This document shows, one piece after another, positions 1 through 64,000 of a stretch of DNA of 64,000 nucleotides (the first letter of the stretch is position 1; each line of letters starts with the position of its first letter). Origin of the DNA: Pseudomonadota bacterium. Its GTDB lineage: Bacteria > Pseudomonadota > Alphaproteobacteria > Rhizobiales > JAKPQE01. The notes below the pieces were generated by a model. It was not told the origin of the DNA and searched no databases. It saw nothing but the letters and a program-made list of their open reading frames with translations. Position numbers and translations under genes: made by a program. Location of the stretch: the NCBI GenBank assembly GCA_029572955.1, contig JAKPQE010000034.1, positions 1 to 64,000 of the forward strand, in the 5' to 3' direction.

Positions 1-139
1 CCAGATCGACGTCTTCTACTGGATGCGCTTCGGATCCGGCCTCGTCGTCGTCGTCGGCGGCCTCCTCTACATCTACGCCGTCCTCGTCCCGAGGAACGAA
101 GAGGTCATCGAACGACCCCAGACCGCTCCCGCCGAATAG
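1..139 (+). CDS. norB: Nitric oxide reductase large subunit NorB, C-terminal fragment
   Basis: Only the last 45 residues are in the window; the gene starts upstream. The fragment reads from base 2 and ends at TAG 137-139. It carries the FYWMR stretch, then one hydrophobic membrane helix and a short charged tail, the pattern of the end of cytochrome c-dependent nitric oxide reductase subunit B. NorB is the haem b/non-haem iron membrane subunit that reduces NO to N2O. The identification leans on the downstream norQ, norD, norE and norF genes, which normally follow norCB; the fragment alone would be weak evidence. Confidence 0.72.
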   Translation, partial: QIDVFYWMRFGSGLVVVVGGLLYIYAVLVPRNEEVIERPQTAPAE

Positions 140-157
140 GCGGGAAGGGGGAACCCA

Positions 158-194
158 CTGTCGTGCCCGCGCAAACTCCCCGCGGGCACGGCAG
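158..194 (+). terminator. Strong stem-loop between norB and norQ
   Basis: A 14-bp stem (arms 158-171 and 181-194, one G-U pair in RNA) with a 9-nt loop. There is no U-run after it, so it looks more like an attenuator or mRNA-stabilising hairpin than a full terminator. It would let norB be expressed above the assembly genes. Confidence 0.6.
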
Positions 195-269
195 TCGGGG
201 TCGGGGCGAGACTGAAACGACAAGGACGGCCGGATGGCGCATGTGTCGTCCGACCGGAGGGAAGCGAAG

Positions 270-1094
270 ATGAACGCCCCGACCACGACAAGCGGAATTC
301 CGACGGCAGGCGACGAAAGTGGCCTGCCGTATTACTCTGCGATCGGCGACGAGTGCGAGCTGTTCGAAGCGGCGTACCGCAACCGGCTGCCGCTCCTGCT
401 CAAGGGGCCGACCGGCTGCGGCAAGACGCGCTTCGTCTCGCACATGGCGGCCCGGCTCGGCCGACCGCTGTTCACGGTCGCCTGCCATGACGACCTCACC
501 GCCGCCGATCTCACCGGCCGCTTCCTCCTGAAGGGCGGCGAGACGGTCTGGGTCGACGGGCCGCTGACCCGCGCCGTGCGCGAGGGCGGCATCTGCTATC
601 TCGACGAGGTGGTCGAGGCGCGCAAGGACGTCACCGTCGTCCTCCATCCGCTGACCGACGACCGCCGCATCCTGCCGCTGGAGCGGACCGGCGAGACGCT
701 CAACGCGCCGGAAGGCTTCATGCTCGTCGTCTCCTACAATCCCGGCTACCAGAACATTCTGAAGACGCTGAAGCCGTCGACCCGGCAGCGTTTCCTCGCC
801 ATCGAGTTCGACTTCCCGCCGGCGGCCCGCGAGGCCGAGATCGTCGCGACCGAAAGCGGCCTCGACCTCGACCGCTGCAAGGCGCTCGTCCGGCTCGCCG
901 GCAAGATCCGGGCGCTCGCCGGCCAGGATCTCGAAGAGGGCGTCTCGACGCGCCTGCTCGTCTATGCGGCGAGCCTCGTCACCGACGGCCTGACGCTCGA
1001 GCGGGCGATCCGGGCGGCGCTGATCGAGCCGGTGACCGACGACGAGGACGTCAAGAAGGGTCTCAACGACCTGATGGTGGCCGTGCTCGGCTGA
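270..1094 (+). CDS. norQ: NorQ, MoxR-type AAA+ ATPase for NO reductase maturation
   Basis: A cytoplasmic AAA+ ATPase of 274 residues, the usual NorQ/CbbQ length. Walker A GPTGCGKT lies at residues 46-53 and Walker B (ICYLDE) near 108-113. NorQ works with the von Willebrand protein NorD to insert the non-haem iron (FeB) into NorB. The start at 270 is chosen because GGAGG lies about 9 bases upstream; an in-frame ATG at 234 has no such site. norD follows after 35 bases, and the norB remnant lies upstream, so this is part of a norCBQDEF-type operon. Confidence 0.93.
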
Positions 1095-1129
1095 TCGGCC
1101 GACGGCAGGGCGCCAACGGAAGCGGTACC

Positions 1130-3073
1130 ATGGGTGGCATCAATTTCTGGGAGCCGGAAGAAGCGATCGGTGCCTTGTGGCATCGCTTCGTCGAACGGCT
1201 CGACGAGATTCCGCGCTATCCGGATGCGGCGGTCGCGCTCGAGGACATGCAGAGCCGCATCGCCATCCTGTTCCACGGTCTCGGCGGCGACGCCGGTCTG
1301 GAGATCGTCGCCTCGGCGGTGACCGGCTCGAAGCATCGCCTGTCGTTCCGTCGCCGCCTCGGCCATGTCGCCGAGCGCGAGGTGCGGCCGAGCCTCGATG
1401 CCGAACGCTTCTCGCTGCCCTCGATCATCGATGTCTTTCCCGAGACCGGGCTCAACGAAAAGCTCTACCTGTGGCTCGCCGCCTGGGCGGCCCATGCAGA
1501 TGCGCCGCCGGCGCTGCCGCGCGATCCGCTGAAGGCCGATATCGTCACGCTGCGCCATGTGCGGGCGGTCGATGCCCGCACGCTCGCCGCCTGTCCCGGC
1601 CTTCGCCGCATCGAGGCCGAGCTGAAGGCGGCGGCGCTCGCCCTGCGCCCGGTTTTCCGGATGCCGGGCGACGAGATGGCGGTCGAGGCGGCGGTGCGCC
1701 ATTTCCTCGGCGATCCGGCCGAGCTTTCGGCCTCGGCGCGGGCAATCGTCGCGACGGTCGACGACCGCGCGGCGGCGCTCGACGCCTTCAAGGCCAAGAT
1801 CGACTACAAGCCGTTCCGGCCGCTGGTGTTCTGGCCGGACCACCGGCCGACGGTCGCCGGCGCCGGGCGGCGCCCGGGCGGCGACGAGCCGGAGGCCGGC
1901 AGCGGCGCGGCGGAAGGCGGACAGGACCGGCGGCGCGCCAAGCGGCGCGAGGGCGATCAGGCGAACCGGCCCGACAGCCTCATCCTCAACCGCTTCGAGA
2001 CGATCCTCTCCTGGGCGGAGTTCCTCAACATCAACCGCAAGGTCGAGGACGAGGACGCCGACACGGCCAAGCGGGTCTCGGAGGACATGGACGAGATCGG
2101 GGTCACCGACCACGACAAAAAGGCGGCGACGAAACTCGCCTTCGATCTCGACATGGCGCCGGAGGACGTCAGCCGGGAGAAGCTTTCCGGCGAATGCCTC
2201 TATCCGGAATGGGACTATCGCGCCGCCGCCTATCACCAGGATCATTGCCGGGTGCTCGCCTCGGAGGCCGAAGAAGCGGCCGAGACGCCGGCCTTTCTCG
2301 CCGACCCGGAGACGCGGCGGCGGATCCGCGCCGTCAAGCGCCGCTTCGAGGCGCTGAAGCCGAAGCGCGTGGCGCTGCCGCGCCAGCCGGACGGCGACGA
2401 TCTCGACATGGAGGCGCTGGTGCGCTCGCTCGTCGACCTGAAGGCGACCGGCGAGGGCTCGGACCGGGTCTACCGGGCGATCCGCCAGGAGGCGCGCGAC
2501 CTCGCGGTCGCCATTCTCGTCGACACGTCGCGCTCGACCGAGAGCGTCGTCGAGGAGCGGGCGGTGATCGACGTCGCCAAGGAATCGCTGATCGCGCTCG
2601 CCCACGGGCTGACCGCAGTCGGCGACGACTATGCGATCTACGCCTTTTCCTCGCTGCGCCGGCACCGGGTGTTCGTCGCCCGCTGCAAGAGCTTCGAGGA
2701 AGCGTTGGGCTCGAAGGTCGAGGCGCGGATCGCGGCCCTGAAACCCGGCTTCTATACCCGGCTCGGGGCGGCGGTGCGCCATGTCGCGGCCGAGCTGCAG
2801 CAACGGCCGTCGCAGCGCCGGCTGCTGCTGGTCCTGACCGACGGCAAGCCCAACGATCTCGATCACTACGAGGGTCGCTACGGCGTCGAGGATACGCGCC
2901 GGGCCGTCAACGAGGCGCGGCGCCTCGGCCAGGCGGTGTTCGGCGTCACCATCGACAAGCAGGCGCGCGACTACGTCTCCCACGTCTTCGGGCGCAACGG
3001 CCACGCCATCGTCTCGCGCCCGTCGCGATTGATGCAGGCGCTGCCGCTGCTCTACCAGCAACTCGTCGCATGA
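1130..3073 (+). CDS. norD: NorD, von Willebrand factor A domain protein for NO reductase activation
   Basis: A 647-residue protein, typical NorD length. The C-terminal third is a von Willebrand A domain with the metal-site motif DTSRS beginning at D465 and a second conserved stretch VLTDGKPND. The N-terminal two thirds are charged and lack membrane segments. NorD partners NorQ in activating the NorCB complex. Its stop codon overlaps the start of the next gene in an ATGA, pointing to coupled translation. The middle (about 240-280) is a low-complexity, Gly/Arg-rich linker. Confidence 0.93.
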   Translation: MGGINFWEPEEAIGALWHRFVERLDEIPRYPDAAVALEDMQSRIAILFHGLGGDAGLEIVASAVTGSKHRLSFRRRLGHVAEREVRPSLDAERFSLPSIIDVFPETGLNEKLYLWLAAWAAHADAPPALPRDPLKADIVTLRHVRAVDARTLAACPGLRRIEAELKAAALALRPVFRMPGDEMAVEAAVRHFLGDPAELSASARAIVATVDDRAAALDAFKAKIDYKPFRPLVFWPDHRPTVAGAGRRPGGDEPEAGSGAAEGGQDRRRAKRREGDQANRPDSLILNRFETILSWAEFLNINRKVEDEDADTAKRVSEDMDEIGVTDHDKKAATKLAFDLDMAPEDVSREKLSGECLYPEWDYRAAAYHQDHCRVLASEAEEAAETPAFLADPETRRRIRAVKRRFEALKPKRVALPRQPDGDDLDMEALVRSLVDLKATGEGSDRVYRAIRQEARDLAVAILVDTSRSTESVVEERAVIDVAKESLIALAHGLTAVGDDYAIYAFSSLRRHRVFVARCKSFEEALGSKVEARIAALKPGFYTRLGAAVRHVAAELQQRPSQRRLLLVLTDGKPNDLDHYEGRYGVEDTRRAVNEARRLGQAVFGVTIDKQARDYVSHVFGRNGHAIVSRPSRLMQALPLLYQQLVA

Positions 3074-3690
3074 GGTCGAACGACATGGACGGATCGCAGG
3101 AGTCGACAAGCCACGTGGCGGCGGCGACGCCGGCCGGCGAGGGCAATGGCTGGGGGCCGCTGTCGGGCCTGCCGGGCAACCCGATGATGTGGATCCTGAT
3201 CGCCAGCGAGCTCCTGGTGTTCGGCGCCGCGCTGATCGGCTTCGCCGGGGCGCGGGCGCTCGATCCGGTGGGCTTTGCCGAATCGCAGTCGCTGCTCAAC
3301 CGGCCGCTCGGCGCCATCAACACGGCGGTGCTTCTGACCAGCGGTCTCTTCGCGGCGCTCGCGGTTCAGGCCCGGCGCGAGGAGAAGAGCTCGCTGTCGC
3401 GCATCCACCTCGCCATCGCGGCCCTCTTCGGCTTCGGCTTCATGGTGGTGAAGTTCGTCGAATACGGCGAGAAATTCGCCGCCGGCATCGACGTCGACAC
3501 CAATACCTTCTTCACCCTCTACTACCTCGTCACGGGGTTCCACCTCGCCCATGTCGTCTTCGGCATCATCATTCTGGCGCTGGTCGGCATCTGGAATTCG
3601 GAAGAGAACCTGGAGACCGGTACGGCCTTCTGGCACATGGTCGATCTCGTCTGGGTGCTGATCTTCCCCGTGATCTATCTGATGCGCTGA
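3070..3690 (+). CDS. norE: NorE, cytochrome c oxidase subunit III-like membrane protein
   Basis: A 206-residue polytopic membrane protein of the haem-copper oxidase subunit III family, with about five hydrophobic segments and the family pattern GFHLAHV near the C-terminal third. NorE is not part of the catalytic NorCB core; together with NorF it is reported to help full NO reductase activity. The start at 3070 overlaps the norD stop (ATGA); an in-frame ATG at 3085 is an alternative. Codon use matches its neighbours. Confidence 0.9.
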   Translation: MRSNDMDGSQESTSHVAAATPAGEGNGWGPLSGLPGNPMMWILIASELLVFGAALIGFAGARALDPVGFAESQSLLNRPLGAINTAVLLTSGLFAALAVQARREEKSSLSRIHLAIAALFGFGFMVVKFVEYGEKFAAGIDVDTNTFFTLYYLVTGFHLAHVVFGIIILALVGIWNSEENLETGTAFWHMVDLVWVLIFPVIYLMR

Positions 3691-3700
3691 GGAGGCGGCG

Positions 3701-3991
3701 ATGCGCGTGTTCGGTATTTCCTCGGGCTCGATGAAGGCGCTGGTCGTCGCCTGGGCGCTCCTGATGCTGCTGACGATCGCCACCGCATTCGCCGGCAAGG
3801 TCGGGGCCGACGTCCATCTCGGCCCGGTCTGGCTCGGTTCGCTCGCCGTCGTCACCGTTCTCAAGGCGCGGATGATTCTGACCGAATATCTCGGCCTCTA
3901 CCGGGCGCCGGGCTGGCGCTCCGGCTTCACCCTGACGCTCGTCGTCCTCGTCGGGGCAATGTTCACGCTCGCCGCGCTGACGCCGGTCTGA
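3701..3991 (+). CDS. norF: NorF, small membrane protein of the nor operon (cytochrome oxidase subunit IV-like)
   Basis: A 96-residue protein with three predicted membrane helices and the central TVLKARMILTEYLGL stretch seen in NorF and subunit IV-like proteins. It sits 10 bases after norE, preceded by GAGGAGG about 9 bases before the ATG, and is the last gene of the nor operon. Its role is presumably to stabilise or assist NO reductase with NorE. The next genes are on the opposite strand. Confidence 0.82.
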   Translation: MRVFGISSGSMKALVVAWALLMLLTIATAFAGKVGADVHLGPVWLGSLAVVTVLKARMILTEYLGLYRAPGWRSGFTLTLVVLVGAMFTLAALTPV

Positions 3992-4003
3992 GCATCCGGG
4001 CCG

Positions 4004-4339
4004 TCAGGCCTCGACCCAGTCCCCGGTCGGGACGAAATCCTTCTTCGGGTCGTTGCAGATCGGGCAGCGCCAGCCGTCCGGCAGGTCGGCGAAGGCGACG
4101 CCCGGCGGGATCGGATGATCGAGGTCGACGGCGTTGAGGTCGCCTCTCGACGGATCGTAGACATAAGGCTCGCACTGCTTGTTGGTGCATTCCCACTTCT
4201 CCAGCCGCTGGAGCGCGCGGCCGGCGGGCGCCGTCGGCGCCGCGGCATGCGCCGATCGCGGCCGGGCGAGTGCGAAAAGGGCGGCAAGGGCGCCGAGCAG
4301 GAGCCGGCGCCGGCTCGGGCCGGGCGACAGGTTGGTCAT
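4004..4339 (-). CDS. Exported rubredoxin with a Tat-like signal and CX4C knuckle
   Basis: A 111-residue protein. Residues 1-33 form a twin-arginine-like export signal (SRRRLLLG, hydrophobic core, AHA cleavage site); residues about 48-108 form a rubredoxin domain with iron ligands C51, C56, C92 and C95. The first knuckle is CX4C rather than the usual CX2C, a variant known from a few rubredoxins. Rubredoxins are normally cytoplasmic one-electron carriers, so a periplasmic one is unusual. The start at 4339 has GAGGA upstream; the longer frame has none. It lies 98 bases behind the PhoX gene, probably in one transcript. The redox partner cannot be told from sequence. Confidence 0.83.
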   Translation of the reverse strand: MTNLSPGPSRRRLLLGALAALFALARPRSAHAAAPTAPAGRALQRLEKWECTNKQCEPYVYDPSRGDLNAVDLDHPIPPGVAFADLPDGWRCPICNDPKKDFVPTGDWVEA

Positions 4340-4437
4340 GGTGGTGTCCTCGTGCGACCGTCGGGCAGAGGCGGCGTCGGCCGGGGCAACAGCCATTGCC
4401 CCGGCGCTCGCTGCGGGATCGCATCGGCCGGGCGGCG

Positions 4438-6189
4438 TCACTTCACCGCCGGGAACGGGCCGATATAGCCGACATAGGCGCGGGCATCGGCCGGATCGGC
4501 GAGCTTGTCCTGGTCGGATTCGCCATAGGGGTGCTGGATGACGCTCATCAGGTAGCCGTGGCCGTCGATGTCGCCGTACCAGTAGACCGAGGTCGTCTCC
4601 GAACCGTAGGGCGTCGTCTGGATGCGGGTCAGCGCTTTCTTGTCGAGGTCGTAGGCCCAGACGACGTCGTTCTGGTGGCCCGACCCGGTATCCTCGCCGA
4701 TGATCAGCGTGCGCGTGCCGCGGATGAAGGTGAGGTTGTCCGGATTGGCGATGCCGTCGACGTCGCAGGTGTTGCCGGCCTGCGGCGTGCCGTCGGCATA
4801 GGCCGTCTCAGTGCCGGCGACGAGGCCGCGGATGGCGGTCGCCGCCATGCCGGCGTCGACGTCGAGCTCGTAGACGGCGCCGCACTTGTTGGAGGCCACC
4901 TTGATGTCGTTGCGGCCGCCCTTGTCGTATTTGTCGGTCGCCTTGCCGTTCTTGGCATTGTCCTCCATGCCGCGCTCGACCGAGGAGATGGCGAGGTAGA
5001 GCTTCGACGCCGCCGGATCGAAGGTGATGCCTTCCATCTTGCGGAACTCGGTGGTGCCGCCGAGCATCGAGGCGTAGCGCCGGGTCTCGAGGCGCGAGGC
5101 GGCGAGTTCCATGCCGTCCCTGACCTGCAGGCACTCCGACTTCTCGTCGGCGTTGGACGACAGGAAGCCGGCGGGGCAGGAGCCGTCGTCGGCGATGTCG
5201 GCGACTTCGAAGATGTCGGCGAACTTGGTGCCTGCTTCGATCAGCCTGGCGACGCCGGCATTGTCGGCGTGGCCGAGCTCGATCCAGGCGAGGTCCGCCG
5301 CGCCGGCGCCGTCGGCGGAGGTCTGGGTCCACCTGGCGACGGAGAGCGTGCCGGCGGAGAGGTCGGCCTCCTTGTCGGCAACGAAGCGGAACAGGCCGAC
5401 ATTGGTGCCGTCGTCGGTGATGTAGACGGTCTTGCGGTCGGGCATGACATAGCCGAGCTCGACCGACAGGCGGCCGGCGGCATAGTGCTTCTTCGCCGTG
5501 ACCGTGCCGTCACCGGCGATCGCGACCTCGTTGATGTAGCCGTTGCGATAGGGATCGTAGGCGGCGCGGAAGGCGTCGAGCGTCATCGTCGCCGGATCGA
5601 GGCCGAAATAGCGGGCGATCGGCTTGAACTCGTCGTCGATGTCCTCGATCTTCGTCGCCGCTTCGATGTCACGGGCATTGGCCGGATATTCCTCGGAGCC
5701 GAGGTGGGTGTTCCACGGCGTCACCGAGCCGGCGCAGGGCCACCACAGGCCGCCGTCGGCCTTGAAGTCGACCGGCTTCGTCGAGACGGCGGCAAGCTTG
5801 CCGGCGTCGTCCCGGGAAAGCTCGGTCACGTACATCTCGCCCGGCAGCGCCTCGAAATGGGTGATGCCGTAGAGCTTGTCGCCGACCTCGATGAGCGAGG
5901 AGAAATCGGCATCGACCGAGACATGGGTCGACCCGTCCGACTTCTTCACCGGCTGGCCGTCGCGATCGAAAAGCGTGCCGAAGCCCATGTCGCCGGAGCG
6001 CAGCAGCACGTTGTAGCCGATCGGGTATGCCTTGCCGTCGACGGCGACGGCCTCGGCGGCGAGCACGGCCCGCTTCTCGGCGTCGGTCTCGGGGAATTTC
6101 ACGGGCGAGAACGAGATTTCGGTCGCCAGGGTCGGACCGGCGAACATCGCCAGGGCCGTCGTTGCCATCAGAAGGGTGCGCGCGTTCAC
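4438..6189 (-). CDS. phoX: PhoX-family (DUF839) alkaline phosphatase
   Basis: About 583 residues. After a signal peptide (hydrophobic stretch near residues 5-20, cleavage after TLA) it shows PhoX-family features, including the PWNTHLGSEEY region, NPDNLTF and GEDTGSGHQND. PhoX enzymes are calcium/iron phosphomonoesterases that release phosphate in the periplasm. The signal lacks the twin arginines usual for PhoX, so Sec export is likelier. The start is set at GTG 6189 because a perfect GGAGG lies at 6195-6199; an in-frame GTG at 6201 overlaps that site. A role in denitrification is not evident; the position inside the cluster may be incidental. Confidence 0.85.
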   Translation of the reverse strand: MNARTLLMATTALAMFAGPTLATEISFSPVKFPETDAEKRAVLAAEAVAVDGKAYPIGYNVLLRSGDMGFGTLFDRDGQPVKKSDGSTHVSVDADFSSLIEVGDKLYGITHFEALPGEMYVTELSRDDAGKLAAVSTKPVDFKADGGLWWPCAGSVTPWNTHLGSEEYPANARDIEAATKIEDIDDEFKPIARYFGLDPATMTLDAFRAAYDPYRNGYINEVAIAGDGTVTAKKHYAAGRLSVELGYVMPDRKTVYITDDGTNVGLFRFVADKEADLSAGTLSVARWTQTSADGAGAADLAWIELGHADNAGVARLIEAGTKFADIFEVADIADDGSCPAGFLSSNADEKSECLQVRDGMELAASRLETRRYASMLGGTTEFRKMEGITFDPAASKLYLAISSVERGMEDNAKNGKATDKYDKGGRNDIKVASNKCGAVYELDVDAGMAATAIRGLVAGTETAYADGTPQAGNTCDVDGIANPDNLTFIRGTRTLIIGEDTGSGHQNDVVWAYDLDKKALTRIQTTPYGSETTSVYWYGDIDGHGYLMSVIQHPYGESDQDKLADPADARAYVGYIGPFPAVK

Positions 6190-6628
6190 CGGAGCCTCCA
6201 CGAACGATAGATAGTTGTTCGCGAGCCGAACCGCAGGGTGCTTGCGGGTGCACGACGGCGTTCGCTCGCGATCGCCTTCTCGTAGCGGAGCCAGACGGCA
6301 GGACGATTGCAGTCCCGTGACGGAGGCGTGTCACCCGATCGCGTCGGCGCAGGGCCGATCACCGACGGAAACGGCCCGGGTCGAGAGACCCGAGCCGTCG
6401 ATGTGGGGGACGTTCGTCGGAACCGGTCCACAGTCGTCAGGCGGCGGGGTCGAAGGGTGCCGCCTGTCAATCGGGAACGTTCGCGACCGCGCGTCGAGGG
6501 GATGACGGAAGCGGCCGCACCGTGGCTAACGGTGAGAGGATATTGCCGCCACGAACGCCCGAGGTATTTGACGATCGTCAAGCAAAACGGCGGAAATTAG
6601 CGGTTTCCGGCAGGAAGTCGGCGGCGGC
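6190..6628. other. Non-coding stretch between the PhoX gene and the Crp/Fnr gene
   Basis: No convincing gene. It holds an FNR/NNR-like palindrome (6568-6581), a hairpin at 6371-6398 (12-bp stem with one G-U pair when read on the minus strand) and another at 6438-6467 (CAGGCGGC/GCCGCCTG). A leftward transcript from the palindrome would have a leader of about 340 nt before the PhoX start, or could be a small RNA. Confidence 0.5.
6568..6581 (-). promoter_or_regulatory. FNR/NNR-type box, perfect palindrome
   Basis: TTGACGATCGTCAA, perfect dyad, matching TTGAC-N4-GTCAA of Crp/Fnr-family denitrification regulators. Read leftward, an AATATC-like -10 lies at about 6540-6546, the spacing expected for activation from -41.5. 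The first gene leftward is PhoX, about 340 bases past the predicted start of transcription. Confidence 0.6.
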
Positions 6629-7345
6629 TCAGTTGCGCGAGCGCAGGACCTGGGCGCGTTCCTGATCGACGAAGTCGCGCAGCGCCCCGATATCGCGGAT
6701 GGCGGCCTTGTTCTGGTCGATCTTGACGCCGAATTCCTTCAGCCGCTGGAAGGCGCGCGACAGGCTTTCCGGCTTCATGCCGAGGCGCCCGGCGATCAGC
6801 GCCTTGTCGTAGGGCAGCTCGATGGTGCAGGCGCCGCGCGGCGTGCTGCACAGCTGGAGCAGGAATTCGGCGACGCGCTGGGCGCCGGTATGGGCCTTGA
6901 GCTGCTCGATCTGGCGCACCAGCATGTGCAGGTGAACCGAGGTCGAGGCGAGCATCGAGAGGCCGATCTCGGGCGATTCGGTGATGCGCTCGAACAGGTG
7001 GCGGGCGGCCACGATGAGCACGCGGCTGTCGGTGACGGCCTCGCCGGAAGCCGGGAAAGCACCCTTGGTGAAGGCGGCCGCCTCGGCGAAGCTCTGGCCG
7101 CGGGTGAACACGCCGACGACCGCTTCCTCGCCGGCCGGGGTCATGCGGTAGATCTTCACCCAGCCCTCGAGCATGACATAGAAGGCGTCGGCCGGGTCGC
7201 CCTGGAGGAACAGCGTCTCGCCACGGCCGACGGAACGCACGACGGCGTCTTCGAGCAGCCGATCGAGATTTTCAGCGGTCAGTCCACCGAAGATGGCGGT
7301 CTGCGTAATGACTTCGATGTCGCCATTTTTCAGGCCGATCGCCAT
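6629..7345 (-). CDS. Crp/Fnr-family transcription regulator, DNR/NnrR-like
   Basis: 238 residues: an N-terminal cyclic-nucleotide-binding-type beta-barrel (about 15-140, with GETLFLQGDPADAFYVMLEG) and a C-terminal helix-turn-helix (DKALIAGRLGMKPESLSRAFQRL, about 180-205). It lacks the N-terminal cysteine cluster of FNR, so it is not an oxygen-sensing iron-sulfur protein; DNR/NnrR regulators of this type respond to NO through haem. Its place beside nor, nap and nos, and the matching boxes before napF and nosZ, make it the likely local regulator. The ATG at 7345 has GAGGGG upstream. Regulation of these particular operons is inferred. Confidence 0.85.
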   Translation of the reverse strand: MAIGLKNGDIEVITQTAIFGGLTAENLDRLLEDAVVRSVGRGETLFLQGDPADAFYVMLEGWVKIYRMTPAGEEAVVGVFTRGQSFAEAAAFTKGAFPASGEAVTDSRVLIVAARHLFERITESPEIGLSMLASTSVHLHMLVRQIEQLKAHTGAQRVAEFLLQLCSTPRGACTIELPYDKALIAGRLGMKPESLSRAFQRLKEFGVKIDQNKAAIRDIGALRDFVDQERAQVLRSRN

Positions 7346-7916
7346 GCCTGCCCCTCGTTTCGCGTATTCCCGATGGGTCACGGCGTCGGTGGCGCCGGCG
7401 CAGCAACCGCTCGCCGGGTTATAAATGAAACTCTGTGCTTTGTCGCCCGCTGTGGACGGCGGCGTCCGTGCAGGTGCCATGGTGTTGGATCCAGACATTG
7501 GTCCGGCTCAGGGATCGATCGAATATGGGTGCTCGTGGCCGGTTTCGCAAATCGGCGCGGGGCGGAATCGGGTCGTTTTCGCCGGCCGCAATGCGCGGTG
7601 CGATGCCGCAGCCGGGCGCGCCGCGGGCCCCGATCGAAGGTCGGGACGAACGCGCGGGCGGCCGAGTCGGCCCCGCGATGGCGGTCCCGAGCGGCCCTTC
7701 CGCCGAGGGGTGGCGAGCGGGGCGACTTTTTGTGCCATCCTGTCAGGTATATCGTCCGTTACTTTCGGCGCGTGACGAAACGCCACACACACCTTGACCG
7801 TTCGGAGCGCTGAACAATGGCGCCGATTTCCACGTTATTCCAATAGGTTGATATCAGGCCATGGAGCCGGGGCGATTTCCCGGCGGGCGGCGACCCGATC
7901 TGCCTTCGGGACATGC
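7346..7916. other. Divergent intergenic region between the regulator gene and napF
   Basis: About 570 bases with no supported gene; the short frames here have no recognisable products or ribosome sites. It must contain the regulator promoter (leftward); the nap promoter lies at its right edge. Confidence 0.5.
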
Positions 7917-7930
7917 TTGACGTTGGTCAA
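7917..7930 (+). promoter_or_regulatory. FNR/NNR-type box upstream of napF
   Basis: TTGACGTTGGTCAA, both half sites perfect (TTGAC, GTCAA). Its centre is about 54 bases before the napF ATG, which puts a class II start of transcription near 7965. It shares the GTTGGTCAA core with the box before nosZ, so the two operons are probably co-regulated. Confidence 0.72.
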
Positions 7931-7977
7931 GTGGTCTTGCCGGGGTTGGCCCGAAGGTTCGCGTGGAGAGGTCGGGT

Positions 7978-8481
7978 ATGACCATCGAAACGCGACGGCG
8001 ATCTTTGTTCGACGGCTTTAGAGGCGGGTCCGCACCCGTGCGGCCTCCTTTTGCATTGCCGGACCAGGAGTTCGTCGAGGTCTGCGAGCGCTGCGGCGAC
8101 TGCGAGTCCGTTTGTCGGCCAAACATCGTGGTGCGCGGGCGCGCCGGATTCCCGTCGATCGACTTTTCGCGGGGCGCCTGCTCGTTCTGCGGCGCCTGCG
8201 CGGACGCCTGCCGGCACGGCGCGTTCGTGGACGACCGGTCGGGTGCGCCGTGGCAGCGCGTCGCGGCCGCGACCACGGCCTGCCTCGAGGCCAAGGGCAT
8301 TTCCTGCCGCCTCTGCGAGAGCTGGTGCGAGCCGCGGGCGATCCGGTTCCGGCCGACGCTGACCGGCAGCCAGATGGTCGTTTCGCCGGAAGCATGCACG
8401 GGGTGCGGCGCCTGCGTCGCGCCTTGCCCGGCGGGGGCGATCGCAATCGAGGACTTCACCCAAGGGAGGGGTGCGGCATGA
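7978..8481 (+). CDS. napF: NapF, ferredoxin-type iron-sulfur protein
   Basis: 167 residues with four cysteine clusters: CERCGDCESVC near 31-41, CSFCGACADAC, CRLCESWC and CTGCGACVAPCP, the arrangement of NapF, which binds [4Fe-4S] clusters. NapF is a cytoplasmic protein thought to help load or activate the NapA iron-sulfur/molybdenum centre before Tat export. The ATG at 7978 has GAGAGG just upstream; a GTG at 7963 is less likely. It is the first gene of the nap operon and overlaps napD by an ATGA. Confidence 0.93.
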   Translation: MTIETRRRSLFDGFRGGSAPVRPPFALPDQEFVEVCERCGDCESVCRPNIVVRGRAGFPSIDFSRGACSFCGACADACRHGAFVDDRSGAPWQRVAAATTACLEAKGISCRLCESWCEPRAIRFRPTLTGSQMVVSPEACTGCGACVAPCPAGAIAIEDFTQGRGAA

Positions 8482-8705
8482 CCATTTGCAGTCTCGTGGT
8501 CTACGCCAGTGAGGCGAAGGCCGGCGCGGTCGAGGAGCAGCTGCTCAAGATCGAGGGAGTCGAGGTTCACGCGCGGGATCCGGCCGGCAAGCTGGTGGTC
8601 ACCATCGACCACCCGGACCGGGTTCACTGCAGCGAGTCGATCATGGAAATGAGCCGCATGCCGGGCGTCCTGAACGCGGCTCTTGTCTACGAATACTTCG
8701 AATGA
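8478..8705 (+). CDS. napD: NapD, NapA signal-peptide chaperone
   Basis: 75 residues, the usual NapD length, beginning [10 protein letters not shown] and ending in the family's short alpha/beta fold. NapD binds the twin-arginine signal peptide of NapA and holds back export until the cofactor is inserted. GGGAGGG precedes the start, which overlaps the napF stop (ATGA). napA follows at once. Confidence 0.93.
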
Positions 8706-8740
8706 CGACGGGATACAGAGAGATCAAGGAGGAACCATCA

Positions 8741-11296
8741 ATGACGCTCAATCGCCGAGACTTCATCAAAGCGAACGCCGTTGCCGCGGCCGCGGCGACT
8801 GCGGGCGTGACGTTGCCCGTATCGGTCGCCTCTGCCCAGGACGACACCGGCATCCGCTGGGACAAGACCGCCTGCCGGTTCTGCGGCACGGGCTGCAGCG
8901 TGCTCGTCGGCGTCAAGGACGGTCGCGTCGTGGCGACCCAGGGTGACCCCGATGCGCCGGTCAATCGTGGCCTGAACTGCATCAAGGGCTACTTCCTGAC
9001 CAAGATCATGTACGGCAAGGACCGCCTGACGAAGCCCCTGCTGCGCAAGAAAAACGGTGCCTTCGACAAGAATGGCGAGTTCGAGGAAGTGTCGTGGGAC
9101 GAGGCCTTCACGGTCATGTCCGACAAGTGGAAGGCCGCCCTCAAGGAGAAGGGTCCGTCGGCGGTCGCCATGTTCGGCTCCGGCCAGTGGACGGTGTGGG
9201 AAGGCTATGCCGGCGTGAAGCTGATGAAGGCCGGCATGCGGTCGAACAACCTCGACCCGAACGCCCGTCACTGCATGGCTTCGGCGGTGGTCGCGTTTGC
9301 CCGCGCCTTCGGCATCGACGAGCCGATGGGCTGCTATGACGACCTCGAGCATGCCGACGTGTTCGTGCTGTGGGGCGCCAACATGGCCGAGATGCACCCG
9401 ATCCTGTGGTCGCGTCTCACCAATACCCGCCTCACCAAGCCGGGCTGCGAGGTGCACGTGCTCTCGACCTACGAGAACCGCTGCTTCGAGCTGGCCGACA
9501 ACGGCATGGTGTTCACGCCGCAGACCGACCTGGCGATCCTCAACTACATCGCCAACTACATCATCCAGAACAAGGCCTACAACGAGGCCTTCATCAACGA
9601 CCACGTCAACTTCAAGCAGGCGGCGACGGACATCGGCTACGGCCTGCGTCCGAACCATCCGCTCGAAGTCGCGGCGGCCAACAACGGCTATCCGGATCCC
9701 AACGACAAGGAAAAGACCAAGGGCAATCCGGGCAAGATGGACCCGATCGACTTCGCGGCCTTCGCGAAGCTCGTCGAGCCCTACACCCTCGACTACACGT
9801 CCGAACTTTCCGGCGTGCCGAAGGATCAGCTCGAGCGCCTCGCCAAGGCCTATGCCGATCCCAACAAGAAGGTCTCGTCCTACTGGACGATGGGCTTCAA
9901 CCAGCACACCCGCGGTGTCTGGGTGAACAACAACCTCTACAACATCCACCTGCTGATGGGCAAAATCTCCGAGCCGGGCAACAGCCCGTTCTCGCTGACC
10001 GGCCAGCCTTCGGCTTGCGGCACCGCCCGCGAAGTCGGCACCTTCGCCCATCGTCTGCCGGCCGACATGGTGGTGATGAACGAGGGTCATCGGCAGTACG
10101 CCGAGAAGATCTGGAAGCTGCCGGAAGGCACCATCGGTCCGAAGCCCGGCTTCCACGCCGTGCTGATGCACCGCATGATGAAGGACGGCAAGCTCAACTG
10201 CTACTGGCAGCAGTGCACCAACAACATGCAGGCTGCCGCCAACATGAACGAAGAGTCCTATCCGGGCTGGCGTAACCCGGCCAACTTCGTCACCGTGTCG
10301 GATCCCTATCCGACGGTGTCGGCGATGGCGGCCGACCTGATCCTGCCGACGGCAATGTGGGCGGAGAAGGAAGGCGCGTACGGCAACGCCGAGCGGCGCA
10401 CGCAGTTCTGGCGCCAGCAGGTGCAGGCCCCGGGCGAGTCCCGGTCCGACGTCTGGCAGACCATGGAGTTCGCCAAGTACTTCACGGTCGAGGACGTGTG
10501 GCCGCCGGAGCAGATCGCCAAGATGCCGGAATATGCCGGCAAGACGCTCTTCGACGTGCTCTTCGCCAACGGTCAGGTCGACAAGTTCCCCTATGAGGGG
10601 AAGGTGATGGACGACCGCGGCAACGAATACGGCAACGACGAGTCGGCGCATTTCGGCTTCTACGTGCAGAAGGGCCTGTTCGAAGAGTACCGCCTGTTCA
10701 ACTCGGTCGCCGACATGCCCAAGATCGGCCACGAGATGGCGGAATTCGACGCCTACCACAAGGCGCGCGGCCTGCGCTGGCCGGTGATCGACGGCAAGGA
10801 GACGCTGTGGCGCTTCCGCGGCGGTTACGATCCGCACGTCCAGGGTGACCAGTCGGTGGTGAACTTCTACGGCAACAAGGACGGCCGTGCGAACATCATC
10901 TTCGCGCCCTACGAGCCCGCGGCCGAGCCGCCGGATGCCGAGTTCGACCTGTGGCTGTGCACCGGCCGCGTGCTCGAGCACTGGCATTCCGGTTCGATGA
11001 CCCGGCGCGTGCCGGAGCTCTATCGCGCCGTCCCGGACGCGGTGATCTTCATGCACCCGGACGATGCCAAGAAGCGCAAGCTGCGTGACGGTTCCGAGGT
11101 CAAGGTGTCGACCCGCCGCGGCGAGATCGTCACCCGCGTCGAGACCCGTGGCCGCAACCGGCCGCCGAAGGGCCTCGTCTTCGTGCCGTGGTTCGACGAA
11201 GGCCGCCTGGTCAACAAGCTGACGCTCGACCAGACCGACCCGATGTCGAAAGAGACCGATTACAAGAAGTGCGCCTGCAAGGTCGAGAAGGCCTGA
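8741..11296 (+). CDS. napA: NapA, catalytic subunit of periplasmic nitrate reductase
   Basis: 851 residues. A Tat signal (NRRDFIK, residues 4-10) is followed by the [4Fe-4S] motif C45-X2-C48-X3-C52-X27-C80 and the molybdenum ligand Cys near 178 in NARHCMASA, then the molybdopterin-guanine dinucleotide domains of the DMSO reductase superfamily. It reduces nitrate to nitrite in the periplasm, taking electrons from NapB. The start at 8741 follows AAGGAGG; an upstream in-frame ATG at 8702 would put extra residues before the Tat signal. It is the first large gene of a napFDAGHBC operon. Confidence 0.98.
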
Positions 11297-11315
11297 CGAC
11301 GCGCGACGCGACAAT

Positions 11316-11339
11316 CCGCCCGGCGCAAGCGCCGGGCGG
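11316..11339 (+). terminator. Stem-loop between napA and napG
   Basis: Perfect 10-bp GC stem (11316-11325 with 11330-11339) and a CAAG loop, without a following U-run. Likely an intra-operon hairpin that protects or separates the napFDA part of the message from napGHBC. Confidence 0.65.
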
Positions 11340-11386
11340 GCTCGGGGGGCGATCCCGACAACCGGACTATCGAAGGACTGCCGACA

Positions 11387-12322
11387 ATGGCCGCCGAAGA
11401 CCGTAACCCAGGAACACCGCTCGCCCGGCTCGCCAGCCGGCGCAAGTTCCTCGCCGACACGGGCAAGACCGTGGCCGGCGTCGGCATATTCGGCTTGGCG
11501 CTCGGTCTCTATTCCAGCAAGACCGACGCCCTGCCGGCGACGGCACTGCGCCCGCCCGGTGCTTTGCCCGAACCCGATTTCCTCGCAGCGTGCGTGCGCT
11601 GCGGCCTCTGCGTCCAGGATTGCCCCTATGGCATCCTGAAGCTCGCCGAACTCGGCAACGACGTCTCGACGGGTACGCCCTTTTTCACGGCGCGCACCGG
11701 TCCTTGCGAGATGTGCGAGGACATTCCCTGCGTGCCGGTCTGCCCGACCGGGGCACTCGACCCGAAGATGACCGACATCACCAAATCCCGCATGGGTCTT
11801 GCCGTGGTGGTCGACCAGGAATCCTGCATCGCCTTCCAGGGCCTGCGCTGCGAGGTGTGTTTCAACATCTGTCCGGTGCGCGGCAAGGCGATCACCCTCG
11901 AATATTCGGCGAACAAGCGCTCGGGCCACCACGCGCTGTTCGTGCCGGTCGTCTATTCGGCCGACTGCACCGGCTGCGGCCTGTGCGAGAAGGCCTGCAT
12001 CCTCGAGGAGGCGGCGATCAAGGTGCTGCCGATGCGGCTCGCCAAGGGTGAGCTCGGCCATCATTACCGGCTCGGCTGGGAACAGAAGAACCAAGCCGGC
12101 GAAGCACTCGTTACGCCGGACGTCGAGCACAAGTTCAATCTGCCGGAGGGCGTCCACTACGACTACAGCGGCCGCGGCCTCTATGTCGATCAACCGGGCG
12201 TGCCGCCACCGGCGCCGTCACCGGCGCCCGGACCGGGCGCGGCGGCCCCGGGCGGGTCCGACTTCCCGTTCTCGGCCAATCCGCTCGATTCCCTCAACAG
12301 CAAGATGCCGGGAGCGCAGTGA
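11387..12322 (+). CDS. napG: NapG, Tat-exported iron-sulfur subunit of quinol dehydrogenase
   Basis: 311 residues. A Tat-type signal (SRRKFLA near residue 18) is followed by four [4Fe-4S] cysteine clusters: CVRCGLCVQDCP, CEMCEDIPCVPVCP, CEVCFNICP and CTGCGLCEKAC. The last 35 residues are a Pro/Gly/Ala-rich tail not typical of the core family. NapG lies in the periplasm and, with membrane partner NapH, passes electrons from quinol to NapC/NapB. It overlaps napH (TGATG). Many alphaproteobacterial nap operons lack napGH and rely on NapC only. Confidence 0.93.
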   Translation: MAAEDRNPGTPLARLASRRKFLADTGKTVAGVGIFGLALGLYSSKTDALPATALRPPGALPEPDFLAACVRCGLCVQDCPYGILKLAELGNDVSTGTPFFTARTGPCEMCEDIPCVPVCPTGALDPKMTDITKSRMGLAVVVDQESCIAFQGLRCEVCFNICPVRGKAITLEYSANKRSGHHALFVPVVYSADCTGCGLCEKACILEEAAIKVLPMRLAKGELGHHYRLGWEQKNQAGEALVTPDVEHKFNLPEGVHYDYSGRGLYVDQPGVPPPAPSPAPGPGAAAPGGSDFPFSANPLDSLNSKMPGAQ

Positions 12323-13266
12323 TGGCTACGCCTCTCAAGGATCTCGGCAAGGACGCAATTGCCGAAAAGGGTTGGTTCGGGGCACACAAGTACCTGATCC
12401 TGCGCCGTATTTCGCAGATCGGCATCATCGCTCTGTTCCTACTCGGGCCGTGGGCCGGGATCTGGATCCTCAAGGGGAACCTGGTCTCCAGCCTCGTCTT
12501 CGACACCGTGCCGCTGACCGATCCGATGGTCTTCCTGCAGATGCTGGCGGCCGGCTTCGTCGGCGTCGGTTCGACGGCGATCATCGGCGCCGTCATCGTG
12601 GCGGTGTTCTATTACCTCGTCGGCGGCCGGGTCTATTGCTCGTGGGTCTGCCCGATCAACATCGTCACCGACGCGGCGCACTGGACGCGGCGCAAGCTCG
12701 ACATCCGTCAGTCGGCAAAGCTCAAGCCGTCGATCCGCTACTACATGCTGGCGCTGGTGCTCGTGGTCGCCTTCGCCACCGGTTCGCTCGCCTACGAGCT
12801 CGTCAACCCGGTGTCGATCGTCAATCGCGGCCTGATCTTCGGCATGGGCTTCGGCTGGGCGGCGCTCGCGGCGGTGTTCCTGTTCGACCTGTTCGTCGCG
12901 CGGCACGGCTGGTGCGGTCACATCTGCCCGATGGGCGCGTTCTACGGCCTGATCGGCGCCAAGAGCCAGCTGCGGGTGCGGGCCGACGGCCGGGCGAACT
13001 GCGACGACTGCATGGAATGCTACGAGGTGTGCCCCGAGGCGCAGGTCATTCCGCCGGCGGTCAAGAGTGCGCCGGACGGCAGTCCGGTCATCCTGTCCGG
13101 CGCCTGCACCAATTGCGGCCGCTGCATCGATATCTGTCCGAACTACGTCTACGCCTTTGGCCTCAGAGGCTTGGCGCTCGTCACGCCACCGACCATCGAC
13201 GTTCAGCCGGAAACCGGGGCGAACCCTCAGGGGGCGGTTACGGCAAAGGAAAAACAGATCGCGTGA
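12322..13266 (+). CDS. napH: NapH, membrane quinol dehydrogenase subunit
   Basis: 314 residues with four to five membrane helices, two membrane-side CX3CP motifs (CSWVCP and CGHICP) and two C-terminal ferredoxin clusters (CDDCMECYEVCP and CTNCGRCIDICP). This is the NapH architecture; NapH oxidises quinol and hands electrons to NapG. The ATG at 12322 overlaps the napG stop (TGATG) and follows GGGAG; a GTG three bases earlier is possible. NosH downstream is a paralogue. Confidence 0.94.
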   Translation: MATPLKDLGKDAIAEKGWFGAHKYLILRRISQIGIIALFLLGPWAGIWILKGNLVSSLVFDTVPLTDPMVFLQMLAAGFVGVGSTAIIGAVIVAVFYYLVGGRVYCSWVCPINIVTDAAHWTRRKLDIRQSAKLKPSIRYYMLALVLVVAFATGSLAYELVNPVSIVNRGLIFGMGFGWAALAAVFLFDLFVARHGWCGHICPMGAFYGLIGAKSQLRVRADGRANCDDCMECYEVCPEAQVIPPAVKSAPDGSPVILSGACTNCGRCIDICPNYVYAFGLRGLALVTPPTIDVQPETGANPQGAVTAKEKQIA

Positions 13267-13288
13267 GATCGAACATCAGGAGGATGAA

Positions 13289-13729
13289 ATGAGAGCCCTT
13301 TTCAAGACGACCCTGGCGGGTGTGTTCCTTGCGGCGACGATCGGCCTGTCCTTCGGCGTTTCCGCCCAGGTGTTGTCGCTGCGCGGCGACCGCCCGCTCG
13401 ATGCGGCGGACGACATGGCGCCGGATCGGCACAAGCAGGAAACGGCGAGCGGTGGCTTCGAGCGGTCCTGGAAGCTGCAGCCGCCGACCATCCCGCACAA
13501 CATCGACAATGATCGCATTACGCTGAAGGAAAACACCTGCCTGAACTGCCACAGCGAGGCGAACTTCAAGAAGGAAAAGGCGCCGAAGATCGGTGACAGC
13601 CACTTCATCGATCGCGAAGGCAACAAGCTTGCCGACATGAACCAGCGCCGGCACTTCTGCAGCCAGTGCCACGTGCCGCAGCTCGATGCGTCGCCGCTGG
13701 TCGAGAACACCTTCGCCGGAGCGAAGTGA
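13289..13729 (+). CDS. napB: NapB, dihaem cytochrome c subunit of nitrate reductase
   Basis: 146 residues: an N-terminal Sec signal peptide (cleavage near SAQ, residue 27) and two haem c sites, CLNCH and CSQCH, with the NapB-like HNIDN/RRHFCSQCHVPQ surroundings. NapB passes electrons from NapC or NapG to NapA in the periplasm. CAGGAGGATGAA gives a good ribosome site before the ATG at 13289. It lies downstream of napH rather than next to napA, as in napFDAGHBC operons. Confidence 0.95.
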   Translation: MRALFKTTLAGVFLAATIGLSFGVSAQVLSLRGDRPLDAADDMAPDRHKQETASGGFERSWKLQPPTIPHNIDNDRITLKENTCLNCHSEANFKKEKAPKIGDSHFIDREGNKLADMNQRRHFCSQCHVPQLDASPLVENTFAGAK

Positions 13730-13769
13730 ACGGCGATCACGGGGTCGCGTTCGCAACGGTCGACAATGT

Positions 13770-13792
13770 GCCGCCGGCGGTTGGACGGCGGC
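13770..13792 (+). terminator. Stem-loop between napB and napC
   Basis: 7-bp GC stem (GCCGCCG/CGGCGGC) with a 9-nt loop in the 107-base gap before napC. No U-run follows. Weaker than the napA-napG hairpin. Confidence 0.45.
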
Positions 13793-13836
13793 GGCAACGG
13801 CGTTCGGCCGGTCCGAACGCGAACGAGGATTGAAAC

Positions 13837-14439
13837 ATGAGTGAAGAGGCCAAGGCCGGGGGCAGGTCGCCCATGCGACTGATCGGTCTGATGTTCGTCG
13901 GTGCGGTCATCGGCGTGATGTTCTGGGGCGGTTTCAACTGGACCGTCGAGATGACCAATACCGAGACGTTCTGCATCTCCTGCCACGAGATGAAGGACAA
14001 TGTGTACGAGGAGTACACGGAGACCATTCACTACTACAACCGCTCCGGCGTGCGCGCGGTCTGCACCGACTGCCACGTGCCGAAGGAGTGGACGCACAAG
14101 ATGGTCCGCAAGATCCAGGCGTCGAACGAGCTCCTGCACAAGGTGCTCGGCACCATCGACACCCGCGAGAAGTTCCAGGCCAAGCGTCTCGAACTCGCCA
14201 GCCATGTCTGGGAGACGATGAAGCGGACCAATTCGCGGGAATGCCGCAACTGCCACGATGCCGAGTCGATGGATTTCGGCGTGCAGGAGTCGCGCAGCGC
14301 CGACCGTCACGAGGAAGGCTTCGACGAGGGAAAAACCTGCATCGATTGTCATCGCGGCATCGCCCACCAGCTTCCCGACGGCGCGGATGAGCGCTATCAA
14401 GAGATCGCGAAGAAATACGAGACGGCGAAGGGCAACTGA
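13837..14439 (+). CDS. napC: NapC, membrane-anchored tetrahaem quinol dehydrogenase
   Basis: 200 residues: one N-terminal membrane anchor (about 14-34) and four haem c sites, CISCH, CTDCH, CRNCH and CIDCH, as in the NapC/NirT family. It oxidises quinol and reduces NapB. Having both NapC and NapGH gives this operon two possible quinol-to-NapA routes. The ATG at 13837 has GAACGAGGATTG upstream. The next gene starts 28 bases on. Confidence 0.95.
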   Translation: MSEEAKAGGRSPMRLIGLMFVGAVIGVMFWGGFNWTVEMTNTETFCISCHEMKDNVYEEYTETIHYYNRSGVRAVCTDCHVPKEWTHKMVRKIQASNELLHKVLGTIDTREKFQAKRLELASHVWETMKRTNSRECRNCHDAESMDFGVQESRSADRHEEGFDEGKTCIDCHRGIAHQLPDGADERYQEIAKKYETAKGN

Positions 14440-14467
14440 CGCCGGCCGCTGAGCGGAGTGGACGGCG

Positions 14468-15325
14468 ATGGCTCATCCGGATTTGCGACAGGGCAACAAC
14501 TGCCGCAGCGCTGCCAGTACGGGGGGCAAAGCGTGCCGCGGCGGCCGCAGGGGGGCGTTGGCCCGCCTGCGGCTCCTGCTTCTCGGCCTCGCGGTCACGG
14601 CTTTCGCCGCGCCCGCGACGGCCTGGAGGCTGCCGGAAGGCGACTGCAACGATCCAAAGCCGCTGACCCAGTTGCGCCATTGCTCGTTCGCCGGCAAGAA
14701 ACTTGCCGGCATCGACCTGCATGGCGCCGATCTGACGCGAGTCGATTTCGGCACGGCGGACCTGTCGGGCTGCGACCTCACCGGCGCGGTGCTGCGCGGG
14801 GCCAACCTGAAATGGGCCAACCTCTCGGGTTGCCACATGCACCGGTCCGATCTCACCGGCGCCGATCTCTTCCACACCAATCTGGCGCGGACCGATCTCG
14901 GCGGCGCCGATCTGGTGAAGACCTTCATGTTCGGAACCGAACTCGCCGAGGCCGATGCCGAAGACGCGGATTTCCGCGGTGCCTTCATGAAGGACGTGGC
15001 GATGGAGGGCGGCCGCTTCCGGCGGGCCGATTTCTCGGGCGTCTACATGCTGCGCGCGGTCATATACGGATCGGACCTGCGATGGGCCAAGCTCACCGGC
15101 GTCGATCTCACCGGCGCGAGCGCCGAGGAGGTCAATTTCTCGGGCGCCGACCTTTCGGGCGCCAAGCTGCGCGGGGCGACGCTGATCTCGACCCGTTTCA
15201 TCGGCGCCAATCTCGACGGTGCCGATCTTTCGAACGCGACCTTCGAGGCGACGGACTTCCGCGGCGCGATCAACCTGCCGGCCGCGCTCGCCGCACGGGT
15301 CGGCAAGACGGGGCGCGCGGACTGA
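14468..15325 (+). CDS. Exported pentapeptide-repeat protein
   Basis: 285 residues. A long, basic N-terminal region with a hydrophobic core (about 33-52) looks like a signal peptide. The remaining 230 residues consist of more than twenty A(D/N)LXX-type pentapeptides, predicted to fold as a right-handed quadrilateral beta-helix. Cysteines occur at CNDP, RHCSF, SGCDL and SGCHM. It is 28 bases behind napC on the same strand and may share its transcript. Its function is unknown; no catalytic motif is visible. The start is uncertain because of the long leader before the hydrophobic part. Confidence 0.8.
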   Translation: MAHPDLRQGNNCRSAASTGGKACRGGRRGALARLRLLLLGLAVTAFAAPATAWRLPEGDCNDPKPLTQLRHCSFAGKKLAGIDLHGADLTRVDFGTADLSGCDLTGAVLRGANLKWANLSGCHMHRSDLTGADLFHTNLARTDLGGADLVKTFMFGTELAEADAEDADFRGAFMKDVAMEGGRFRRADFSGVYMLRAVIYGSDLRWAKLTGVDLTGASAEEVNFSGADLSGAKLRGATLISTRFIGANLDGADLSNATFEATDFRGAINLPAALAARVGKTGRAD

Positions 15326-15469
15326 TCAGGACAGCGGGGCGAGGACGGGGGGCGACGAAAGGCCGGGTCGCAAGGGCTCGATCTTTTGCCGACGTGCGTT
15401 ACTTTCGGGCGATCATGAAGGATCGGCTCGGGAAAGCCCGGCGACGCCGGCCGAGTGGAAACGAGACCG

Positions 15470-16201
15470 ATGGACCATCTTTCGCGCACCTTTGGCCATG
15501 ATGCGGTGGAACCGGCGGTCCGCCGCGCCCGCGTGCGGGCGGTGTTCGACGCGATCGCGGTGCGCTACGACCTGATGAACGACCTGATGAGCGGCTTCAT
15601 GCATCGCGGCTGGAAGGCGCGGTTCGTCGCCGGCGTGACCGCGCCGGTCGAGGGGCCGATCGTCGATCTCGCCGGCGGCACCGGCGATATCGCCGAGCGC
15701 CTGTTGCGGCGGATGCCCGGGCGCGAGGTGGCGATCGTCGATCCGAGCACGGCGATGCTCGGGGTCGCGGCGCGCCGGCTCGGCCCGAAGGTGCCGCTCG
15801 TCGCGGCCGAGGGCGAGGCGCTGCCGTTCACCGACGCCTCGCTCGGCGCCATGACCCTCGCCTTCGGTCTGCGCAACATGACCGAGCCCGGGCGGGCCAT
15901 GGCCGAGGCGTTCCGTGCGCTGAAGCCCGGCGCCCGCCTGCACATCCTCGAGTTCTCGCAGCCGGACCGCTGGTTCGAGTGGCCCTATCGGCTCTATTCG
16001 CGGATCACCATCCCGCTGCTCGGGGCGCTCGTTGCGCGCGATCGCAATGCCTATCGCTATCTCGTCGACTCGATCGAGATCTTCCCGAGTGCCGAGGACG
16101 TGTCGCAAACGCTCGCCGATGCCGGGTTTGTAGACGTCAGAGTGGAAAAGCTTATGTTCGGCGTCGCTGCGATTCACGTCGCCTCGAAGCCGGCGGAGTG
16201 A
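15470..16201 (+). CDS. ubiE: UbiE/MenG quinone C-methyltransferase
   Basis: 243 residues. The S-adenosylmethionine site DLAGGTGD lies at 66-73, and the family signatures FGLRNMTEP and LKPGARLHILEFS follow. Such enzymes methylate demethylmenaquinone to menaquinone and/or the ubiquinone precursor. It lies three bases before menA, so a menaquinone role (MenG) is favoured here, though the same enzyme often serves both quinones. The ATG at 15470 is preferred over a GTG at 15455; neither has a strong ribosome site. A further ubiE copy elsewhere in the genome would support specialisation of this one. Confidence 0.88.
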   Translation: MDHLSRTFGHDAVEPAVRRARVRAVFDAIAVRYDLMNDLMSGFMHRGWKARFVAGVTAPVEGPIVDLAGGTGDIAERLLRRMPGREVAIVDPSTAMLGVAARRLGPKVPLVAAEGEALPFTDASLGAMTLAFGLRNMTEPGRAMAEAFRALKPGARLHILEFSQPDRWFEWPYRLYSRITIPLLGALVARDRNAYRYLVDSIEIFPSAEDVSQTLADAGFVDVRVEKLMFGVAAIHVASKPAE

Positions 16202-16204
16202 GAA

Positions 16205-17164
16205 ATGGATCAGCGCGTTCGCGAAGGATATCTCAGCAGCCGTGCCGATGAGGCGCTCGGCACCCGCGCGGCAGGGCCGTCGCGGCTGGCGATCTGGTCG
16301 ATGGCGGCGCGGCCGAAGACGCTGCTCCTGTCGCTGAGCCCGGTGCTGATGGGCGGCTTCCTCGCCTTCCGCGACAGCGGGACGCTCGACGTCGCGGTGT
16401 TCCTGATGGCGCTCGTCGGCGCCATCGCCATCCAGATCGGCACCAACCTTTGGAACGACGCGCTCGACGGCGCCCGCGGGCACGACCGGGCCGGCCGTCT
16501 CGGGCCGCCGCGGGTGACCGCGCTCGGCCTTGCGCCGGCCGCATCGGTGCGCCGCGCCGCACTCGTCAGCTTCGCCATCGCGACGCTTGCCGGGCTCGGC
16601 CTCGCGATCGTCGGCGGATTGCCGATCATCGCCCTCGGCGTCGTCTCGATGCTGTGCGGCCTTGCCTATTCGGCCGGACCGCGGCCGATCTCCTACACAC
16701 CGTTCGGAGAGCTTTTCGTCATCGCGTTCTTCGGCGTCGCGGCGGTTGCCGGCACCTATTACCTGCAGACCGGCGCGGTCAGCGGCGACGCTCTCGCCGG
16801 CGGCATCGTCATGGGCTTTCCGGCGGCGGCGGTGCTGCTCGTCAACAATCATCGCGACCGGGCGAGCGATGCCCGGGCGGGGCGGCGCACGCTCGCCATT
16901 CTCGTCGGCGAGCGCGGCGCCCACAGAATCTATGCCGGGCTGCTGGGACTCGGTGTCGCAGGCACCCTCTCTCTTGTCTGGCCACATTGCCTGCTCGGTC
17001 TGGTTGCGTTCGTGCCGTCGATCGGTCTCGCCTCGCTTCTTGCGAGCCGAATCTTCCATGTTCCCGTTTCGACCGAGCTGAACAAGTATCTGGCGGGTAC
17101 GGGACTGGTACAATTTTTGATGGTCATATCCGTCGCATTGGCAACCTTGATCTGTAATCATTGA
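16205..17164 (+). CDS. menA: MenA, 1,4-dihydroxy-2-naphthoate polyprenyltransferase
   Basis: 319 residues, about eight membrane helices, UbiA superfamily. The two Asp-rich motifs fit MenA: NDALDGARGHD at 84-94 followed by RLGPPR, and NNHRDRASDARAGRRT at 214-229. MenA attaches the polyprenyl tail to dihydroxynaphthoate to make demethylmenaquinone in the membrane. Coupled to ubiE/menG, it gives the last two steps of menaquinone synthesis. Most alphaproteobacteria make only ubiquinone, so this pair between nap and nos is notable. The earlier menaquinone genes are not in the window. Confidence 0.88.
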   Translation: MDQRVREGYLSSRADEALGTRAAGPSRLAIWSMAARPKTLLLSLSPVLMGGFLAFRDSGTLDVAVFLMALVGAIAIQIGTNLWNDALDGARGHDRAGRLGPPRVTALGLAPAASVRRAALVSFAIATLAGLGLAIVGGLPIIALGVVSMLCGLAYSAGPRPISYTPFGELFVIAFFGVAAVAGTYYLQTGAVSGDALAGGIVMGFPAAAVLLVNNHRDRASDARAGRRTLAILVGERGAHRIYAGLLGLGVAGTLSLVWPHCLLGLVAFVPSIGLASLLASRIFHVPVSTELNKYLAGTGLVQFLMVISVALATLICNH

Positions 17165-17195
17165 CGACAAAGCGTCATAAAATCTTTTTTTCACC
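17161..17195 (+). terminator. Possible Rho-independent terminator after menA
   Basis: A short TGACG/CGTCA stem overlaps the menA stop and is followed within a few bases by a run of eight T. The stem is only 5 bp, so this is a weak call, but it separates menA from the nosZ promoter. Confidence 0.4.
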
Positions 17196-17223
17196 ATGGA
17201 TTCATTGAGTTAGAAAAACTCGC

Positions 17224-17246
17224 ATGATCGAATGATCATAATCATT
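17224..17246. promoter_or_regulatory. Two overlapping palindromes upstream of nosZ
   Basis: ATGATC-GAAT-GATCAT (17224-17239) overlaps AATGAT-CATA-ATCATT (17231-17246). Both have perfect 6-bp arms. They lie about 80 bases upstream of the FNR/NNR-like box in an AT-rich stretch and could bind another regulator; the binding protein is unknown. Confidence 0.4.
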
Positions 17247-17319
17247 CCAAGATGCGAACGAATCCTAGAAGATGATGCATAGCTGGATCGCGCTCGGCGC
17301 ATGGGACACAACTTCTCGC

Positions 17320-17333
17320 TTGTCGTTGGTCAA
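17320..17333 (+). promoter_or_regulatory. FNR/NNR-type box upstream of nosZ
   Basis: TTGTCGTTGGTCAA: right half site perfect, left half with one change (TTGTC). Centre 17326.5 predicts transcription from about 17368, with ACTAAT at 17354-17359 as a -10. The leader to nosZ would be about 100 nt. It shares the GTTGGTCAA core with the napF box. Confidence 0.65.
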
Positions 17334-17467
17334 GTGCGGTCCGGTTACGATGCACTAATCGGAATGCAGCAGTGGTGCCGTCGCGCCTCGAAAGGGCGTG
17401 GCTATGCCAGGGCTGGATGCCGGTTCGACGGACGGACCGGTCATCATCAGAAATAGGGGCACTTGTC

Positions 17468-19768
17468 ATGACAGGAACGTTGAAACGCCTGCTGACCTTC
17501 TCGGCAATCGCCGGGATGGGTCTCGCGTTCGTGGGCTCGGCTTTCGCGGCCGAAACCCTCGACCAAGTAATGAAGCGCCGCGGCCTCACCGAAAAGGACG
17601 TTCTCGCGGCGGCCAAGACCTACACCCCGACCGGTGGACGCGACGAGTTCATCGTCTTCTCGTCGGGCGGCCAGAGCGGCCAGGTCCTGGTTTACGGCAT
17701 CCCCTCGATGCGCATCCTGAAGTACATCGCCGTGTTCACGCCGGAGCCGTGGCAGGGCTATGGCTTCGACGATGAATCGAAGGCAGTGCTGGCCCAGGGC
17801 CGTATCGACGGCAAGGACATCAATTACGGCGACACCCACCATCCCGCCATCTCGGAAACCAATGGCGAGCTGGACGGCGAGTGGTTGTTCATCAACGACA
17901 AGGCCAACCCGCGTATCGCCGTCATCGATCTGAAGGACTTCGAGACCAAGCAGATCGTCGTCAATCCGATCATGAAGTCGGAACACGGCGGCGCCTTCGT
18001 CACCCCGAACACGGACTACGTGATCGAGGCGACGCAGTATGCCGGCCCGTTCACCAACGACTACGTGCCGCTCTCGGAGTTCAACGAGAAGTATCGCGGC
18101 GCGGTGACGTACTGGAAGTTCGATCGTGAGAAGGGCCGCATCGATGCGGCGAAGTCGTTCTCGGTCGAGCTGCCGCCGTACAGCCAGGACCTTTCGGACG
18201 CCGGCAAGCTGGATTCCGACGGCTGGTCGTTCACCAACTCCTTCTGCACCGAGCGTTACGTCGGTGGCATCGAGAGCGGTCGCCCGCCCTTCGAGGCCGG
18301 CTGCTCGCAGAAGGACACCGACTTCCTCCATGTCATCAACTGGAAGAAGGCGGCTGAACTCGTCGCGGCCGGCAAGGCCCAGAGGATCAACGATCACGAC
18401 GTGCTGTCGATCGAGACCGCCGTTGCCGAAGGTATCCTCTACCTGATCCCCGAGCCGAAGAGCCCGCACGGCGTCGACGTCTCCCCGGACGGCAAGTACA
18501 TCATCGTCGCCGGCAAGCTCGACACCCATGCGTCGGTCTACGAGTTCTCGAAGATCAAGGCGCTCATCGACGCCAAGGACTTCGCCGACAAGGATCCGTA
18601 CGGTATCCCCATCCTCGACCTGAAGAAGTCGCTGCACACCCAGGTGCAGGTGGGCCTCGGCCCGCTTCACAACCAGTACGACTCCAAGCCGTGCGTGGTC
18701 TATACGTCGATCTACGTCGACAGCCAGGTGACGAAGTGGGACTACTGCGAGGGCAAGGTCCTCGACAAGATCTCGGTCCACTACAACATCGGCCATCTGA
18801 TGAGCATGGAAGGCGAGTCGACGAAGCCCAAGGGCCATTACCTCGTCTCGCTGAACAAGCTGTCGATCGACCGCTTCAACCCGGTCGGCCCGCTGCATCC
18901 GCAGAACCATCAGCTCATCGACATCTCGAACGACAAGATGGAACTGCTCTACGACATGCCGCTGCCGCTCGGCGAGCCGCACTATGCGACCGCGATCGCG
19001 GCCGACAAGCTGCAGCCGAAGGTGCGTTACCAGACCGGTTGGGACAGCCGCACGGACCAGAAGTCCGAGTTCCGTACCCTGCCGGGCCGCGAGCGCATCG
19101 AGCGTACGGGTGACGGCACCGTCCACGTCTACGGCACTCTGATCCGGTCGCACATCACGCCGGAAATCATCGACGTCGAGGAAGGCGAGACCGTTTCGCT
19201 GCACTTCACCAACGTCGAGCGTGCCCAGGACGAGACCCACGGCTTTGCCCTTCGGGCTCACAACGTGAACCTGTCGGTCGAGCCGGGCAAGACCGTTTCG
19301 GCGACCTTCAAGGCCGAAAAGGCCGGCGTCTATCCGTACTACTGCACCGAGTTCTGCTCGGCGCTGCATCTCGAGATGCAGGGCTATCTGCTGATCCGTC
19401 CGAAGGGCGTGGCGGCGGAAGGTGCGGCGCTCAAGGAAGGCCAGGTGTATGCGGAAGAGGACTACACCAAGCAGGTGAAGACCAACACCGACACGCAGGC
19501 CGTCATCGACAGCGTCGTCGAATACATCACCCAGCGGAACTTCAAGGACTTCCCGACGGTCGTCGCGCTCGTCGAGGACGCCACCGACCAGCTCAACTTC
19601 GCGGCCGACGCCAAGAAGAAGATGGAAGACTTCGCTGGCGCCAAGGACTGGCAGAACGCGACCCTGTGGGCCCAGCAGTGGTTCCAGTATCAGGTCAAGG
19701 CGGCCGACATCGGCCTGCGTGCCAAGACCTACCTGGACCAGAACGGTGCCAAGGTGGTCGGCAAGTAA
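17468..19768 (+). CDS. nosZ: NosZ, clade II (atypical) nitrous oxide reductase
   Basis: 766 residues. The signal peptide (hydrophobic about 8-28, cleavage after AFA) has no twin arginine, so export is by Sec, a mark of clade II NosZ. The CuZ-binding beta-propeller shows GDTHHPAISET at about D122-H125; clade I enzymes have DXHHXH. The C-terminal cupredoxin carries CuA ligands C626, C630, H634 and M637. It reduces N2O to N2 in the periplasm. After the CuA domain comes a helical tail of about 110 residues without a haem motif. Start 17468 has AGGGGC upstream. The cluster lacks nosR and has nosB, G and H, which agrees with clade II. Confidence 0.97.
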   Translation: MTGTLKRLLTFSAIAGMGLAFVGSAFAAETLDQVMKRRGLTEKDVLAAAKTYTPTGGRDEFIVFSSGGQSGQVLVYGIPSMRILKYIAVFTPEPWQGYGFDDESKAVLAQGRIDGKDINYGDTHHPAISETNGELDGEWLFINDKANPRIAVIDLKDFETKQIVVNPIMKSEHGGAFVTPNTDYVIEATQYAGPFTNDYVPLSEFNEKYRGAVTYWKFDREKGRIDAAKSFSVELPPYSQDLSDAGKLDSDGWSFTNSFCTERYVGGIESGRPPFEAGCSQKDTDFLHVINWKKAAELVAAGKAQRINDHDVLSIETAVAEGILYLIPEPKSPHGVDVSPDGKYIIVAGKLDTHASVYEFSKIKALIDAKDFADKDPYGIPILDLKKSLHTQVQVGLGPLHNQYDSKPCVVYTSIYVDSQVTKWDYCEGKVLDKISVHYNIGHLMSMEGESTKPKGHYLVSLNKLSIDRFNPVGPLHPQNHQLIDISNDKMELLYDMPLPLGEPHYATAIAADKLQPKVRYQTGWDSRTDQKSEFRTLPGRERIERTGDGTVHVYGTLIRSHITPEIIDVEEGETVSLHFTNVERAQDETHGFALRAHNVNLSVEPGKTVSATFKAEKAGVYPYYCTEFCSALHLEMQGYLLIRPKGVAAEGAALKEGQVYAEEDYTKQVKTNTDTQAVIDSVVEYITQRNFKDFPTVVALVEDATDQLNFAADAKKKMEDFAGAKDWQNATLWAQQWFQYQVKAADIGLRAKTYLDQNGAKVVGK

Positions 19769-19790
19769 TTGCCGCTCCAGCGGAATGCAG

Positions 19791-19816
19791 GAAGGGGGCG
19801 GGCAACTGCCCCCTTC
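19791..19816 (+). terminator. Stem-loop after nosZ
   Basis: Perfect 9-bp stem GAAGGGGGC/GCCCCCTTC with an 8-nt loop, followed by TCTCCT. It lies just after the nosZ stop and before the cytochrome gene, so it probably attenuates read-through and keeps nosZ mRNA high. Confidence 0.65.
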
Positions 19817-19844
19817 TCTCCTAAAGCACGAAGGACCCGATGAA

Positions 19845-20579
19845 ATGACCGCAATCCGACGCTTTTCGAGCCTGGCTCTCGCCGCCGCAATCGGCCTCGC
19901 ACTGCCGACCATCGCCCTGGCGCAGGGTGCGCCCGCCGGCGAACCGGCCGCCGCCGCAACGGACGCCGCGCCCGCAAAGAAGGAAAAGCATCCGGGCGAA
20001 AAACTCTATCTCAGGAAGACCTGCATCGCCTGCCACGGCAAGGGCGGCGTGCTCTCCATTCAGGACTATCCCAATGTCGCCGGGCAGCAGGAAAAATACA
20101 TGCTGCGCCAGATCGCCGACATTCTCGAGGGCAAGCGCGTCGGCAGTCCCGATGCGACCGGCAACCCGCGCGCCGAGGGCATGAAAGGTGCTCTCGTGAC
20201 ACCGACGGGCGAGCGCCGCATCACCGACGACGAAATCAAGGAGATCGTCTCCTGGCTCGCCTCGCTGGCTCCGGCCTCGCCGAAGGCGCCCGAGACGCCG
20301 ATCGATCCGGCGCGCCTCGCCCAGGGTGCGGACGACTACAAGAAGGGCAAATGCCAGACCTGCCACGGTGTCGACGGCAAGAAGCCGACCTCGCCGCTCT
20401 ACCCGTTCATCGCGGGCCAGAAGGCGAGCTACATCACGACGCAGATCAAGGACATGCGCGACGGTTTGCGCAACAATGGCTCATCCAAGCTGATGTTGCC
20501 GTTCATCAAGAAGCTCGACGACGAGACGATCGGTCGGATCGCCGACTATCTCTCGCAGGTCGACCGTAACCAGCCCTGA
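19845..20579 (+). CDS. Dihaem c4-type cytochrome of the nos cluster (first)
   Basis: 244 residues: Sec signal (cleavage after ALA, about residue 24), then two cytochrome c domains with CIACH and CQTCH, each followed by family stretches (PNVAGQQEKYML, PFIAGQKASYITTQI). This is the c4 pattern of two fused monohaem domains. In Wolinella-type nos clusters two cytochromes (NosC1, NosC2) carry electrons from NosGH towards NosZ; these two genes probably have the same job, though here they lie directly behind nosZ and are dihaem. AAGGA precedes the ATG at 19845. Confidence 0.9.
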   Translation: MTAIRRFSSLALAAAIGLALPTIALAQGAPAGEPAAAATDAAPAKKEKHPGEKLYLRKTCIACHGKGGVLSIQDYPNVAGQQEKYMLRQIADILEGKRVGSPDATGNPRAEGMKGALVTPTGERRITDDEIKEIVSWLASLAPASPKAPETPIDPARLAQGADDYKKGKCQTCHGVDGKKPTSPLYPFIAGQKASYITTQIKDMRDGLRNNGSSKLMLPFIKKLDDETIGRIADYLSQVDRNQP

Positions 20580-20623
20580 TCCCCCCGGAACCACAAGGGC
20601 CGGACAAGCAAAGGACGAAATCG

Positions 20624-21385
20624 ATGATCAAGAGCAGCAAGATTGCACTCCTCGCGGCGGCCGGCGCCATGGCGCTGACGATGTCGGCGGCCAAGGCCTG
20701 GAACGAGGGCGGCGGCGAGCAGGACGAAGCGACGGTGATGTACCAGACCTTCAAGGACAAGACGCCGGAAGAGATGGAAAAGGTCCGCGCCGACGGCCTC
20801 GCCGTCTACGAGGTCTGTTCGGCCTGCCACCTGCCGGAAGGCTGGGGCTCGACGGACGGCACGTTCCCGCAGATTGCCGGCCAGCATGCCGACGTGATCA
20901 TCAAGCAGCTCGCCGACATTCGCGCTCTCAACCGCGACAATCCGACGATGTACCCGTTCGCCCTGCCGAAGGAGATCGAGGCGGTGGCGCCGGAAGTCGG
21001 CGGTGGTCCTTACGCGATCGCGGCGGTCGCCTACTACATCCAGCAGCTCAAGATGAACCCGGAGCCGGGCGTTGGCGCCGGTGACGACCTCGAGCACGGC
21101 GCGCAGCTCTACAAGGACAACTGCGTGCGCTGCCATGGCGAGCAGGGTGAAGGCAACGACGCGAAGTACTTCCCGCGCATCCAGGGCCAGCACTACGAAT
21201 ACCTGCTGCGCCAGTACGTCTGGATCAAGGAAGGCAAGCGCCGCAACGCCAATCCGGACATGGTGGAGCAGATCAAGAACTTCACCGACAAGGATACCAA
21301 GGCGGTCCTCGACTACGTGTCGCGCCTGAAGGCGCCGGCCGATCTGGTCGCGCCGGTCGGCTACATCAACCCGGACTTCGATTGA
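20624..21385 (+). CDS. Dihaem c4-type cytochrome of the nos cluster (second)
   Basis: 253 residues: signal peptide ending near AKA (residue 25), then two haem c sites, CSACH and CVRCH, with c4-like FPQIAGQHADVIIKQL and FPRIQGQHYEYLLRQY stretches. It is a diverged relative of the preceding gene and is probably periplasmic. The two cytochromes likely form a relay from the NosGH quinol dehydrogenase to the CuA site of NosZ; the order of transfer is not visible. Confidence 0.9.
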   Translation: MIKSSKIALLAAAGAMALTMSAAKAWNEGGGEQDEATVMYQTFKDKTPEEMEKVRADGLAVYEVCSACHLPEGWGSTDGTFPQIAGQHADVIIKQLADIRALNRDNPTMYPFALPKEIEAVAPEVGGGPYAIAAVAYYIQQLKMNPEPGVGAGDDLEHGAQLYKDNCVRCHGEQGEGNDAKYFPRIQGQHYEYLLRQYVWIKEGKRRNANPDMVEQIKNFTDKDTKAVLDYVSRLKAPADLVAPVGYINPDFD

Positions 21386-21415
21386 TCGGCAACGATCCGA
21401 CACTGCGCTGATCGA

Positions 21416-21441
21416 CGACCCGCCCGATAGGGGGCGGGTCG
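21416..21441 (+). terminator. Stem-loop between second cytochrome gene and nosB
   Basis: 10-bp GC stem (CGACCCGCCC with GGGCGGGTCG) and a 6-nt loop, no U-run. Like the hairpins after norB, napA and nosZ, it separates redox-protein genes from assembly or membrane genes. Confidence 0.6.
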
Positions 21442-21452
21442 GCATAGCGGGT

Positions 21453-22655
21453 ATGGTTCAAATGACAGCGAAATCGCAGACCAAGCGCGAGGCGGTGGTC
21501 GTCTTCCTGACGACAGCGGCCATCGCCCTCCTCGTTGCCCTCTATTTCGTGCCGACCTGGTGGGTGGCGCTGACGGCACCGAACTATCCGCCGGAGGCGT
21601 TTCCGGACGGCGTGCGCATCAACTTCCACATGAACGGCGTCTTCAACGGCTGCCGCAAGGTGGAGAAGGCCGAGATCGAGGAAGACGTGGTGCTCGATTG
21701 CGTCCACGAGATGGACACGATCAACCACTTCGTCGGCATGTATCCGATTGCCGCCGGCGGCGTCGTCGAGAAGGCCTATTCGCCGTTCCTGTTCACCCTG
21801 CTCGGGGTGATGCTCGTCGGCTTCATGATCAAGAATCCGAAGGCGCGCGTCGGCGTGATGGCGGTCGGGTTCGGCGTGACGGCGGTGTGGATGTACCTCA
21901 CCATGTTCGGCAAGGACGGCATCGACTATCAGAACCACGGCTATGTCGCGGCGATGGTCACCTCGCTCGACCAGACGGAGTTCGAGAAGGAAGCCGCCGA
22001 GGAAGAGAATCTCCATCCGATCGTCGCCGAGCTCAGGCGCGCCATGCGTGGCGACACCGGCCAGGCGACGGAAAAGAAGCCGATCTCGGTGGCGACCGAG
22101 AAAAGCAAGGAAGACAACATCGCCGCCCTCCGGTCGACCTTCGAGAACGACCAGAAGCGCAAGCCCTCGGGCGAGCAGCTCGCCTGGAACGGCAGCAATC
22201 TGCAGATCCTCGACTGGCACTACGAGAAGAGCCTCGGCCGCTGGTTCAACAATCCCGCCGAGATCGGCCCGATGGTGGCGACCACCAGCCTCGTCGCGCA
22301 CATCCTGTTCTGGGTGATCCTCGCGGGCATGGTGTTCCTGCTCGTCGCGGCCTGGCGTACCGGCAGCCTGCTCTACTGGCTGCTGGTCGTCGTCCCGATG
22401 CTGCTGCCGGTGTTCTTCATCATGGAATACTCGGCCTGGCTCTGGTGGTATGGCCACAGTCTCAACGAAATGGGCGCCTTCACGCTGAAGCCGTTCATGC
22501 CGACCGTGTTCGGTCAGGGCAAGGTGGCGCAGTTCGCCACGCATTCATACCCGAACATCGGCTTCGGCCTGATGGTGGCATCTTCGGTGCTGCTGGCGCT
22601 TGCCGCGCTCATTCGCCTGAAGTCGCTTCGGGCGGAGAGAAACGGCGAGGATTGA
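21453..22655 (+). CDS. nosB: NosB, membrane protein specific to clade II nos clusters
   Basis: 400 residues with an N-terminal membrane helix (about 16-36), a soluble stretch with two cysteines (NGCRKVEKAEI, VLDCVHEMD), two helices near 108-150, a hydrophilic loop, and three to four C-terminal helices (about 280-395). Size, topology and position match NosB, which occurs only with clade II NosZ. Its exact role is not established. ATG at 21453 (alternative 21462) has only a weak ribosome site. nosD follows after 11 bases. Confidence 0.82.
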   Translation: MVQMTAKSQTKREAVVVFLTTAAIALLVALYFVPTWWVALTAPNYPPEAFPDGVRINFHMNGVFNGCRKVEKAEIEEDVVLDCVHEMDTINHFVGMYPIAAGGVVEKAYSPFLFTLLGVMLVGFMIKNPKARVGVMAVGFGVTAVWMYLTMFGKDGIDYQNHGYVAAMVTSLDQTEFEKEAAEEENLHPIVAELRRAMRGDTGQATEKKPISVATEKSKEDNIAALRSTFENDQKRKPSGEQLAWNGSNLQILDWHYEKSLGRWFNNPAEIGPMVATTSLVAHILFWVILAGMVFLLVAAWRTGSLLYWLLVVVPMLLPVFFIMEYSAWLWWYGHSLNEMGAFTLKPFMPTVFGQGKVAQFATHSYPNIGFGLMVASSVLLALAALIRLKSLRAERNGED

Positions 22656-22666
22656 GGACGGTTCCA

Positions 22667-23989
22667 ATGCGTCCCCCCGGCGCACGGTTCCTGACAACGC
22701 TCACGGTCGCGGCCCTCGCTGCGGCCGCGGCCGTTGCCGCGCCGACCCCGACGGCCGAGATCCGCCAGCTCCAGCCAATCCTCGACGAGGCCGAGGAGAA
22801 CGCCGTCGTGCTGCTCGAGCCGGGCCTCTATGCCGGCCCGGTCGTCGTCACCAAGCCGATGCTGATCGACGGCGGCAACGAGGTCACCATCGACGGCGGC
22901 GGCGTCGGCACGGTGGTCACGCTGGAGACCGACGGCGCGACGATCCGGCGGGTGCGCATCGTCGGCTCGGGCGAGTCGCACAACGACATCGATGCCGGCG
23001 TGCGGGTCTCGGGCGATTCCAACAACGTCAAGGAACTGGTCATCGAGGACTGCCTGTTCGGCGTCGACCTGCAGCAGTCGGACAGCAATGTCGTGCGCCG
23101 CAACCGGATCACCTCCAAGGCGGACAGCGGCCTCGGCGTCAAGGGCGACGCGGTGCGGCTCTGGTACAGCCGCTACAACGTGGTCGAGGAGAATACGGTC
23201 TCCGGCTCGCGCGACATGGTCGTGTGGTACTCGGAAGACAACACGATCGCCCGCAACCGGATCAGCGGCGGCCGTTACGGCCTGCACTTCATGTATTCGA
23301 AGTACAACCTCGTCGAGGGCAATACGATCGATGGCAATTCGGTCGGCATCTTCCTCATGTATTCCGACGACATCGTGGTGCGCGGCAATCGCATGTTCAA
23401 GGCGCTCGGGCCGACCGGCGTCGGCCTCGGCCTCAAGGAGACGAGCGGCGTCGAGATCACCGACAACGAGATGCTCTACAACGCGACCGGCATCTATCTC
23501 GACGTCTCGCCGTTCCAGCCGGACACCACCAACAAGATCCTGAGGAACGAGATCGCGTTCAACTCGACCGGCGTGCTGTTCCTCAACGACTGGACCGGCA
23601 ATATCTTCGAGGAGAACCGGTTCGCCAACAACATCAAGCAGGTGTCGGTGAACGAGTTCGCCGGAGCGGCGCGCAACACCTGGAACAACAACTACTGGGA
23701 CGACTACGAGGGCTTCGACCGCGACAATGATGGCATCGGCGACAAGCCGCATACCATGATGGTCTATGCGGACCGGCTGTGGATGGACGTGCCGAACGCC
23801 TCGTTCTTCAAGGGGACGCCGCTTCTGGCGGCGCTCGACCTCCTGGAGCGGCTGGCACCGTTCACCGATCCGATCGTCATGCTCAAGGACGACAACCCGC
23901 ATGTGCGCGAGGATGTCGGCCCGCGCGACGACGCGGCCAAGGATGCCAAGAAGGAGCGCGTCAATCCGTTCGGGCTCGAAACCGACTGA
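22667..23989 (+). CDS. nosD: NosD, periplasmic copper-assembly beta-helix protein
   Basis: 440 residues: signal peptide to about residue 25, then a right-handed parallel beta-helix built of CASH/PbH1 repeats (for example VVEENTVSG, TIARNRISG, LVEGNTIDG, IVVRGNRMF) to about residue 330, with the YWDDYEGFDRDNDGIGD motif near 345-365. NosD works with the ABC transporter NosFY in maturing the CuZ site of NosZ. The last 30 residues are charged and linker-like. The ATG at 22667 follows GAGGACGG. Confidence 0.95.
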   Translation: MRPPGARFLTTLTVAALAAAAAVAAPTPTAEIRQLQPILDEAEENAVVLLEPGLYAGPVVVTKPMLIDGGNEVTIDGGGVGTVVTLETDGATIRRVRIVGSGESHNDIDAGVRVSGDSNNVKELVIEDCLFGVDLQQSDSNVVRRNRITSKADSGLGVKGDAVRLWYSRYNVVEENTVSGSRDMVVWYSEDNTIARNRISGGRYGLHFMYSKYNLVEGNTIDGNSVGIFLMYSDDIVVRGNRMFKALGPTGVGLGLKETSGVEITDNEMLYNATGIYLDVSPFQPDTTNKILRNEIAFNSTGVLFLNDWTGNIFEENRFANNIKQVSVNEFAGAARNTWNNNYWDDYEGFDRDNDGIGDKPHTMMVYADRLWMDVPNASFFKGTPLLAALDLLERLAPFTDPIVMLKDDNPHVREDVGPRDDAAKDAKKERVNPFGLETD

Positions 23990-24019
23990 CGCGGCTTCCC
24001 AGTCAAACGAGAAATTGTG

Positions 24020-24751
24020 ATGGCTAAGCAACTGACCCCCAGGCAACAGAAAGAGCGGCGCACGCTGCTGCTCTCGGCGCTGGCCGGCTCGGCGACGGTG
24101 GCGTTGTCGCTGATGGGCTACATCCCGGTGCTGAAGACGCTGGCGGCGCGGCTGCGCCCGCCGGGCGCGCTCGCCGAGAAGGCGTTCCTGGCCTCCTGCA
24201 TCAAGTGCGGCCAGTGCGTTCAGGTCTGCCCGGTCGAGGCGATCAAGCTCGCCGATGCCGGCGACGGCTTCGGTATCGGCGTTCCCTATATCGATGCGCG
24301 GGCGCAGGCCTGCGACTTCTCCTGCGACGCGGTGCAGTGCGTGCTCGCCTGTCCGACCGGAGCGCTCACCCACGAGATCGACAAGAAGGAACAGGTCCGC
24401 ATGGGCCTTGCCCGGCTCGACCGTCCGGACGTCTGCCTCGCCCGCCTCGGCCAGGGCTTCAAGGGCGTGGCGCGCGACATCGGCCTGCACCGCTATGTCG
24501 AGGTCGACCGCTGGAATCCGATCGGCATCGCCGATCACCCCTATGATCTGGAACTGTGCGATCTCTGCGTGCGGGAGTGCCCGATCGAGAATGCCATCTC
24601 CCTCGAACCGATGTCCGACGACCCGGCCGACAAGCGGCGCACGCCGGTCGTGCACGAGGCCTGCGTCGGCTGCGGCATGTGCGAGATGATCTGTCCGGTG
24701 GACCCGGCGGCCATCGTCATCGACGAACGCAAGGTGTGGGGGCAGGCATGA
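24020..24751 (+). CDS. nosG: NosG, NapG-type iron-sulfur protein
   Basis: 243 residues: an N-terminal hydrophobic segment (about 17-35, possibly signal or anchor; basic QQKERRTLL before it, not a clear Tat motif) and four [4Fe-4S] clusters: CIKCGQCVQVCP, CSCD..CVLACP-type, CDLCVRECP and CVGCGMCEMICP. It is a paralogue of NapG and pairs with NosH as a quinol dehydrogenase. In Epsilonproteobacteria NosGH is thought to feed electrons from menaquinol to N2O reduction. The ATG at 24020 is preferred over GTG 24017. It overlaps nosH (ATGA). Confidence 0.9.
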   Translation: MAKQLTPRQQKERRTLLLSALAGSATVALSLMGYIPVLKTLAARLRPPGALAEKAFLASCIKCGQCVQVCPVEAIKLADAGDGFGIGVPYIDARAQACDFSCDAVQCVLACPTGALTHEIDKKEQVRMGLARLDRPDVCLARLGQGFKGVARDIGLHRYVEVDRWNPIGIADHPYDLELCDLCVRECPIENAISLEPMSDDPADKRRTPVVHEACVGCGMCEMICPVDPAAIVIDERKVWGQA

Positions 24752-25719
24752 GGTACTGGCTCGATTCACTCCGCATGATGCTCGGCGCCGAGCCGCAACG
24801 GCTCGACTACACCGAGGCCGCGAAGGCCCAGCACGACTTCAAGGCCGAACCGGAGCAGCGCAAGCTGCGCGTCGCGGCGATCCGCGAGGAGCTCGCCCAC
24901 AAGCAGACGAGCTACAAGTGGCGCAAGTGGCGCTGGTCGTCGATCATCATCATCAATGTCCTGTTCGTGATTTCCTACTGGTTCGACGTGCAGCTCGTCG
25001 AGGGCGCGCTGACCGCGTCGCGTTTCATCGGCTTCCACATGGCCGATCTCAACGCCGCCCTGCAGGTGGTGCTGGCCCAGAAGGAAATCCTCATCAACCT
25101 CGTCATCGGCATCGTGACGGTCGGCTTCCTGTGGTGGCTCGCCGGCGGGCGCAGCTTCTGCTCGTGGGCGTGCCCGTACCATCTCGTCGCCGAATTCGCC
25201 GAGATGATCCACCTGAAGCTCGCCGACAAGAAAATCGTCGAGGACCATCCGCTCGACCGGCGCCTCAGGATCGTGCTCTGGATCGTCTTCGCGGTGCTCG
25301 CCTTCGTCACCGGCTATACGGTGTTCGAAACGATCTCGCCGGTCGGCATCCTGTCGCGCGCGCTGATCTATGGCGGCGGCCTCGCCCTCATCTGGGTGGC
25401 GGTGCTGCTCCTGATCGAGATCTTCTACATTCGCCGCTTCTGGTGCCGTTACATCTGCCCGATCGGGCTGACCTATGGCATCGTCGGCAGTGCCGGATCG
25501 CCGGTGCATGTGGAATACCTGCTCGAGAACTGCCTGCATGAAGGCGAGTGCCGAAAAGTTTGCCTTGTGCCGCATGTGCTCGAAATAACCAAGAAGGGGC
25601 GCGCGCACGACGTGAAGGTCGCGGTCGGCGCCGATTGCACACGCTGCGGCATGTGCATCGAGGCCTGCCCGACGGGCGCGCTCAACTTCAAGATCAAGGG
25701 GCTCGGAGACCTGCTGTGA
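24748..25719 (+). CDS. nosH: NosH, NapH-type membrane quinol dehydrogenase
   Basis: 323 residues with about four membrane helices, CX3CP motifs CSWACP and CRYICP, and a C-terminal cluster region (CLHEGECRKVC, CTRCGMCIEACP). The N-terminal 60 residues are a charged cytoplasmic extension not seen in NapH of this window. Together with NosG it should oxidise quinol; nearby menA suggests menaquinol. It overlaps nosG (ATGA) and nosF (GTGA), so nosGHF are tightly coupled. Confidence 0.9.
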   Translation: MRYWLDSLRMMLGAEPQRLDYTEAAKAQHDFKAEPEQRKLRVAAIREELAHKQTSYKWRKWRWSSIIIINVLFVISYWFDVQLVEGALTASRFIGFHMADLNAALQVVLAQKEILINLVIGIVTVGFLWWLAGGRSFCSWACPYHLVAEFAEMIHLKLADKKIVEDHPLDRRLRIVLWIVFAVLAFVTGYTVFETISPVGILSRALIYGGGLALIWVAVLLLIEIFYIRRFWCRYICPIGLTYGIVGSAGSPVHVEYLLENCLHEGECRKVCLVPHVLEITKKGRAHDVKVAVGADCTRCGMCIEACPTGALNFKIKGLGDLL

Positions 25720-26618
25720 TCGAGATCGAAGCCGTCACCAAGGTGTTTCGCCGCACGCGGGTGCTGGATGCGCTCTCGCTCACCATCGAGTCGGGCGACC
25801 GCATCGCGCTCATCGGCTCGAACGGCGCCGGCAAGACGACGCTGATCCGCTGCCTGCTCGGCGAATACACCCATGGCGGCACGATCCATGTCGACGGCAA
25901 GGAGCCGCGCCACGATCGCCACGGCGTGCTCGGCGACATCGGCTTCGTGCCGCAGCTGCCGCCGCCGCTGAAGATGCCGGTGCGCGACCTCGTGCGCTTC
26001 GCGGCGACGGTGTGCGACGGCGACCGGGGCGAGATCGCGCGGATTGCCACCGATCTCGGCCTCGACCTCGAGGAAATCGGCAGCCGGCCGTTCTTCAAGC
26101 TGTCGGGCGGCCAGAAGCAGAAGATCCTCGTCGCCATCGCGCTCGGCCGGCCGGTCCGCATGCTGATCCTCGACGAGCCGACGGCCAATCTCGATCCGGC
26201 GGCGCGGCGCGTGCTGTTCCGGCTGCTGGCCGAACGGACCGACATGCCGATGATCATCTCCTCGCACCGGCTCGACGAGATCGCCGGTCTCGTCAATCGG
26301 GTGGTGGAAATCGACCGCGGCCGGGTGGTGCTGGACGATCGGGTCGAAGAAGCGGGCGATGCGGCGGCCGTGCAGAAATGCCGGCTGGTGACCGCCCGCA
26401 CCGACGAGGCTTTCGCCAAGGCGATCGCCGAATGGGGTTTTTCCGGAAGCGACGAGGACCGGGTCTGGCGGGGCGAAGTTGCCGGACCCGATCGCATGCG
26501 CTTCCTTGGAATGCTGGCGCGCTACGCCGGCCTTCTCGCCGACATCGAGCTTGCCGACAAGGCACGCGGCGGCGGGGGTCCGGCGGGTCCCTCGGGACCG
26601 GGTGCGGCGGCGAACTGA
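25716..26618 (+). CDS. nosF: NosF, ABC transporter ATPase for NosZ copper-site assembly
   Basis: 300 residues. Walker A GSNGAGKTT lies near 36-44, the signature LSGGQKQK near 130-137 and Walker B MLILDEP near 150-156, with a switch His in SSHRLDE. NosF with the membrane protein NosY forms the transporter that works with NosD on CuZ assembly. The start is GTG 25716 overlapping the nosH stop. The C-terminus is Gly/Pro-rich. nosL separates it from nosY here. Confidence 0.93.
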   Translation: MIEIEAVTKVFRRTRVLDALSLTIESGDRIALIGSNGAGKTTLIRCLLGEYTHGGTIHVDGKEPRHDRHGVLGDIGFVPQLPPPLKMPVRDLVRFAATVCDGDRGEIARIATDLGLDLEEIGSRPFFKLSGGQKQKILVAIALGRPVRMLILDEPTANLDPAARRVLFRLLAERTDMPMIISSHRLDEIAGLVNRVVEIDRGRVVLDDRVEEAGDAAAVQKCRLVTARTDEAFAKAIAEWGFSGSDEDRVWRGEVAGPDRMRFLGMLARYAGLLADIELADKARGGGGPAGPSGPGAAAN

Positions 26619-26677
26619 AGGGCGGATCGGCCGCCGGAGCGATCCGGCGGCGGTGAGGTCCGAAGGAGTATCGGGCG

Positions 26678-27181
26678 ATGATGGAGCGCCGGGAATTCCT
26701 CCTTGCGAGCGGCAGGCTCGTGACCGTCGTCGTGCTTGCCGGCGTCGCCGGCTGCAAGGGCGAGCCGAAATCGGGTCCGGTCGAGGTGAAATTCGACCGG
26801 GACAGCTGCGACTATTGCCGGATGATCATCACCGATCCCCGGTTCGCGTCGCAGATCCGCGGCGGCCCGAAGCACAAGACGTTCAATTTCGACGATATCG
26901 GCGACGCCGTGCTGTTCCTCGACGAGCAGCCCTGGAAGGGCGAGGCCGACATCGAGTTCTTCGTGATGGACGTGGAGACCGGCAAGACCTGGCTCGACGC
27001 GCGCAAAGCGTATTTCCTGACCGACCAGGTAAGCCCGATGGCGTTCGGATTCGGCGCCGTCGCCGATCCGCGGCCGGGTGCCATCGACTTCGCGGAAATG
27101 TCGAAGCGCGTAATCGAGGCCGGCTCGCCGCATCTTTGCGATCACGATCCCGCCGACGTCGCACAGGGAGTTCAGCGTTGA
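26678..27181 (+). CDS. nosL: NosL, copper-binding outer-membrane-type lipoprotein
   Basis: 167 residues: a lipoprotein signal with lipobox VAGC (lipidated Cys at residue 26 or so) and the copper-binding motif CDYCRMII near 45-52, typical for NosL. NosL delivers Cu(I) to apo-NosZ through NosDFY. AAGGAG lies upstream of the ATG at 26678; ATG 26681 is an alternative. It overlaps nosY (TTGA). The order F-L-Y differs from the common D-F-Y-L order. Confidence 0.93.
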   Translation: MMERREFLLASGRLVTVVVLAGVAGCKGEPKSGPVEVKFDRDSCDYCRMIITDPRFASQIRGGPKHKTFNFDDIGDAVLFLDEQPWKGEADIEFFVMDVETGKTWLDARKAYFLTDQVSPMAFGFGAVADPRPGAIDFAEMSKRVIEAGSPHLCDHDPADVAQGVQR

Positions 27182-28005
27182 AGAGTCTTTTGGTGACCGC
27201 CCGGCTCGATCTCACGGAATCGCTGCGGGCCCGGTGGTTCTTCGTCTATGCCTTCGTGTTCGGCGGCCTGGTGCTGGCGCTGTTCGCCTTCGGCCTGACC
27301 GAATCGCGGGTGATGGGCTTTACCGGCCTCAGCCGGCTGCTCGTCACCTATATCCAGCTGTCGATGGCGATCCTGCCGATCTTCGTTCTCCTGACGACCG
27401 TGCGCTCGCTCGCCGGCGATCGGGAAAGCGGCATCTTCGAATACATGCTGGCGATGCCGGTGCCGCTGTCGGCCTGGTACTGGGGCCGGTTCGTCGGCCG
27501 CTTCCTCAGCGTGTTCCTGCCGGTGTTCATCGCGATGCTCGCGGCGGTCGGCTGGGGCGCGGCCAAGGGTGCCGACATTCCCTATGCCCAGATCGTCTAC
27601 TATTCGGCGCTGCTGATTTCGCTGTCGATCTGCTTCCTCGGCATCGGCTTCCTCGTCTCGAGCCTTGCCCGCTCGACGGACGTCGCGCAGGGCGCCGCCT
27701 TCCTCGTCTGGCTGGTGCTGCTGCTGTTCCTCGACCTCATCCTGCTCGGCGTCATGGTGCGCGAGCAGCTGCCGCCCGAGACGATCGTCGCCGTCGCCCT
27801 TGCCAATCCGATGCAGGTGTTCCGCACCGCGGCGATGATGCTGTTCGATCCCGATCTCGTGCTGCTCGGCCCGTCGGCCTACGTCATCCTCGATGCGTTC
27901 GGCACGACCGGCTACATCGCCTGGTCGCTGGTCTATCCGACCGTGGTCGGCCTCGTGCTCGCCGGCATCGGCTACTGGCGCTTCCGCAGCACCGATCTGG
28001 TCTGA
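27178..28005 (+). CDS. nosY: NosY, membrane subunit of the NosFY ABC transporter
   Basis: 275 residues with six predicted membrane helices and the NosY-family stretch LAGDRESGIFEYMLAMPV. The start is the TTG at 27178, overlapping the nosL stop and preceded by AGGGAG about 8 bases away. NosY forms the membrane part of the NosDFY machine for CuZ maturation. It is the last gene of the nos operon; the next two genes are convergent. Confidence 0.92.
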   Translation: MKSLLVTARLDLTESLRARWFFVYAFVFGGLVLALFAFGLTESRVMGFTGLSRLLVTYIQLSMAILPIFVLLTTVRSLAGDRESGIFEYMLAMPVPLSAWYWGRFVGRFLSVFLPVFIAMLAAVGWGAAKGADIPYAQIVYYSALLISLSICFLGIGFLVSSLARSTDVAQGAAFLVWLVLLLFLDLILLGVMVREQLPPETIVAVALANPMQVFRTAAMMLFDPDLVLLGPSAYVILDAFGTTGYIAWSLVYPTVVGLVLAGIGYWRFRSTDLV

Positions 28006-28071
28006 GGGGATCGATCATCGCGCAATCGGCGGGGGCGGGCGGCGGTCCGACCCGCCGATCCCGTCGCCGCG

Positions 28072-28620
28072 TCAGTCGGCTGCCTTCGCCTTCTCTTCCA
28101 GCCAGGCGACGAAGACCGGATCGTCCCAGCGGGCCGGACCGCGGACGCGGCCGATCTCGCGGCCGTCGCGGCCGAGGATCACGGTGAACGGCATCGTCTG
28201 GTCGTGGAAGGCGGCGACGACGTCGCGACCCGATGCGGTGAGCACCGGCAGGTTCTTGATGTCGATGGTGAAATAGAACGGGCGCACGGCCCGCTCGGCA
28301 CGGGCATCGACCGATATCGGCAGGACGGCGACGTCGCGCGCGTCGACGAGGTCGCTGAGGCGGTCGAGGCTCGGCATCTCGTCGCGGCAGGGCAGGCACC
28401 ATGTCGCCCAGATATTGAGGACGACGAGGCGGCCGCGCAGATCGGCGAGCGAGATCGCCGTTCCGCCGTCGTGGGAGATGACGAATTCCTCCGGCGGCGC
28501 CTCGCTCGCCTTCGCGATCAGGATGTCGAGAGGCGCGACGAGACCGTCGCCGCCGACGGCCTTGCCTGCGAGGAGGGCAGCGACGAGGCCGCCGACGAGG
28601 ATGGTCAACAGCCGCCGCAT
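28072..28620 (-). CDS. TlpA-like thioredoxin-fold protein
   Basis: 182 residues: an N-terminal hydrophobic signal or anchor (about 3-25) and a thioredoxin fold with the active site WCLPC near residue 75 and TMPFTVIL (cis-Pro loop). Periplasmic TlpA proteins reduce thiols, including those of copper chaperones and CuA sites. It lies 20 bases behind the SCO gene on the same strand, so the two probably act together on the CuA centre of NosZ or an oxidase. ATG 28620 is chosen; GTG 28629 is possible. Confidence 0.85.
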   Translation of the reverse strand: MRRLLTILVGGLVAALLAGKAVGGDGLVAPLDILIAKASEAPPEEFVISHDGGTAISLADLRGRLVVLNIWATWCLPCRDEMPSLDRLSDLVDARDVAVLPISVDARAERAVRPFYFTIDIKNLPVLTASGRDVVAAFHDQTMPFTVILGRDGREIGRVRGPARWDDPVFVAWLEEKAKAAD

Positions 28621-28640
28621 GGGGCGCACGCGGTCCCGGC

Positions 28641-29258
28641 TCAGTTGGACCGGGCCGCGCCGAGGGTTTCGCGAACGCGGGCGACGATCTGGGCGGCGTC
28701 CTCGCCATAGGCGAACCGGGTGATCAGCCTGCCGTCGGGGCCGACGAAGGCGATCGAAGCGGTGTGGTCCATGGTGTAGTCGGCCGGCGCCGTCGTGCTC
28801 GGCACCTTCTTGTAATAGGCGTTGTAGGAGGTGACGGCGGCGTCGATGAACTGCTGCGGGCCGGTGAGGGCGACGATGCGCTCGTCGAAGGCCGAGACGT
28901 ATTCGGCCATGTGCTCGGGCGTGTCGCGGTCCGGGTCGACGGTGATGAAGATCGGCACCACGCCCTTGGCGTCGTCACCGAGACCCTTCATCACCTCGGA
29001 AACGGTGAGCAGCGTCGTCGGGCAGACGTCGGGGCAGTGGGTGTAGCCGAAATAGATCAGCAGGTAGCTGCCGAGGAAATCCTGGTCGGTGAGAACGCGG
29101 CTGCGCACGTCGCGCAGCATGAAAGCGCGGCGCGGCTCGGCGGGCGCGGCGGTGTCGTCGCCGGCCACGACCTTGGTGCCGGCATCGGCGAAATCCAGCG
29201 GGGTGGCGAGCAGCACGAGAAGTGCGCCGACGATGCCGGACAGACGCAGGACGTTCAT
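28641..29258 (-). CDS. SCO1/SenC-family copper chaperone
   Basis: 205 residues with an N-terminal hydrophobic segment, the SCO copper site CPDVC preceded by YFGYTHCPDVCP, and the distal His in YTMDHTASI. SCO proteins deliver copper to CuA centres, classically in cytochrome oxidase; placed next to nosY, this one may serve NosZ. GGAGAG precedes the ATG at 29258. An imperfect box TTGACTTTGGTTCA at 29317-29330 lies at a fitting distance upstream, but its right half is poor. Confidence 0.92.
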   Translation of the reverse strand: MNVLRLSGIVGALLVLLATPLDFADAGTKVVAGDDTAAPAEPRRAFMLRDVRSRVLTDQDFLGSYLLIYFGYTHCPDVCPTTLLTVSEVMKGLGDDAKGVVPIFITVDPDRDTPEHMAEYVSAFDERIVALTGPQQFIDAAVTSYNAYYKKVPSTTAPADYTMDHTASIAFVGPDGRLITRFAYGEDAAQIVARVRETLGAARSN

Positions 29259-29414
29259 GGTAACTCTCCGATCAATTCGCGTTGCCACATGATAGCGCGG
29301 CAATTGCGGCAATGCCTTGACTTTGGTTCAGGCCCGGGCCGGCGGCGCACCGGATAGTGCCCCTCCTTCGCCGGGGTCGGCAATCCTGCCAACGAACAGC
29401 AAGGGAGCGGTCTC

Positions 29415-30287
29415 TTGTCCTTCGCCATCCTTCTGCCGGCGGGCCTCGCGATCATCATGGCCATCGTCGGCCTCGGCATGACGCCGGGGGATTTCCTGCG
29501 CCTCAAGGGCGCGGGCCCTGCCTTCGCGGCCGGGCTCGTCGTGCAGGTCCTCGGCCTGCCGGTGCTCGCCCTCGTTCTCGCCACGGCCTTCGAGCTCTCG
29601 CCGGCGATGAGCGTCGGCCTCGTCATCGTCGCGGCGGCGCCGGGCGGCGTCACCTCGAACTTCCTCACCCTCGTGTCGCGCGGCGACGTCGCCCTGTCGA
29701 TCGCCATGACGGCGACGACGAGTCTCCTGTCGATCGTCACCGTGCCGATCGTCGTCGGCTTCGCGCTCGGCCATTTCCTCGGCCAGAGCGAGACGATCCG
29801 GCTGCCGCTCGGCATGACGGCGGGCTCGGTGTTCCTCGTCACCAGCCTGCCACTCGTCCTCGGCATGGTGGCGCGGGCAAAGGCCACGCGCCTTGCCGTC
29901 GCGGTCCTGCCGACGGCCCGCAAGGTTGCCAGCCTCATCTTCGCGCTGATCGTCTTTGCCACCTTCTGGGGGCAGTGGGATGCGATCGCCGTCAACTGGC
30001 GCGACGTCGGCCCGGCGGTGATGTCGCTCAATGTCCTTGCCATGGCGGGGGGCTTCGCGGTCGCCCTGCTGCTGCGCCTTGCCCCTGCGGCGACGGTCGC
30101 CATCGCGGTCGAGTGCGGGCTGCAGAACGTCGCCGTCGCGATGTTCGTCGCGATCAATCTCATCGGCGAACCGGTCCTCGCCATCCCGGGGATGATCTAC
30201 GCGATCTCGATGAACGTCGCGATCCTCGCGATCATCGCGGTCGGACGGCGAATGGTGCCGGCCGGCGAGGCGGCGCGGGACGCCTGA
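29415..30287 (+). CDS. Bile acid:sodium symporter (BASS) family transporter
   Basis: 290 residues with nine to ten membrane helices and BASS-type features (APGGVTSNFLTLVSRGD and the GLQNVAVA crossing-helix motif). BASS proteins carry organic anions with sodium; the substrate is unknown. The start is TTG 29415, with AAGGGAG about 7 bases upstream. It stands alone between the SCO gene (divergent) and a convergent small exported protein. Confidence 0.88.
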   Translation: MSFAILLPAGLAIIMAIVGLGMTPGDFLRLKGAGPAFAAGLVVQVLGLPVLALVLATAFELSPAMSVGLVIVAAAPGGVTSNFLTLVSRGDVALSIAMTATTSLLSIVTVPIVVGFALGHFLGQSETIRLPLGMTAGSVFLVTSLPLVLGMVARAKATRLAVAVLPTARKVASLIFALIVFATFWGQWDAIAVNWRDVGPAVMSLNVLAMAGGFAVALLLRLAPAATVAIAVECGLQNVAVAMFVAINLIGEPVLAIPGMIYAISMNVAILAIIAVGRRMVPAGEAARDA

Positions 30288-30321
30288 GCGGCGCGCGCCC
30301 TCAAGAGCACCACAGCCCGGC

Positions 30322-30846
30322 TCACTGGGCCGGGGCCGGCGCCTTGCCGTCGGCCCAGACGAGCACGTCGAACGCGTCGGACTGCAGCTCGGTATCCTTG
30401 TAGCCGGTGTGGCAGAAGCCCTCGTGGACGTTGCCGATCAGCGTCCGGCCTTCATGGGGGAAGCGGCAGGCGAAGGAATCGGGGCCGCGACCCATGTTGA
30501 AATTGACCGCCGCGGCCGGGACCTTTCCGCCGTCCGACGTGCTCCAGGCGGCACCGGGTGCCTGGGTCAGCACGAAATGGACGCTGTAGGGCCGGTTCAT
30601 GCCGTCGCCGCCGATCTCGCAGAACGCTTCGCCGAGATGGCCGATCTCGATGTCGATACGGTTGACGACGCGGCAGAGATAGGCCGGCGGCGTGCCCTCG
30701 AGGGCGGCCGAGAAGGCATCGGCCGGAACCGTCTCGCCGGCGACCTTCTCCCAGACGAAACTGGCGGTCTCGTTGGCCGAGGCGGCCCCGAGGCCGGCGC
30801 CGGTGACAAGAACGGCGAGCGCGGCGGTGCGGACGAGATTTTGCAT
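30322..30846 (-). CDS. Small exported protein, DM9/DUF3421-like
   Basis: 174 residues: signal peptide with cleavage near ASA (residue 22), then two short repeats of the kind G(T)PPAYLCRV...IGHLGEAFCEIG and SFACRF...LIGNVHEGFCHTGYK, resembling DM9/DUF3421 repeats, which in other proteins bind carbohydrate. Cysteines in each repeat could pair in the periplasm. GAGAGG precedes the ATG at 30846. An FNR/FixK-like box lies about 85 bases upstream, so anaerobic control is possible. The family call is moderate. Confidence 0.6.
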   Translation of the reverse strand: MQNLVRTAALAVLVTGAGLGAASANETASFVWEKVAGETVPADAFSAALEGTPPAYLCRVVNRIDIEIGHLGEAFCEIGGDGMNRPYSVHFVLTQAPGAAWSTSDGGKVPAAAVNFNMGRGPDSFACRFPHEGRTLIGNVHEGFCHTGYKDTELQSDAFDVLVWADGKAPAPAQ

Positions 30847-30929
30847 CGATGACCTCTCGGGAGAACACGTCACGCCCGCGTCCGGGCGCATCCGGCGTCG
30901 ATCCTTGCCCGATCGAACGGCGATCGGCC

Positions 30930-30943
30930 TTGACCTTGCGCAA
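30930..30943 (-). promoter_or_regulatory. Imperfect FNR/FixK-like box upstream of the DM9-like gene
   Basis: Plus-strand TTGACCTTGCGCAA fits the looser TTG-N8-CAA pattern; one half is TTGAC, the other CGCAA. Its centre is about 90 bases before the start codon at 30846, which allows activation at -41.5 with a leader near 50 nt. Confidence 0.4.
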
Positions 30944-30977
30944 GAGCGGGACGGGAACGGGGGCGGATGAGGCATGG

Positions 30978-31048
30978 AGCGGGTGAAGGGAATCGAACCC
31001 TCGTATGCAGCTTGGGAAGCTGCCGTTCTACCATTGAACTACACCCGC
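30978..31048 (-). tRNA. tRNA-Gly (anticodon CCC)
   Basis: 71-nt cloverleaf on the minus strand: acceptor GCGGGTG/CACCCGC, anticodon stem GCAGC/GCTGC with loop TTCCCAA giving CCC, and T-loop GGTTCGATTCC. CCA is not encoded. Confidence 0.95.
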
Positions 31049-31114
31049 TTGCAGCTTCCTGATTAGCCCCAGCCGGGGGCATTTGCCAAGCCCCAATATG
31101 GGCCGGCCGGCGGC

Positions 31115-32224
31115 TCACTTCCAGGTGCGGAAGTGCTTGGAGAGCTTCAGGCCCTGCGCCTGATAGTTGGAGCCGAGGCCTTCGCCGTAGAGGCTCGTCG
31201 GGCGCTCGGCCATGCGCTCGTAGACGAGGCGGCCGACGATCTGGCCGTCCTCGAGGATGAAGGGCACCTCGCGGCTGCGCACTTCGAGCACGGCGCGGGC
31301 GCCGCCGCCGCCGGCCGCGACATGGCCGAAGCCGGGATCGAAGAAGCCGGCGTAGTGAACGCGGAACTCGCCGACCAGCGGATCGAACGGCACCATCTCG
31401 GCGGCGTAGTCCGGCGGCACGTGCACCGGCTCGCGCGAGACGAGGATGTAGAATTCGTCCGGGTCGAGGATGAGGCCGGTGAGCCCTCGCCGATAGACCG
31501 GTTCCCAATAGTCGAGGACGTCGCAGGCGTCCTTCCGGTCGACGTCGACGAGGCCGGTGTGGCGCTTGGCGCGGAAGCCGACGAGGCCGTCGGCATTGCC
31601 GGAAAGGTCGATCGAGACGGCAACGCCGCCGGCAATGTCGACCGGGTCGCTGGTCACCAGCCGCTCGCGGGCATGCACCGCGGTCAGCTCTTCGTCGCTG
31701 AGGATGGCATGGCCGCGGCGGAAGCGGATCTGGCTGAGGCGCGAGCCGGCGCGGGCAAGGATCGGGAAGGTGCGCGGGCCGATCTCGGCAAAGAGCGGGC
31801 CCGCATAGCCGGCCGGAACCTGGTCGAAGGCGCGGGTGCCGTCGGCGATGACGCGGGTGAAGATGTCGAGCCGGCCGGTCGAGCTCTTCGGATTGGCCGA
31901 GGCCGAGACGTCGGGGGCAAGCGCGAGGCTCTCCATCAGCGGCACGATGTAGACGCAGCCGGTCTCCAGCACCGCGCCTTCGGAAAGGTCGATGGCGTGC
32001 AGCTTCAGGGCGTCGAGCCGCTCGGCGACGGTGCGGCCGGGGCCGGGCAGGAAGCTCGCGCGGACGCGATAGGCGACGGGACCGAGGCGCAGATCGAGGC
32101 TCGCCGGCTGGATCTGGTCGGCAGCGAGCGGGCGGGCGATGCGGATCGCGCCATCCTCGACGAGGCCGGCGATCGCCTGCATGGGAAGGATGCCGGCCGT
32201 CGCCGCGCTTCGTTCCGCCGTCAC
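31115..32224 (-). CDS. dcd: 2'-Deoxycytidine 5'-triphosphate deaminase (two-domain type)
   Basis: 369 residues, about twice a simple dCTP deaminase, as in alphaproteobacterial enzymes with two DCD/dUTPase-like folds. The first half contains NPKSSTGRLDIFTRV, the trimeric dUTPase-fold motif; the second half repeats the fold (FRAKRHTGLVD, PGFGHV). It turns dCTP into dUTP for thymidylate synthesis. The start is GTG 32224 with GGGAG about 8 bases upstream; an in-frame TTG at 32290 would overlap the metZ promoter. Confidence 0.9.
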   Translation of the reverse strand: MTAERSAATAGILPMQAIAGLVEDGAIRIARPLAADQIQPASLDLRLGPVAYRVRASFLPGPGRTVAERLDALKLHAIDLSEGAVLETGCVYIVPLMESLALAPDVSASANPKSSTGRLDIFTRVIADGTRAFDQVPAGYAGPLFAEIGPRTFPILARAGSRLSQIRFRRGHAILSDEELTAVHARERLVTSDPVDIAGGVAVSIDLSGNADGLVGFRAKRHTGLVDVDRKDACDVLDYWEPVYRRGLTGLILDPDEFYILVSREPVHVPPDYAAEMVPFDPLVGEFRVHYAGFFDPGFGHVAAGGGGARAVLEVRSREVPFILEDGQIVGRLVYERMAERPTSLYGEGLGSNYQAQGLKLSKHFRTWK

Positions 32225-32280
32225 TCTCTCCGCTCCCGCCCCGTCGATCTTTCGTCCGCCTTTCCTAACGCATCGCTCGA

Positions 32281-32309
32281 TTGACGCCAAGGCGGGCCTT
32301 GGGCTATGG
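32281..32309 (+). promoter_or_regulatory. Probable promoter of metZ
   Basis: TTGACG (32281-32286) and CTATGG (32304-32309) are 17 bases apart, placing the start of transcription about 10 bases before the SAM-II riboswitch. Confidence 0.55.
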
Positions 32310-32322
32310 AACGGGCTTATCC

Positions 32323-32380
32323 CGTGGTGATTTGGGCCGGCCGGCTTGCAGCCACGTTAAACAACTCGCTAAAGAGGCCG
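32323..32380 (+). ncRNA. SAM-II riboswitch upstream of metZ
   Basis: The conserved metA/SAM-II core is present: GTGGTGATTTG, then a GC stem, then CAGCCACGTTAAACAA and GCTAAAGAGG. GTGG pairs with CCAC to form the pseudoknot helix. SAM-II elements bind S-adenosylmethionine and hide the ribosome site of methionine genes in alphaproteobacteria. The AAGGAAGG of metZ lies about 55 bases on. Confidence 0.9.
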
Positions 32381-32447
32381 CGGCGCAAGGATCCATCCGG
32401 CGAGGCGGCAGCTTCGACCGGATTTTTTGTTGCAAGGAAGGTGCGCC

Positions 32448-33647
32448 ATGACCCGTTCGTCCTCCGACCGTCCCCGCCGCGACTGGCGGCCCGCCACGCA
32501 GCTCGTCCATGGCGGCACGGCCCGCAGCGAGCTCGGCGAGATGGCCGAGGCGATGTTCCTGACGCAGGGCTTCGTCTACGAGACGGCGGAGGCGGCCGAG
32601 GCCCGCTTCAAGGGCGAGGCGCCGGGCTTCATCTATTCGCGCTTCTCCAATCCGACGGTGGCGATGTTCGAGGAGCGCATGCGCCTCCTCGAGGGCGCCG
32701 GCGCGGCGCGGGCGACGGCGAGCGGCATGGCGGCGGTGCTCGCCGCGCTGATGTGCCAGCTTGCCGCCGGCGACCACGTCGTCGCGCACCGGGCGATGTT
32801 CTCGTCCTGCGACTACATCGTCACCGAGCTCCTGCCGCGCTTCGGCGTCACCTCGACCCTCGTCGACGGCACGCGGATCGAGAACTGGCAGGCGGCGATG
32901 ACGCCGCAAACGAAGGTGCTGTTCCTCGAGACGCCGACCAACCCGACGCTCGAGATCGTCGATATCGCCGCCGTCGCGGAAATCGCCCATGCGGGCGGGG
33001 CGCGACTCGTCGTCGACAACGTCTTTGCGACGCCGATCTTCCAGAAACCGCTGGCGCTCGGCGCCGACGTCGTCATCTATTCGGCAACCAAGCACATCGA
33101 CGGCCAGGGCCGCTGCCTCGGCGGCGTCGTGCTCTCCGACGAGGCGTTCGTCGCCGACCACCTGCATAATTTCCTGCGCCAGACCGGGCCGGCGATGAGC
33201 CCGTTCAATGCCTGGGTGCTGCTGAAGGGGTTGGAGACGCTGGAGCTGCGCGTCGAGCGCCAGGCGCGCACGGCGGCGCGGATCGCCGACAGGCTCGCCG
33301 GCCACGGCAAGGTTTCCCGCGTCATCTATCCGGGCCGGGCCGACCACCCGCAGGCCGGGATCATCGCCCGCCAGATGAGCGGCGGCTCGACGCTCGTCAC
33401 CTTCGAGGTCGCCGACAAGGCGGCCGCCTTCCGGCTTTCCAACGCCCTCGAGATCATCAAGATCTCCAATAATCTCGGCGATGCGAAATCGATCCTCGCC
33501 CATCCGGCGACGACCACCCACCAGCGGCTGAAGCCGGAACTGCGCGCCGAATTCGGCATCACCGAGGGCATGCTGCGCCTCTCGGTCGGCCTCGAGGACG
33601 CCGACGACCTCGTCGAGGATCTCGAGATCGCGCTCGAAGTGGTGTGA
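32448..33647 (+). CDS. metZ: MetZ, O-succinylhomoserine sulfhydrylase
   Basis: 399 residues of the Cys/Met-metabolism PLP family. The PLP lysine lies in YSATKHIDGQGR near residue 215; further markers are ATASGMAAVLA, ETPTNPTLEIVD and NNLGDAKSI. It makes homocysteine from O-succinylhomoserine and sulfide. The ATG at 32448 follows AAGGAAGG. A SAM-II riboswitch upstream confirms methionine-linked control. An 8-bp GC hairpin follows the stop. Confidence 0.93.
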   Translation: MTRSSSDRPRRDWRPATQLVHGGTARSELGEMAEAMFLTQGFVYETAEAAEARFKGEAPGFIYSRFSNPTVAMFEERMRLLEGAGAARATASGMAAVLAALMCQLAAGDHVVAHRAMFSSCDYIVTELLPRFGVTSTLVDGTRIENWQAAMTPQTKVLFLETPTNPTLEIVDIAAVAEIAHAGGARLVVDNVFATPIFQKPLALGADVVIYSATKHIDGQGRCLGGVVLSDEAFVADHLHNFLRQTGPAMSPFNAWVLLKGLETLELRVERQARTAARIADRLAGHGKVSRVIYPGRADHPQAGIIARQMSGGSTLVTFEVADKAAAFRLSNALEIIKISNNLGDAKSILAHPATTTHQRLKPELRAEFGITEGMLRLSVGLEDADDLVEDLEIALEVV

Positions 33648-33667
33648 GGTGAGGCGCCCCCTCCCAA

Positions 33668-33688
33668 CCCTCCCCCGGAAGGGGAGGG
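33668..33688 (+). repeat. GC-rich palindromic intergenic repeat (after metZ)
   Basis: CCCTCCCC/GGGGAGGG stem with a CGGAA loop. One of a family of similar hairpins between 33.6 and 37.7 kb. It may also end the metZ transcript, although no U-run follows. Confidence 0.6.
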
Positions 33689-33801
33689 CTCGGGCCCGTC
33701 GCGGGGCGATGCGGGAATCGAATAGCGAGAGGGTCTCGGCGCCGGCAAGGGGCCCGACCTTCACCCTTCCCTTCCATGGCGGGGGACAGGACACCGCGAG
33801 C

Positions 33802-34407
33802 CTATTTGAACGTTTCCCAGGCGATGAGGATGCGCGAGGCGGCGGTCATTGCGGTCAGGATCGCAAAGCCATAGGCGAGCGGGGCAAACGCCGCCGGAAA
33901 GAGACAGAAGGCGAGGAGGACCGCGATGGTCTCGGTGCCCTCGGCAAGGCCGGCGGTGAAATAGAGCGACTTCTCGCCATGGCTCGCGGTCTCGATGCCG
34001 CGCCGCGCCGCCATGATCGCGAAGGCGAGGAAGCTCGCGCCGTTGACATAGAAGGCAAGGAGCAGCACCGCGCCGGCGACGGCGTTCTGCTCCGGGTCGG
34101 CGACGACGAAGGCGAGCGGCACGGCGCCGTAGAAGGCGAAATCGAGGACGATGTCGAGATAGCCGCCGCGGTCGGTCTTGGCTGTGGCGCGCGCGACGGC
34201 GCCGTCGAGCCCGTCGGCTAGGCGATTCAAGCCGACGAGCGCGGCGCCGAGAAAGACATGGCCGAACGCGATCGCGCCGGCAGCAAGCATGCCGACGAGG
34301 AAACCGGCGACCGTCACCGCATCGGCGGAAATCCGGCGCGCCGCCAGCCACCGGCCGATGGCATCGAGCGGCGGGTCGATCAGCGGGCGCAAGCGGGCGT
34401 CGAACAT
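33802..34407 (-). CDS. CDP-alcohol phosphatidyltransferase family protein
   Basis: 201 residues, about five to six membrane helices, with the family active site beginning at DGLDGAVARA and ending GGYLDIVLD (D-X2-D-G-X2-A-R-X8-G-X3-D-X3-D), near residues 65-88. Such enzymes move a phospho-alcohol head group between CDP and lipid or inositol; the exact substrate is not visible. ATG 34407 is chosen; a GTG at 34452 would add 15 residues. Neither start has a strong ribosome site. Confidence 0.85.
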   Translation of the reverse strand: MFDARLRPLIDPPLDAIGRWLAARRISADAVTVAGFLVGMLAAGAIAFGHVFLGAALVGLNRLADGLDGAVARATAKTDRGGYLDIVLDFAFYGAVPLAFVVADPEQNAVAGAVLLLAFYVNGASFLAFAIMAARRGIETASHGEKSLYFTAGLAEGTETIAVLLAFCLFPAAFAPLAYGFAILTAMTAASRILIAWETFK

Positions 34408-34881
34408 CTGGCCGTGCCGGGGTGGTTCAAGGATGCGGGCCAAGGGAGGCACGGGGGGACAGGGGCGTCAAGGGCGGGGGGCGTTGGCGACCGATGCTCG
34501 CGGCATCGAGACGAGGTCCTCAAACCCTGTCACCTGTGTTGCCGGGCCAGACTGTTGCCTCGGTTGCCGGTTTGGGGCCCTACCAAATCCCTCTCCCCGG
34601 CAGGGGAGAGGATAGAGCGCCTTGGATTTCCGGCGCAGCCGGGAAACCCATAGGCGATCTTGGTGAGGGGAGATCATCGGCGTCACTGGTCGGTTTGCCC
34701 GGCCTGTTTGACGGGCCATACGGGGCCTTACCCTCGCGGGCGGTCGGGCCTGCGATCCATTCACTCGATCGATGCCCGGCGACGGTCCTTGCCCCCTTAC
34801 CCAGCCTTCGCTAACGATTTGATCGAAAGATCAAATCGAAGCTTCGGCATCCCTCTCCCTCAAGGGCGAGGGAAACGCGCC
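34408..34881. repeat. Gene-free stretch with palindromic repeats
   Basis: No gene supported. It holds a 9-bp hairpin CCTCTCCCC/GGGGAGAGG (34590-34611), a perfect 10-bp stem CGATTTGATC/GATCAAATCG with a GAAA loop (34815-34838), and a third hairpin at 34850-34873. The last two form copy A of a two-hairpin element repeated at 36055-36122. Confidence 0.6.
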
Positions 34882-35715
34882 TCACGCCCCGCCCACTCCC
34901 GCTTCCCAGCCGATAATCGCCTTCTTGCGCGTCAGGCCCCAGTGATAGCCGGTGAGCGCGCCGGATTTGCCGAGCACGCGGTGGCAGGGGACGACGAAGG
35001 AGATCGGGTTCTTGCCGACGGCGGCGCCGACGGCGCGGGCGGCCTTCGGCCGGCCGATCTTCCTTGCGATGTCGGAATAGGTGGTGGCGCGGCCGAGGGG
35101 GATCCTGAGGAGGGTTTCCCAGACGGTCAGCTCGAAATCGGTGCCGATGAGAACGACGCGGAGCGGCGTTTCCGCCGACCAGCGGGCCGGATCGAAGATG
35201 CGGGCGGCGAGCGGCGCCGTTGCGGCGGTGTCCTCGAGGTAAGCTGCGTTCGGCCAGCGGCCGGTCATGTCGGCGAGCGCCGCCGCCTCGCCGCCGTCGT
35301 CGCAGAAGGCAAGGCCGCAGAGGCCGTGTTCGGTCGCCATCACGAGGGCGCGGCCGAAGGGGCTCGCGTGGAAGCCGTAACGGATGGTCAGCCCGGCGCC
35401 GCCGGTCTTGTAGACGCCGGGCGTCATCGCCTCGTGGGCGACGAAGAGATCGTGCAGGCGGCCGGGGCCGGAAAGGCCGACCTCGAGGCTCGCATCGAGC
35501 ACGCTCGCCGACTGGCGCAGGAGCTCGCGGGCATGGTCGAGGGTGACGGCCTGCAGGAACTCCTTCGGCGTGAGGCCGGCCCAGTGGACGAAGATCTTGT
35601 GGAGCTGGGTCGGCGCCATGCCGGCGGCCGCCGCGATCGCCTCGAGGGACGGCTGGTCGCGCCAGTTCTCCGACAGGAATTCGATGGTGCGGCGGACGGT
35701 CTCGTAGTCGCTCAT
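34882..35715 (-). CDS. Ada-like protein: AraC-type domain fused to O6-alkylguanine-DNA methyltransferase
   Basis: 277 residues. The N-terminal 100 residues form an AraC-type helix-turn-helix domain (PSLEAIAAAAGMAPTQLHKIF, LTPKEFLQAV). The C-terminal part is an Ogt-like domain with the alkyl-acceptor motif PCHRV and GKSGALTGYHWG. It lacks the N-terminal zinc/methyl-acceptor domain of E. coli Ada, so it repairs O6-alkylguanine but cannot sense methyl phosphotriesters in the Ada way. ATG 35715 has GAAGAGAG upstream. Confidence 0.9.
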   Translation of the reverse strand: MSDYETVRRTIEFLSENWRDQPSLEAIAAAAGMAPTQLHKIFVHWAGLTPKEFLQAVTLDHARELLRQSASVLDASLEVGLSGPGRLHDLFVAHEAMTPGVYKTGGAGLTIRYGFHASPFGRALVMATEHGLCGLAFCDDGGEAAALADMTGRWPNAAYLEDTAATAPLAARIFDPARWSAETPLRVVLIGTDFELTVWETLLRIPLGRATTYSDIARKIGRPKAARAVGAAVGKNPISFVVPCHRVLGKSGALTGYHWGLTRKKAIIGWEAGVGGA

Positions 35716-35843
35716 CTCTCTTCGACCCGGTATTTTTCGATGCGGCGAGACTAGACGGGCCGGGGCCGCGGCGGCCACCCGATTCTTGACGAGAGTTCCT
35801 TTCTCGCTCCCGCCATCGCCAGGGGGATTTCGCCGCGCCGCGT

Positions 35844-35975
35844 CGCAGCTCTTTCTGCTCCGCGTGCCAGGGCACGCGGAGGTTCCGTCGCATGCGCGAC
35901 GCTTCGCTTCGCAGCTCTTTCCGCTCCGCGCGCAAGGGCGCACGGAGGTTCCGTCGCATGCGCGACGCTTCGCTT
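35844..35975. repeat. 66-bp tandem repeat, two copies
   Basis: Units 35844-35909 and 35910-35975 start CGCAGCTCTTT and end GCGACGCTTCGCTT. They differ at a few bases, mostly in the middle, where the changes keep an inverted repeat (CCGCGTGCC/GGCACGCGG in unit 1). Confidence 0.8.
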
Positions 35976-36054
35976 CGCTCGGCGAAGCCCTCAGGGCTTC
36001 GGGTTGGCAGACCGGGCGCCTGCGAGCGCAGGTGCTGCGCCTTGCCCCCTCCCG

Positions 36055-36122
36055 ACCTGCGCTAACGATTTACCGTTGCACGGCAAATCGAAGCTGCGGT
36101 TGCCCTTCCCCGAGGGAGAGGG
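36055..36122. repeat. Two-hairpin intergenic element, copy B
   Basis: Shares CGCTAACGATTT...AAATCGAAGCT and the following CCCT..CCC/GGG..AGGG hairpin with copy A (34805-34873). The inner bases of the first stem differ but still pair (CGATTTACCGT/ACGGCAAATCG, one mismatch). Confidence 0.65.
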
Positions 36123-36221
36123 CTGGCGCTGTGCCACATGGCGAGACGTTTCTCGTGAAGCACGGATCAAGCCCTCCCCCGCCGGGGGAGGGAGGGGAGG
36201 GGGCGCTGTTGGCCCGCCAGA

Positions 36222-36725
36222 TCAGCCCGGTCGCCCGGCCCTTGCGGCGGCGAGGGCCGCGGTGAGGGCGGTCGCGAAGGTGTCGCGGTCGGGCGGGTTG
36301 AGGAAGGCGCCGACGGTGACGGGGCGGCCCGAGGAGACGAGGGCGAGGCGCACCGTGCCGGCGGCCTCGTGGCGTTCGACCTCGAGGCGGACCCAGCGCG
36401 GGTTGAAGCGGTATTCGCGCACGCCGCCGCGCGCCGGAAACCGGCGAAAGACGACGAGGTCCTCGTCGATCTCGACTTCCTCGGCGATGCGGCCGGAGCG
36501 GTAGGAGATGCGGAAGGCGACATAGAGCGCGAGAAGATCGAGGCCGAAGAAGCCGGTGACCGGCCAGGCGCCCATGCGCGCGAAATAGATGCCGGTGACG
36601 AGCGAGACGAGGCCGGCAAAGCCCATCAGGACGGCAAAGCCGGTGCCGCCGAGGGAGCGGTGCGGGGTGAGGCGGGCCGAAAAGAACGGCCGGCGCCGAT
36701 CGTCGGGGGCGTTGCCGAGGCTCAT
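36222..36725 (-). CDS. DUF2244 membrane protein
   Basis: 167 residues with two adjacent membrane helices (about 22-60) and a C-terminal soluble part (EEVEIDEDLVVFRRFPARGG, VGAFLNPPDRDTFATAL) as in DUF2244 proteins. The function is unknown. The start at 36725 is only 22 bases from the divergent nth start. The DUF2244/nth pairing is common in alphaproteobacteria. Confidence 0.8.
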   Translation of the reverse strand: MSLGNAPDDRRRPFFSARLTPHRSLGGTGFAVLMGFAGLVSLVTGIYFARMGAWPVTGFFGLDLLALYVAFRISYRSGRIAEEVEIDEDLVVFRRFPARGGVREYRFNPRWVRLEVERHEAAGTVRLALVSSGRPVTVGAFLNPPDRDTFATALTAALAAARAGRPG

Positions 36726-36747
36726 GAGAGGCGAGTATAGAGGGGCG

Positions 36748-37473
36748 ATGTCGAGCGACCAGACCACCGCGAAGAAGAAAGCGCGCAAGGCGAAAACGCC
36801 GGCGCCGGCCAAAGGCCCGCGCGGCCGCGCCGCGCCGCGCTATACGCCGGCCGAGATCGAGGCGATCTTCGCCGCCCTTGCCGCGGCCAATCCCGAGCCC
36901 GAGAGCGAACTCGAACACCGGGACGCCTACACGCTGCTCGTCGCCGTGGTGCTGTCGGCGCAGGCGACCGACGTCGGCGTCAACCGGGCGACGCGTGGGC
37001 TTTTCGCCGCCGCCGACACGCCGGAAAAGATGGTGGCGCTCGGCGAAGAGGGCGTTGCCGACTACATCAAGACGATCGGGCTCTTCCGCAACAAGGCAAA
37101 GAACGTCGTCGCCCTGTCGAAGATCCTCGTCGAGGAGCATGGCGGGGAGGTGCCGCGCTCGCGCGAGGCGCTCGAAATGCTGCCGGGCGTCGGGCGCAAG
37201 ACCGCGAATGTCGTCCTCAACGTCGCCTTCGGCGAGCCGACGATCGCCGTCGATACCCACATCTTCCGGATCGGCAACCGGCTCGGCATCGCGCCCGGCA
37301 AGACGCCGCTCGAGGTGGAACTGGCGCTCGAGAAGATCGTGCCCGAGGCCTATCGCCTGCACGCCCACCACTGGCTGATCCTGCATGGCCGCTATGTCTG
37401 CAAGGCGCGCAAGCCCGAATGCGGCCGCTGCGTCATCGCCGACCTCTGCAAGTCTCCAGAAAAGACGGTTTAG
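36748..37473 (+). CDS. nth: Endonuclease III (DNA glycosylase/AP lyase)
   Basis: 241 residues. The helix-hairpin-helix LPGVGRKTANVVL holds the catalytic lysine (GRKTA), and the catalytic aspartate is in AVDTHIFR. The iron-sulfur loop C-X6-C-X2-C-X5-C (CKARKPECGRCVIADLC) is complete near the C-terminus. The N-terminal 30 residues are Lys/Ala-rich. It removes oxidised pyrimidines from DNA. GGGGCG precedes the ATG at 36748. Confidence 0.97.
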   Translation: MSSDQTTAKKKARKAKTPAPAKGPRGRAAPRYTPAEIEAIFAALAAANPEPESELEHRDAYTLLVAVVLSAQATDVGVNRATRGLFAAADTPEKMVALGEEGVADYIKTIGLFRNKAKNVVALSKILVEEHGGEVPRSREALEMLPGVGRKTANVVLNVAFGEPTIAVDTHIFRIGNRLGIAPGKTPLEVELALEKIVPEAYRLHAHHWLILHGRYVCKARKPECGRCVIADLCKSPEKTV

Positions 37474-37550
37474 CGTCGGCGTGACGGCGGTCGCTGCCGT
37501 CGCCGCCATGTCGGCGGCCGCGGCGCGCGCCTCGTTACCCCCTCATCCAA

Positions 37551-37579
37551 CCTTCTCCCCCAAGGGGGAGAAGGCTTTT
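37551..37579 (+). terminator. Hairpin with short T-run downstream of nth
   Basis: Perfect 11-bp stem CCTTCTCCCCC/GGGGGAGAAGG with an AA loop, followed by CTTTTCC. It may end nth and also belongs to the local palindromic repeat family. A similar hairpin CCCTCTCCCC/GGGGCGAGGG lies at 37663-37685. Confidence 0.55.
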
Positions 37580-37722
37580 CCGGGCCAGCGGCTTGCACCA
37601 CCGGTTCTCCGGGTCCTTTCGAAGGGAAAGGCTTCTTTTCACCCAGAGCAACAACCTTCGTTCCCTCTCCCCGACGGGGCGAGGGACAGGGTGAGGGGGC
37701 GTCGAAGTCGCCTTGCGATGCC

Positions 37723-38409
37723 TCACGCCGCGTCGCGCGTCGCCGGGACCGGCAGGTCCGGCAGGCGCTTGTGCAGATGCACCATGAAGGCGGTGGCAAA
37801 GAGCGGCGTCAGAAGGTTGGCGATCGGGATCGACAGCAGGCCCGCGACCAGCATGCCGGCAACCATCACCGTGCCGCCATGGCGGCGGCGCAGGCGCTTA
37901 GCCTCAAGCGCCGGGCGGAAGCGCATGGCGGCGAGTTCGAAATATTCCCGGCCGAGCAGGTAGGCGTTGGCAAGGAAGAACACGGCGAAATTGACCCCCG
38001 GTATCAAGAGGAGGATCAGCGCGCCGAGGTTCACCAGGATGACGACGCCGGTGAACTTGGCGGAAAGGGCGATGGATTCGCCGAGCGGCAGGGCATTGCC
38101 GGCCGGATCGCCCGGATAATGCACGCGCTCGACGGTCTCGGCGATCTCGTCGACGAAGAGGCCGGCGACCAGCGAGGAAATCGGCGCGACGAGGAAGACG
38201 AGCCCGACGAGGACGCCGAGGCCGGCGATCACCGCGATCAGCGTGTCGAGCCAGGGATAGGGCACGTCGACGAAGAGGCCGAGGGCCCCTTCCATCGCGA
38301 ACCAGATCATGACGAGGAGGGCGATGGTGATGCCGAGCGTCTTCCAGAGGACGCCGCGCAACGGCTTGGAAAAGACGTCCGAAAAGGCGAGCAGGGCCGC
38401 TTCGAGCAT
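37723..38409 (-). CDS. EI24/CysZ-like membrane protein
   Basis: 228 residues with four to five membrane helices (about 25-50, 60-90, 125-155, 190-215) and the family stretch IPGVNFAVFFLANAYLLGREYFELAAMR. CysZ-family proteins take up sulfate, but many EI24 members are of unknown function. The start at 38409 follows GGAGAGG; an in-frame upstream start would add 7 residues. Confidence 0.78.
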   Translation of the reverse strand: MLEAALLAFSDVFSKPLRGVLWKTLGITIALLVMIWFAMEGALGLFVDVPYPWLDTLIAVIAGLGVLVGLVFLVAPISSLVAGLFVDEIAETVERVHYPGDPAGNALPLGESIALSAKFTGVVILVNLGALILLLIPGVNFAVFFLANAYLLGREYFELAAMRFRPALEAKRLRRRHGGTVMVAGMLVAGLLSIPIANLLTPLFATAFMVHLHKRLPDLPVPATRDAA

Positions 38410-38605
38410 GATCGGGAGACCTCTCCGCAAAACTGGGGCGGGCCTTCGCGGCCCGCTCTCACATAGGTTTTGCGGCGGCCGGGCACAAGGCGAAAGCCGC
38501 GACCTCGGTCGGGGTTGTCGATGCCGCGCCGATCCCTATACTCCGCGCGCCCGGGCCGCCGCCGCCCGGCGACAAGGCGCCCGCGCCAGCCATGGAGAGA
38601 CGCAC

Positions 38606-39607
38606 ATGCCGGCAAAGAAATACGACGTCGTCGGGATCGGCAACGCCATCGTCGACGTGATCGCCCGCACCGACGACGACTTTCTCGTCGCCGAGGGCCT
38701 GGCCAAGGGCACGATGCGGCTGATCGACGGCGTCGAGGCCGAGCGGCTCTACGCGCGCATGGGACCCTCGATCGAGGCGTCCGGCGGCTCGGCGGCCAAC
38801 ACCATCGCCGGCCTTGCCTCGTTCGGCGCCTCGGCCGGCTTCGTCGGCAAGGTCGCCGGCGACGGCCTCGGCAACATCTTCGGCCACGACATCCGGGCGA
38901 TCGGCGTCGATTTCGATACCGCGCCGCTCGACGGCGGCGCGGCGACGGCGCGCAGCCTCATTCTCGTCACGCCCGATGGCGAGCGCACCATGAACACCTA
39001 TCTCGGCGCCTGCCAGGAGCTGCATCCGCAAGACATCCACGAGGGCTTCGTCGGCGAGGCGGCGATCGTCTATCTCGAGGGCTATCTCTGGGATCCGGAG
39101 CCGGCAAAGCAGGCGTTCCGCAAGGCGGCCGACATCGCCCATGCCAAGGGCGGCAAGGTCGCCTTCAGCCTCTCCGACGCGTTCTGCGTCGATCGTTATC
39201 GCAGCGAGTTCCTCGAACTCATGCGCGGCGGGGCGATCGACATTCTGTTCGGCAACGAGTCCGAGATCCACGCGCTCTACGAGACCTCGGACCTTGCGAC
39301 CGCGATCGAGCTGCTGCGCAAGGACGTGCCGCTGGCGGTGACGACGCGGGGCGTCGAGGGCTCGGTCGTCACCTTCGGCCCGGGCACCTTCCAGGTGCCG
39401 GCGGCGAGCGTCGAGGAAGTCGTCGACACCACCGGCGCCGGCGATCTCTTCGCGGCCGGATTCCTCTACGGCCATTCGCGCGGCATGGCGCTGACCACCT
39501 GCGCCGAGCTTGCGGCGCTCGCCGCGGCCGAGGTCATCGGCCATATGGGCGCGCGGCCGCAGGTGTCGCTGAAAGAGCTCGCACAACAGAACGGCTTCCC
39601 GCTCTAA
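38606..39607 (+). CDS. PfkB-family carbohydrate/nucleoside kinase (adenosine kinase-like)
   Basis: 333 residues of the ribokinase/PfkB family: GGSAANTIAGLASFG near the N-terminal third and the anion-hole/catalytic motif DTTGAGDLFAAGFLYG near 275-290. The order and length match bacterial adenosine kinase-like proteins, but the substrate is not proven. GGAGA precedes the ATG at 38606. Confidence 0.87.
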   Translation: MPAKKYDVVGIGNAIVDVIARTDDDFLVAEGLAKGTMRLIDGVEAERLYARMGPSIEASGGSAANTIAGLASFGASAGFVGKVAGDGLGNIFGHDIRAIGVDFDTAPLDGGAATARSLILVTPDGERTMNTYLGACQELHPQDIHEGFVGEAAIVYLEGYLWDPEPAKQAFRKAADIAHAKGGKVAFSLSDAFCVDRYRSEFLELMRGGAIDILFGNESEIHALYETSDLATAIELLRKDVPLAVTTRGVEGSVVTFGPGTFQVPAASVEEVVDTTGAGDLFAAGFLYGHSRGMALTTCAELAALAAAEVIGHMGARPQVSLKELAQQNGFPL

Positions 39608-39651
39608 AGGAGCGGAAAGCCGTCCGGCATTCCTCAAAAAATCCTGTCGGC

Positions 39652-40272
39652 TCAGAGCTCGACGATCACCGGCGTGCCGACGTCGACGCGCTCGTAGAGG
39701 TCGGCGACGTCCTCGTTGAGCATGCGGATGCAGCCCGACGAGACGGCCTTGCCGATCGACTTCGGCGCGTTGGTGCCGTGGATGCGGTAGAGCGTGTCCT
39801 TGCCGCCCTCGTAGAGATAGAGCGCGCGGGCGCCGAGCGGGTTTTCCGGGCCGCCTTCCATGCCGTTGGCATAGGGCGCGGCGCGCGGGTCGCGGGCGAT
39901 CATCTCCTTGGGCGGGAACCACTTCGGCCATTCCTGCTTGCTGCCGACATTGGCGCGGCCCGACCACTCGAAGCCGGCACGGCCGACGCAGATGCCGTAG
40001 CGGATGGCCCTGCTGCCCGGCAGCACGTAGTAGAGGTAGCGGTCCTTGGTCGAGATCACGATCGTGCCGGGCTTTTCCGAGCCGGTGTAGAAGATCGTGG
40101 TGCGGTGGAAGGCCGGATCGACCATGGCCTTCTGGCTTTTGATCTTCGGGTCCACCGGCGCGAGGCTGGCGAGATTGAACGTCGGGCCGGAGCTGCCATC
40201 GGTCTCGCAGCCGGCGAGCATCATCGCGGTCAGGCCGGCAACGCCGGTGAAGAAGGTTCTACGGTCGATCAT
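39652..40272 (-). CDS. L,D-transpeptidase (YkuD/ErfK family) lipoprotein
   Basis: 206 residues. A lipoprotein signal ends in LAGC (Cys near 22). The YkuD domain holds the catalytic motif HGTN...SSGCIRM near 165-185. These enzymes form 3-3 peptidoglycan cross-links or attach lipoproteins to the wall. ATG 40272 follows AAGGGC; a TTG at 40278 is possible. Confidence 0.92.
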   Translation of the reverse strand: MIDRRTFFTGVAGLTAMMLAGCETDGSSGPTFNLASLAPVDPKIKSQKAMVDPAFHRTTIFYTGSEKPGTIVISTKDRYLYYVLPGSRAIRYGICVGRAGFEWSGRANVGSKQEWPKWFPPKEMIARDPRAAPYANGMEGGPENPLGARALYLYEGGKDTLYRIHGTNAPKSIGKAVSSGCIRMLNEDVADLYERVDVGTPVIVEL

Positions 40273-40810
40273 TTCCAAGCCCTTGCCCCTCTAAGGGTTG
40301 CCCTCGAAATCGGTCTGTCGTCATGGCGCCCGAAGCTTCTGTCGGGATGCGCCGTCGCCTTTGCTCGAATCCGGAACTTTGCGGTTGATATAGTCCATGT
40401 CCCGGTATGGTGACCAGGTCCTTACCCGGCATCCGACAAGAAACATCGGCAAGTGATGCTTCCCTGCACCTGTCGGACGGGCTGGCGCGCCGTTCGACGA
40501 GGGAGAATGTGGAGACCGGCATGGCAGGCCCTGTCGATGCGAGTGTCGCCGAGGAGGCGTTGAGGAAGCGTTAAGCATAATTGCCGGCCTTTTCGGCCGA
40601 TCTTGCGATGCCGCCCGCCGACCGCGTGTGTCGCCCTCGGGCGAGCCAGTCGAAGATGGAGCCGCCAGGGGCCTTTGTGGCGGCGGGCCGCGGAATCCCT
40701 TTCCGGGGCTCCCTTCCGGCGCGATGTCAATGGTCGATACGCGGGGTTTCCGGCGCCTCGGCCGATCGCCTATGCTCGGCCGGCCTCCAACCGGGGATCG
40801 AGGAGCTGTC
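40273..40810. other. Intergenic stretch with a possible small ORF
   Basis: Mostly unassigned. It holds an ATG-to-TAA frame at 40407-40574 (see separate entry) and a small CGGCC/GGCCG hairpin near 40585-40600. No known RNA motif was recognised. Confidence 0.4.
40407..40574 (+). CDS. Possible small protein of 55 residues
   Basis: ATG at 40407 to TAA at 40572-40574, followed by a small hairpin. The product is polar and charged (ends VAEEALRKR), with no membrane segment or known motif. The ribosome site is weak. It may be spurious; it is listed because it fills most of a 540-base gap. Confidence 0.2.
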   Translation: MVTRSLPGIRQETSASDASLHLSDGLARRSTRENVETGMAGPVDASVAEEALRKR

Positions 40811-41497
40811 ATGGACGAGGAACGGGATGATGTCGGCGCGCGCGCCGCGATCGGCGGACGGCGCTCGGTGCGCAGGTTCCTCGACCTGCCGGTCGCGGAC
40901 GACACGCTGCGTCGCATCCTCGAACTCTCGGCGCGGGCGGCGAGCGGCGGCAATCTGCAGCCCTGGCAGGTCCATGTGGTGCGCGGCGCGGCGCTGAAGC
41001 GGATGTCGGAGGCGGTGCTCGCCGTGCACGAGACCGGTGCCGAATGCCCGGACTATCGCTACTATCCGGAGGTCTGGCGCGAGCCATACCTGTCGCGGCG
41101 GCGCAAGGTCGGCTTCGATCTCTATGCCCGGCTCGGCATCACCCGCGAGGACAAGGCGGGGCGGGCCGAGCAGTTCCGCCAGAATTTCCGCTTCTTCGGC
41201 GCGCCGGTCGGCATCTTCGTCGTCATAGAGCGCGATTTCGTGCCGGCGGGCTTCCTCGACAGCGGCCTCTTTCTCGGCAATCTCGCGATCGCGGCGCGCT
41301 CCTTCGGCCTCGAGACCTGCCTGCAGGCGGCCTGGGTCTATTACGGCGCGGTGGTGCGGCGCGAACTCGGGCTCGGCGACGACCATCTCGTCGTTGCTGC
41401 GGCGGCGCTCGGCCACGCCGATCCGACAGCGCCGGAGAACGAGGCCTTCACCGAGCGCGCGCCGATCGACGAGTTCACGGTGTTCCACGAGAGCTGA
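40811..41497 (+). CDS. Nitroreductase-family flavoprotein
   Basis: 228 residues. The FMN-binding pattern RRSVRRFLD at the N-terminus, SGGNLQPWQVHVV, and GLETCLQAAWV further on are typical of the nitroreductase family. Such proteins reduce nitro groups, quinones or flavins with NAD(P)H; the physiological substrate is unknown. GAGGAG lies just before the ATG at 40811. Confidence 0.9.
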   Translation: MDEERDDVGARAAIGGRRSVRRFLDLPVADDTLRRILELSARAASGGNLQPWQVHVVRGAALKRMSEAVLAVHETGAECPDYRYYPEVWREPYLSRRRKVGFDLYARLGITREDKAGRAEQFRQNFRFFGAPVGIFVVIERDFVPAGFLDSGLFLGNLAIAARSFGLETCLQAAWVYYGAVVRRELGLGDDHLVVAAAALGHADPTAPENEAFTERAPIDEFTVFHES

Positions 41498-41903
41498 CCG
41501 CAGGCCGGGGCTCCGCGTGCGCCGGCCGGTGATCCCGCCGACCTTCGTGGGAGCTGAGCGTCGGCGGTCTCGCGTGCGGCGATCGGTGAATCCGCCGGCG
41601 TCCACGAGGCCGGATACCGGCCGAGGCTCCTGTCGCTGCTTCGCCGTCGGCGGCACGGGCCGGGGAGGCGGCCGATTCGGCTTTTCCGACAAGGGCGAGA
41701 GGGCGCGGCCGGCGGCATCCGAGGTGCCCGTCGGCGGACCGTCACAAGGCGGGCGCAGCGGGCGCCAGGCGGCGCAATTCGGCCGGTTCCGGGCGCCGGG
41801 GCAGGCAGGGGCGCGCAAGATCGTTTTGTTACGTTGCGATGACTTGTCTCCGGCGCCACGGCTGTGATATGTCCGCCCCGACCCGGCGGGCGTGCCCGCC
41901 GAC
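41498..41903. other. Intergenic stretch between the nitroreductase gene and tRNA-Ser
   Basis: No gene supported. Two imperfect copies of a roughly 48-bp GC-rich segment occur at about 41508-41600 (GGCTCCGCGTGCGCCGGCCGGTG and similar). Confidence 0.4.
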
Positions 41904-41993
41904 GGAGAGGTGCCGGAGTGGTCGAACGGGGCGGTCTCGAAAACCGTTGAGCGCGCAAGCGTTCCGAGGGTTCGAATCCCTCCCTCTCCGCCA
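41904..41993 (+). tRNA. tRNA-Ser (anticodon CGA)
   Basis: 90 nt with encoded CCA: acceptor GGAGAGG/CCTCTCC, anticodon loop CTCGAAA giving CGA, a long variable arm, and T-loop GGTTCGAATCC. It marks the left edge of the mosaic island. Confidence 0.95.
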
Positions 41994-42355
41994 GCCAGTC
42001 TTTGTTTTCATTGCATGTTTGTCGTTGCCGACCAGCGATCCTGGCGGTCGGCCGGTTTGGCGCGGTTTTTGGCGTTCCTGTGTGGCGAAGATTCAGCGGA
42101 GACGGCGGTGGCGAGCGGCATTCCACGTGCTTTCGGGACGGTTTCTCTGTCGGCGAATGAGCCGGTCAACGTTCGCTTGGCGTGTTGGCAGTAGCCGTCT
42201 TCCTCTGACCGTCATGCCACCGTTGAATGGCAGGCTGGACTTCGCCAAGGCTTCCTCACCGAAAGGGGCTCGAACCCCCTGATGCAGATCGCCTCTTGTC
42301 GATCTGCTCTGTTTCCCCTCGGCCCCCTTCAAAATGAGGGCAAAGCGATGGCCGT
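41994..42355. other. Stretch between tRNA-Ser and the recombinase gene
   Basis: No gene supported. TCATTGCATG at 42008-42017 is repeated at 45867-45876 on the other side of the recombinase cassette and could be part of the attachment sites. Confidence 0.35.
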
Positions 42356-44242
42356 TCAGTGATCGCTGGCGGCGGTGCGGCTGTCGAAGCCGAGGATGCG
42401 GCGTTGCTCGGTCCAATCGAGCGGCAGGTCGATGCGCTTGAGGAGAGCTTCGGCGGTAAGGCTGACGGGCTGGGTGCCGGCGAGGATCGCTTCGATGATG
42501 TCGGGGGCGAGGAAAGCGAGCGGTAGGGCGTGGCTGACATAGCTGTCGCCGAGGTTTTCCGCGGCGGCCATCTCGGCAATTGATTTGACCTTGCCCGAGG
42601 CCAGCATGTCGAACCATTTGCGGGCACGGACGATGAGCTTGACAAGCGCGGGATCGGCCCTCGTCGGCCTTTTCTTGTCGTTGGGACCTTCGATCACCAG
42701 CCGCATCTCGACGCCACGGCGCTTCATGGTGAGCGGCAGGTGGAGACGAAGGCTTGGTGTTGGGGCGTTGCCAAGAAACCGGCCGATGTCCACGACAATT
42801 GTGAGCGCATTCGTCAGAAGGTCAACGCGCTCGACGGGCACCAGTGGATCGCTGCTTGAGCGGACGGCGGCGTCGAGAAGCTGGGGAACATGCTCGGCAG
42901 AAAGGCCCGCCTGCCGGGCGGTCGTCACCAATGCGGATTTGTCGGCGATGAGATCGGCGACGGCACTGGCGACAATCCGCTCGATCTCGTGGGCGGGAAG
43001 ACGCCAGCCTGACCGGCGGTCCGTCAGGCCGGGCTCGCCATCCCCGTTCGGAAGATCCCGGGACCTATCGCCCGTCACGAGATGCCGGGAGACGTAGTAG
43101 CGATAGCGACGGCCGGATTTGGCCGAATGGGTTGGGGTCAGTGGGGTGCCGGTCTCGTCGAAGAGCTTGCCCGCCAGAGCGCTCGGCTCGGCGATATGGT
43201 TATGCCGGGGCCGTCGCGGTGCGTTGTTCGAGAGGAGAGCCTGGACTTTGTCCCAGGTTCCATTGTCAATGATCGCCTGATGAAGCCCGGGATAGCTTTG
43301 GTCGCGATGGGGAATGCGGCCGACATAGATGGGATTGGAGAGCAACTTGTAGATTTGGCCGCGGGCAAAGGGCTTTCCGCCGCCCTGGTTCTTTCTCTCC
43401 GTCTTGCGGATCTTGGTGCGAAGCCCGATCCGGTCGGCCTCGTGCTTGACCAACCGGACATTGCCGAGCCTCGAATAGAGTTCGAAGAGGGTTCGAACGG
43501 TCTTTGCCTCGTCCTCATTGATGGTGAGGGTTCGACCGTCGGCGTCATAGCCGAGCGGCACCATCCCGCCCATCCACATGCCCTTCTGCTTGGAGGCCGC
43601 GATCTTGTCGCGGATGCGCTCGCCGGTGACCTCGCGCTCGAATTGGGCAAAGCTCAGCAGCATGTTGAGGGTGAGGCGCCCCATCGAGGTGGTGGTGTTG
43701 AAGCTCTGGGTGACGGAGACGAAGGAGACGCCGTGCGCATCGAAGACGTCGACGATGCGGGCGAAGTCGGAGAGCGACCGCGTCAGCCGATCGACCTTGT
43801 AGACGACGACGGTGTCGATCTTGCCAGCGTGGATATCGGCAAGCAGCTTTTCGAGGGCGGGCCGGTCCATGGTGCCGCCCGAGTAGCCGCCGTCATCGTA
43901 GGTCTCGGTGATCGCCCGCCATCCTTCCGACTTCTGGCTGGTGACGTAGGCCTCGCAGGCCTCGCGCTGGGCATCGAGCGAGTTGAAGTCCTGTTCCAGC
44001 CCGTCCTCGGAGGATTTGCGGGTGTAGATGGCGCAGCGACTGATCGAGCGATTTGCACCCGAGTATTGCGAGCGCATCTGTCGCGAAAGTCCTGCCCGTC
44101 GATGGCCGTTGCCTTCGACGGCTGTAGCAAGCCGACCTGTAGCTTCAGCATCCCGATCCCGGTTGGCGTCTTGCACAGCAACCAACTTCGAAGCGCCACC
44201 GGTCGATGGTGAGTTGCGGCAGGTCGATCGGTCATCAGGCAT
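42356..44242 (-). CDS. Large serine recombinase
   Basis: 628 residues. The N-terminal resolvase domain starts near residue 68 with IYTRKSS, which holds the catalytic serine; later markers are DRLTRS and ERIRDKI. Then come a recombinase DNA-binding domain (about 215-310, GYDADGRTLTINEDEA) and a C-terminal region. The start at 44242 overlaps the DUF2924 stop by 8 bases. Such enzymes integrate and excise mobile elements. The recombinase/DUF2924/DUF3489 set recurs in alphaproteobacterial islands. Confidence 0.93.
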   Translation of the reverse strand: MPDDRSTCRNSPSTGGASKLVAVQDANRDRDAEATGRLATAVEGNGHRRAGLSRQMRSQYSGANRSISRCAIYTRKSSEDGLEQDFNSLDAQREACEAYVTSQKSEGWRAITETYDDGGYSGGTMDRPALEKLLADIHAGKIDTVVVYKVDRLTRSLSDFARIVDVFDAHGVSFVSVTQSFNTTTSMGRLTLNMLLSFAQFEREVTGERIRDKIAASKQKGMWMGGMVPLGYDADGRTLTINEDEAKTVRTLFELYSRLGNVRLVKHEADRIGLRTKIRKTERKNQGGGKPFARGQIYKLLSNPIYVGRIPHRDQSYPGLHQAIIDNGTWDKVQALLSNNAPRRPRHNHIAEPSALAGKLFDETGTPLTPTHSAKSGRRYRYYVSRHLVTGDRSRDLPNGDGEPGLTDRRSGWRLPAHEIERIVASAVADLIADKSALVTTARQAGLSAEHVPQLLDAAVRSSSDPLVPVERVDLLTNALTIVVDIGRFLGNAPTPSLRLHLPLTMKRRGVEMRLVIEGPNDKKRPTRADPALVKLIVRARKWFDMLASGKVKSIAEMAAAENLGDSYVSHALPLAFLAPDIIEAILAGTQPVSLTAEALLKRIDLPLDWTEQRRILGFDSRTAASDH

Positions 44243-44936
44243 CGGAACAGTCCTTCAGGCCGAAGAAGCGTGGGCCGGACCATCGCGCGCCGGTGATCTG
44301 CCGCGCCACTGCGGACAGCGAGCGCCAATGCTGGCCGCGATACTGGACGCCGTCCTCGAGAATGATCACTTCATGCATGCTGCCCTGCCATTCGCGTAGC
44401 AACCGCGTTCCGGACCTGATCGAAGGACTGACGCCAACTGATGACTTCCCGGCCGCGCGGTCCTCGACAAGTCTGGCGAGGCGCCGACGAACGACTGGCC
44501 TGAGGCCGCCAAAGGCCTCTTCCTGCAAATGATGGGCGAGCGATCGGATCAGCAATAATCGGCCGAGCCGGGGTGGTGGCGCCACGCCATAGGCAGCTTG
44601 CCAGCGAGACAGCAAATCCGCGCGGGAGAGCGTCCCCAGGCGGGCGATCTCCCCGGCAAGCTCAGCAGCGTCCACCGGCTTCGATGAGCGGCGTCGGCGT
44701 ATACGATTCGGCTTCGTTGCGCCGTTCGAGCTGTCAGGCGGCAACTCGGATGAGGTCACGGGTTGGGTCAAAGGCCGAGAGGCTTCCCCCTCTGCTGGAA
44801 TTGCCTCGACTTCGGCGTTCGCAGGTGTCTCAGGGATTCTTGTCATGGCTGTTCTTTCGGCTGGAAGGACAAAAGGCATCTGGTCCGGACGGGCGTTCGG
44901 GCGATGGAACACCAGTTGCGGAACGGCCCGATCCAT
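44235..44936 (-). CDS. DUF2924 protein of the recombinase cassette
   Basis: 233 residues. The C-terminal 140 residues match DUF2924 (LSRADLLSRWQAAYG, PPRLGRLLLIRSLAHHLQEEA, LVREWQGS-like LLREWQGSMHEV, GARWSGPRFFGLK). The N-terminal part is disordered and basic (RIRRRRSS). The function is unknown; it occurs next to serine recombinases. The start at 44936 overlaps the preceding stop (TGATG) and has GAGAGG upstream; ATG 44846 is an alternative. Confidence 0.85.
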   Translation of the reverse strand: MDRAVPQLVFHRPNARPDQMPFVLPAERTAMTRIPETPANAEVEAIPAEGEASRPLTQPVTSSELPPDSSNGATKPNRIRRRRSSKPVDAAELAGEIARLGTLSRADLLSRWQAAYGVAPPPRLGRLLLIRSLAHHLQEEAFGGLRPVVRRRLARLVEDRAAGKSSVGVSPSIRSGTRLLREWQGSMHEVIILEDGVQYRGQHWRSLSAVARQITGARWSGPRFFGLKDCSDA

Positions 44937-45712
44937 CAGGGCCTCTCGCTCTGTCTTTCGGGGCGGGCAAGCCGGTAGACACGGCCGCGATCCGGCTCGT
45001 TGAAAGCGATGACCACCAGGCCAAGTCGGCGCTTCAACTGGCCGGCGATCGCGCCACGCACCGAATGGGGTTGCCAGCCGGTCGCCGCTGACAGATCGGC
45101 AACGGTGCTGCCTTCCGGTCGCCGCAAAAGCGCGATCATCAGCGCCGTCTTGGTGCCGGGCCTCTCCAGCAGAATCGCGGATGGCTCCTCGTTTGAGGCG
45201 CCGCCATCGGCTGGGGCCGGAGGAGTGTCATCAGTGCGCGGGCTAGCCTCTGACATCGCAACGTTCTGCGGGGTCCAAACCGCCGGCCCTGCGCTGGCGA
45301 CATCGCCGCGCGGCGCTGTGGTGCCGAAAATCGCGCCTCCGACATGGTCGAGCACCGAGACGCGCGGGGCTGCCACATCCGGGTCCTCTGCCTTGTCGGT
45401 AACGCCGATCGCAGCAAGCCCGGCGTCGGTGATCGCCAAGGTCCACCGCTCGCCGATCTCGGATCGCCAGACCTCATCGCCCGATCCGGCCGGACGCTCG
45501 GCAATGAGGCCGCGGCGCAACAAGCTCTGCAGAACGACCTCGACCGCACCCCTGTTGAGCAAAAGCGACTTCGCCAGCGGCAACACCACTCCGTCGCCGC
45601 GCTGCGAGGCAGTCGACAAAATCACGAGCTGCGTGTCGGTCAGGCGCGGGAATCCCGATCGAACTCCGATTGCGGCCTTGGGGGAGCGGTCTCTTTGCAG
45701 ATCTGCGATCAT
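44936..45712 (-). CDS. DUF3489 protein of the recombinase cassette
   Basis: 258 residues. The C-terminal 75 residues fit DUF3489 (RPGTKTALMIALLRRPEG, DLSAATGWQPHSVRGAIAG), a winged-helix-like fold. The N-terminal half also looks like a winged helix (RLTDTQLVILSTASQR, GAVEVVLQSLLRRGLI), so it is probably DNA-binding. It is the first gene of the three-gene cassette; a role in controlling recombination is a guess. ATG 45712 is chosen over a long leader. Confidence 0.83.
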   Translation of the reverse strand: MIADLQRDRSPKAAIGVRSGFPRLTDTQLVILSTASQRGDGVVLPLAKSLLLNRGAVEVVLQSLLRRGLIAERPAGSGDEVWRSEIGERWTLAITDAGLAAIGVTDKAEDPDVAAPRVSVLDHVGGAIFGTTAPRGDVASAGPAVWTPQNVAMSEASPRTDDTPPAPADGGASNEEPSAILLERPGTKTALMIALLRRPEGSTVADLSAATGWQPHSVRGAIAGQLKRRLGLVVIAFNEPDRGRVYRLARPERQSERP

Positions 45713-46045
45713 GGTGGTGCCCTTCAGGCTCGGCGCCGGCCCCGCGCCAGCGCTTCCACCAGCGCAAGCCCCGACCTGACAAGGGAACGAGGCTCGTCCG
45801 CCGGTCACCGCCGGCCGCAACCCATGCAATGCTTGCTTTGCGGGCGAAGTCCAGCGGTGGATATCGTCATTGCATGGCATCGCTCGGCACATATTCGTCC
45901 AGCTGCCTCCTGAAGAACGGCGGCGCCAAGCAGCAGGGTCCGTCGCCCCCTACCGCCGTCATCACGACCAAGGCAATGGACACCCGAGCCGGCGCTGCCA
46001 GAGTGCTTCGACCGAAAAGTTGGTCAGAAGTGGCTCGGGGAATCT
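45713..46045. other. Stretch between the recombinase cassette and IS remnants
   Basis: No gene supported. It contains the second TCATTGCATG (45867-45876) and ends where an IS-like left end seems to start. Confidence 0.35.
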
Positions 46046-46158
46046 GAACAGCGCTGTTAGGTAGGTTTCGGCCTGAATGCGACCTATGGTGGCCGGAGCA
46101 GGAGAGACCATGACGAAGCGTACCAGGCTGAACCACGGGGCGGCCTTCAAGGCGAAGG
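46046..46158 (+). pseudogene. Truncated IS3-type element: left end and first 17 codons of orfA
   Basis: A short frame from ATG 46110, preceded by GGAGAGACC, reads MTKRTRLNHGAAFKAKV, the start of a typical IS3-family OrfA, and is cut at 46158 where another IS3 element begins. The left edge near 46046 is approximate. The rest of the gene is not in the window. Confidence 0.65.
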
Positions 46159-46252
46159 TGAATAGCCCCCAGATTCGTAGACGCCTTCTTGGCCTGCTGC
46201 CGGTTTCGTGGACACCGCGATAGGGTGTTGAAGACGGAACCGGAGGTTTCGA

Positions 46253-46543
46253 ATGCAGAGGAGAACGTTCAGCCGCGAGTTCAAGCTCGAGGCGGTGAGG
46301 CTGGTCAAGGAACGAGGGGTTACGGTCGCACAGGCTGCCCGGGACCTTGATCTCCACGAGAATGTGCTGCGCAAGTGGGTCAGAGAGTTGTCCGTGGATC
46401 CGCGGCATGCCTTTCCCGGCCACGACCAGGTGAAGCCAGAGCAGGTCGAGATCGACCGGCTGCGCAAGGAAGTCGCGAAGCTCAAGGCGGAGCGTGACAT
46501 CCCAAAAAAGGCCGCAGCCTACTTCGCGAGGGAAGCGACATGA
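46253..46543 (+). CDS. IS3-family transposase OrfA
   Basis: 96 residues: a helix-turn-helix (FSREFKLEAVRLVKERGVT, AARDLDLHENVLRKW) followed by a leucine-rich coiled coil (EIDRLRKEVAKLKAERDI). It binds the IS ends. Its stop overlaps orfB in an ATGA, where IS3 elements usually make OrfAB by frameshifting. Confidence 0.93.
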   Translation: MQRRTFSREFKLEAVRLVKERGVTVAQAARDLDLHENVLRKWVRELSVDPRHAFPGHDQVKPEQVEIDRLRKEVAKLKAERDIPKKAAAYFAREAT

Positions 46544-47115
46544 GGTTTGCTTTCATCGCGAAGCACCGGGGGATCTGGCCGGTGGCATTGCTTTGCGAAG
46601 CGCTGGATGTCTCGCGGTCGGGCTTCCATGCCTGGCTCAACCGCAGTCCAAGCGCCCGTGCCCGGTACGACGATGCGCTCCTCGGTGCAATTGACCGGAG
46701 CTTCAAGGGCAGCGACCGCACCTATGGTGCACGCCGCGTGTGGCGCGACGTGTTGGCCGAAGGGTTCTCCTGCGGACTGCACCGTATCGAGCGGCTGATG
46801 CGGGAGAATGGCCTGCGGGCACGGCCGCGACGACGGGCATTGCCGAAGGATACGGACAAGCGGCCGGCAATCTCGCAGAACCTTCTCGACCGGGTCTTCG
46901 AGGCGTCGGCGCCGAACCAGAAGTGGATTGCCGACTTCACCTATGTCTGGACTGCGGAGGGGTGGCTCTACGTTGCAGCCGTCATCGATCTGTTCTCCCG
47001 CCACGTCGTCGGTTGGGCGATGAAGGCCGAGATGACAGCTCAGCTCGTGGCCGACGCCCTCGTCATGGCGATCTGGAGAAGAGGCAGGCCAAACAACCTC
47101 CTGCATCATTCGGAT
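46540..47115 (+). pseudogene. IS3-family transposase OrfB, 5' part
   Basis: 192 codons of an rve-type DDE transposase: HTH_21-like N-terminus, then the catalytic core with the first Asp in WIADFTYVW and the second in HHSD. The reading frame is broken right after HHSD by the IS110-family insertion; the rest continues at 48498. The element is therefore inactive unless the insertion leaves precisely. Confidence 0.9.
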
Positions 47116-47401
47116 AGTCAAAGAATGGTCGCCAGTTCCCGGGCGGTCTGACTCTCACAGCGATGGACCGTCTGGTAGGCTGGCGCTGCAAGGCGTCCTG
47201 GCGCGGCCTGACCCGCACTCCGATCGACCAGCCGTGTCTTTCCTTGGACCTGTCGGCCGCCCGGGAACGCCCTGCGGTGAGGTTTTGCCTCGCCGATGCC
47301 TGTGACCCGAGAAGGGCCTGACCGCCGGTCACATGACTGTCCTGTCCATGCACTCGGTTTTGGCGAAGCCGTCGAAGAACGGTCGAACCGGGAGAGATGG
47401 A
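47116..47401 (+). ncRNA. Candidate bridge-RNA region of the IS110-family element
   Basis: Non-coding left end between the insertion point and the transposase start. IS110-group elements make a structured bridge RNA from this region that pairs with donor and target DNA. The assignment rests on position and length; a fold was not computed. Confidence 0.35.
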
Positions 47402-48481
47402 ATGGACCAGCGAGAGAACCCGCCCCGCCGTATCGTCGGCGGTGTCGACACCCACAAAGATCTGCATGTCGCGGCAGTCGTAGATGAACAGGACCGCGTC
47501 ATGGGTACGGCATGCTTTGCCACCACCCGCCAGGGCTATCGGCAGATGCTCGCCTGGATGCAATCGTTCGGAGACGTGCAGCGCATCGGCATCGAATCGA
47601 GCGGCAGCTACGGAGCCGGTCTGCTGCGCTTCATGCAGCGGGCGGGTATTGACGTTCTGGAGGTCACTGCGCCGGACAGGACCGACCGTCGCCGGCGTGG
47701 CAAGAACGACGATCTTGATGCGCAGAACGCTGCCCATGCGGCCCGTGCCGGCAAGCGGACGGTAACGCCCAGAACCCGCGATGGAATGGTTGAATCACTA
47801 CGGGTTCTCTCGGTTTGCCGGAAGACCGCCGTTGCTGCGCGCCGCGTCGCTCTGCAGATAATCCAGAACACGATCGTCTGTGCACCCGACGGATTGCGCG
47901 ACCAGCTTCGAAGCCTGACCCGTATGCAACTCGTGCGAACATTGGCAGCCTGGCGGCCGGATCTGACGGCTTACCGTGATGTCGAAGCAGCCTACAAGAT
48001 CAGCCTCAAATCGCTTGCCCGCCGCTATCTCGAACTCCATGACGAGATCGCTGATCTCGATGCGATGATCGGTGCCATCGTCGACGAACTCGCCCCCGAC
48101 CTCATCGCCCGCAACTCGATCGGTCACACCAGTGCAGCACAACTCTTGCTCACGGCTGGGGACAATCCGGAGCGGCTACGATCGGAGGCAAGCTTCGCTG
48201 CGCTCTGCGGTGTCAGTCCCGTACCAGCCTCGTCCGGCAAGACCATTCGGCACCGACTCAACAGGGGTGGCGACCGGGCCGCAAACAGCGCCCTTCACAT
48301 CATCGCCATCGGCCGTCTACGAACCGATCCGACAACGCAGGCCTATGTCGCCAAACGGATTGCCGAGGGACATTCCAAACTCGACGCGCTTCGGTCCCTT
48401 AAACGCTATATCGCTCGTGAGGTCTTCCACATCATCAGCCGCGGCCACAAGCGGATCAATCAGACCCGTATTGCCGCTTGA
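47402..48481 (+). CDS. IS110-family transposase
   Basis: 359 residues. The N-terminal RuvC-like DEDD domain begins VGGVDTHKDLHVAAVVD and includes GIESSGSYG and KNDDLDAQNAA; the C-terminal Tnp_20 domain has the conserved CGVSPVPASSGK with the serine. Start 47402 follows GGGAGAGA; an upstream in-frame start at 47333 is less likely. The gene is intact, so this element could still be mobile. Confidence 0.93.
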   Translation: MDQRENPPRRIVGGVDTHKDLHVAAVVDEQDRVMGTACFATTRQGYRQMLAWMQSFGDVQRIGIESSGSYGAGLLRFMQRAGIDVLEVTAPDRTDRRRRGKNDDLDAQNAAHAARAGKRTVTPRTRDGMVESLRVLSVCRKTAVAARRVALQIIQNTIVCAPDGLRDQLRSLTRMQLVRTLAAWRPDLTAYRDVEAAYKISLKSLARRYLELHDEIADLDAMIGAIVDELAPDLIARNSIGHTSAAQLLLTAGDNPERLRSEASFAALCGVSPVPASSGKTIRHRLNRGGDRAANSALHIIAIGRLRTDPTTQAYVAKRIAEGHSKLDALRSLKRYIAREVFHIISRGHKRINQTRIAA

Positions 48482-48497
48482 CAAACAGAAGGGCGTC

Positions 48498-48806
48498 CGC
48501 GACAGCCAATACGTCTCGATCAAATACACCGAGCGCCTACTCAACGCCGGTATCGAGCCATCGGTCGGCAGCGTCGGCGACAGCTACGACAATGCCCTCG
48601 CCGAAACCATCAACGGCCTCTACAAGGCCGAGGTCATTCATCGACGCGGGCCATGGCGGTCCTTCGAGGCGGTTGAATATGCCACCCTCGAATGGGTCGA
48701 CTGGTTCAACCATCGCCGGCTATTGGAGCCCATCGGCAACATCCCGCCGGCCGCAGCCGAGGCACGCTTCTACGCCATGCTGGAAACTCAGCCCATGGCC
48801 GCGTGA
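48498..48806 (+). pseudogene. IS3-family transposase OrfB, 3' part
   Basis: About 102 codons continuing the interrupted OrfB: RDSQYVSIKYTERL, SVGDSYDNALAETINGLYK with the catalytic Glu, and WFNHRRLLEPIGNIPP. The first bases continue the HSD motif left at 47115. It has no start of its own. Confidence 0.9.
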
Positions 48807-48895
48807 CTCAAACCAAATGGCCTCCGGCAAACCCGGGGCGGTTCATTACGCTGCGGATGCCGGAATTGAGTGCACGAAAGCATCGAAAACACACC

Positions 48896-50128
48896 ATGAG
48901 AACAGTGCAAGGGAATTTTCGAGCGCTTCGAGTTGGTCTTATCGCCTCCGAGTTCTTTGATAGCACTATCACCGGTCATGCCGATCTAGGCGGATATGGG
49001 ATGCTAGCGCGAAATTACATCGCCGAATATATTCCATGCGATGAAATCGAGATTGAGACGATACTAGGATTTTCAAAAAATTCGAACTTTGAATATTTTT
49101 TTCGCGATTCGCGCAAGAAGATAGTTCTTTTGCCAAATCATTTAAATAAATTTTCTTCAAAAAATCTATTTAGCCTTCTGAAGCACTATATTTTGAAATC
49201 AATATCGCGATATAGAGTCAGGAAATATTTGCGTACATTTGATCTGTTTGTTGTAATTGAGGCATCGAATCGGCATATATTAAATCTGATCCCGAATTTT
49301 GTTCCGTTAATTCTGTATATTCAGGACCCGCGGCCGAAATCGGATTGGGATGAGATCGATACGGTGCCAACCGCAGATACCGGCTCCCCGCGACCAGGGC
49401 CGGAGTTGAGGATGCTGTTTAAGAGATTCATTCAGGAAAATCGGTTTATGGCGATATCTCAGAATTCGGAAATCATCGCCAAGGCGCGCGAACTATATGA
49501 CCTGCCAACTGATTTGGATATTGCGACCCTAAAGAACCCTGTATTCATTTCCAACGACATGCTACCGAGCCGTGGCCGCAAGCTGAACGCTGTTGCGTGG
49601 CTTGGGCGTCTGGACTCCGTGAAGCGACCATGGTTGGCATTGGAGGTCGCTAGACTTATGCCAGATGTAGAATTCTACTTCATGGGAACAGTCCAGCAGG
49701 AGATTGTGAATTACATTATATATCCATACAAAGATCTTGCCAACGTCCGGCTTCTTGGTCATATTGAGGGAGAAGAAAAGCGCTCTATACTATCCAAAAC
49801 AAAGGTTTTGATAAATACATCTATACATGAAGCAACTCCCATCTCATTCTTAGAGGCGCTTTCACATGAGAATTTGATTATAAGTTGCCAAAATCCGGAC
49901 GAAATAACTAGTAGTTTTGGAATATTTGTGGGGATCATACTTGGGGATGGCCGAGACAATGCAGGGCTATTTGTGGAGGGAATTCGGAAGATCATTGGAG
50001 ATGATGAACGATATGGACGTCTCGCGCGGCGTGCGCGCGACTATGTCCTGGCGGAACACGATGTGAGAAATTGGCAGACGAATCTGAGGGGCATCATCCG
50101 GAAAGGGGCGAATCGTTCGTTGTCCTAG
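48896..50128 (+). CDS. Glycosyltransferase family 4-type protein, AT-rich
   Basis: 410 residues of the GT-B fold type: an N-terminal domain with few motifs and a C-terminal GT4-like domain (AVAWLGRLDSVKRPWLALEVARLM, HIEGEEKRSILSKTKVLINTS, EATPISFLEALSHENLIIS). Base composition is clearly lower in GC than the surroundings, especially 49050-49300, which suggests recent transfer. It starts 51 bases after the IS3 end and probably adds a sugar to a surface polysaccharide; the donor and acceptor are unknown. Confidence 0.82.
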   Translation: MRTVQGNFRALRVGLIASEFFDSTITGHADLGGYGMLARNYIAEYIPCDEIEIETILGFSKNSNFEYFFRDSRKKIVLLPNHLNKFSSKNLFSLLKHYILKSISRYRVRKYLRTFDLFVVIEASNRHILNLIPNFVPLILYIQDPRPKSDWDEIDTVPTADTGSPRPGPELRMLFKRFIQENRFMAISQNSEIIAKARELYDLPTDLDIATLKNPVFISNDMLPSRGRKLNAVAWLGRLDSVKRPWLALEVARLMPDVEFYFMGTVQQEIVNYIIYPYKDLANVRLLGHIEGEEKRSILSKTKVLINTSIHEATPISFLEALSHENLIISCQNPDEITSSFGIFVGIILGDGRDNAGLFVEGIRKIIGDDERYGRLARRARDYVLAEHDVRNWQTNLRGIIRKGANRSLS

Positions 50129-50226
50129 GTTGTGTAGAGATGGCGCACTTTGCGAGTTGTCGGCGCAGTTTTGCCGACGTCGATGGCGGATGTGACTATC
50201 CGAGGCGGGGTGAAAGGGACTTGCCA

Positions 50227-51381
50227 ATGCTTGCGCTTGCGGCACCGGCCTTCAATACAGCATCAGAAACCTTCGTGAGAGATCATGTGCGCCACATCGC
50301 ACCGAAACAAACAATACTTCTTTGCCAGGATGGTACGGATGCCGAGAGACTTGGTTGCCCGGTGCTCAGTGATCTTCGCATTCGCAGATCCCGTCGTGGC
50401 AAAATAGCGCGCGTAGGAGAATGGTTGGCAACCCACTTACAGAATCCAGCAGATTCAGAACTAAGCGCCATCGACCGCTTAAGGGTAAAAGCGTTCTTCC
50501 GAACCTATCAGCCAACTGCCTTGCTGGCGGAATTTGGCCCAATTGGCTGCCTCCTAATGGGCGTCGCCAGGGAATTGGATGTCCCCCTCTATGTCCACTT
50601 TCATGGTCACGATGCGACGGCAATGGCGCAAGACCCACATCATGCGGAACTCTATCGGAAGCTATTTTTTTCGGCGGCAGGTGTCATCGCACCATCGCGG
50701 TATCTCTTGGCCCGGCTTGCCGATCTCGGTTGTCCACTTGAGAAGCTGGCTTTGAGTCCCTGTGGCGTCGATCCCTCCTGCTTTGTCCCAACGAACGGTC
50801 AATCATCACAGGTCATCGTTGCCGTAGGCCGGATGGTAGAGAAGAAAGCTCCCCATCTTACAATCGAAGCATTTTCCAAAGTCTGCGATCAATTTCCGGA
50901 TGCCCGGCTGGAAATGATCGGCACAGGCCCGCTGTTTGGAAGATGCAAGAAAACGATCCAACGGCTTGGGCTCGAATCGAAGGTGGTCTTGCATGGGCTA
51001 CGCGATCACGATTTCGTTGCCGAGGTGATGGGCAGATCAGCGATGTTTGTTCAACACTCCGTGGTGAGCGATGATGGCGACGCGGAGGGCATGCCGGTGT
51101 CCGTCATGGAAGCGATGGCTAGCGCCTTGCCGGTTGTAGCAACGAGGCACAGTGGGATACCGGAGACCGTTTTGGAAAACACCTGTGGTCTACTCGTCGA
51201 GGAACACGACGTCGACGGCATGGCTGGGGCAATCGCAAAATTGCTTGCTGATCCGATACTAGCTGCCAAACTAGGCGCTGCGGGTCGTGGCCGAATCCTC
51301 GGTGACTTCACGCATCAGCATACGGGCGCTCGCCTGCGTGCAATTTTGGGCTCATCAGCAGTGGTGCCTTCGGCCCGGTGA
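50227..51381 (+). CDS. Glycosyltransferase family 4
   Basis: 384 residues: N-terminal GT-B domain with YVHFHGHDATAMA, and a C-terminal donor-binding domain with VGRMVEKKAPHLTIEAF, EGMPVSVMEAMASALPVVAT and GIPETV, including the EX7E motif of GT4 enzymes. It likely builds a surface polysaccharide with the neighbouring transferases. The ATG at 50227 has AAGGGA upstream; in-frame starts further up lack this. Confidence 0.9.
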   Translation: MLALAAPAFNTASETFVRDHVRHIAPKQTILLCQDGTDAERLGCPVLSDLRIRRSRRGKIARVGEWLATHLQNPADSELSAIDRLRVKAFFRTYQPTALLAEFGPIGCLLMGVARELDVPLYVHFHGHDATAMAQDPHHAELYRKLFFSAAGVIAPSRYLLARLADLGCPLEKLALSPCGVDPSCFVPTNGQSSQVIVAVGRMVEKKAPHLTIEAFSKVCDQFPDARLEMIGTGPLFGRCKKTIQRLGLESKVVLHGLRDHDFVAEVMGRSAMFVQHSVVSDDGDAEGMPVSVMEAMASALPVVATRHSGIPETVLENTCGLLVEEHDVDGMAGAIAKLLADPILAAKLGAAGRGRILGDFTHQHTGARLRAILGSSAVVPSAR

Positions 51382-51430
51382 CAGTCTTATTCCGCAGATT
51401 GGCTTCCGCAAATTGGACGGGACACCGCTC

Positions 51431-52309
51431 ATGCTCTTTAGCTCTTTTTGGTACGGGACCGCTCTAACGCCGTATGAACAAGCCTGCATGAAATCCTTCA
51501 TCGACAAAGGGCATCACTTTGTCCTTTACACCTATTCACCCGACCTCGGAATTCCAGATGGCGTCGAATGGCGGAACGCAGACGAAATCCTGCCTTTCGA
51601 TGAAAAAATGGTATATGGACCCGAAGCGGGTGAAGGACAAGGCTCACCCGCCCTTTTTGCCAATCTCTTTCGCTATCACCTGCTCGCCAAACACGGTGGT
51701 TGGTGGGTCGACTTGGACGTTTACCTTCTTGAGCCAACCGTTCCCGAATTTGAGGTTTTTGTTGCCTGGGAATCGAGTGGTCTGCTCAACAATGCAGTTC
51801 TGCGTTTTCCCGCAGGACATTCGACAGTTGTCGAAGCGCTTCGACGCGCACATCAAATGGGTCACAACGTCCCGTGGGGCGCAACTGGGCCTTTTCTTCT
51901 CACCGAACTCTTCACCGCCTATGGCTTGAACGAAGCCGCTCAGCCAATGTCGTCTGCCTATCCAATCCATCCGTTCGAAGCCATGGATTTGCTGAGACCC
52001 TCGCGGACGTTTATCGTCCGGGAACGTGTTCGCGGCTCAGTGTTTCTACATCTCTGGAACGAGGCATTCCGCCGTGGCGGAGTCGACAAGACCTTGCGCC
52101 CACCCCCAGGTTCTCTCTTGCGCGAACTCTTCGACAAAACCGGCGTCGACGGTTGGAGGGGCGAATATGGGGCTGGAACCTTTGACGAGCATCCCAATGA
52201 CGGCTCGATTCGCATTGCCGGCTGCACCCGGCGGCAGCGGCGCTGGATCGTCCGCCTTGTGAAACTCCTCGGCTGCGGTGCAAAGGTGAGTTCGATCTCC
52301 GGCGTCTAG
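51431..52309 (+). CDS. Glycosyltransferase with DXD sugar-binding region (GT32-like)
   Basis: 292 residues. The motif FRYHLLAKHGGWWVDLDVYLLEP (about residues 80-102) is the DXD region of the Gly_transf_sug/GT32 fold, and WNEAFRRGG follows further on. Such enzymes transfer a sugar from a nucleotide donor; the product is not known. It lies 49 bases behind the GT4 gene and ends about 40 bases before the inverted IS3 end. Confidence 0.83.
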   Translation: MLFSSFWYGTALTPYEQACMKSFIDKGHHFVLYTYSPDLGIPDGVEWRNADEILPFDEKMVYGPEAGEGQGSPALFANLFRYHLLAKHGGWWVDLDVYLLEPTVPEFEVFVAWESSGLLNNAVLRFPAGHSTVVEALRRAHQMGHNVPWGATGPFLLTELFTAYGLNEAAQPMSSAYPIHPFEAMDLLRPSRTFIVRERVRGSVFLHLWNEAFRRGGVDKTLRPPPGSLLRELFDKTGVDGWRGEYGAGTFDEHPNDGSIRIAGCTRRQRRWIVRLVKLLGCGAKVSSISGV

Positions 52310-52346
52310 GTCACGTACCCATAAAAGGGGTTCCCAAATCGGTCTC

Positions 52347-52410
52347 TGAACCGCGCCGGTCTTGCCGGAGGCGGTTTTGTTTGAGTCACGCAGCCATGGG
52401 CTGGTTTTCC
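52347..52410 (-). mobile_element. Remnant of an IS3-family right end, inverted
   Basis: Starts TGAACCGCGCCGG and matches the reverse complement of the right end of the IS3 element at 48781-48845 across about 60 bases with scattered differences, including CACGC(A/G)GCCATGGGCT of the transposase 3' end. The shared part stops exactly at the IS terminus. With the element at 46159 it brackets the three glycosyltransferase genes. Confidence 0.75.
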
Positions 52411-52439
52411 GCTCGATCGCACCTTCCCTCTCGCAGACA

Positions 52440-52472
52440 GAAGGCCGCCCCGCGGAGGGACGGCCTTCCGGC
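52440..52472. terminator. Hairpin downstream of the AlpA-type gene
   Basis: AAGGCCG/CGGCCTT stem with a GC-rich interior, about 25-55 bases after the AlpA stop. No long U-run; it may end the short leftward transcript. Confidence 0.4.
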
Positions 52473-52495
52473 TCTTTCAAAAGGAGGAGCCAATC

Positions 52496-52702
52496 TCATG
52501 CTGCGTTGACAGTCGCGCGCCGTTCGAGGCGCTTGTCTATCCACTCCTCCACCTCAGACAACAACCACGCCACTCGGTTCTGGCCCAGCCTCAGCCTCTG
52601 TGGGAATTGGCCTGCCTTTTCCAGCCGCGCGATGTGCTGCGGCGAGTATTTCACAAGCTTGGTCAGTTCCTTTTTGTCGATCAGCTGCTTGGGATGCGAC
52701 AT
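52496..52702 (-). CDS. AlpA-family phage-type transcription regulator
   Basis: 68 residues of winged helix-turn-helix type: KKELTKLVKYSPQHIARLEKAGQFPQRLRLG-like recognition helix and a C-terminal WLLSEVEEWIDKRLERR. AlpA/excisionase-like proteins occur in prophages and integrative elements, often near the integrase. No tyrosine integrase is seen here, so this seems to be the rest of an element next to tRNA-Leu. GGGAG precedes the ATG at 52702. Confidence 0.85.
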   Translation of the reverse strand: MSHPKQLIDKKELTKLVKYSPQHIARLEKAGQFPQRLRLGQNRVAWLLSEVEEWIDKRLERRATVNAA

Positions 52703-53043
52703 CGGATATCTCCCTTCAAAAGGAGCATCCGGATGCCCCAGCCTCGGCATGCCAACCGAGCCCATTGGGCAATGCTGACTCTACGCTCCTCGCCTTCCGG
52801 TAGCAAGATGAGCAAGGCTGCACATAGCTGCTCATTTGCCTAGATGAGGGCCGAAGAGATGCTGCGCCTAGCCAACGAGCCCCGCAGGGATTCGACACGG
52901 AACGCGATTCTCTCCAACCCGCCGCTAAAGGTGAGATGCAGATATCGGCACATACCATCACACCAAAAAAGGTGGACCAAAAGGTGGGCCAAAAAACTCT
53001 CAAACCATATTTCTAAATAAAAACAAGTAGATATAAAGAGGAA
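52703..53043. other. Stretch between the AlpA-type gene and tRNA-Leu
   Basis: No gene supported. Near 52965-53000 an imperfect tandem GGTGGACCAAAA/GGTGGGCCAAAA occurs, then about 50 AT-rich bases up to the tRNA 3' end. It could be the scar of a lost tRNA-Leu-targeted element. Confidence 0.4.
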
Positions 53044-53130
53044 TGGTGCCCCTGGCCGGGATCGAACCAGCACGCCCGTGAAGGCAACAGATTTTGAGTC
53101 TGCCGCGTCTACCAATTCCGCCACAGGGGC
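53044..53130 (-). tRNA. tRNA-Leu (anticodon CAA)
   Basis: 87 nt on the minus strand with encoded CCA: acceptor GCCCCTG/CAGGGGC, anticodon loop CTCAAAA giving CAA, long variable arm, T-loop GGTTCGATCCC. It forms the right edge of the island. Confidence 0.95.
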
Positions 53131-53340
53131 ACGGGGGCGGATAATATCGACCGCAAGGCTCCGGTCAATCGGAACCTCCGGCGCGAATCGACCGCCGGCA
53201 CGGCGACTGCGGCGCCCCTGCAACAATCGCCGAACGCCGCAATCCCCTCAATATCTTCCGCTTTCACAAGGATGACATACAGTCTATAGATTATCCGCCG
53301 CGTCATTCGGAGCTGGTTCGGTCTAGCCGGGAGCAGGCGC

Positions 53341-53898
53341 ATGACGGTACATGTCTCGCCAGAGTCCAGTCCTGTCCTGGTACTGAACGCGGATTATCGG
53401 CCGCTGAGCTATTTTCCGCTGTCGCTCTGGTCTTGGCAGGACGCGATCAAGGCCGTCTTCCTCGACCGCGTCAACATCGTCTCCGAATACGACCGCTACA
53501 TCCGCAGCCCGACCATCGAGATGCGGCTGCCGAGCGTCGTCTCCCTGAAGACCTACGTCCAGCCGCAGCGCCACCCGGCCTTCACCCGCTTCAACGTCTT
53601 CCTGCGCGACCGCTTCCAGTGCCAGTACTGCGGCAGCCGCGAGGACCTGACCTTCGATCACCTGATCCCGCGCGCCAAGGGCGGCCGCACCACCTGGGAA
53701 AACGTCGTCACGGCCTGCGCCCCGTGCAATCTGCGCAAGAGCGACAAGCTGCCGCGAGAGGTCGGCATGTTCCCGGCCCTGAAACCGTTCCGGCCCGACG
53801 CGCAGCATCTGCACGAGAACGGCCGCGGTTTCCCGCCCCATTATCTCCACGCGAGCTGGATGGACTTTCTCTACTGGGACACCGAGCTCGAGCCCTGA
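53341..53898 (+). CDS. HNH endonuclease family protein
   Basis: 185 residues. An N-terminal part with VLVLNADYRPLSYFPLS is followed by a zinc-type HNH domain: CQYCG, DHLIPRAKGG, ENVVTACAPCNLRK. This compact HNH protein is widespread in alphaproteobacteria as a chromosomal gene; its role is not known. The ATG at 53341 is the first in frame, preceded by GGGAGCAGG. Confidence 0.9.
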   Translation: MTVHVSPESSPVLVLNADYRPLSYFPLSLWSWQDAIKAVFLDRVNIVSEYDRYIRSPTIEMRLPSVVSLKTYVQPQRHPAFTRFNVFLRDRFQCQYCGSREDLTFDHLIPRAKGGRTTWENVVTACAPCNLRKSDKLPREVGMFPALKPFRPDAQHLHENGRGFPPHYLHASWMDFLYWDTELEP

Positions 53899-53914
53899 GC
53901 CGGCCCGCGCAGCC

Positions 53915-54466
53915 TCAGCGGCGCCGTTCGAGGAACGCCGGATTGGCCGGCAAGAGCCCGCCGGCGAAGGCGATCAGCGCCAGGAACCCCGAGGCGAGCA
54001 CGTTCCAGCCGGCGAAGGACAGGCCGAGAACGCGGATCTGCGCCACGTCGCAGCGCACCACCTTGGCGGTCTTCAGCTGGGCGAGGAGATCGGTCGTGCC
54101 GGCCGCCATCGCCGCGCCGTCGCCGGTGCAGTCGGCCGGGCCGGCCCACAGGCCCCATTCCGCGCCGGCCTGATAGACGCCGGTCAGCGCGCCGAACAGC
54201 ATGAAGAGACCGGCCATCAGGAAGATGCCGCGCGCCAGGCAATGGCTGCCCCGCTGCAGCACCGGCACCGCGATCAGCGACACGTTGAGGGCAACGAGCG
54301 GGATCGTCGTGTAATAGGGCTCGCGCTGCTCGAGGCACAGCCGGCACGGCGCGTAGCCGCCGATATACTGGAAGCCCCAGGCGAGCAGCAGACAGACGAA
54401 AGCAAAAGCGAGGAAAGCAAAGGCCGAGTAGAGCTGGTAGCGCCCGACCGGGAAGGGACACGTCAT
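53915..54466 (-). CDS. dsbB: DsbB-family disulfide bond formation protein
   Basis: 183 residues with four membrane helices. The first periplasmic redox pair is in APCRLCLEQREP, and the second involves the cysteines in ADCTGDG and VRCDV. DsbB reoxidises DsbA and passes electrons to quinone. AGGTGAG precedes the ATG at 54466. It lies downstream of a YqaA-family gene on the same strand, a common pair in this group. Confidence 0.88.
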   Translation of the reverse strand: MTCPFPVGRYQLYSAFAFLAFAFVCLLLAWGFQYIGGYAPCRLCLEQREPYYTTIPLVALNVSLIAVPVLQRGSHCLARGIFLMAGLFMLFGALTGVYQAGAEWGLWAGPADCTGDGAAMAAGTTDLLAQLKTAKVVRCDVAQIRVLGLSFAGWNVLASGFLALIAFAGGLLPANPAFLERRR

Positions 54467-54568
54467 CGTCTCACCTGCGGTGTGTCGTCTGCGATTCTTG
54501 GGGCGAGGCGCCCCATGCCACCGGCAGCACCCCTTTGCTCGCGACGCGACGCGCCGACGAGCCATTCA

Positions 54569-55150
54569 TCATAGCACGTACTTCACGAGCGCGAACCCAC
54601 CGACGAGGAGCACCATCGCGACGGTGAAGACGAGGCCGAGGCGCCTCTCGATGAAGTCGCGGATCGGCGGGCCGAGCCAGTAGAGCAGGCCGGCGACGAG
54701 GAAGAACCGGAGGCCGCGGGCGAGCACGCTCGCCACGCTGAAGACCGGCAGCGGCAGGCCGGTCGCGCCGCTGGCGATGGTGATCACCTTGTAGGGAAAC
54801 GGCGTCACCCCGGCGATGAACACGATCCAGGCGCCCCACTCGTTGTAGCGCGCCGCGAAGGTGTCGAACTTCGTGCCATAGCCGTAGAAGTCGAGCAGCG
54901 GCCGGGCCAACTCCTCGAACAGGACGGCGCCGATGAAATAGCCGGCGAAACCGCCGATCACCGAGGCGATGGTGCAAAGGGTCGCGTACCACCAGGCCTT
55001 CCGCCGCTCGGCCAGCACCATCGGGATGAGCAGCGTGTCCGGCGGGATCGGGAAGAACGAGCTTTCCGCGAACGAGATCGCCGCGAGCGCATGCGGCGCA
55101 TGCCGGCTCGCTGCGAGATCCATCGTCCAGTCGTAGAGGCGCCGCAACAT
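54569..55150 (-). CDS. YqaA/DedA-family membrane protein
   Basis: 193 residues with about four to five membrane helices and SNARE-associated/DedA features (FAESSFFPIPPDTLLIP, GGFAGYFIG, FIAGVTPFPYKVITIASG). DedA proteins are linked to lipid scrambling and membrane potential; the YqaA subgroup is uncharacterised. It is 102 bases from dsbB and may share its transcript. Confidence 0.87.
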   Translation of the reverse strand: MLRRLYDWTMDLAASRHAPHALAAISFAESSFFPIPPDTLLIPMVLAERRKAWWYATLCTIASVIGGFAGYFIGAVLFEELARPLLDFYGYGTKFDTFAARYNEWGAWIVFIAGVTPFPYKVITIASGATGLPLPVFSVASVLARGLRFFLVAGLLYWLGPPIRDFIERRLGLVFTVAMVLLVGGFALVKYVL

Positions 55151-55561
55151 CGCGCCTCAATACGCCGCGTCGCCGCGCCTGTCCATCGGCAAAAAGCGGC
55201 GAAGCCCCCTTATCATCACCAGTTAGATTTGCCCGATTCCCGACAATACATAACGCCATAAGAAGCAATTCGGCAGAATACATGATAGTAGAATAATCAG
55301 ATTATGACAAAATGACATCGTATGTTAAAAACACATTTTCCACTTGCGAGGCAAGAAGACGGCCAAAATCCACAAAGTGTTCAGACATTTTACATTGCAT
55401 TTTCGCGCCTGAATCGAAAAAGACTCAAAAGCGGGTTGAGGCACGCGTCATTTTCCTTAGGATGAACGCAGTTCCGAGCAGCGACCGACATGCCTGTCGG
55501 TCACCGACCTTCAGCGTCGCGGAACATCGCCATTCCGAGAATTCCATGAGGAGAAAAGAAC
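55151..55561. other. AT-rich intergenic stretch upstream of proX
   Basis: No gene supported. About 250 bases (55205-55460) are much richer in A+T than the surroundings, which fits a promoter region for proXWV and the divergent YqaA gene. No clear operator was recognised. Confidence 0.45.
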
Positions 55562-56575
55562 GTGCTGAAGACACTCGCCGTTCTCGCACTCGTTGCAACA
55601 CCGCTTCTGGGAAGCACGGCCGCCATGGCCGCCGAGCCGAAATGCGAGGTCGACCGGCCGGTCGTCTTTGCCGGCCTCGACTGGGACTCCAATTCCTTCC
55701 ACACCGCCATCGCCAGCTTCGTGCTCGAGCACGGCTATGGCTGCAAGACCGACAAGATCCCCGGCTCGACGATTCCGCTGCTCAACGGCATGGCCCGCGG
55801 CGACATCGATCTGACCATGGAGATCTGGCAGGACAACGTGAAGGACGCCTGGGAAGAAGCGCTGGAGAAGGACCAGGTCGTCGACCTCGGCGTCAATTTC
55901 CCGGACGCCATCCAGGGCTGGTTCGTGCCGAAATACCTGATCGAGGGTGACGACGCCAAGGCCAAGGGCCTCAAGAGCGTTGCCGACCTGCCGAAGTTCA
56001 AGGACGTCTTCAAGGACCCGGAGGAGCCCGAGAAGGGCCGCTTCTACAACTGCATCGCCGGCTGGGGCTGCGAGGTGATCAACACCAAGAAGTTCGGCGC
56101 CTATGGCCTCGACGACAGCTATGTCAATTTCAAGCCGGGCACCGGCGCCGCCCTGTCGGCCGCCATCCTCAGCAACATCAAGCGCAAGAAGCCGATCGTC
56201 TTCTACTACTGGGGCCCGACCTCGGTCCTCGGCAAGGTCAGCGACCAGGTGACGATGCTCGAGGAGCCGGCGTTCGACGAGGCCGTCTGGGACAAGCTGT
56301 CCAAGGAAGACGCGCCGAAGGAGGCCTGCGCCTATCCGATCGTGCCCGTCATCATCGGCGCCAACAAGAAGTTCGCCGAGAGCGCCCCGATGATCGTCGC
56401 GTTCCTGAAGAACTACGAGACCACCAACGCCATGGTCTCCGAGGCCCTCGCCTTCATGGAAGACAACGGCGGCGATGCCGAGGTCGCGGCCAAGGACTTC
56501 CTCACGAAGAACGAGGATCTCTGGACGAAATGGGTTCCCGAGGACGTCGCCGGCCGCGTCAAGGCCGCGCTCTGA
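55562..56575 (+). CDS. proX: ProX, glycine betaine/proline ABC transporter binding protein
   Basis: 337 residues: Sec signal (cleavage near AMAAE, residue 24) and an OpuAC-type substrate-binding domain (GLDWDSNSFHTAIASFVLEHGYG, LTMEIWQDNV, WGPTSVLGK). It binds quaternary ammonium osmoprotectants in the periplasm. The start is GTG 55562 with GAGGAG about 8 bases upstream. It heads a proX-proW-proV operon. Confidence 0.92.
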   Translation: MLKTLAVLALVATPLLGSTAAMAAEPKCEVDRPVVFAGLDWDSNSFHTAIASFVLEHGYGCKTDKIPGSTIPLLNGMARGDIDLTMEIWQDNVKDAWEEALEKDQVVDLGVNFPDAIQGWFVPKYLIEGDDAKAKGLKSVADLPKFKDVFKDPEEPEKGRFYNCIAGWGCEVINTKKFGAYGLDDSYVNFKPGTGAALSAAILSNIKRKKPIVFYYWGPTSVLGKVSDQVTMLEEPAFDEAVWDKLSKEDAPKEACAYPIVPVIIGANKKFAESAPMIVAFLKNYETTNAMVSEALAFMEDNGGDAEVAAKDFLTKNEDLWTKWVPEDVAGRVKAAL

Positions 56576-56651
56576 TCCGAGGATCGACGACAACGGCGTC
56601 CGGGGCCAGACCCCGGGCGCCGCTCCGCCAATCGACAGCCGAGGGTACTCC

Positions 56652-57518
56652 GTGACATCGATCTTTTTCGACATTGGCCAGCCGATCCGCAAGGCGACCA
56701 ATGACTTCGTCGACTTCCTGGTGGTCGACTACGGCGACTTCTTCGAGGCCGTCTCCAACTCCATCCTGTCCGTCCTGGTCTCGCTCGAGCGCGTGCTGCG
56801 CGACGCGCCGCCCTGGCTCGTGCTGATCGTCATCGGCCTGATCGCCTATGGCGCCAGCCGCCGCGCCGGCCTCAGCATCGCCATGGTCGTGGCGACCTGG
56901 TTCATCGGCGCGCTCGGCCTCTGGGAACAGGCGATGCAGACCATCGCCATCATGCTCGTCTCGGTCTTGCTCGCCATCGTCATCGGCATCCCGATCGGCG
57001 TCAGCGCGGCGCGCTCCAACCGCTTCCGCGCCATCGTCAATCCGGTCCTCGACCTGATGCAGACGATCCCGAGCTTCGTCTATCTCATTCCGGCCGCGAT
57101 GCTGTTCGGCCTCGGCAAGGTGCCGGCGATCCTTGCCACCGTCATCTATGCGACACCGCCGCTGATCCGCCTCACCGACCTCGGCATCCGCCAGGTCGAC
57201 GTCGAGGTCGTCGAGGCGGCGCGCGCTTTCGGCGCCACCCGCTGGCAGATCCTCAAGGGCGTCCAGATCCCGCTCGCCCTGCCCTCGATCATGCAGGGCA
57301 TCAACCAGACCATGATGATGGCGCTCGCCATGGTCGTCATCGCCTCGATGATCGGCGCCCGCGGCGTCGGCGAGACCGTCCTCCTCGGCCTGCAGCGCAA
57401 CGACAGCGGCACCGGCCTCATCGGCGGCATCGCCATCGTCGTCCTCGCCATCGTCTTCGACCGTATCAGCCAGTCCTTCGGCGATCGCCTGCAGGCGTAT
57501 CGCAAGGTCCACCACTAG
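56652..57518 (+). CDS. proW: ProW, permease of the glycine betaine/proline ABC transporter
   Basis: 288 residues with about seven membrane helices; the binding-protein-dependent permease signature (EAARAFGATRWQILKGVQIPLALPSI) lies near 195-220. It forms the membrane channel for the ProV ATPase. The start is GTG 56652. A Rhizobiales-type palindrome follows the stop. Confidence 0.92.
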   Translation: MTSIFFDIGQPIRKATNDFVDFLVVDYGDFFEAVSNSILSVLVSLERVLRDAPPWLVLIVIGLIAYGASRRAGLSIAMVVATWFIGALGLWEQAMQTIAIMLVSVLLAIVIGIPIGVSAARSNRFRAIVNPVLDLMQTIPSFVYLIPAAMLFGLGKVPAILATVIYATPPLIRLTDLGIRQVDVEVVEAARAFGATRWQILKGVQIPLALPSIMQGINQTMMMALAMVVIASMIGARGVGETVLLGLQRNDSGTGLIGGIAIVVLAIVFDRISQSFGDRLQAYRKVHH

Positions 57519-57525
57519 AGCGAGG

Positions 57526-57552
57526 TCCGAAAAGTGGGAACCGGTTTTAGGA
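57526..57552. repeat. Intergenic palindrome of the AAAAGTGG...GGTTTT type
   Basis: TCCGAAAAGTGGGAACC followed by GGTTTTAGGA, between proW and proV. Very similar short palindromes are scattered in Rhizobiales intergenic regions. Its function is unknown. Confidence 0.65.
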
Positions 57553-57619
57553 CAAACCGAGCGATCGAAACAGAACAGCCGGCCGCGATGTTCGCGGACC
57601 GCTAAATCTCAGGCAGACC

Positions 57620-58882
57620 ATGTCTCTCATCGAAGTCCGCAACGTCACCAAGATCTTCGGGGCCGACCCGAAGGCCATGCTCACCAAGGTCAAGGCCGGC
57701 ATGGGCAAGGACGAACTGCTCGCCGAAACCGGACACACGCTCGGCCTCCACGACGTCTCGCTCTCCATCGAGAAGGGCGAGATCTTCGTCATCATGGGCC
57801 TGTCGGGCTCCGGCAAGTCGACGCTCATCCGCCACTTCAACCGGCTGATCGACCCGACCGACGGCGCCATCGTCATCGACGGCACCGACATCATGACGCT
57901 GCCGACCCGCGACCTCGAGCAGTTCCGCCGCCAGAAGCTGTCGATGGTGTTCCAGCGCTTCGGCCTGCTGCCGCATCGCACCGTCCTCGACAATGTCGCC
58001 TACGGCCTCGAGCTGCGCGGCATCGCCAGGGCCCAGCGCCACGAGACGGCGATGGAGTGGATCGACGCCGTCGGCCTCTCCGGCTACGAGAACCAGTATC
58101 CGAGCCAGCTTTCCGGCGGCATGCAGCAGCGCGTCGGCCTTGCCCGCGCGCTCGCCAGCAATGCCGAGATCCTCTTGATGGACGAGGCCTTCTCGGCCCT
58201 CGACCCGCTGATCCGCAGCCAGATGCAGGACCAGCTCATCGAACTGCAGGCCAGGCTCCACAAGACCATCGTCTTCATCACCCACGACCTCGACGAGGCC
58301 CTGCGCATCGGCGACCGCATCGCCATCCTGAAGGACGGCGTGCTCTGCCAGGTCGGCACCCCGCCGGAGATCCTCCTGCAGCCGGCCGACGACTACGTCC
58401 GCGCCTTCGTGCGCGACGTCAACCGCGCCCGCGCCCTTTCCGTCGACGTCGTCATGCAGCCGCCGGCGCTGCGCCTCACTACCGAGAACCTCGACCATGC
58501 CCTCGAGGAAATGCGCCGGGTCGGCGAGAGCTATGGCTATGTCGTCGAGCGCGACCGCTATCGCGGTGTCGTCACCCAGGAAGCGATCGAGGATGCGATC
58601 AAGGCCCCGGGCAACGACAGCCTCTACGACATCGCCGTCGAGACCCCGCATTTCGGTCCCGAAACGGTGATCGAGCACGTCCTGCCGGCAACGCTCGAGA
58701 GCGATTGGCCGGTCCCGGTGGTCGGCCCGGACGGCAGCCTCGCCGGCGTCGTGTCGCGCAGCGACATGGGCCAGATCCTCGGCCGCGACGAGGAAGAAGC
58801 CGAGCCGGACGACGATGCCGGCGACGGCAAGGACGAGCCGGCCCGGCGGCAAGTCGGCCGCGACGTTGCCGGCGCGGCCTGA
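57620..58882 (+). CDS. proV: ProV, ATPase of the glycine betaine/proline ABC transporter
   Basis: 420 residues. Walker A GLSGSGKST near 60-68, signature LSGGMQQR near 162-169, Walker B ILLMDEA near 183-189, and the HD switch ITHD. The C-terminal third (about 280-395) has two CBS domains, which in OpuA/ProV respond to ionic strength. The last 30 residues are acidic and disordered. Start ATG at 57620. Confidence 0.94.
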   Translation: MSLIEVRNVTKIFGADPKAMLTKVKAGMGKDELLAETGHTLGLHDVSLSIEKGEIFVIMGLSGSGKSTLIRHFNRLIDPTDGAIVIDGTDIMTLPTRDLEQFRRQKLSMVFQRFGLLPHRTVLDNVAYGLELRGIARAQRHETAMEWIDAVGLSGYENQYPSQLSGGMQQRVGLARALASNAEILLMDEAFSALDPLIRSQMQDQLIELQARLHKTIVFITHDLDEALRIGDRIAILKDGVLCQVGTPPEILLQPADDYVRAFVRDVNRARALSVDVVMQPPALRLTTENLDHALEEMRRVGESYGYVVERDRYRGVVTQEAIEDAIKAPGNDSLYDIAVETPHFGPETVIEHVLPATLESDWPVPVVGPDGSLAGVVSRSDMGQILGRDEEEAEPDDDAGDGKDEPARRQVGRDVAGAA

Positions 58883-59004
58883 GCGGCGGCCCGCCGGCAC
58901 GCCCATTGGTTCTCGTCACCGGCGGCGCGACCTGCCATAGTGCCGCCAAGACGGGCGGCTATGCCCGGCAACGGTTTGTGAATCGATCTGCGGGCAAAGC
59001 CATC

Positions 59005-61482
59005 GTGACCGCTCTTTCCCTCGTGCGCCGTTCGTCGCTCCGCGCGGCGCTGACCGCCTTCCTCGGCGCCATTCTTCTCGCCCTGGCGTTCCTCGTCGGC
59101 CCGGCCTCGGCCCAGCAGCCGGCGCCGCAGCTGGACGTCCAGCAGCAACTCGATGCCTGGCGGGTCAAGCTCGACCAGTACGCCGCGACGCTGAAGCGCG
59201 AGACGATCCGCAACAAGGACCTGATGGCCCTGCGTGGCGAGGTCGACAAGGTCCGTGCCGACGCCGCCGACCAGTCGGCAAGGCTCGCCCCCTCCGTCGC
59301 GGCGAGCGAGGCGCGCCTGAAGCAGCTCGCCCCGACCGACGAGAAGACACCGGAAATCGAGACCCCCGAGATCAAGGCCGAGCGCGAGGCCCAGCAGAAG
59401 GAGCTTGCCCGGCTGCAGGGCATCGTCAAGCAGGCCCAGGTGCTCGAGCTGCGCGCCAACGAACTGCTCGACGACATCGCCAACCGCCGCCGCGACGAGT
59501 TCGCCCGCCGGCTGTTCGAGCCGACCTCCAGCGTCTTCAGCCCGACGCTGTGGCGCGAGGCCGCCGAAAGCCTGCCGCCGGTGCTCGCGAGCTTCGCCCT
59601 CCTGCTGCAGGACTGGAGCCGCCTCCTCCTCTCGCAGGGTCGCGCCACCGGCACCGTCGTCTTCCTCGCGACCCTCGGCCTTGCCATCGTCGTCGCCTCG
59701 CCGCTGCGCCGCTACCTGTTGCGCCTGACCACCCGCGATCCCTCGGTCACCGACCCCAAGCCTCTCGAAAAGGTCATGGCGGCGACCTGGATCACCCTCG
59801 TCAACGCCCTTGCCCCGGTCGCCGCCGTCTTCGCCGTCGAGGCGATCATGGAACAGTTCGGCGTGATGCCCGAGCGCGTCGGCGCCACCATGGCGACGCT
59901 GATGCGCGCCTTCGCCTTCCTCGGCCTCGCCCACGGCCTCGCCCGGGCCGTCGTCGCCCCCGGGCGCGCCGGCTGGCGTCTCATTCCGCTGCCCGACGAG
60001 GCCGCCGACCGGCTGATGTGGGTGCTCCTCGCGGTCAGCAGCATCTACGCCATCGGCATCGCCCTCGACGGCCTCAGCGACGTGCTGCTGGCGCCGCTGC
60101 CGCTGATCGTCTCGCTCGGCGGCGCCATCGCCATGACCGTCGGCATCCTCACCCTCGCCGGCCTGCGGACCGTCACCCGCGGCCTCGTCGCCCTGCGCAG
60201 CGAGGGCAAGCGCGCCGTCGGCTCGATCTGGAACTGGCTGCTGCCGATCGGCTGGCTCGTCGCCATCGTGACGATCTTCGCCTCGGTCTTCGGCTATGTC
60301 GCCCTCGCCTGGTTCCTCGCCACCCAGATCATCTGGGCGACCACCATCCTCGGCACCCTCGTCGTCCTGTTGCTCTTCACCGACGAGCTCTTCACCACCG
60401 CCTTCCGCGCCGAGAGCGCCTTCGGCAACACCCTCGCCGGCAGCATGGGCTTCTCGGCCCATACCATCGAGCAGATCGGCGTCATCCTCAGCGGACTGAT
60501 GCGCCTGCTCGTGCTGTCGATCGCCATCCTGCTGGTGCTCGCGCCCTGGGGCATCGATTCGGGCAACGTGCTCGGCTCGGCGATGAAAGCCCTCGTCGGC
60601 TTCCGGATCGGCGGCATCACCTTCTCGATCGCCTCGGTCTTCTCCGGCCTCCTGATCTTCATCGCCGGCATCGTCGTCACCCGCGCCATCCAGCGCTGGC
60701 TCGACAACCGGCTGTTGCCGCGCACCCGCCTCGATGCCGGCCTCAAGAATTCGATCCACACCGGCTTCGGCTATGTCGGCATCATCGCCGCGGCGATGTT
60801 CGCCTTCACCTATCTCGGCTTCAACCTCGAGAACGTCGCCATCGTCGCCGGCGCCCTCTCGGTCGGTATCGGCTTCGGCCTGCAGTCGATCGTCAACAAT
60901 TTCGTCTCCGGCCTGATCCTGCTCGCCGAGCGGCCGATCAAGACCGGCGACTGGATCATCGTCGGCGACACCCAGGGCTATGTGCGGCGCATCAACGTGC
61001 GCGCCACCGAGATCGAGACCTTCGACCGCTGCAGCGTGATCATCCCCAATTCCGACCTCATTTCGGGGGTCGTGAAGAACTGGATGCACAACGACACCAT
61101 GGGCCGGATCATCGTGCCGGTCGGCGTCAGCTACGGCTCGGACCCCGATCAGGTGAAGAAGATCCTGCTCGACATCGCCGCCGGCCACCCGATGGTCGTC
61201 GCCTATCCCGAGCCGAAGGTGTTCTTCATGAATTTCGGCGAGAGTTCGCTCGATTTCGAGCTGCGCTGCTTCCTCGGCAATGTCGATTATGCGCTCTCGG
61301 TGTCGAGCGACCTGCGCTTCGCCATCCTGAAGGCCCTGCGCGAGGCCCATATCGAGATCCCGTTCCCGCAGCGCGACCTCAACCTGCATGGCCTCGATCC
61401 CGTCGAGGCACTTGCCAAGGCCCTCGGCGAAGGCAAAGTGAGGGTCGCCGAGAAGCCTGATTCTCCCGCGGAGCCCTCCTGA
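59005..61482 (+). CDS. Large MscS-family mechanosensitive channel
   Basis: 825 residues: signal peptide (to about residue 35), a coiled-coil periplasmic domain (about 40-190, rich in Glu/Lys/Ala), about ten membrane helices, and a C-terminal MscS domain with the pore helix region AIVAGALSVGIGFGLQSIVNNFVSGL and the beta domain (GDWIIVGDTQGYVRRINVRATEI). It resembles MscK/YbiO-type channels or DUF3772 proteins. The start is uncertain: GTG 59005 gives a clean signal peptide; GTG 58978 is also in frame. It overlaps the next gene (TGATG). Confidence 0.85.
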   Translation: MTALSLVRRSSLRAALTAFLGAILLALAFLVGPASAQQPAPQLDVQQQLDAWRVKLDQYAATLKRETIRNKDLMALRGEVDKVRADAADQSARLAPSVAASEARLKQLAPTDEKTPEIETPEIKAEREAQQKELARLQGIVKQAQVLELRANELLDDIANRRRDEFARRLFEPTSSVFSPTLWREAAESLPPVLASFALLLQDWSRLLLSQGRATGTVVFLATLGLAIVVASPLRRYLLRLTTRDPSVTDPKPLEKVMAATWITLVNALAPVAAVFAVEAIMEQFGVMPERVGATMATLMRAFAFLGLAHGLARAVVAPGRAGWRLIPLPDEAADRLMWVLLAVSSIYAIGIALDGLSDVLLAPLPLIVSLGGAIAMTVGILTLAGLRTVTRGLVALRSEGKRAVGSIWNWLLPIGWLVAIVTIFASVFGYVALAWFLATQIIWATTILGTLVVLLLFTDELFTTAFRAESAFGNTLAGSMGFSAHTIEQIGVILSGLMRLLVLSIAILLVLAPWGIDSGNVLGSAMKALVGFRIGGITFSIASVFSGLLIFIAGIVVTRAIQRWLDNRLLPRTRLDAGLKNSIHTGFGYVGIIAAAMFAFTYLGFNLENVAIVAGALSVGIGFGLQSIVNNFVSGLILLAERPIKTGDWIIVGDTQGYVRRINVRATEIETFDRCSVIIPNSDLISGVVKNWMHNDTMGRIIVPVGVSYGSDPDQVKKILLDIAAGHPMVVAYPEPKVFFMNFGESSLDFELRCFLGNVDYALSVSSDLRFAILKALREAHIEIPFPQRDLNLHGLDPVEALAKALGEGKVRVAEKPDSPAEPS

Positions 61483-61991
61483 TGCGCGCCCACCTGCCGA
61501 TGCTCGCGACGGCGATCGCCGTTGCCCTTGCCGCCTGCGCCGGTCCCCAGCCGGCCCAGAAGCCCGGCTTCTACCAGTCGCTCGCCCGCAGCGGCGCCGT
61601 CATCGACGCGCCGGCGGCCCTTGCCATGATCAACGCCTATCGCCAGAACAACGGCCTTGGCGCCCTCGCCCTCGACCCGGCGCTCTCCGCCGTCGCCGAG
61701 AAGGAGGCGCGCGCCATGGCCGCCGCCGACCGCGTCTCGCACGCCACCGACCGCGGCAACTCGCTCGACGCCCGCCTCGCCGCCGCCGGCTATGCCCATG
61801 GCGCTGCCGACGAGAACGTCTCGGCCGGCTACCACACCTTCGCCGAAGCCTTCTCCGGCTGGCGCGATTCCAAGCCGCACCGCGCCACCATGCTGCACCC
61901 GACGGCGACGCGGATGGGGCTGGCCACCGCCTATGCCCCGGCCAGCAAGTACAAGGTGTTCTGGTCGCTGATCGTCGCCGAGCCGCGCTGA
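61482..61991 (+). CDS. CAP/SCP-domain lipoprotein
   Basis: 169 residues. A lipoprotein signal with LAAC (Cys near 19) is followed by a CAP (SCP-like) domain: NAYRQNNGLGAL, VSHATDRGNSLDARLAAAGY, ENVSAGY and FSGWRDSKPHRATML. Bacterial CAP proteins are exported and of mostly unknown function. It overlaps the channel gene by TGATG, so translation is coupled. Confidence 0.88.
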   Translation: MRAHLPMLATAIAVALAACAGPQPAQKPGFYQSLARSGAVIDAPAALAMINAYRQNNGLGALALDPALSAVAEKEARAMAAADRVSHATDRGNSLDARLAAAGYAHGAADENVSAGYHTFAEAFSGWRDSKPHRATMLHPTATRMGLATAYAPASKYKVFWSLIVAEPR

Positions 61992-62066
61992 CGAGACGGC
62001 GTTTTCACGGCGACGGCAACGTCCTAGACTGATCCCCTGTCGCTCGAACAGGGGCCTGGTCGTTTC

Positions 62067-63683
62067 ATGTTGTCCTTCGCTGCGGATTATTCCTCGCTCT
62101 ACGGTTCGTTCCGCTGGCAGGTGCCGGCCCGCTACAACATGGGAACCGACGTCTGCGACCGCTGGGCCGCCGGCGAGCCGGACCGCCTCGCCATTCTCCA
62201 TCGCATCGGCGACGGCAATTACGAGCGCATCACCTATGGCGAGCTGCGCCGCCAGTCCGACCGGCTGGCGCTCGCCCTGCGCACCCTCGGCGTCGGTCCC
62301 GGCCATCGCGTCGCGCTCTACCTGCCGCAGCGGCCCGAGACGGCGCTCGCCCATATCGCGGTCTGGAAGCTCGGCGCCATCTCGGTACCGATGGCCCTGC
62401 TGTTCGGGCCGGACGCCCTCGCCTATCGCCTCGCCGACAGCGGCGCCCACACCCTCGTCACCACCGAGGCGGGGCTTGCCACCTTCCGCCGCATCGAGAC
62501 GCCGCTGCCCGCCCTCGACCACGTCGTCTGCGTCGACGGACCGAGCGCCGGGGCGGAGGACTTCCACCGCCTCGTCGCCGAGGCGACGGGCGACTTCACG
62601 CCGGTCTCGACCGGCGCCGACGATCCGGCGGTGATGATCTATACCTCCGGCACCACCGGCAATCCGAAGGGCGCGCTGCATGCCCACCGCGTGCTGCTCG
62701 GCCATCTGCCCGGCGTCCAGACCAGCCACGAATTCCTGCCCAGGGACGGCGACCTCCTGTGGACGCCGGCCGACTGGGCCTGGATCGGCGGCCTTTTCGA
62801 CGTGTTGATGCCGGGCCTGCATTTCGGCGTGCCGGTACTCGCCTGCCGCTTCGACAAGTTCGATCCCGAGGCCGCCTTCGAGGTCATGGCCGAGGCCCGG
62901 GTGCGCAACACCTTCCTGCCGCCGACCGCGCTGAAGATGCTGCGCACGCTCGAGGCGCCGCGCGCCCGTTTCGGCATCGACCTGCGCACCGTCGGTTCGG
63001 GCGGCGAATCCCTCGGCATCGAAACCCTCGAATGGGGCCGGCGCGAGCTCGGCGTCACGATCAACGAGTTCTACGGCCAGACCGAGTGCAACTACGTGCT
63101 CTCCTCGTGCAACGCCATCGGCGTCGGCCGCCCCGGCGCCATCGGCAAGCCGGTGCCCGGCCACCGCGTCGAGGTCATCGATCCGGACGGCAACGTGCTG
63201 CCGCCCGGCGAACTCGGCGAGATCGCCGTGGCGCGGCCCGACCCGGTGATGTTCCTCGGCTACTGGAACCGGCCCGAGGCGACGGCGGCGAAATTCGTCG
63301 GCGACTGGCTGAAGACCGGCGATCAGGGCGTGCGCGACGCCGACGGCTACATCAGCTTCGTCGGCCGCGACGACGACGTCATCACCTCGGCCGGCTATCG
63401 CATCGGCCCGGGCGAGATCGAGGACTGCCTGCTCACCCACCCGGCCGTGGCGCTCGCCGCCGCCGTCGGCAAGCCCGACGCGCTGCGCACCGAGATCGTC
63501 AAGGCCTTCGTCGTCCTGAAGGAAGGGGTCGACGGGTCGGCCGAACTCGGCAAGGAGATCGGCGCCCACGTCAAGAGCCGCCTCGCCGCCCACGAATATC
63601 CGCGCGAGATCGAGTTCGTCGACAGCCTGCCGATGACCACCACCGGCAAGGTCATGCGCCGGGTGCTGCGCGATCGCGGCTGA
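62067..63683 (+). CDS. AMP-dependent acyl-CoA synthetase (acetyl/medium-chain type)
   Basis: 538 residues. The AMP-binding signature IYTSGTTGNPKGALHAH lies near 192-208; further motifs are YGQTECN, DWLKTGDQG, GYRIGPGEIED and the catalytic lysine in TTTGKVMRR near the C-terminus. The N-terminus (FRWQVPARYNMGTDVCDRWA) matches acetyl-CoA synthetase-like/AcsM-like enzymes. It activates a carboxylic acid to its CoA thioester; the chain length is not visible. Confidence 0.9.
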   Translation: MLSFAADYSSLYGSFRWQVPARYNMGTDVCDRWAAGEPDRLAILHRIGDGNYERITYGELRRQSDRLALALRTLGVGPGHRVALYLPQRPETALAHIAVWKLGAISVPMALLFGPDALAYRLADSGAHTLVTTEAGLATFRRIETPLPALDHVVCVDGPSAGAEDFHRLVAEATGDFTPVSTGADDPAVMIYTSGTTGNPKGALHAHRVLLGHLPGVQTSHEFLPRDGDLLWTPADWAWIGGLFDVLMPGLHFGVPVLACRFDKFDPEAAFEVMAEARVRNTFLPPTALKMLRTLEAPRARFGIDLRTVGSGGESLGIETLEWGRRELGVTINEFYGQTECNYVLSSCNAIGVGRPGAIGKPVPGHRVEVIDPDGNVLPPGELGEIAVARPDPVMFLGYWNRPEATAAKFVGDWLKTGDQGVRDADGYISFVGRDDDVITSAGYRIGPGEIEDCLLTHPAVALAAAVGKPDALRTEIVKAFVVLKEGVDGSAELGKEIGAHVKSRLAAHEYPREIEFVDSLPMTTTGKVMRRVLRDRG

Positions 63684-63692
63684 CCGCGCTGG

Positions 63693-64000
63693 TCAGTGCG
63701 CCTTGCGCAGCCGCTTGAGGTCGGCGACCGCGCGCCGCGCCCGGGCCCGGAGCGCTTCCAGCAGCGCCACCGCCTCGAAACGGGCCCGGCCCCGGCCGAC
63801 GCCGATGATCACGTGCACGAAGCGCTGGCGCTCGCACCACAGGCTCTCGACCATCGCGTGGCCGGGATCGCAGAGCGAATCGACCCGCGCGATCCGCCCG
63901 TCGTCGATCATGTGGCGCATCGCCTCGACCATCATCATCACGCCCGGCGAATAATGGGCAAAGCCCTCGTCGAAGGCCATCTTCCAGGCATGGGCCTCGC
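63693..64000 (-). CDS. GNAT-type acetyltransferase, C-terminal fragment
   Basis: The gene runs leftward and its 5' end lies beyond the window. The visible 102 residues contain WKMAFDEGFAHYSPGVMMM, a pattern of the BioF2/CelD-like GNAT acetyltransferase family, and a basic C-terminal helix (ALRARARRAVADLKRLRKAH). Those proteins are often linked to surface polysaccharide or cellulose. The family call is moderate because the N-terminal half is missing. Confidence 0.6.
   Translation of the reverse strand, partial: EAHAWKMAFDEGFAHYSPGVMMMVEAMRHMIDDGRIARVDSLCDPGHAMVESLWCERQRFVHVIIGVGRGRARFEAVALLEALRARARRAVADLKRLRKAH

Follow-up and report, generated by a model that had tools for sequence, protein, structure and literature searches.

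Several bacteria retain only the last steps of menaquinone synthesis and depend on 1,4-dihydroxy-2-naphthoate (DHNA). Such DHNA use has been described for Porphyromonas pasteri (PMC9704088), and partial pathways that include MenA and need DHNA are known from Streptococcus agalactiae (PMC8376106) and Lactiplantibacillus plantarum (PMC10746273); among gut bacteria, quinone auxotrophs are common (PMC5738691). Like the locus described here, these partial pathways keep MenA, sometimes together with a methyltransferase, and lack the upstream steps. Their precursor comes from other bacteria and serves respiration or electron transfer, as we propose for the ubiE-menA pair of the window (the whole 64,000-nucleotide stretch of DNA analysed). 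No dedicated DHNA importer is named in the accessible text of these four papers. The hosts of the described partial pathways are Firmicutes and Bacteroidota without ubiquinone, whereas the window host makes ubiquinone. Unlike those systems, the window pair lies inside an alphaproteobacterial clade II nos island with a recurring transporter gene.

Wolinella succinogenes makes its own menaquinone. According to the accessible text of the citing paper, its NosG-C1-C2-H system shares a Sec-type NosZ, cytochromes c, NosD and NapGH-like proteins with the window, and menaquinol is the donor in its clade II nos electron transport (Hein et al., 2017, cited in PMC11102522). Unlike Wolinella, the window island holds the final menaquinone steps and a transporter, and the earlier steps are missing. 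A 2024 quinone survey of Pseudomonadota follows horizontally acquired MenF, MenD and MenB (PMC11707229) and, as far as its accessible text goes, shares with our case the acquisition, through gene transfer, of a low-potential quinone in a lineage that has ubiquinone; within the same text, no mention of orphan menA was found and a term search returned neither nitrous oxide nor nosZ. A literature search for papers connecting menA, ubiE or menaquinone to clade II nosZ in alphaproteobacteria, covering sources other than subscription journals, returned nothing relevant. Precursor-dependent menaquinone synthesis as such is known; its nos-island setting in alphaproteobacteria is unexpected, and within the sources covered the link of a menaquinone cassette to clade II Nos and a transporter appears unreported.

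Island layout and identity of the menaquinone genes

The sequence-only reading had placed ubiE/menG and menA between a nap and a nos operon that each encode a NapGH-type quinol dehydrogenase. Family matches on either side bear this placement out (Table 1), and since napA-G-H-B-C lies upstream and NapG-like and NapH-like genes are part of the nos operon, a NapGH-type quinol dehydrogenase is indeed encoded by both. The nos genes constitute a clade II cluster, in which a Sec-type NosZ is accompanied by NapGH-like and cytochrome c partners. The protein in the nosB position belongs to a family (family 6) conserved across 28 nos loci and had no match in an NCBIfam search. The pentapeptide-repeat protein has a conserved counterpart of 48% identity in the sister locus L005; it is foreign to known nap/nos operons. 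FNR/NnrR-like palindromes occur at 6568 and 7917 (both perfect) and at 17320 (one mismatch, directly before nosZ), the total number of FNR-like palindromes in the window being not above chance.

Table 1. Features of the nos island and its surroundings, in window coordinates
Feature	Coordinates	Strand	Family match and remarks
Crp/Fnr-type regulator	6629-7498		
napA-G-H-B-C periplasmic nitrate reductase operon	8702..14439	+	upstream neighbour
Pentapeptide-repeat protein	14468-15325	+	between napC and ubiE
ubiE/menG-family methyltransferase, island copy	15470..16201	+	TIGR01934
menA, orphan 1,4-dihydroxy-2-naphthoate polyprenyltransferase	16205..17164	+	TIGR00751
nosZ, clade II (Sec-type)	17372..19768	+	TIGR04246, 888.8 bits; 17372 is where the listed ORF starts; the true start is probably internal, near 17460
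Dihaem cytochrome c, nos operon	19719..20579	+	PF00034/PF13442; coding start further in than listed ORF
Second cytochrome c, nos operon	20624..21385	+	PF00034/PF13442
Conserved nos-island protein, nosB position (named from position only)	21453..22655	+	
nosD	22767..23989 (matched part of ORF 21560-23989)	+	TIGR04247, 378 bits, residues 404-783
NapG-like ferredoxin, nos operon (NosG-like)	24017..24751	+	NF007012, 149 bits; TIGR00397, 125 bits; both below cut-off
NapH-like membrane ferredoxin, nos operon (NosH-like)	24895..25719, approximate start	+	TIGR02163, 237 bits, above cut-off; match is residues 122-379 of ORF 24556-25719
Sco1	28641-29312	-	nos-island downstream part
SBF/BASS-family transporter	29415-30287	+	PF01758; far end of nos island
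SAM_alpha riboswitch	32314-32393	+	RF00521, 85.6 bits; ordinary for alphaproteobacteria

The window MenA exceeds the cut-off of the menA model TIGR00751 (151.7 versus 102.15 bits), and its best NCBIfam model is the DHNA polyprenyltransferase NF004751, at 235.5 bits and below the cut-off of 264. Both Asp-rich motifs reported from the sequence alone were confirmed (motif 1, NLWNDALDGARGHDR; motif 2, NNHRDRASD), and the residues N81, N84, D85, D88, D94, R98, N214, N215, R217, D218 and D222 are conserved in orphan MenAs as well as in those of menaquinone makers. A residue comparison of 77 MenA sequences, 59 from genomes without MenD and 18 MenD-positive (with four distant references; distant menaquinone makers came from annotated plasmids), revealed no conserved position with a different majority residue, and reading frames are intact and motifs fully conserved throughout the set. 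Orphan and MenD-positive sequences interleave in the MenA tree, in which the window MenA falls into a four-member clade with Rhodobium orientis (support 95/89), a species that has MenD and MenB. The phylogenetic check suggested by the sequence-only reading thus groups the window MenA with menaquinone makers. A different UbiA-type function of the orphan MenAs was considered and rejected, as they interleave with the MenAs of menaquinone makers and their conserved positions are unchanged. Judged by its sequence, the window protein is a true MenA; its family, its place in the tree and the unaltered conserved residues lead us to predict that it prenylates DHNA.

UBIAD1 prenylates a naphthoquinone obtained from outside. 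This eukaryotic enzyme, an animal MK-4 prenyltransferase, is the closest solved structure to the window MenA by sequence (PDB 8djk, 67 bits); unlike the window MenA, it acts on menadione and belongs to no respiratory operon.

The stop codon of the island ubiE (16201) is followed after three bases by the menA ATG, as had been noted before. Its start is an ATG at 15470, with an alternative GTG at 15455 in the ORF, and the product matches TIGR01934 with 218 bits (cut-off 158.35) and PF01209 with 196 bits. A second, ordinary UbiE of 296 bits is encoded on another contig of the same genome (C152). In a quick tree, menA-linked and chromosomal UbiEs are split by one branch with a support of 100, and the menA-linked side takes in the UbiEs adjoining menA in the MenD-positive Rhodoblastus acidophilus and Thiogranum. 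Two UbiEs were found in 12 of 12 tested MenD-negative genomes with the nos-island genes versus one in all eight controls without MenA. The island UbiE is therefore probably a dedicated MenG, converting demethylmenaquinone to menaquinone.

Upstream steps, genomic linkage and the transporter

The window genome (3.76 Mb, 98.7% complete, a draft of 182 contigs) encodes neither a complete classical (men) nor a complete futalosine (mqn) pathway. MqnA/D were not found in this genome, nor was MenB in a search at 1e-60, and there was no MenD match over the cut-off; the only match to the MenD model (65 bits versus a cut-off of 244) was rejected as an acetolactate synthase. The genome thus contains a partial pathway, in which MenA and the methyltransferase are kept and the upstream steps are missing. 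The presence of UbiA (TIGR01474, 338 bits) and of the second UbiE indicates that ubiquinone synthesis is present besides. Because MenD, MenB and MqnA/D are lacking and UbiA and a chromosomal UbiE are present, we regard ubiE-menA as the orphaned tail of a menaquinone pathway in a bacterium that makes ubiquinone. The menaquinol supply can consequently not be called self-contained, as the sequence-only reading had it, and its expectation that the earlier steps are encoded elsewhere also failed: they are absent from the whole genome, and most relatives that share the island lack them too, some of these having closed or near-closed genomes. That reading had named two outcomes that would count against it, a MenA grouping with other UbiA-type enzymes, or a lack of both menaquinone and an upstream pathway. 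The missing upstream pathway was observed, so that half of its refutation test went against it, but MenA groups with menaquinone makers.

MenA relatives were surveyed at 48 loci in species genomes, and 46 genomes were searched for the upstream steps. MenD was over the cut-off in 10 of these 46 MenA-bearing genomes, MenB in nine and MqnA/D in none; the 36 genomes without MenD include several with contigs of millions of bases. Since the same absence of MenD and MenB is seen in most relatives, it represents a pattern and not an assembly gap. At least 16 loci have MenA, mostly together with UbiE, inside a clade II nos island; the holders belong to Rhodobacteraceae, Bradyrhizobium, Methylocystaceae, Siculibacillus, Magnetospirillum and others, and gene order and strand vary between groups. 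A search of the plasmid collection for MenA with NosZ yielded no alphaproteobacterial clade II nos island.

A random class-wide sample of 387 genomes contained no other genome with clade II NosZ, and therefore the order of the window was sampled (297 genomes, 19 with clade II NosZ and 33 with MenA). MenA is encoded in 18 of the 19 genomes with clade II NosZ versus 15 of the 278 without (Fisher p=6e-19), the lone exception among the former being 88% complete. Counted by genus, it is present in 11 of 11 with clade II NosZ versus 3 of 111 without (p=2.6e-13). Four of the 18 genomes with both genes have MenD, and there menA and nosZ lie on different contigs; of the 14 MenD-negative genomes, 13 have menA in the nos island and one has it beside nap (p=3e-4). 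These 14 placements were counted after reading across split contigs, and one of the 13 nos-island cases (G722) is deduced from menA starting one contig and nosL/nosY ending another. The tie of the menaquinone genes to clade II N2O reduction is strongly supported. The sequence-only reading had tied them to nitrate and N2O reduction alike: the nos link is conserved, but the nap link is local, with nap, men and nos staying together only in the same family and a few others. In G681, one of the MenD-positive genomes, about 5 kb separate menD from clade II nosZ; a MenB-like gene of family 30 lies next to menD (L186:847-4000 and 7977), and menA is on another contig.

Furthermore, neighbourhood clustering revealed an SBF-family transporter that directly adjoins orphan menA in several lineages. 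The window copy scores 94.7 bits against PF01758 (cut-off 24.3); ORF 29357-30403, which overlaps it in the wrong frame, was rejected as the transporter. Rhodobacteraceae exhibit the same nosY-(Sco)-SBF arrangement as the window. A profile built from 16 menA-adjoining transporters matches sodium/bile acid transporters such as 3zux, and one strong copy (208 bits or more) was identified in 26 of 36 MenD-negative versus 2 of 10 MenD-positive MenA-bearing genomes; Azonexus has two. Both SBF-bearing MenD-positive genomes are Rhodobium, where roughly 6 kb lie between the SBF gene and menA. Outside the profile set, 15 of 17 assessable SBF genes lie in a nos island or beside menA/ubiE, placed mostly by sequence overlap, in G019 and G024 by coordinates only, and with two genomes left out because of contig breaks. 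Two MenD-negative genomes carry the SBF gene away from both menA and nos. As the gene is absent from 10 of the 36 MenD-negative MenA-bearing genomes, e.g. in Bradyrhizobium, Tropicimonas and Methylocystaceae, it is a usual and not a universal companion. Because the SBF family carries many organic anions, any substrate is a guess; from its genomic linkage, we propose the transporter as a putative importer of DHNA or a related naphthoate. Taken together, the linkage data point to precursor salvage rather than to another enzyme function.

Proposed precursor salvage and competing explanations

We propose that ubiE-menA, together with the SBF transporter, makes up a precursor-salvage cassette that finishes menaquinone and moves along with the clade II N2O reductase, the product itself being presumed to be menaquinone, and we assign this reading a probability of about 0.6. 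The host has UbiA and a chromosomal UbiE and makes ubiquinone itself; without MenD, MenB and MqnA/D it cannot make DHNA by either known route. Other microbes would release DHNA or a close analogue, which would enter via the SBF transporter and be prenylated by MenA using the cell's own polyprenyl diphosphate, and the island UbiE would methylate the resulting demethylmenaquinone to menaquinone. Judging from the linkage, the low-potential menaquinol could then feed clade II Nos through its NosGH-like dehydrogenase and cytochromes c, and perhaps NapGH as well. Relatives that make menaquinone de novo keep menA away from nosZ, and non-makers carry the cassette. As a counterpoint, clade II Nos in general might run on ubiquinol.

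Orphan menA persists across numerous families, also where genomes are closed or nearly so, which would be surprising if its holders were wholly dependent on neighbours. This persistence would be easier to understand if a third route to DHNA or another MenA substrate existed, through enzymes unrelated to men and mqn that are encoded outside the island, with the SBF transporter otherwise employed. We nevertheless consider such a route, which homology searches could miss, unlikely: no further conserved enzyme family of that kind was identified around menA, the recurring extra neighbour is a transporter, MenA residues are unchanged, and DHNA salvage has precedents.

MenA and UbiE may alternatively have been recruited for a different quinone made from an internal aromatic precursor, which would agree with the absence of the upstream men and mqn steps; in addition, the island UbiE scores 162 bits against MpqE, a methyl-plastoquinone methyltransferase model with a cut-off of 335, and so stays below that cut-off. 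This is quite improbable, given that orphan and MenD-positive MenAs interleave with no conserved position differing, that the island UbiE groups with menA-adjoining UbiEs of de novo menaquinone makers, and that G681 has men genes themselves beside nosZ. Complete de novo synthesis, the view of the sequence-only reading, would require that the other genes were missed in a fragmented assembly. With 182 contigs, and as men genes can share one operon and be lost together, this could happen in a single genome, but the 98.7% completeness, the absence of MenD, MenB and MqnA/D alike, and the same absence in 14 of the 18 genomes of the order with clade II NosZ and MenA and in 36 of the 46 MenA-bearing genomes make it very hard to sustain. 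Equally implausible is an ageing relic, in which menA-ubiE, left from a lost pathway, hitch-hikes with nos and is functionless today: eight genomes of genus g330 do keep menA beside an SBF gene without clade II nosZ, but intact reading frames, fully conserved motifs, near-perfect co-occurrence with clade II nosZ and a linkage kept despite changed order and strand all speak against it.

N2O is a strong greenhouse gas for which clade II reducers are considered an important sink. If the cassette does salvage DHNA, N2O removal by this bacterium and many relatives would hinge on a quinone precursor from neighbouring microbes. We see about even odds for the broader proposition that a large set of alphaproteobacteria need community-derived DHNA for their clade II N2O reduction and obtain it via a mobile transporter-MenA-MenG cassette, with the N2O sink set by cross-feeding. 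If true, pure-culture tests without DHNA would understate N2O reduction by the alphaproteobacterial members, and sink strength would depend on nearby menaquinone makers. SBF-ubiE-menA in a nos island would then be a gene signature that predicts nutritional dependence from sequence, the SBF transporter would be a candidate for the first recognised DHNA importer, and clade II Nos and menaquinol would be under joint selection even in bacteria that have ubiquinone.

Several loci deviate from the arrangement in the window. In G016 (L021, L255), an SBF gene and a UbiE gene lie beside nosZ on one contig and menA on another. In Aliiroseovarius crassostreae (L032), ubiE-menA adjoins a distant NosZ with 32% identity to that of the window, and the cassette may thus also accompany another Nos type. 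The eight g330 genomes (L173-L179, L188), several of them closed, lack MenD, and their menA-SBF pair could represent either a nos-island relic or a second use of the cassette; in most of these loci, a small conserved protein is encoded between menA and the SBF gene.
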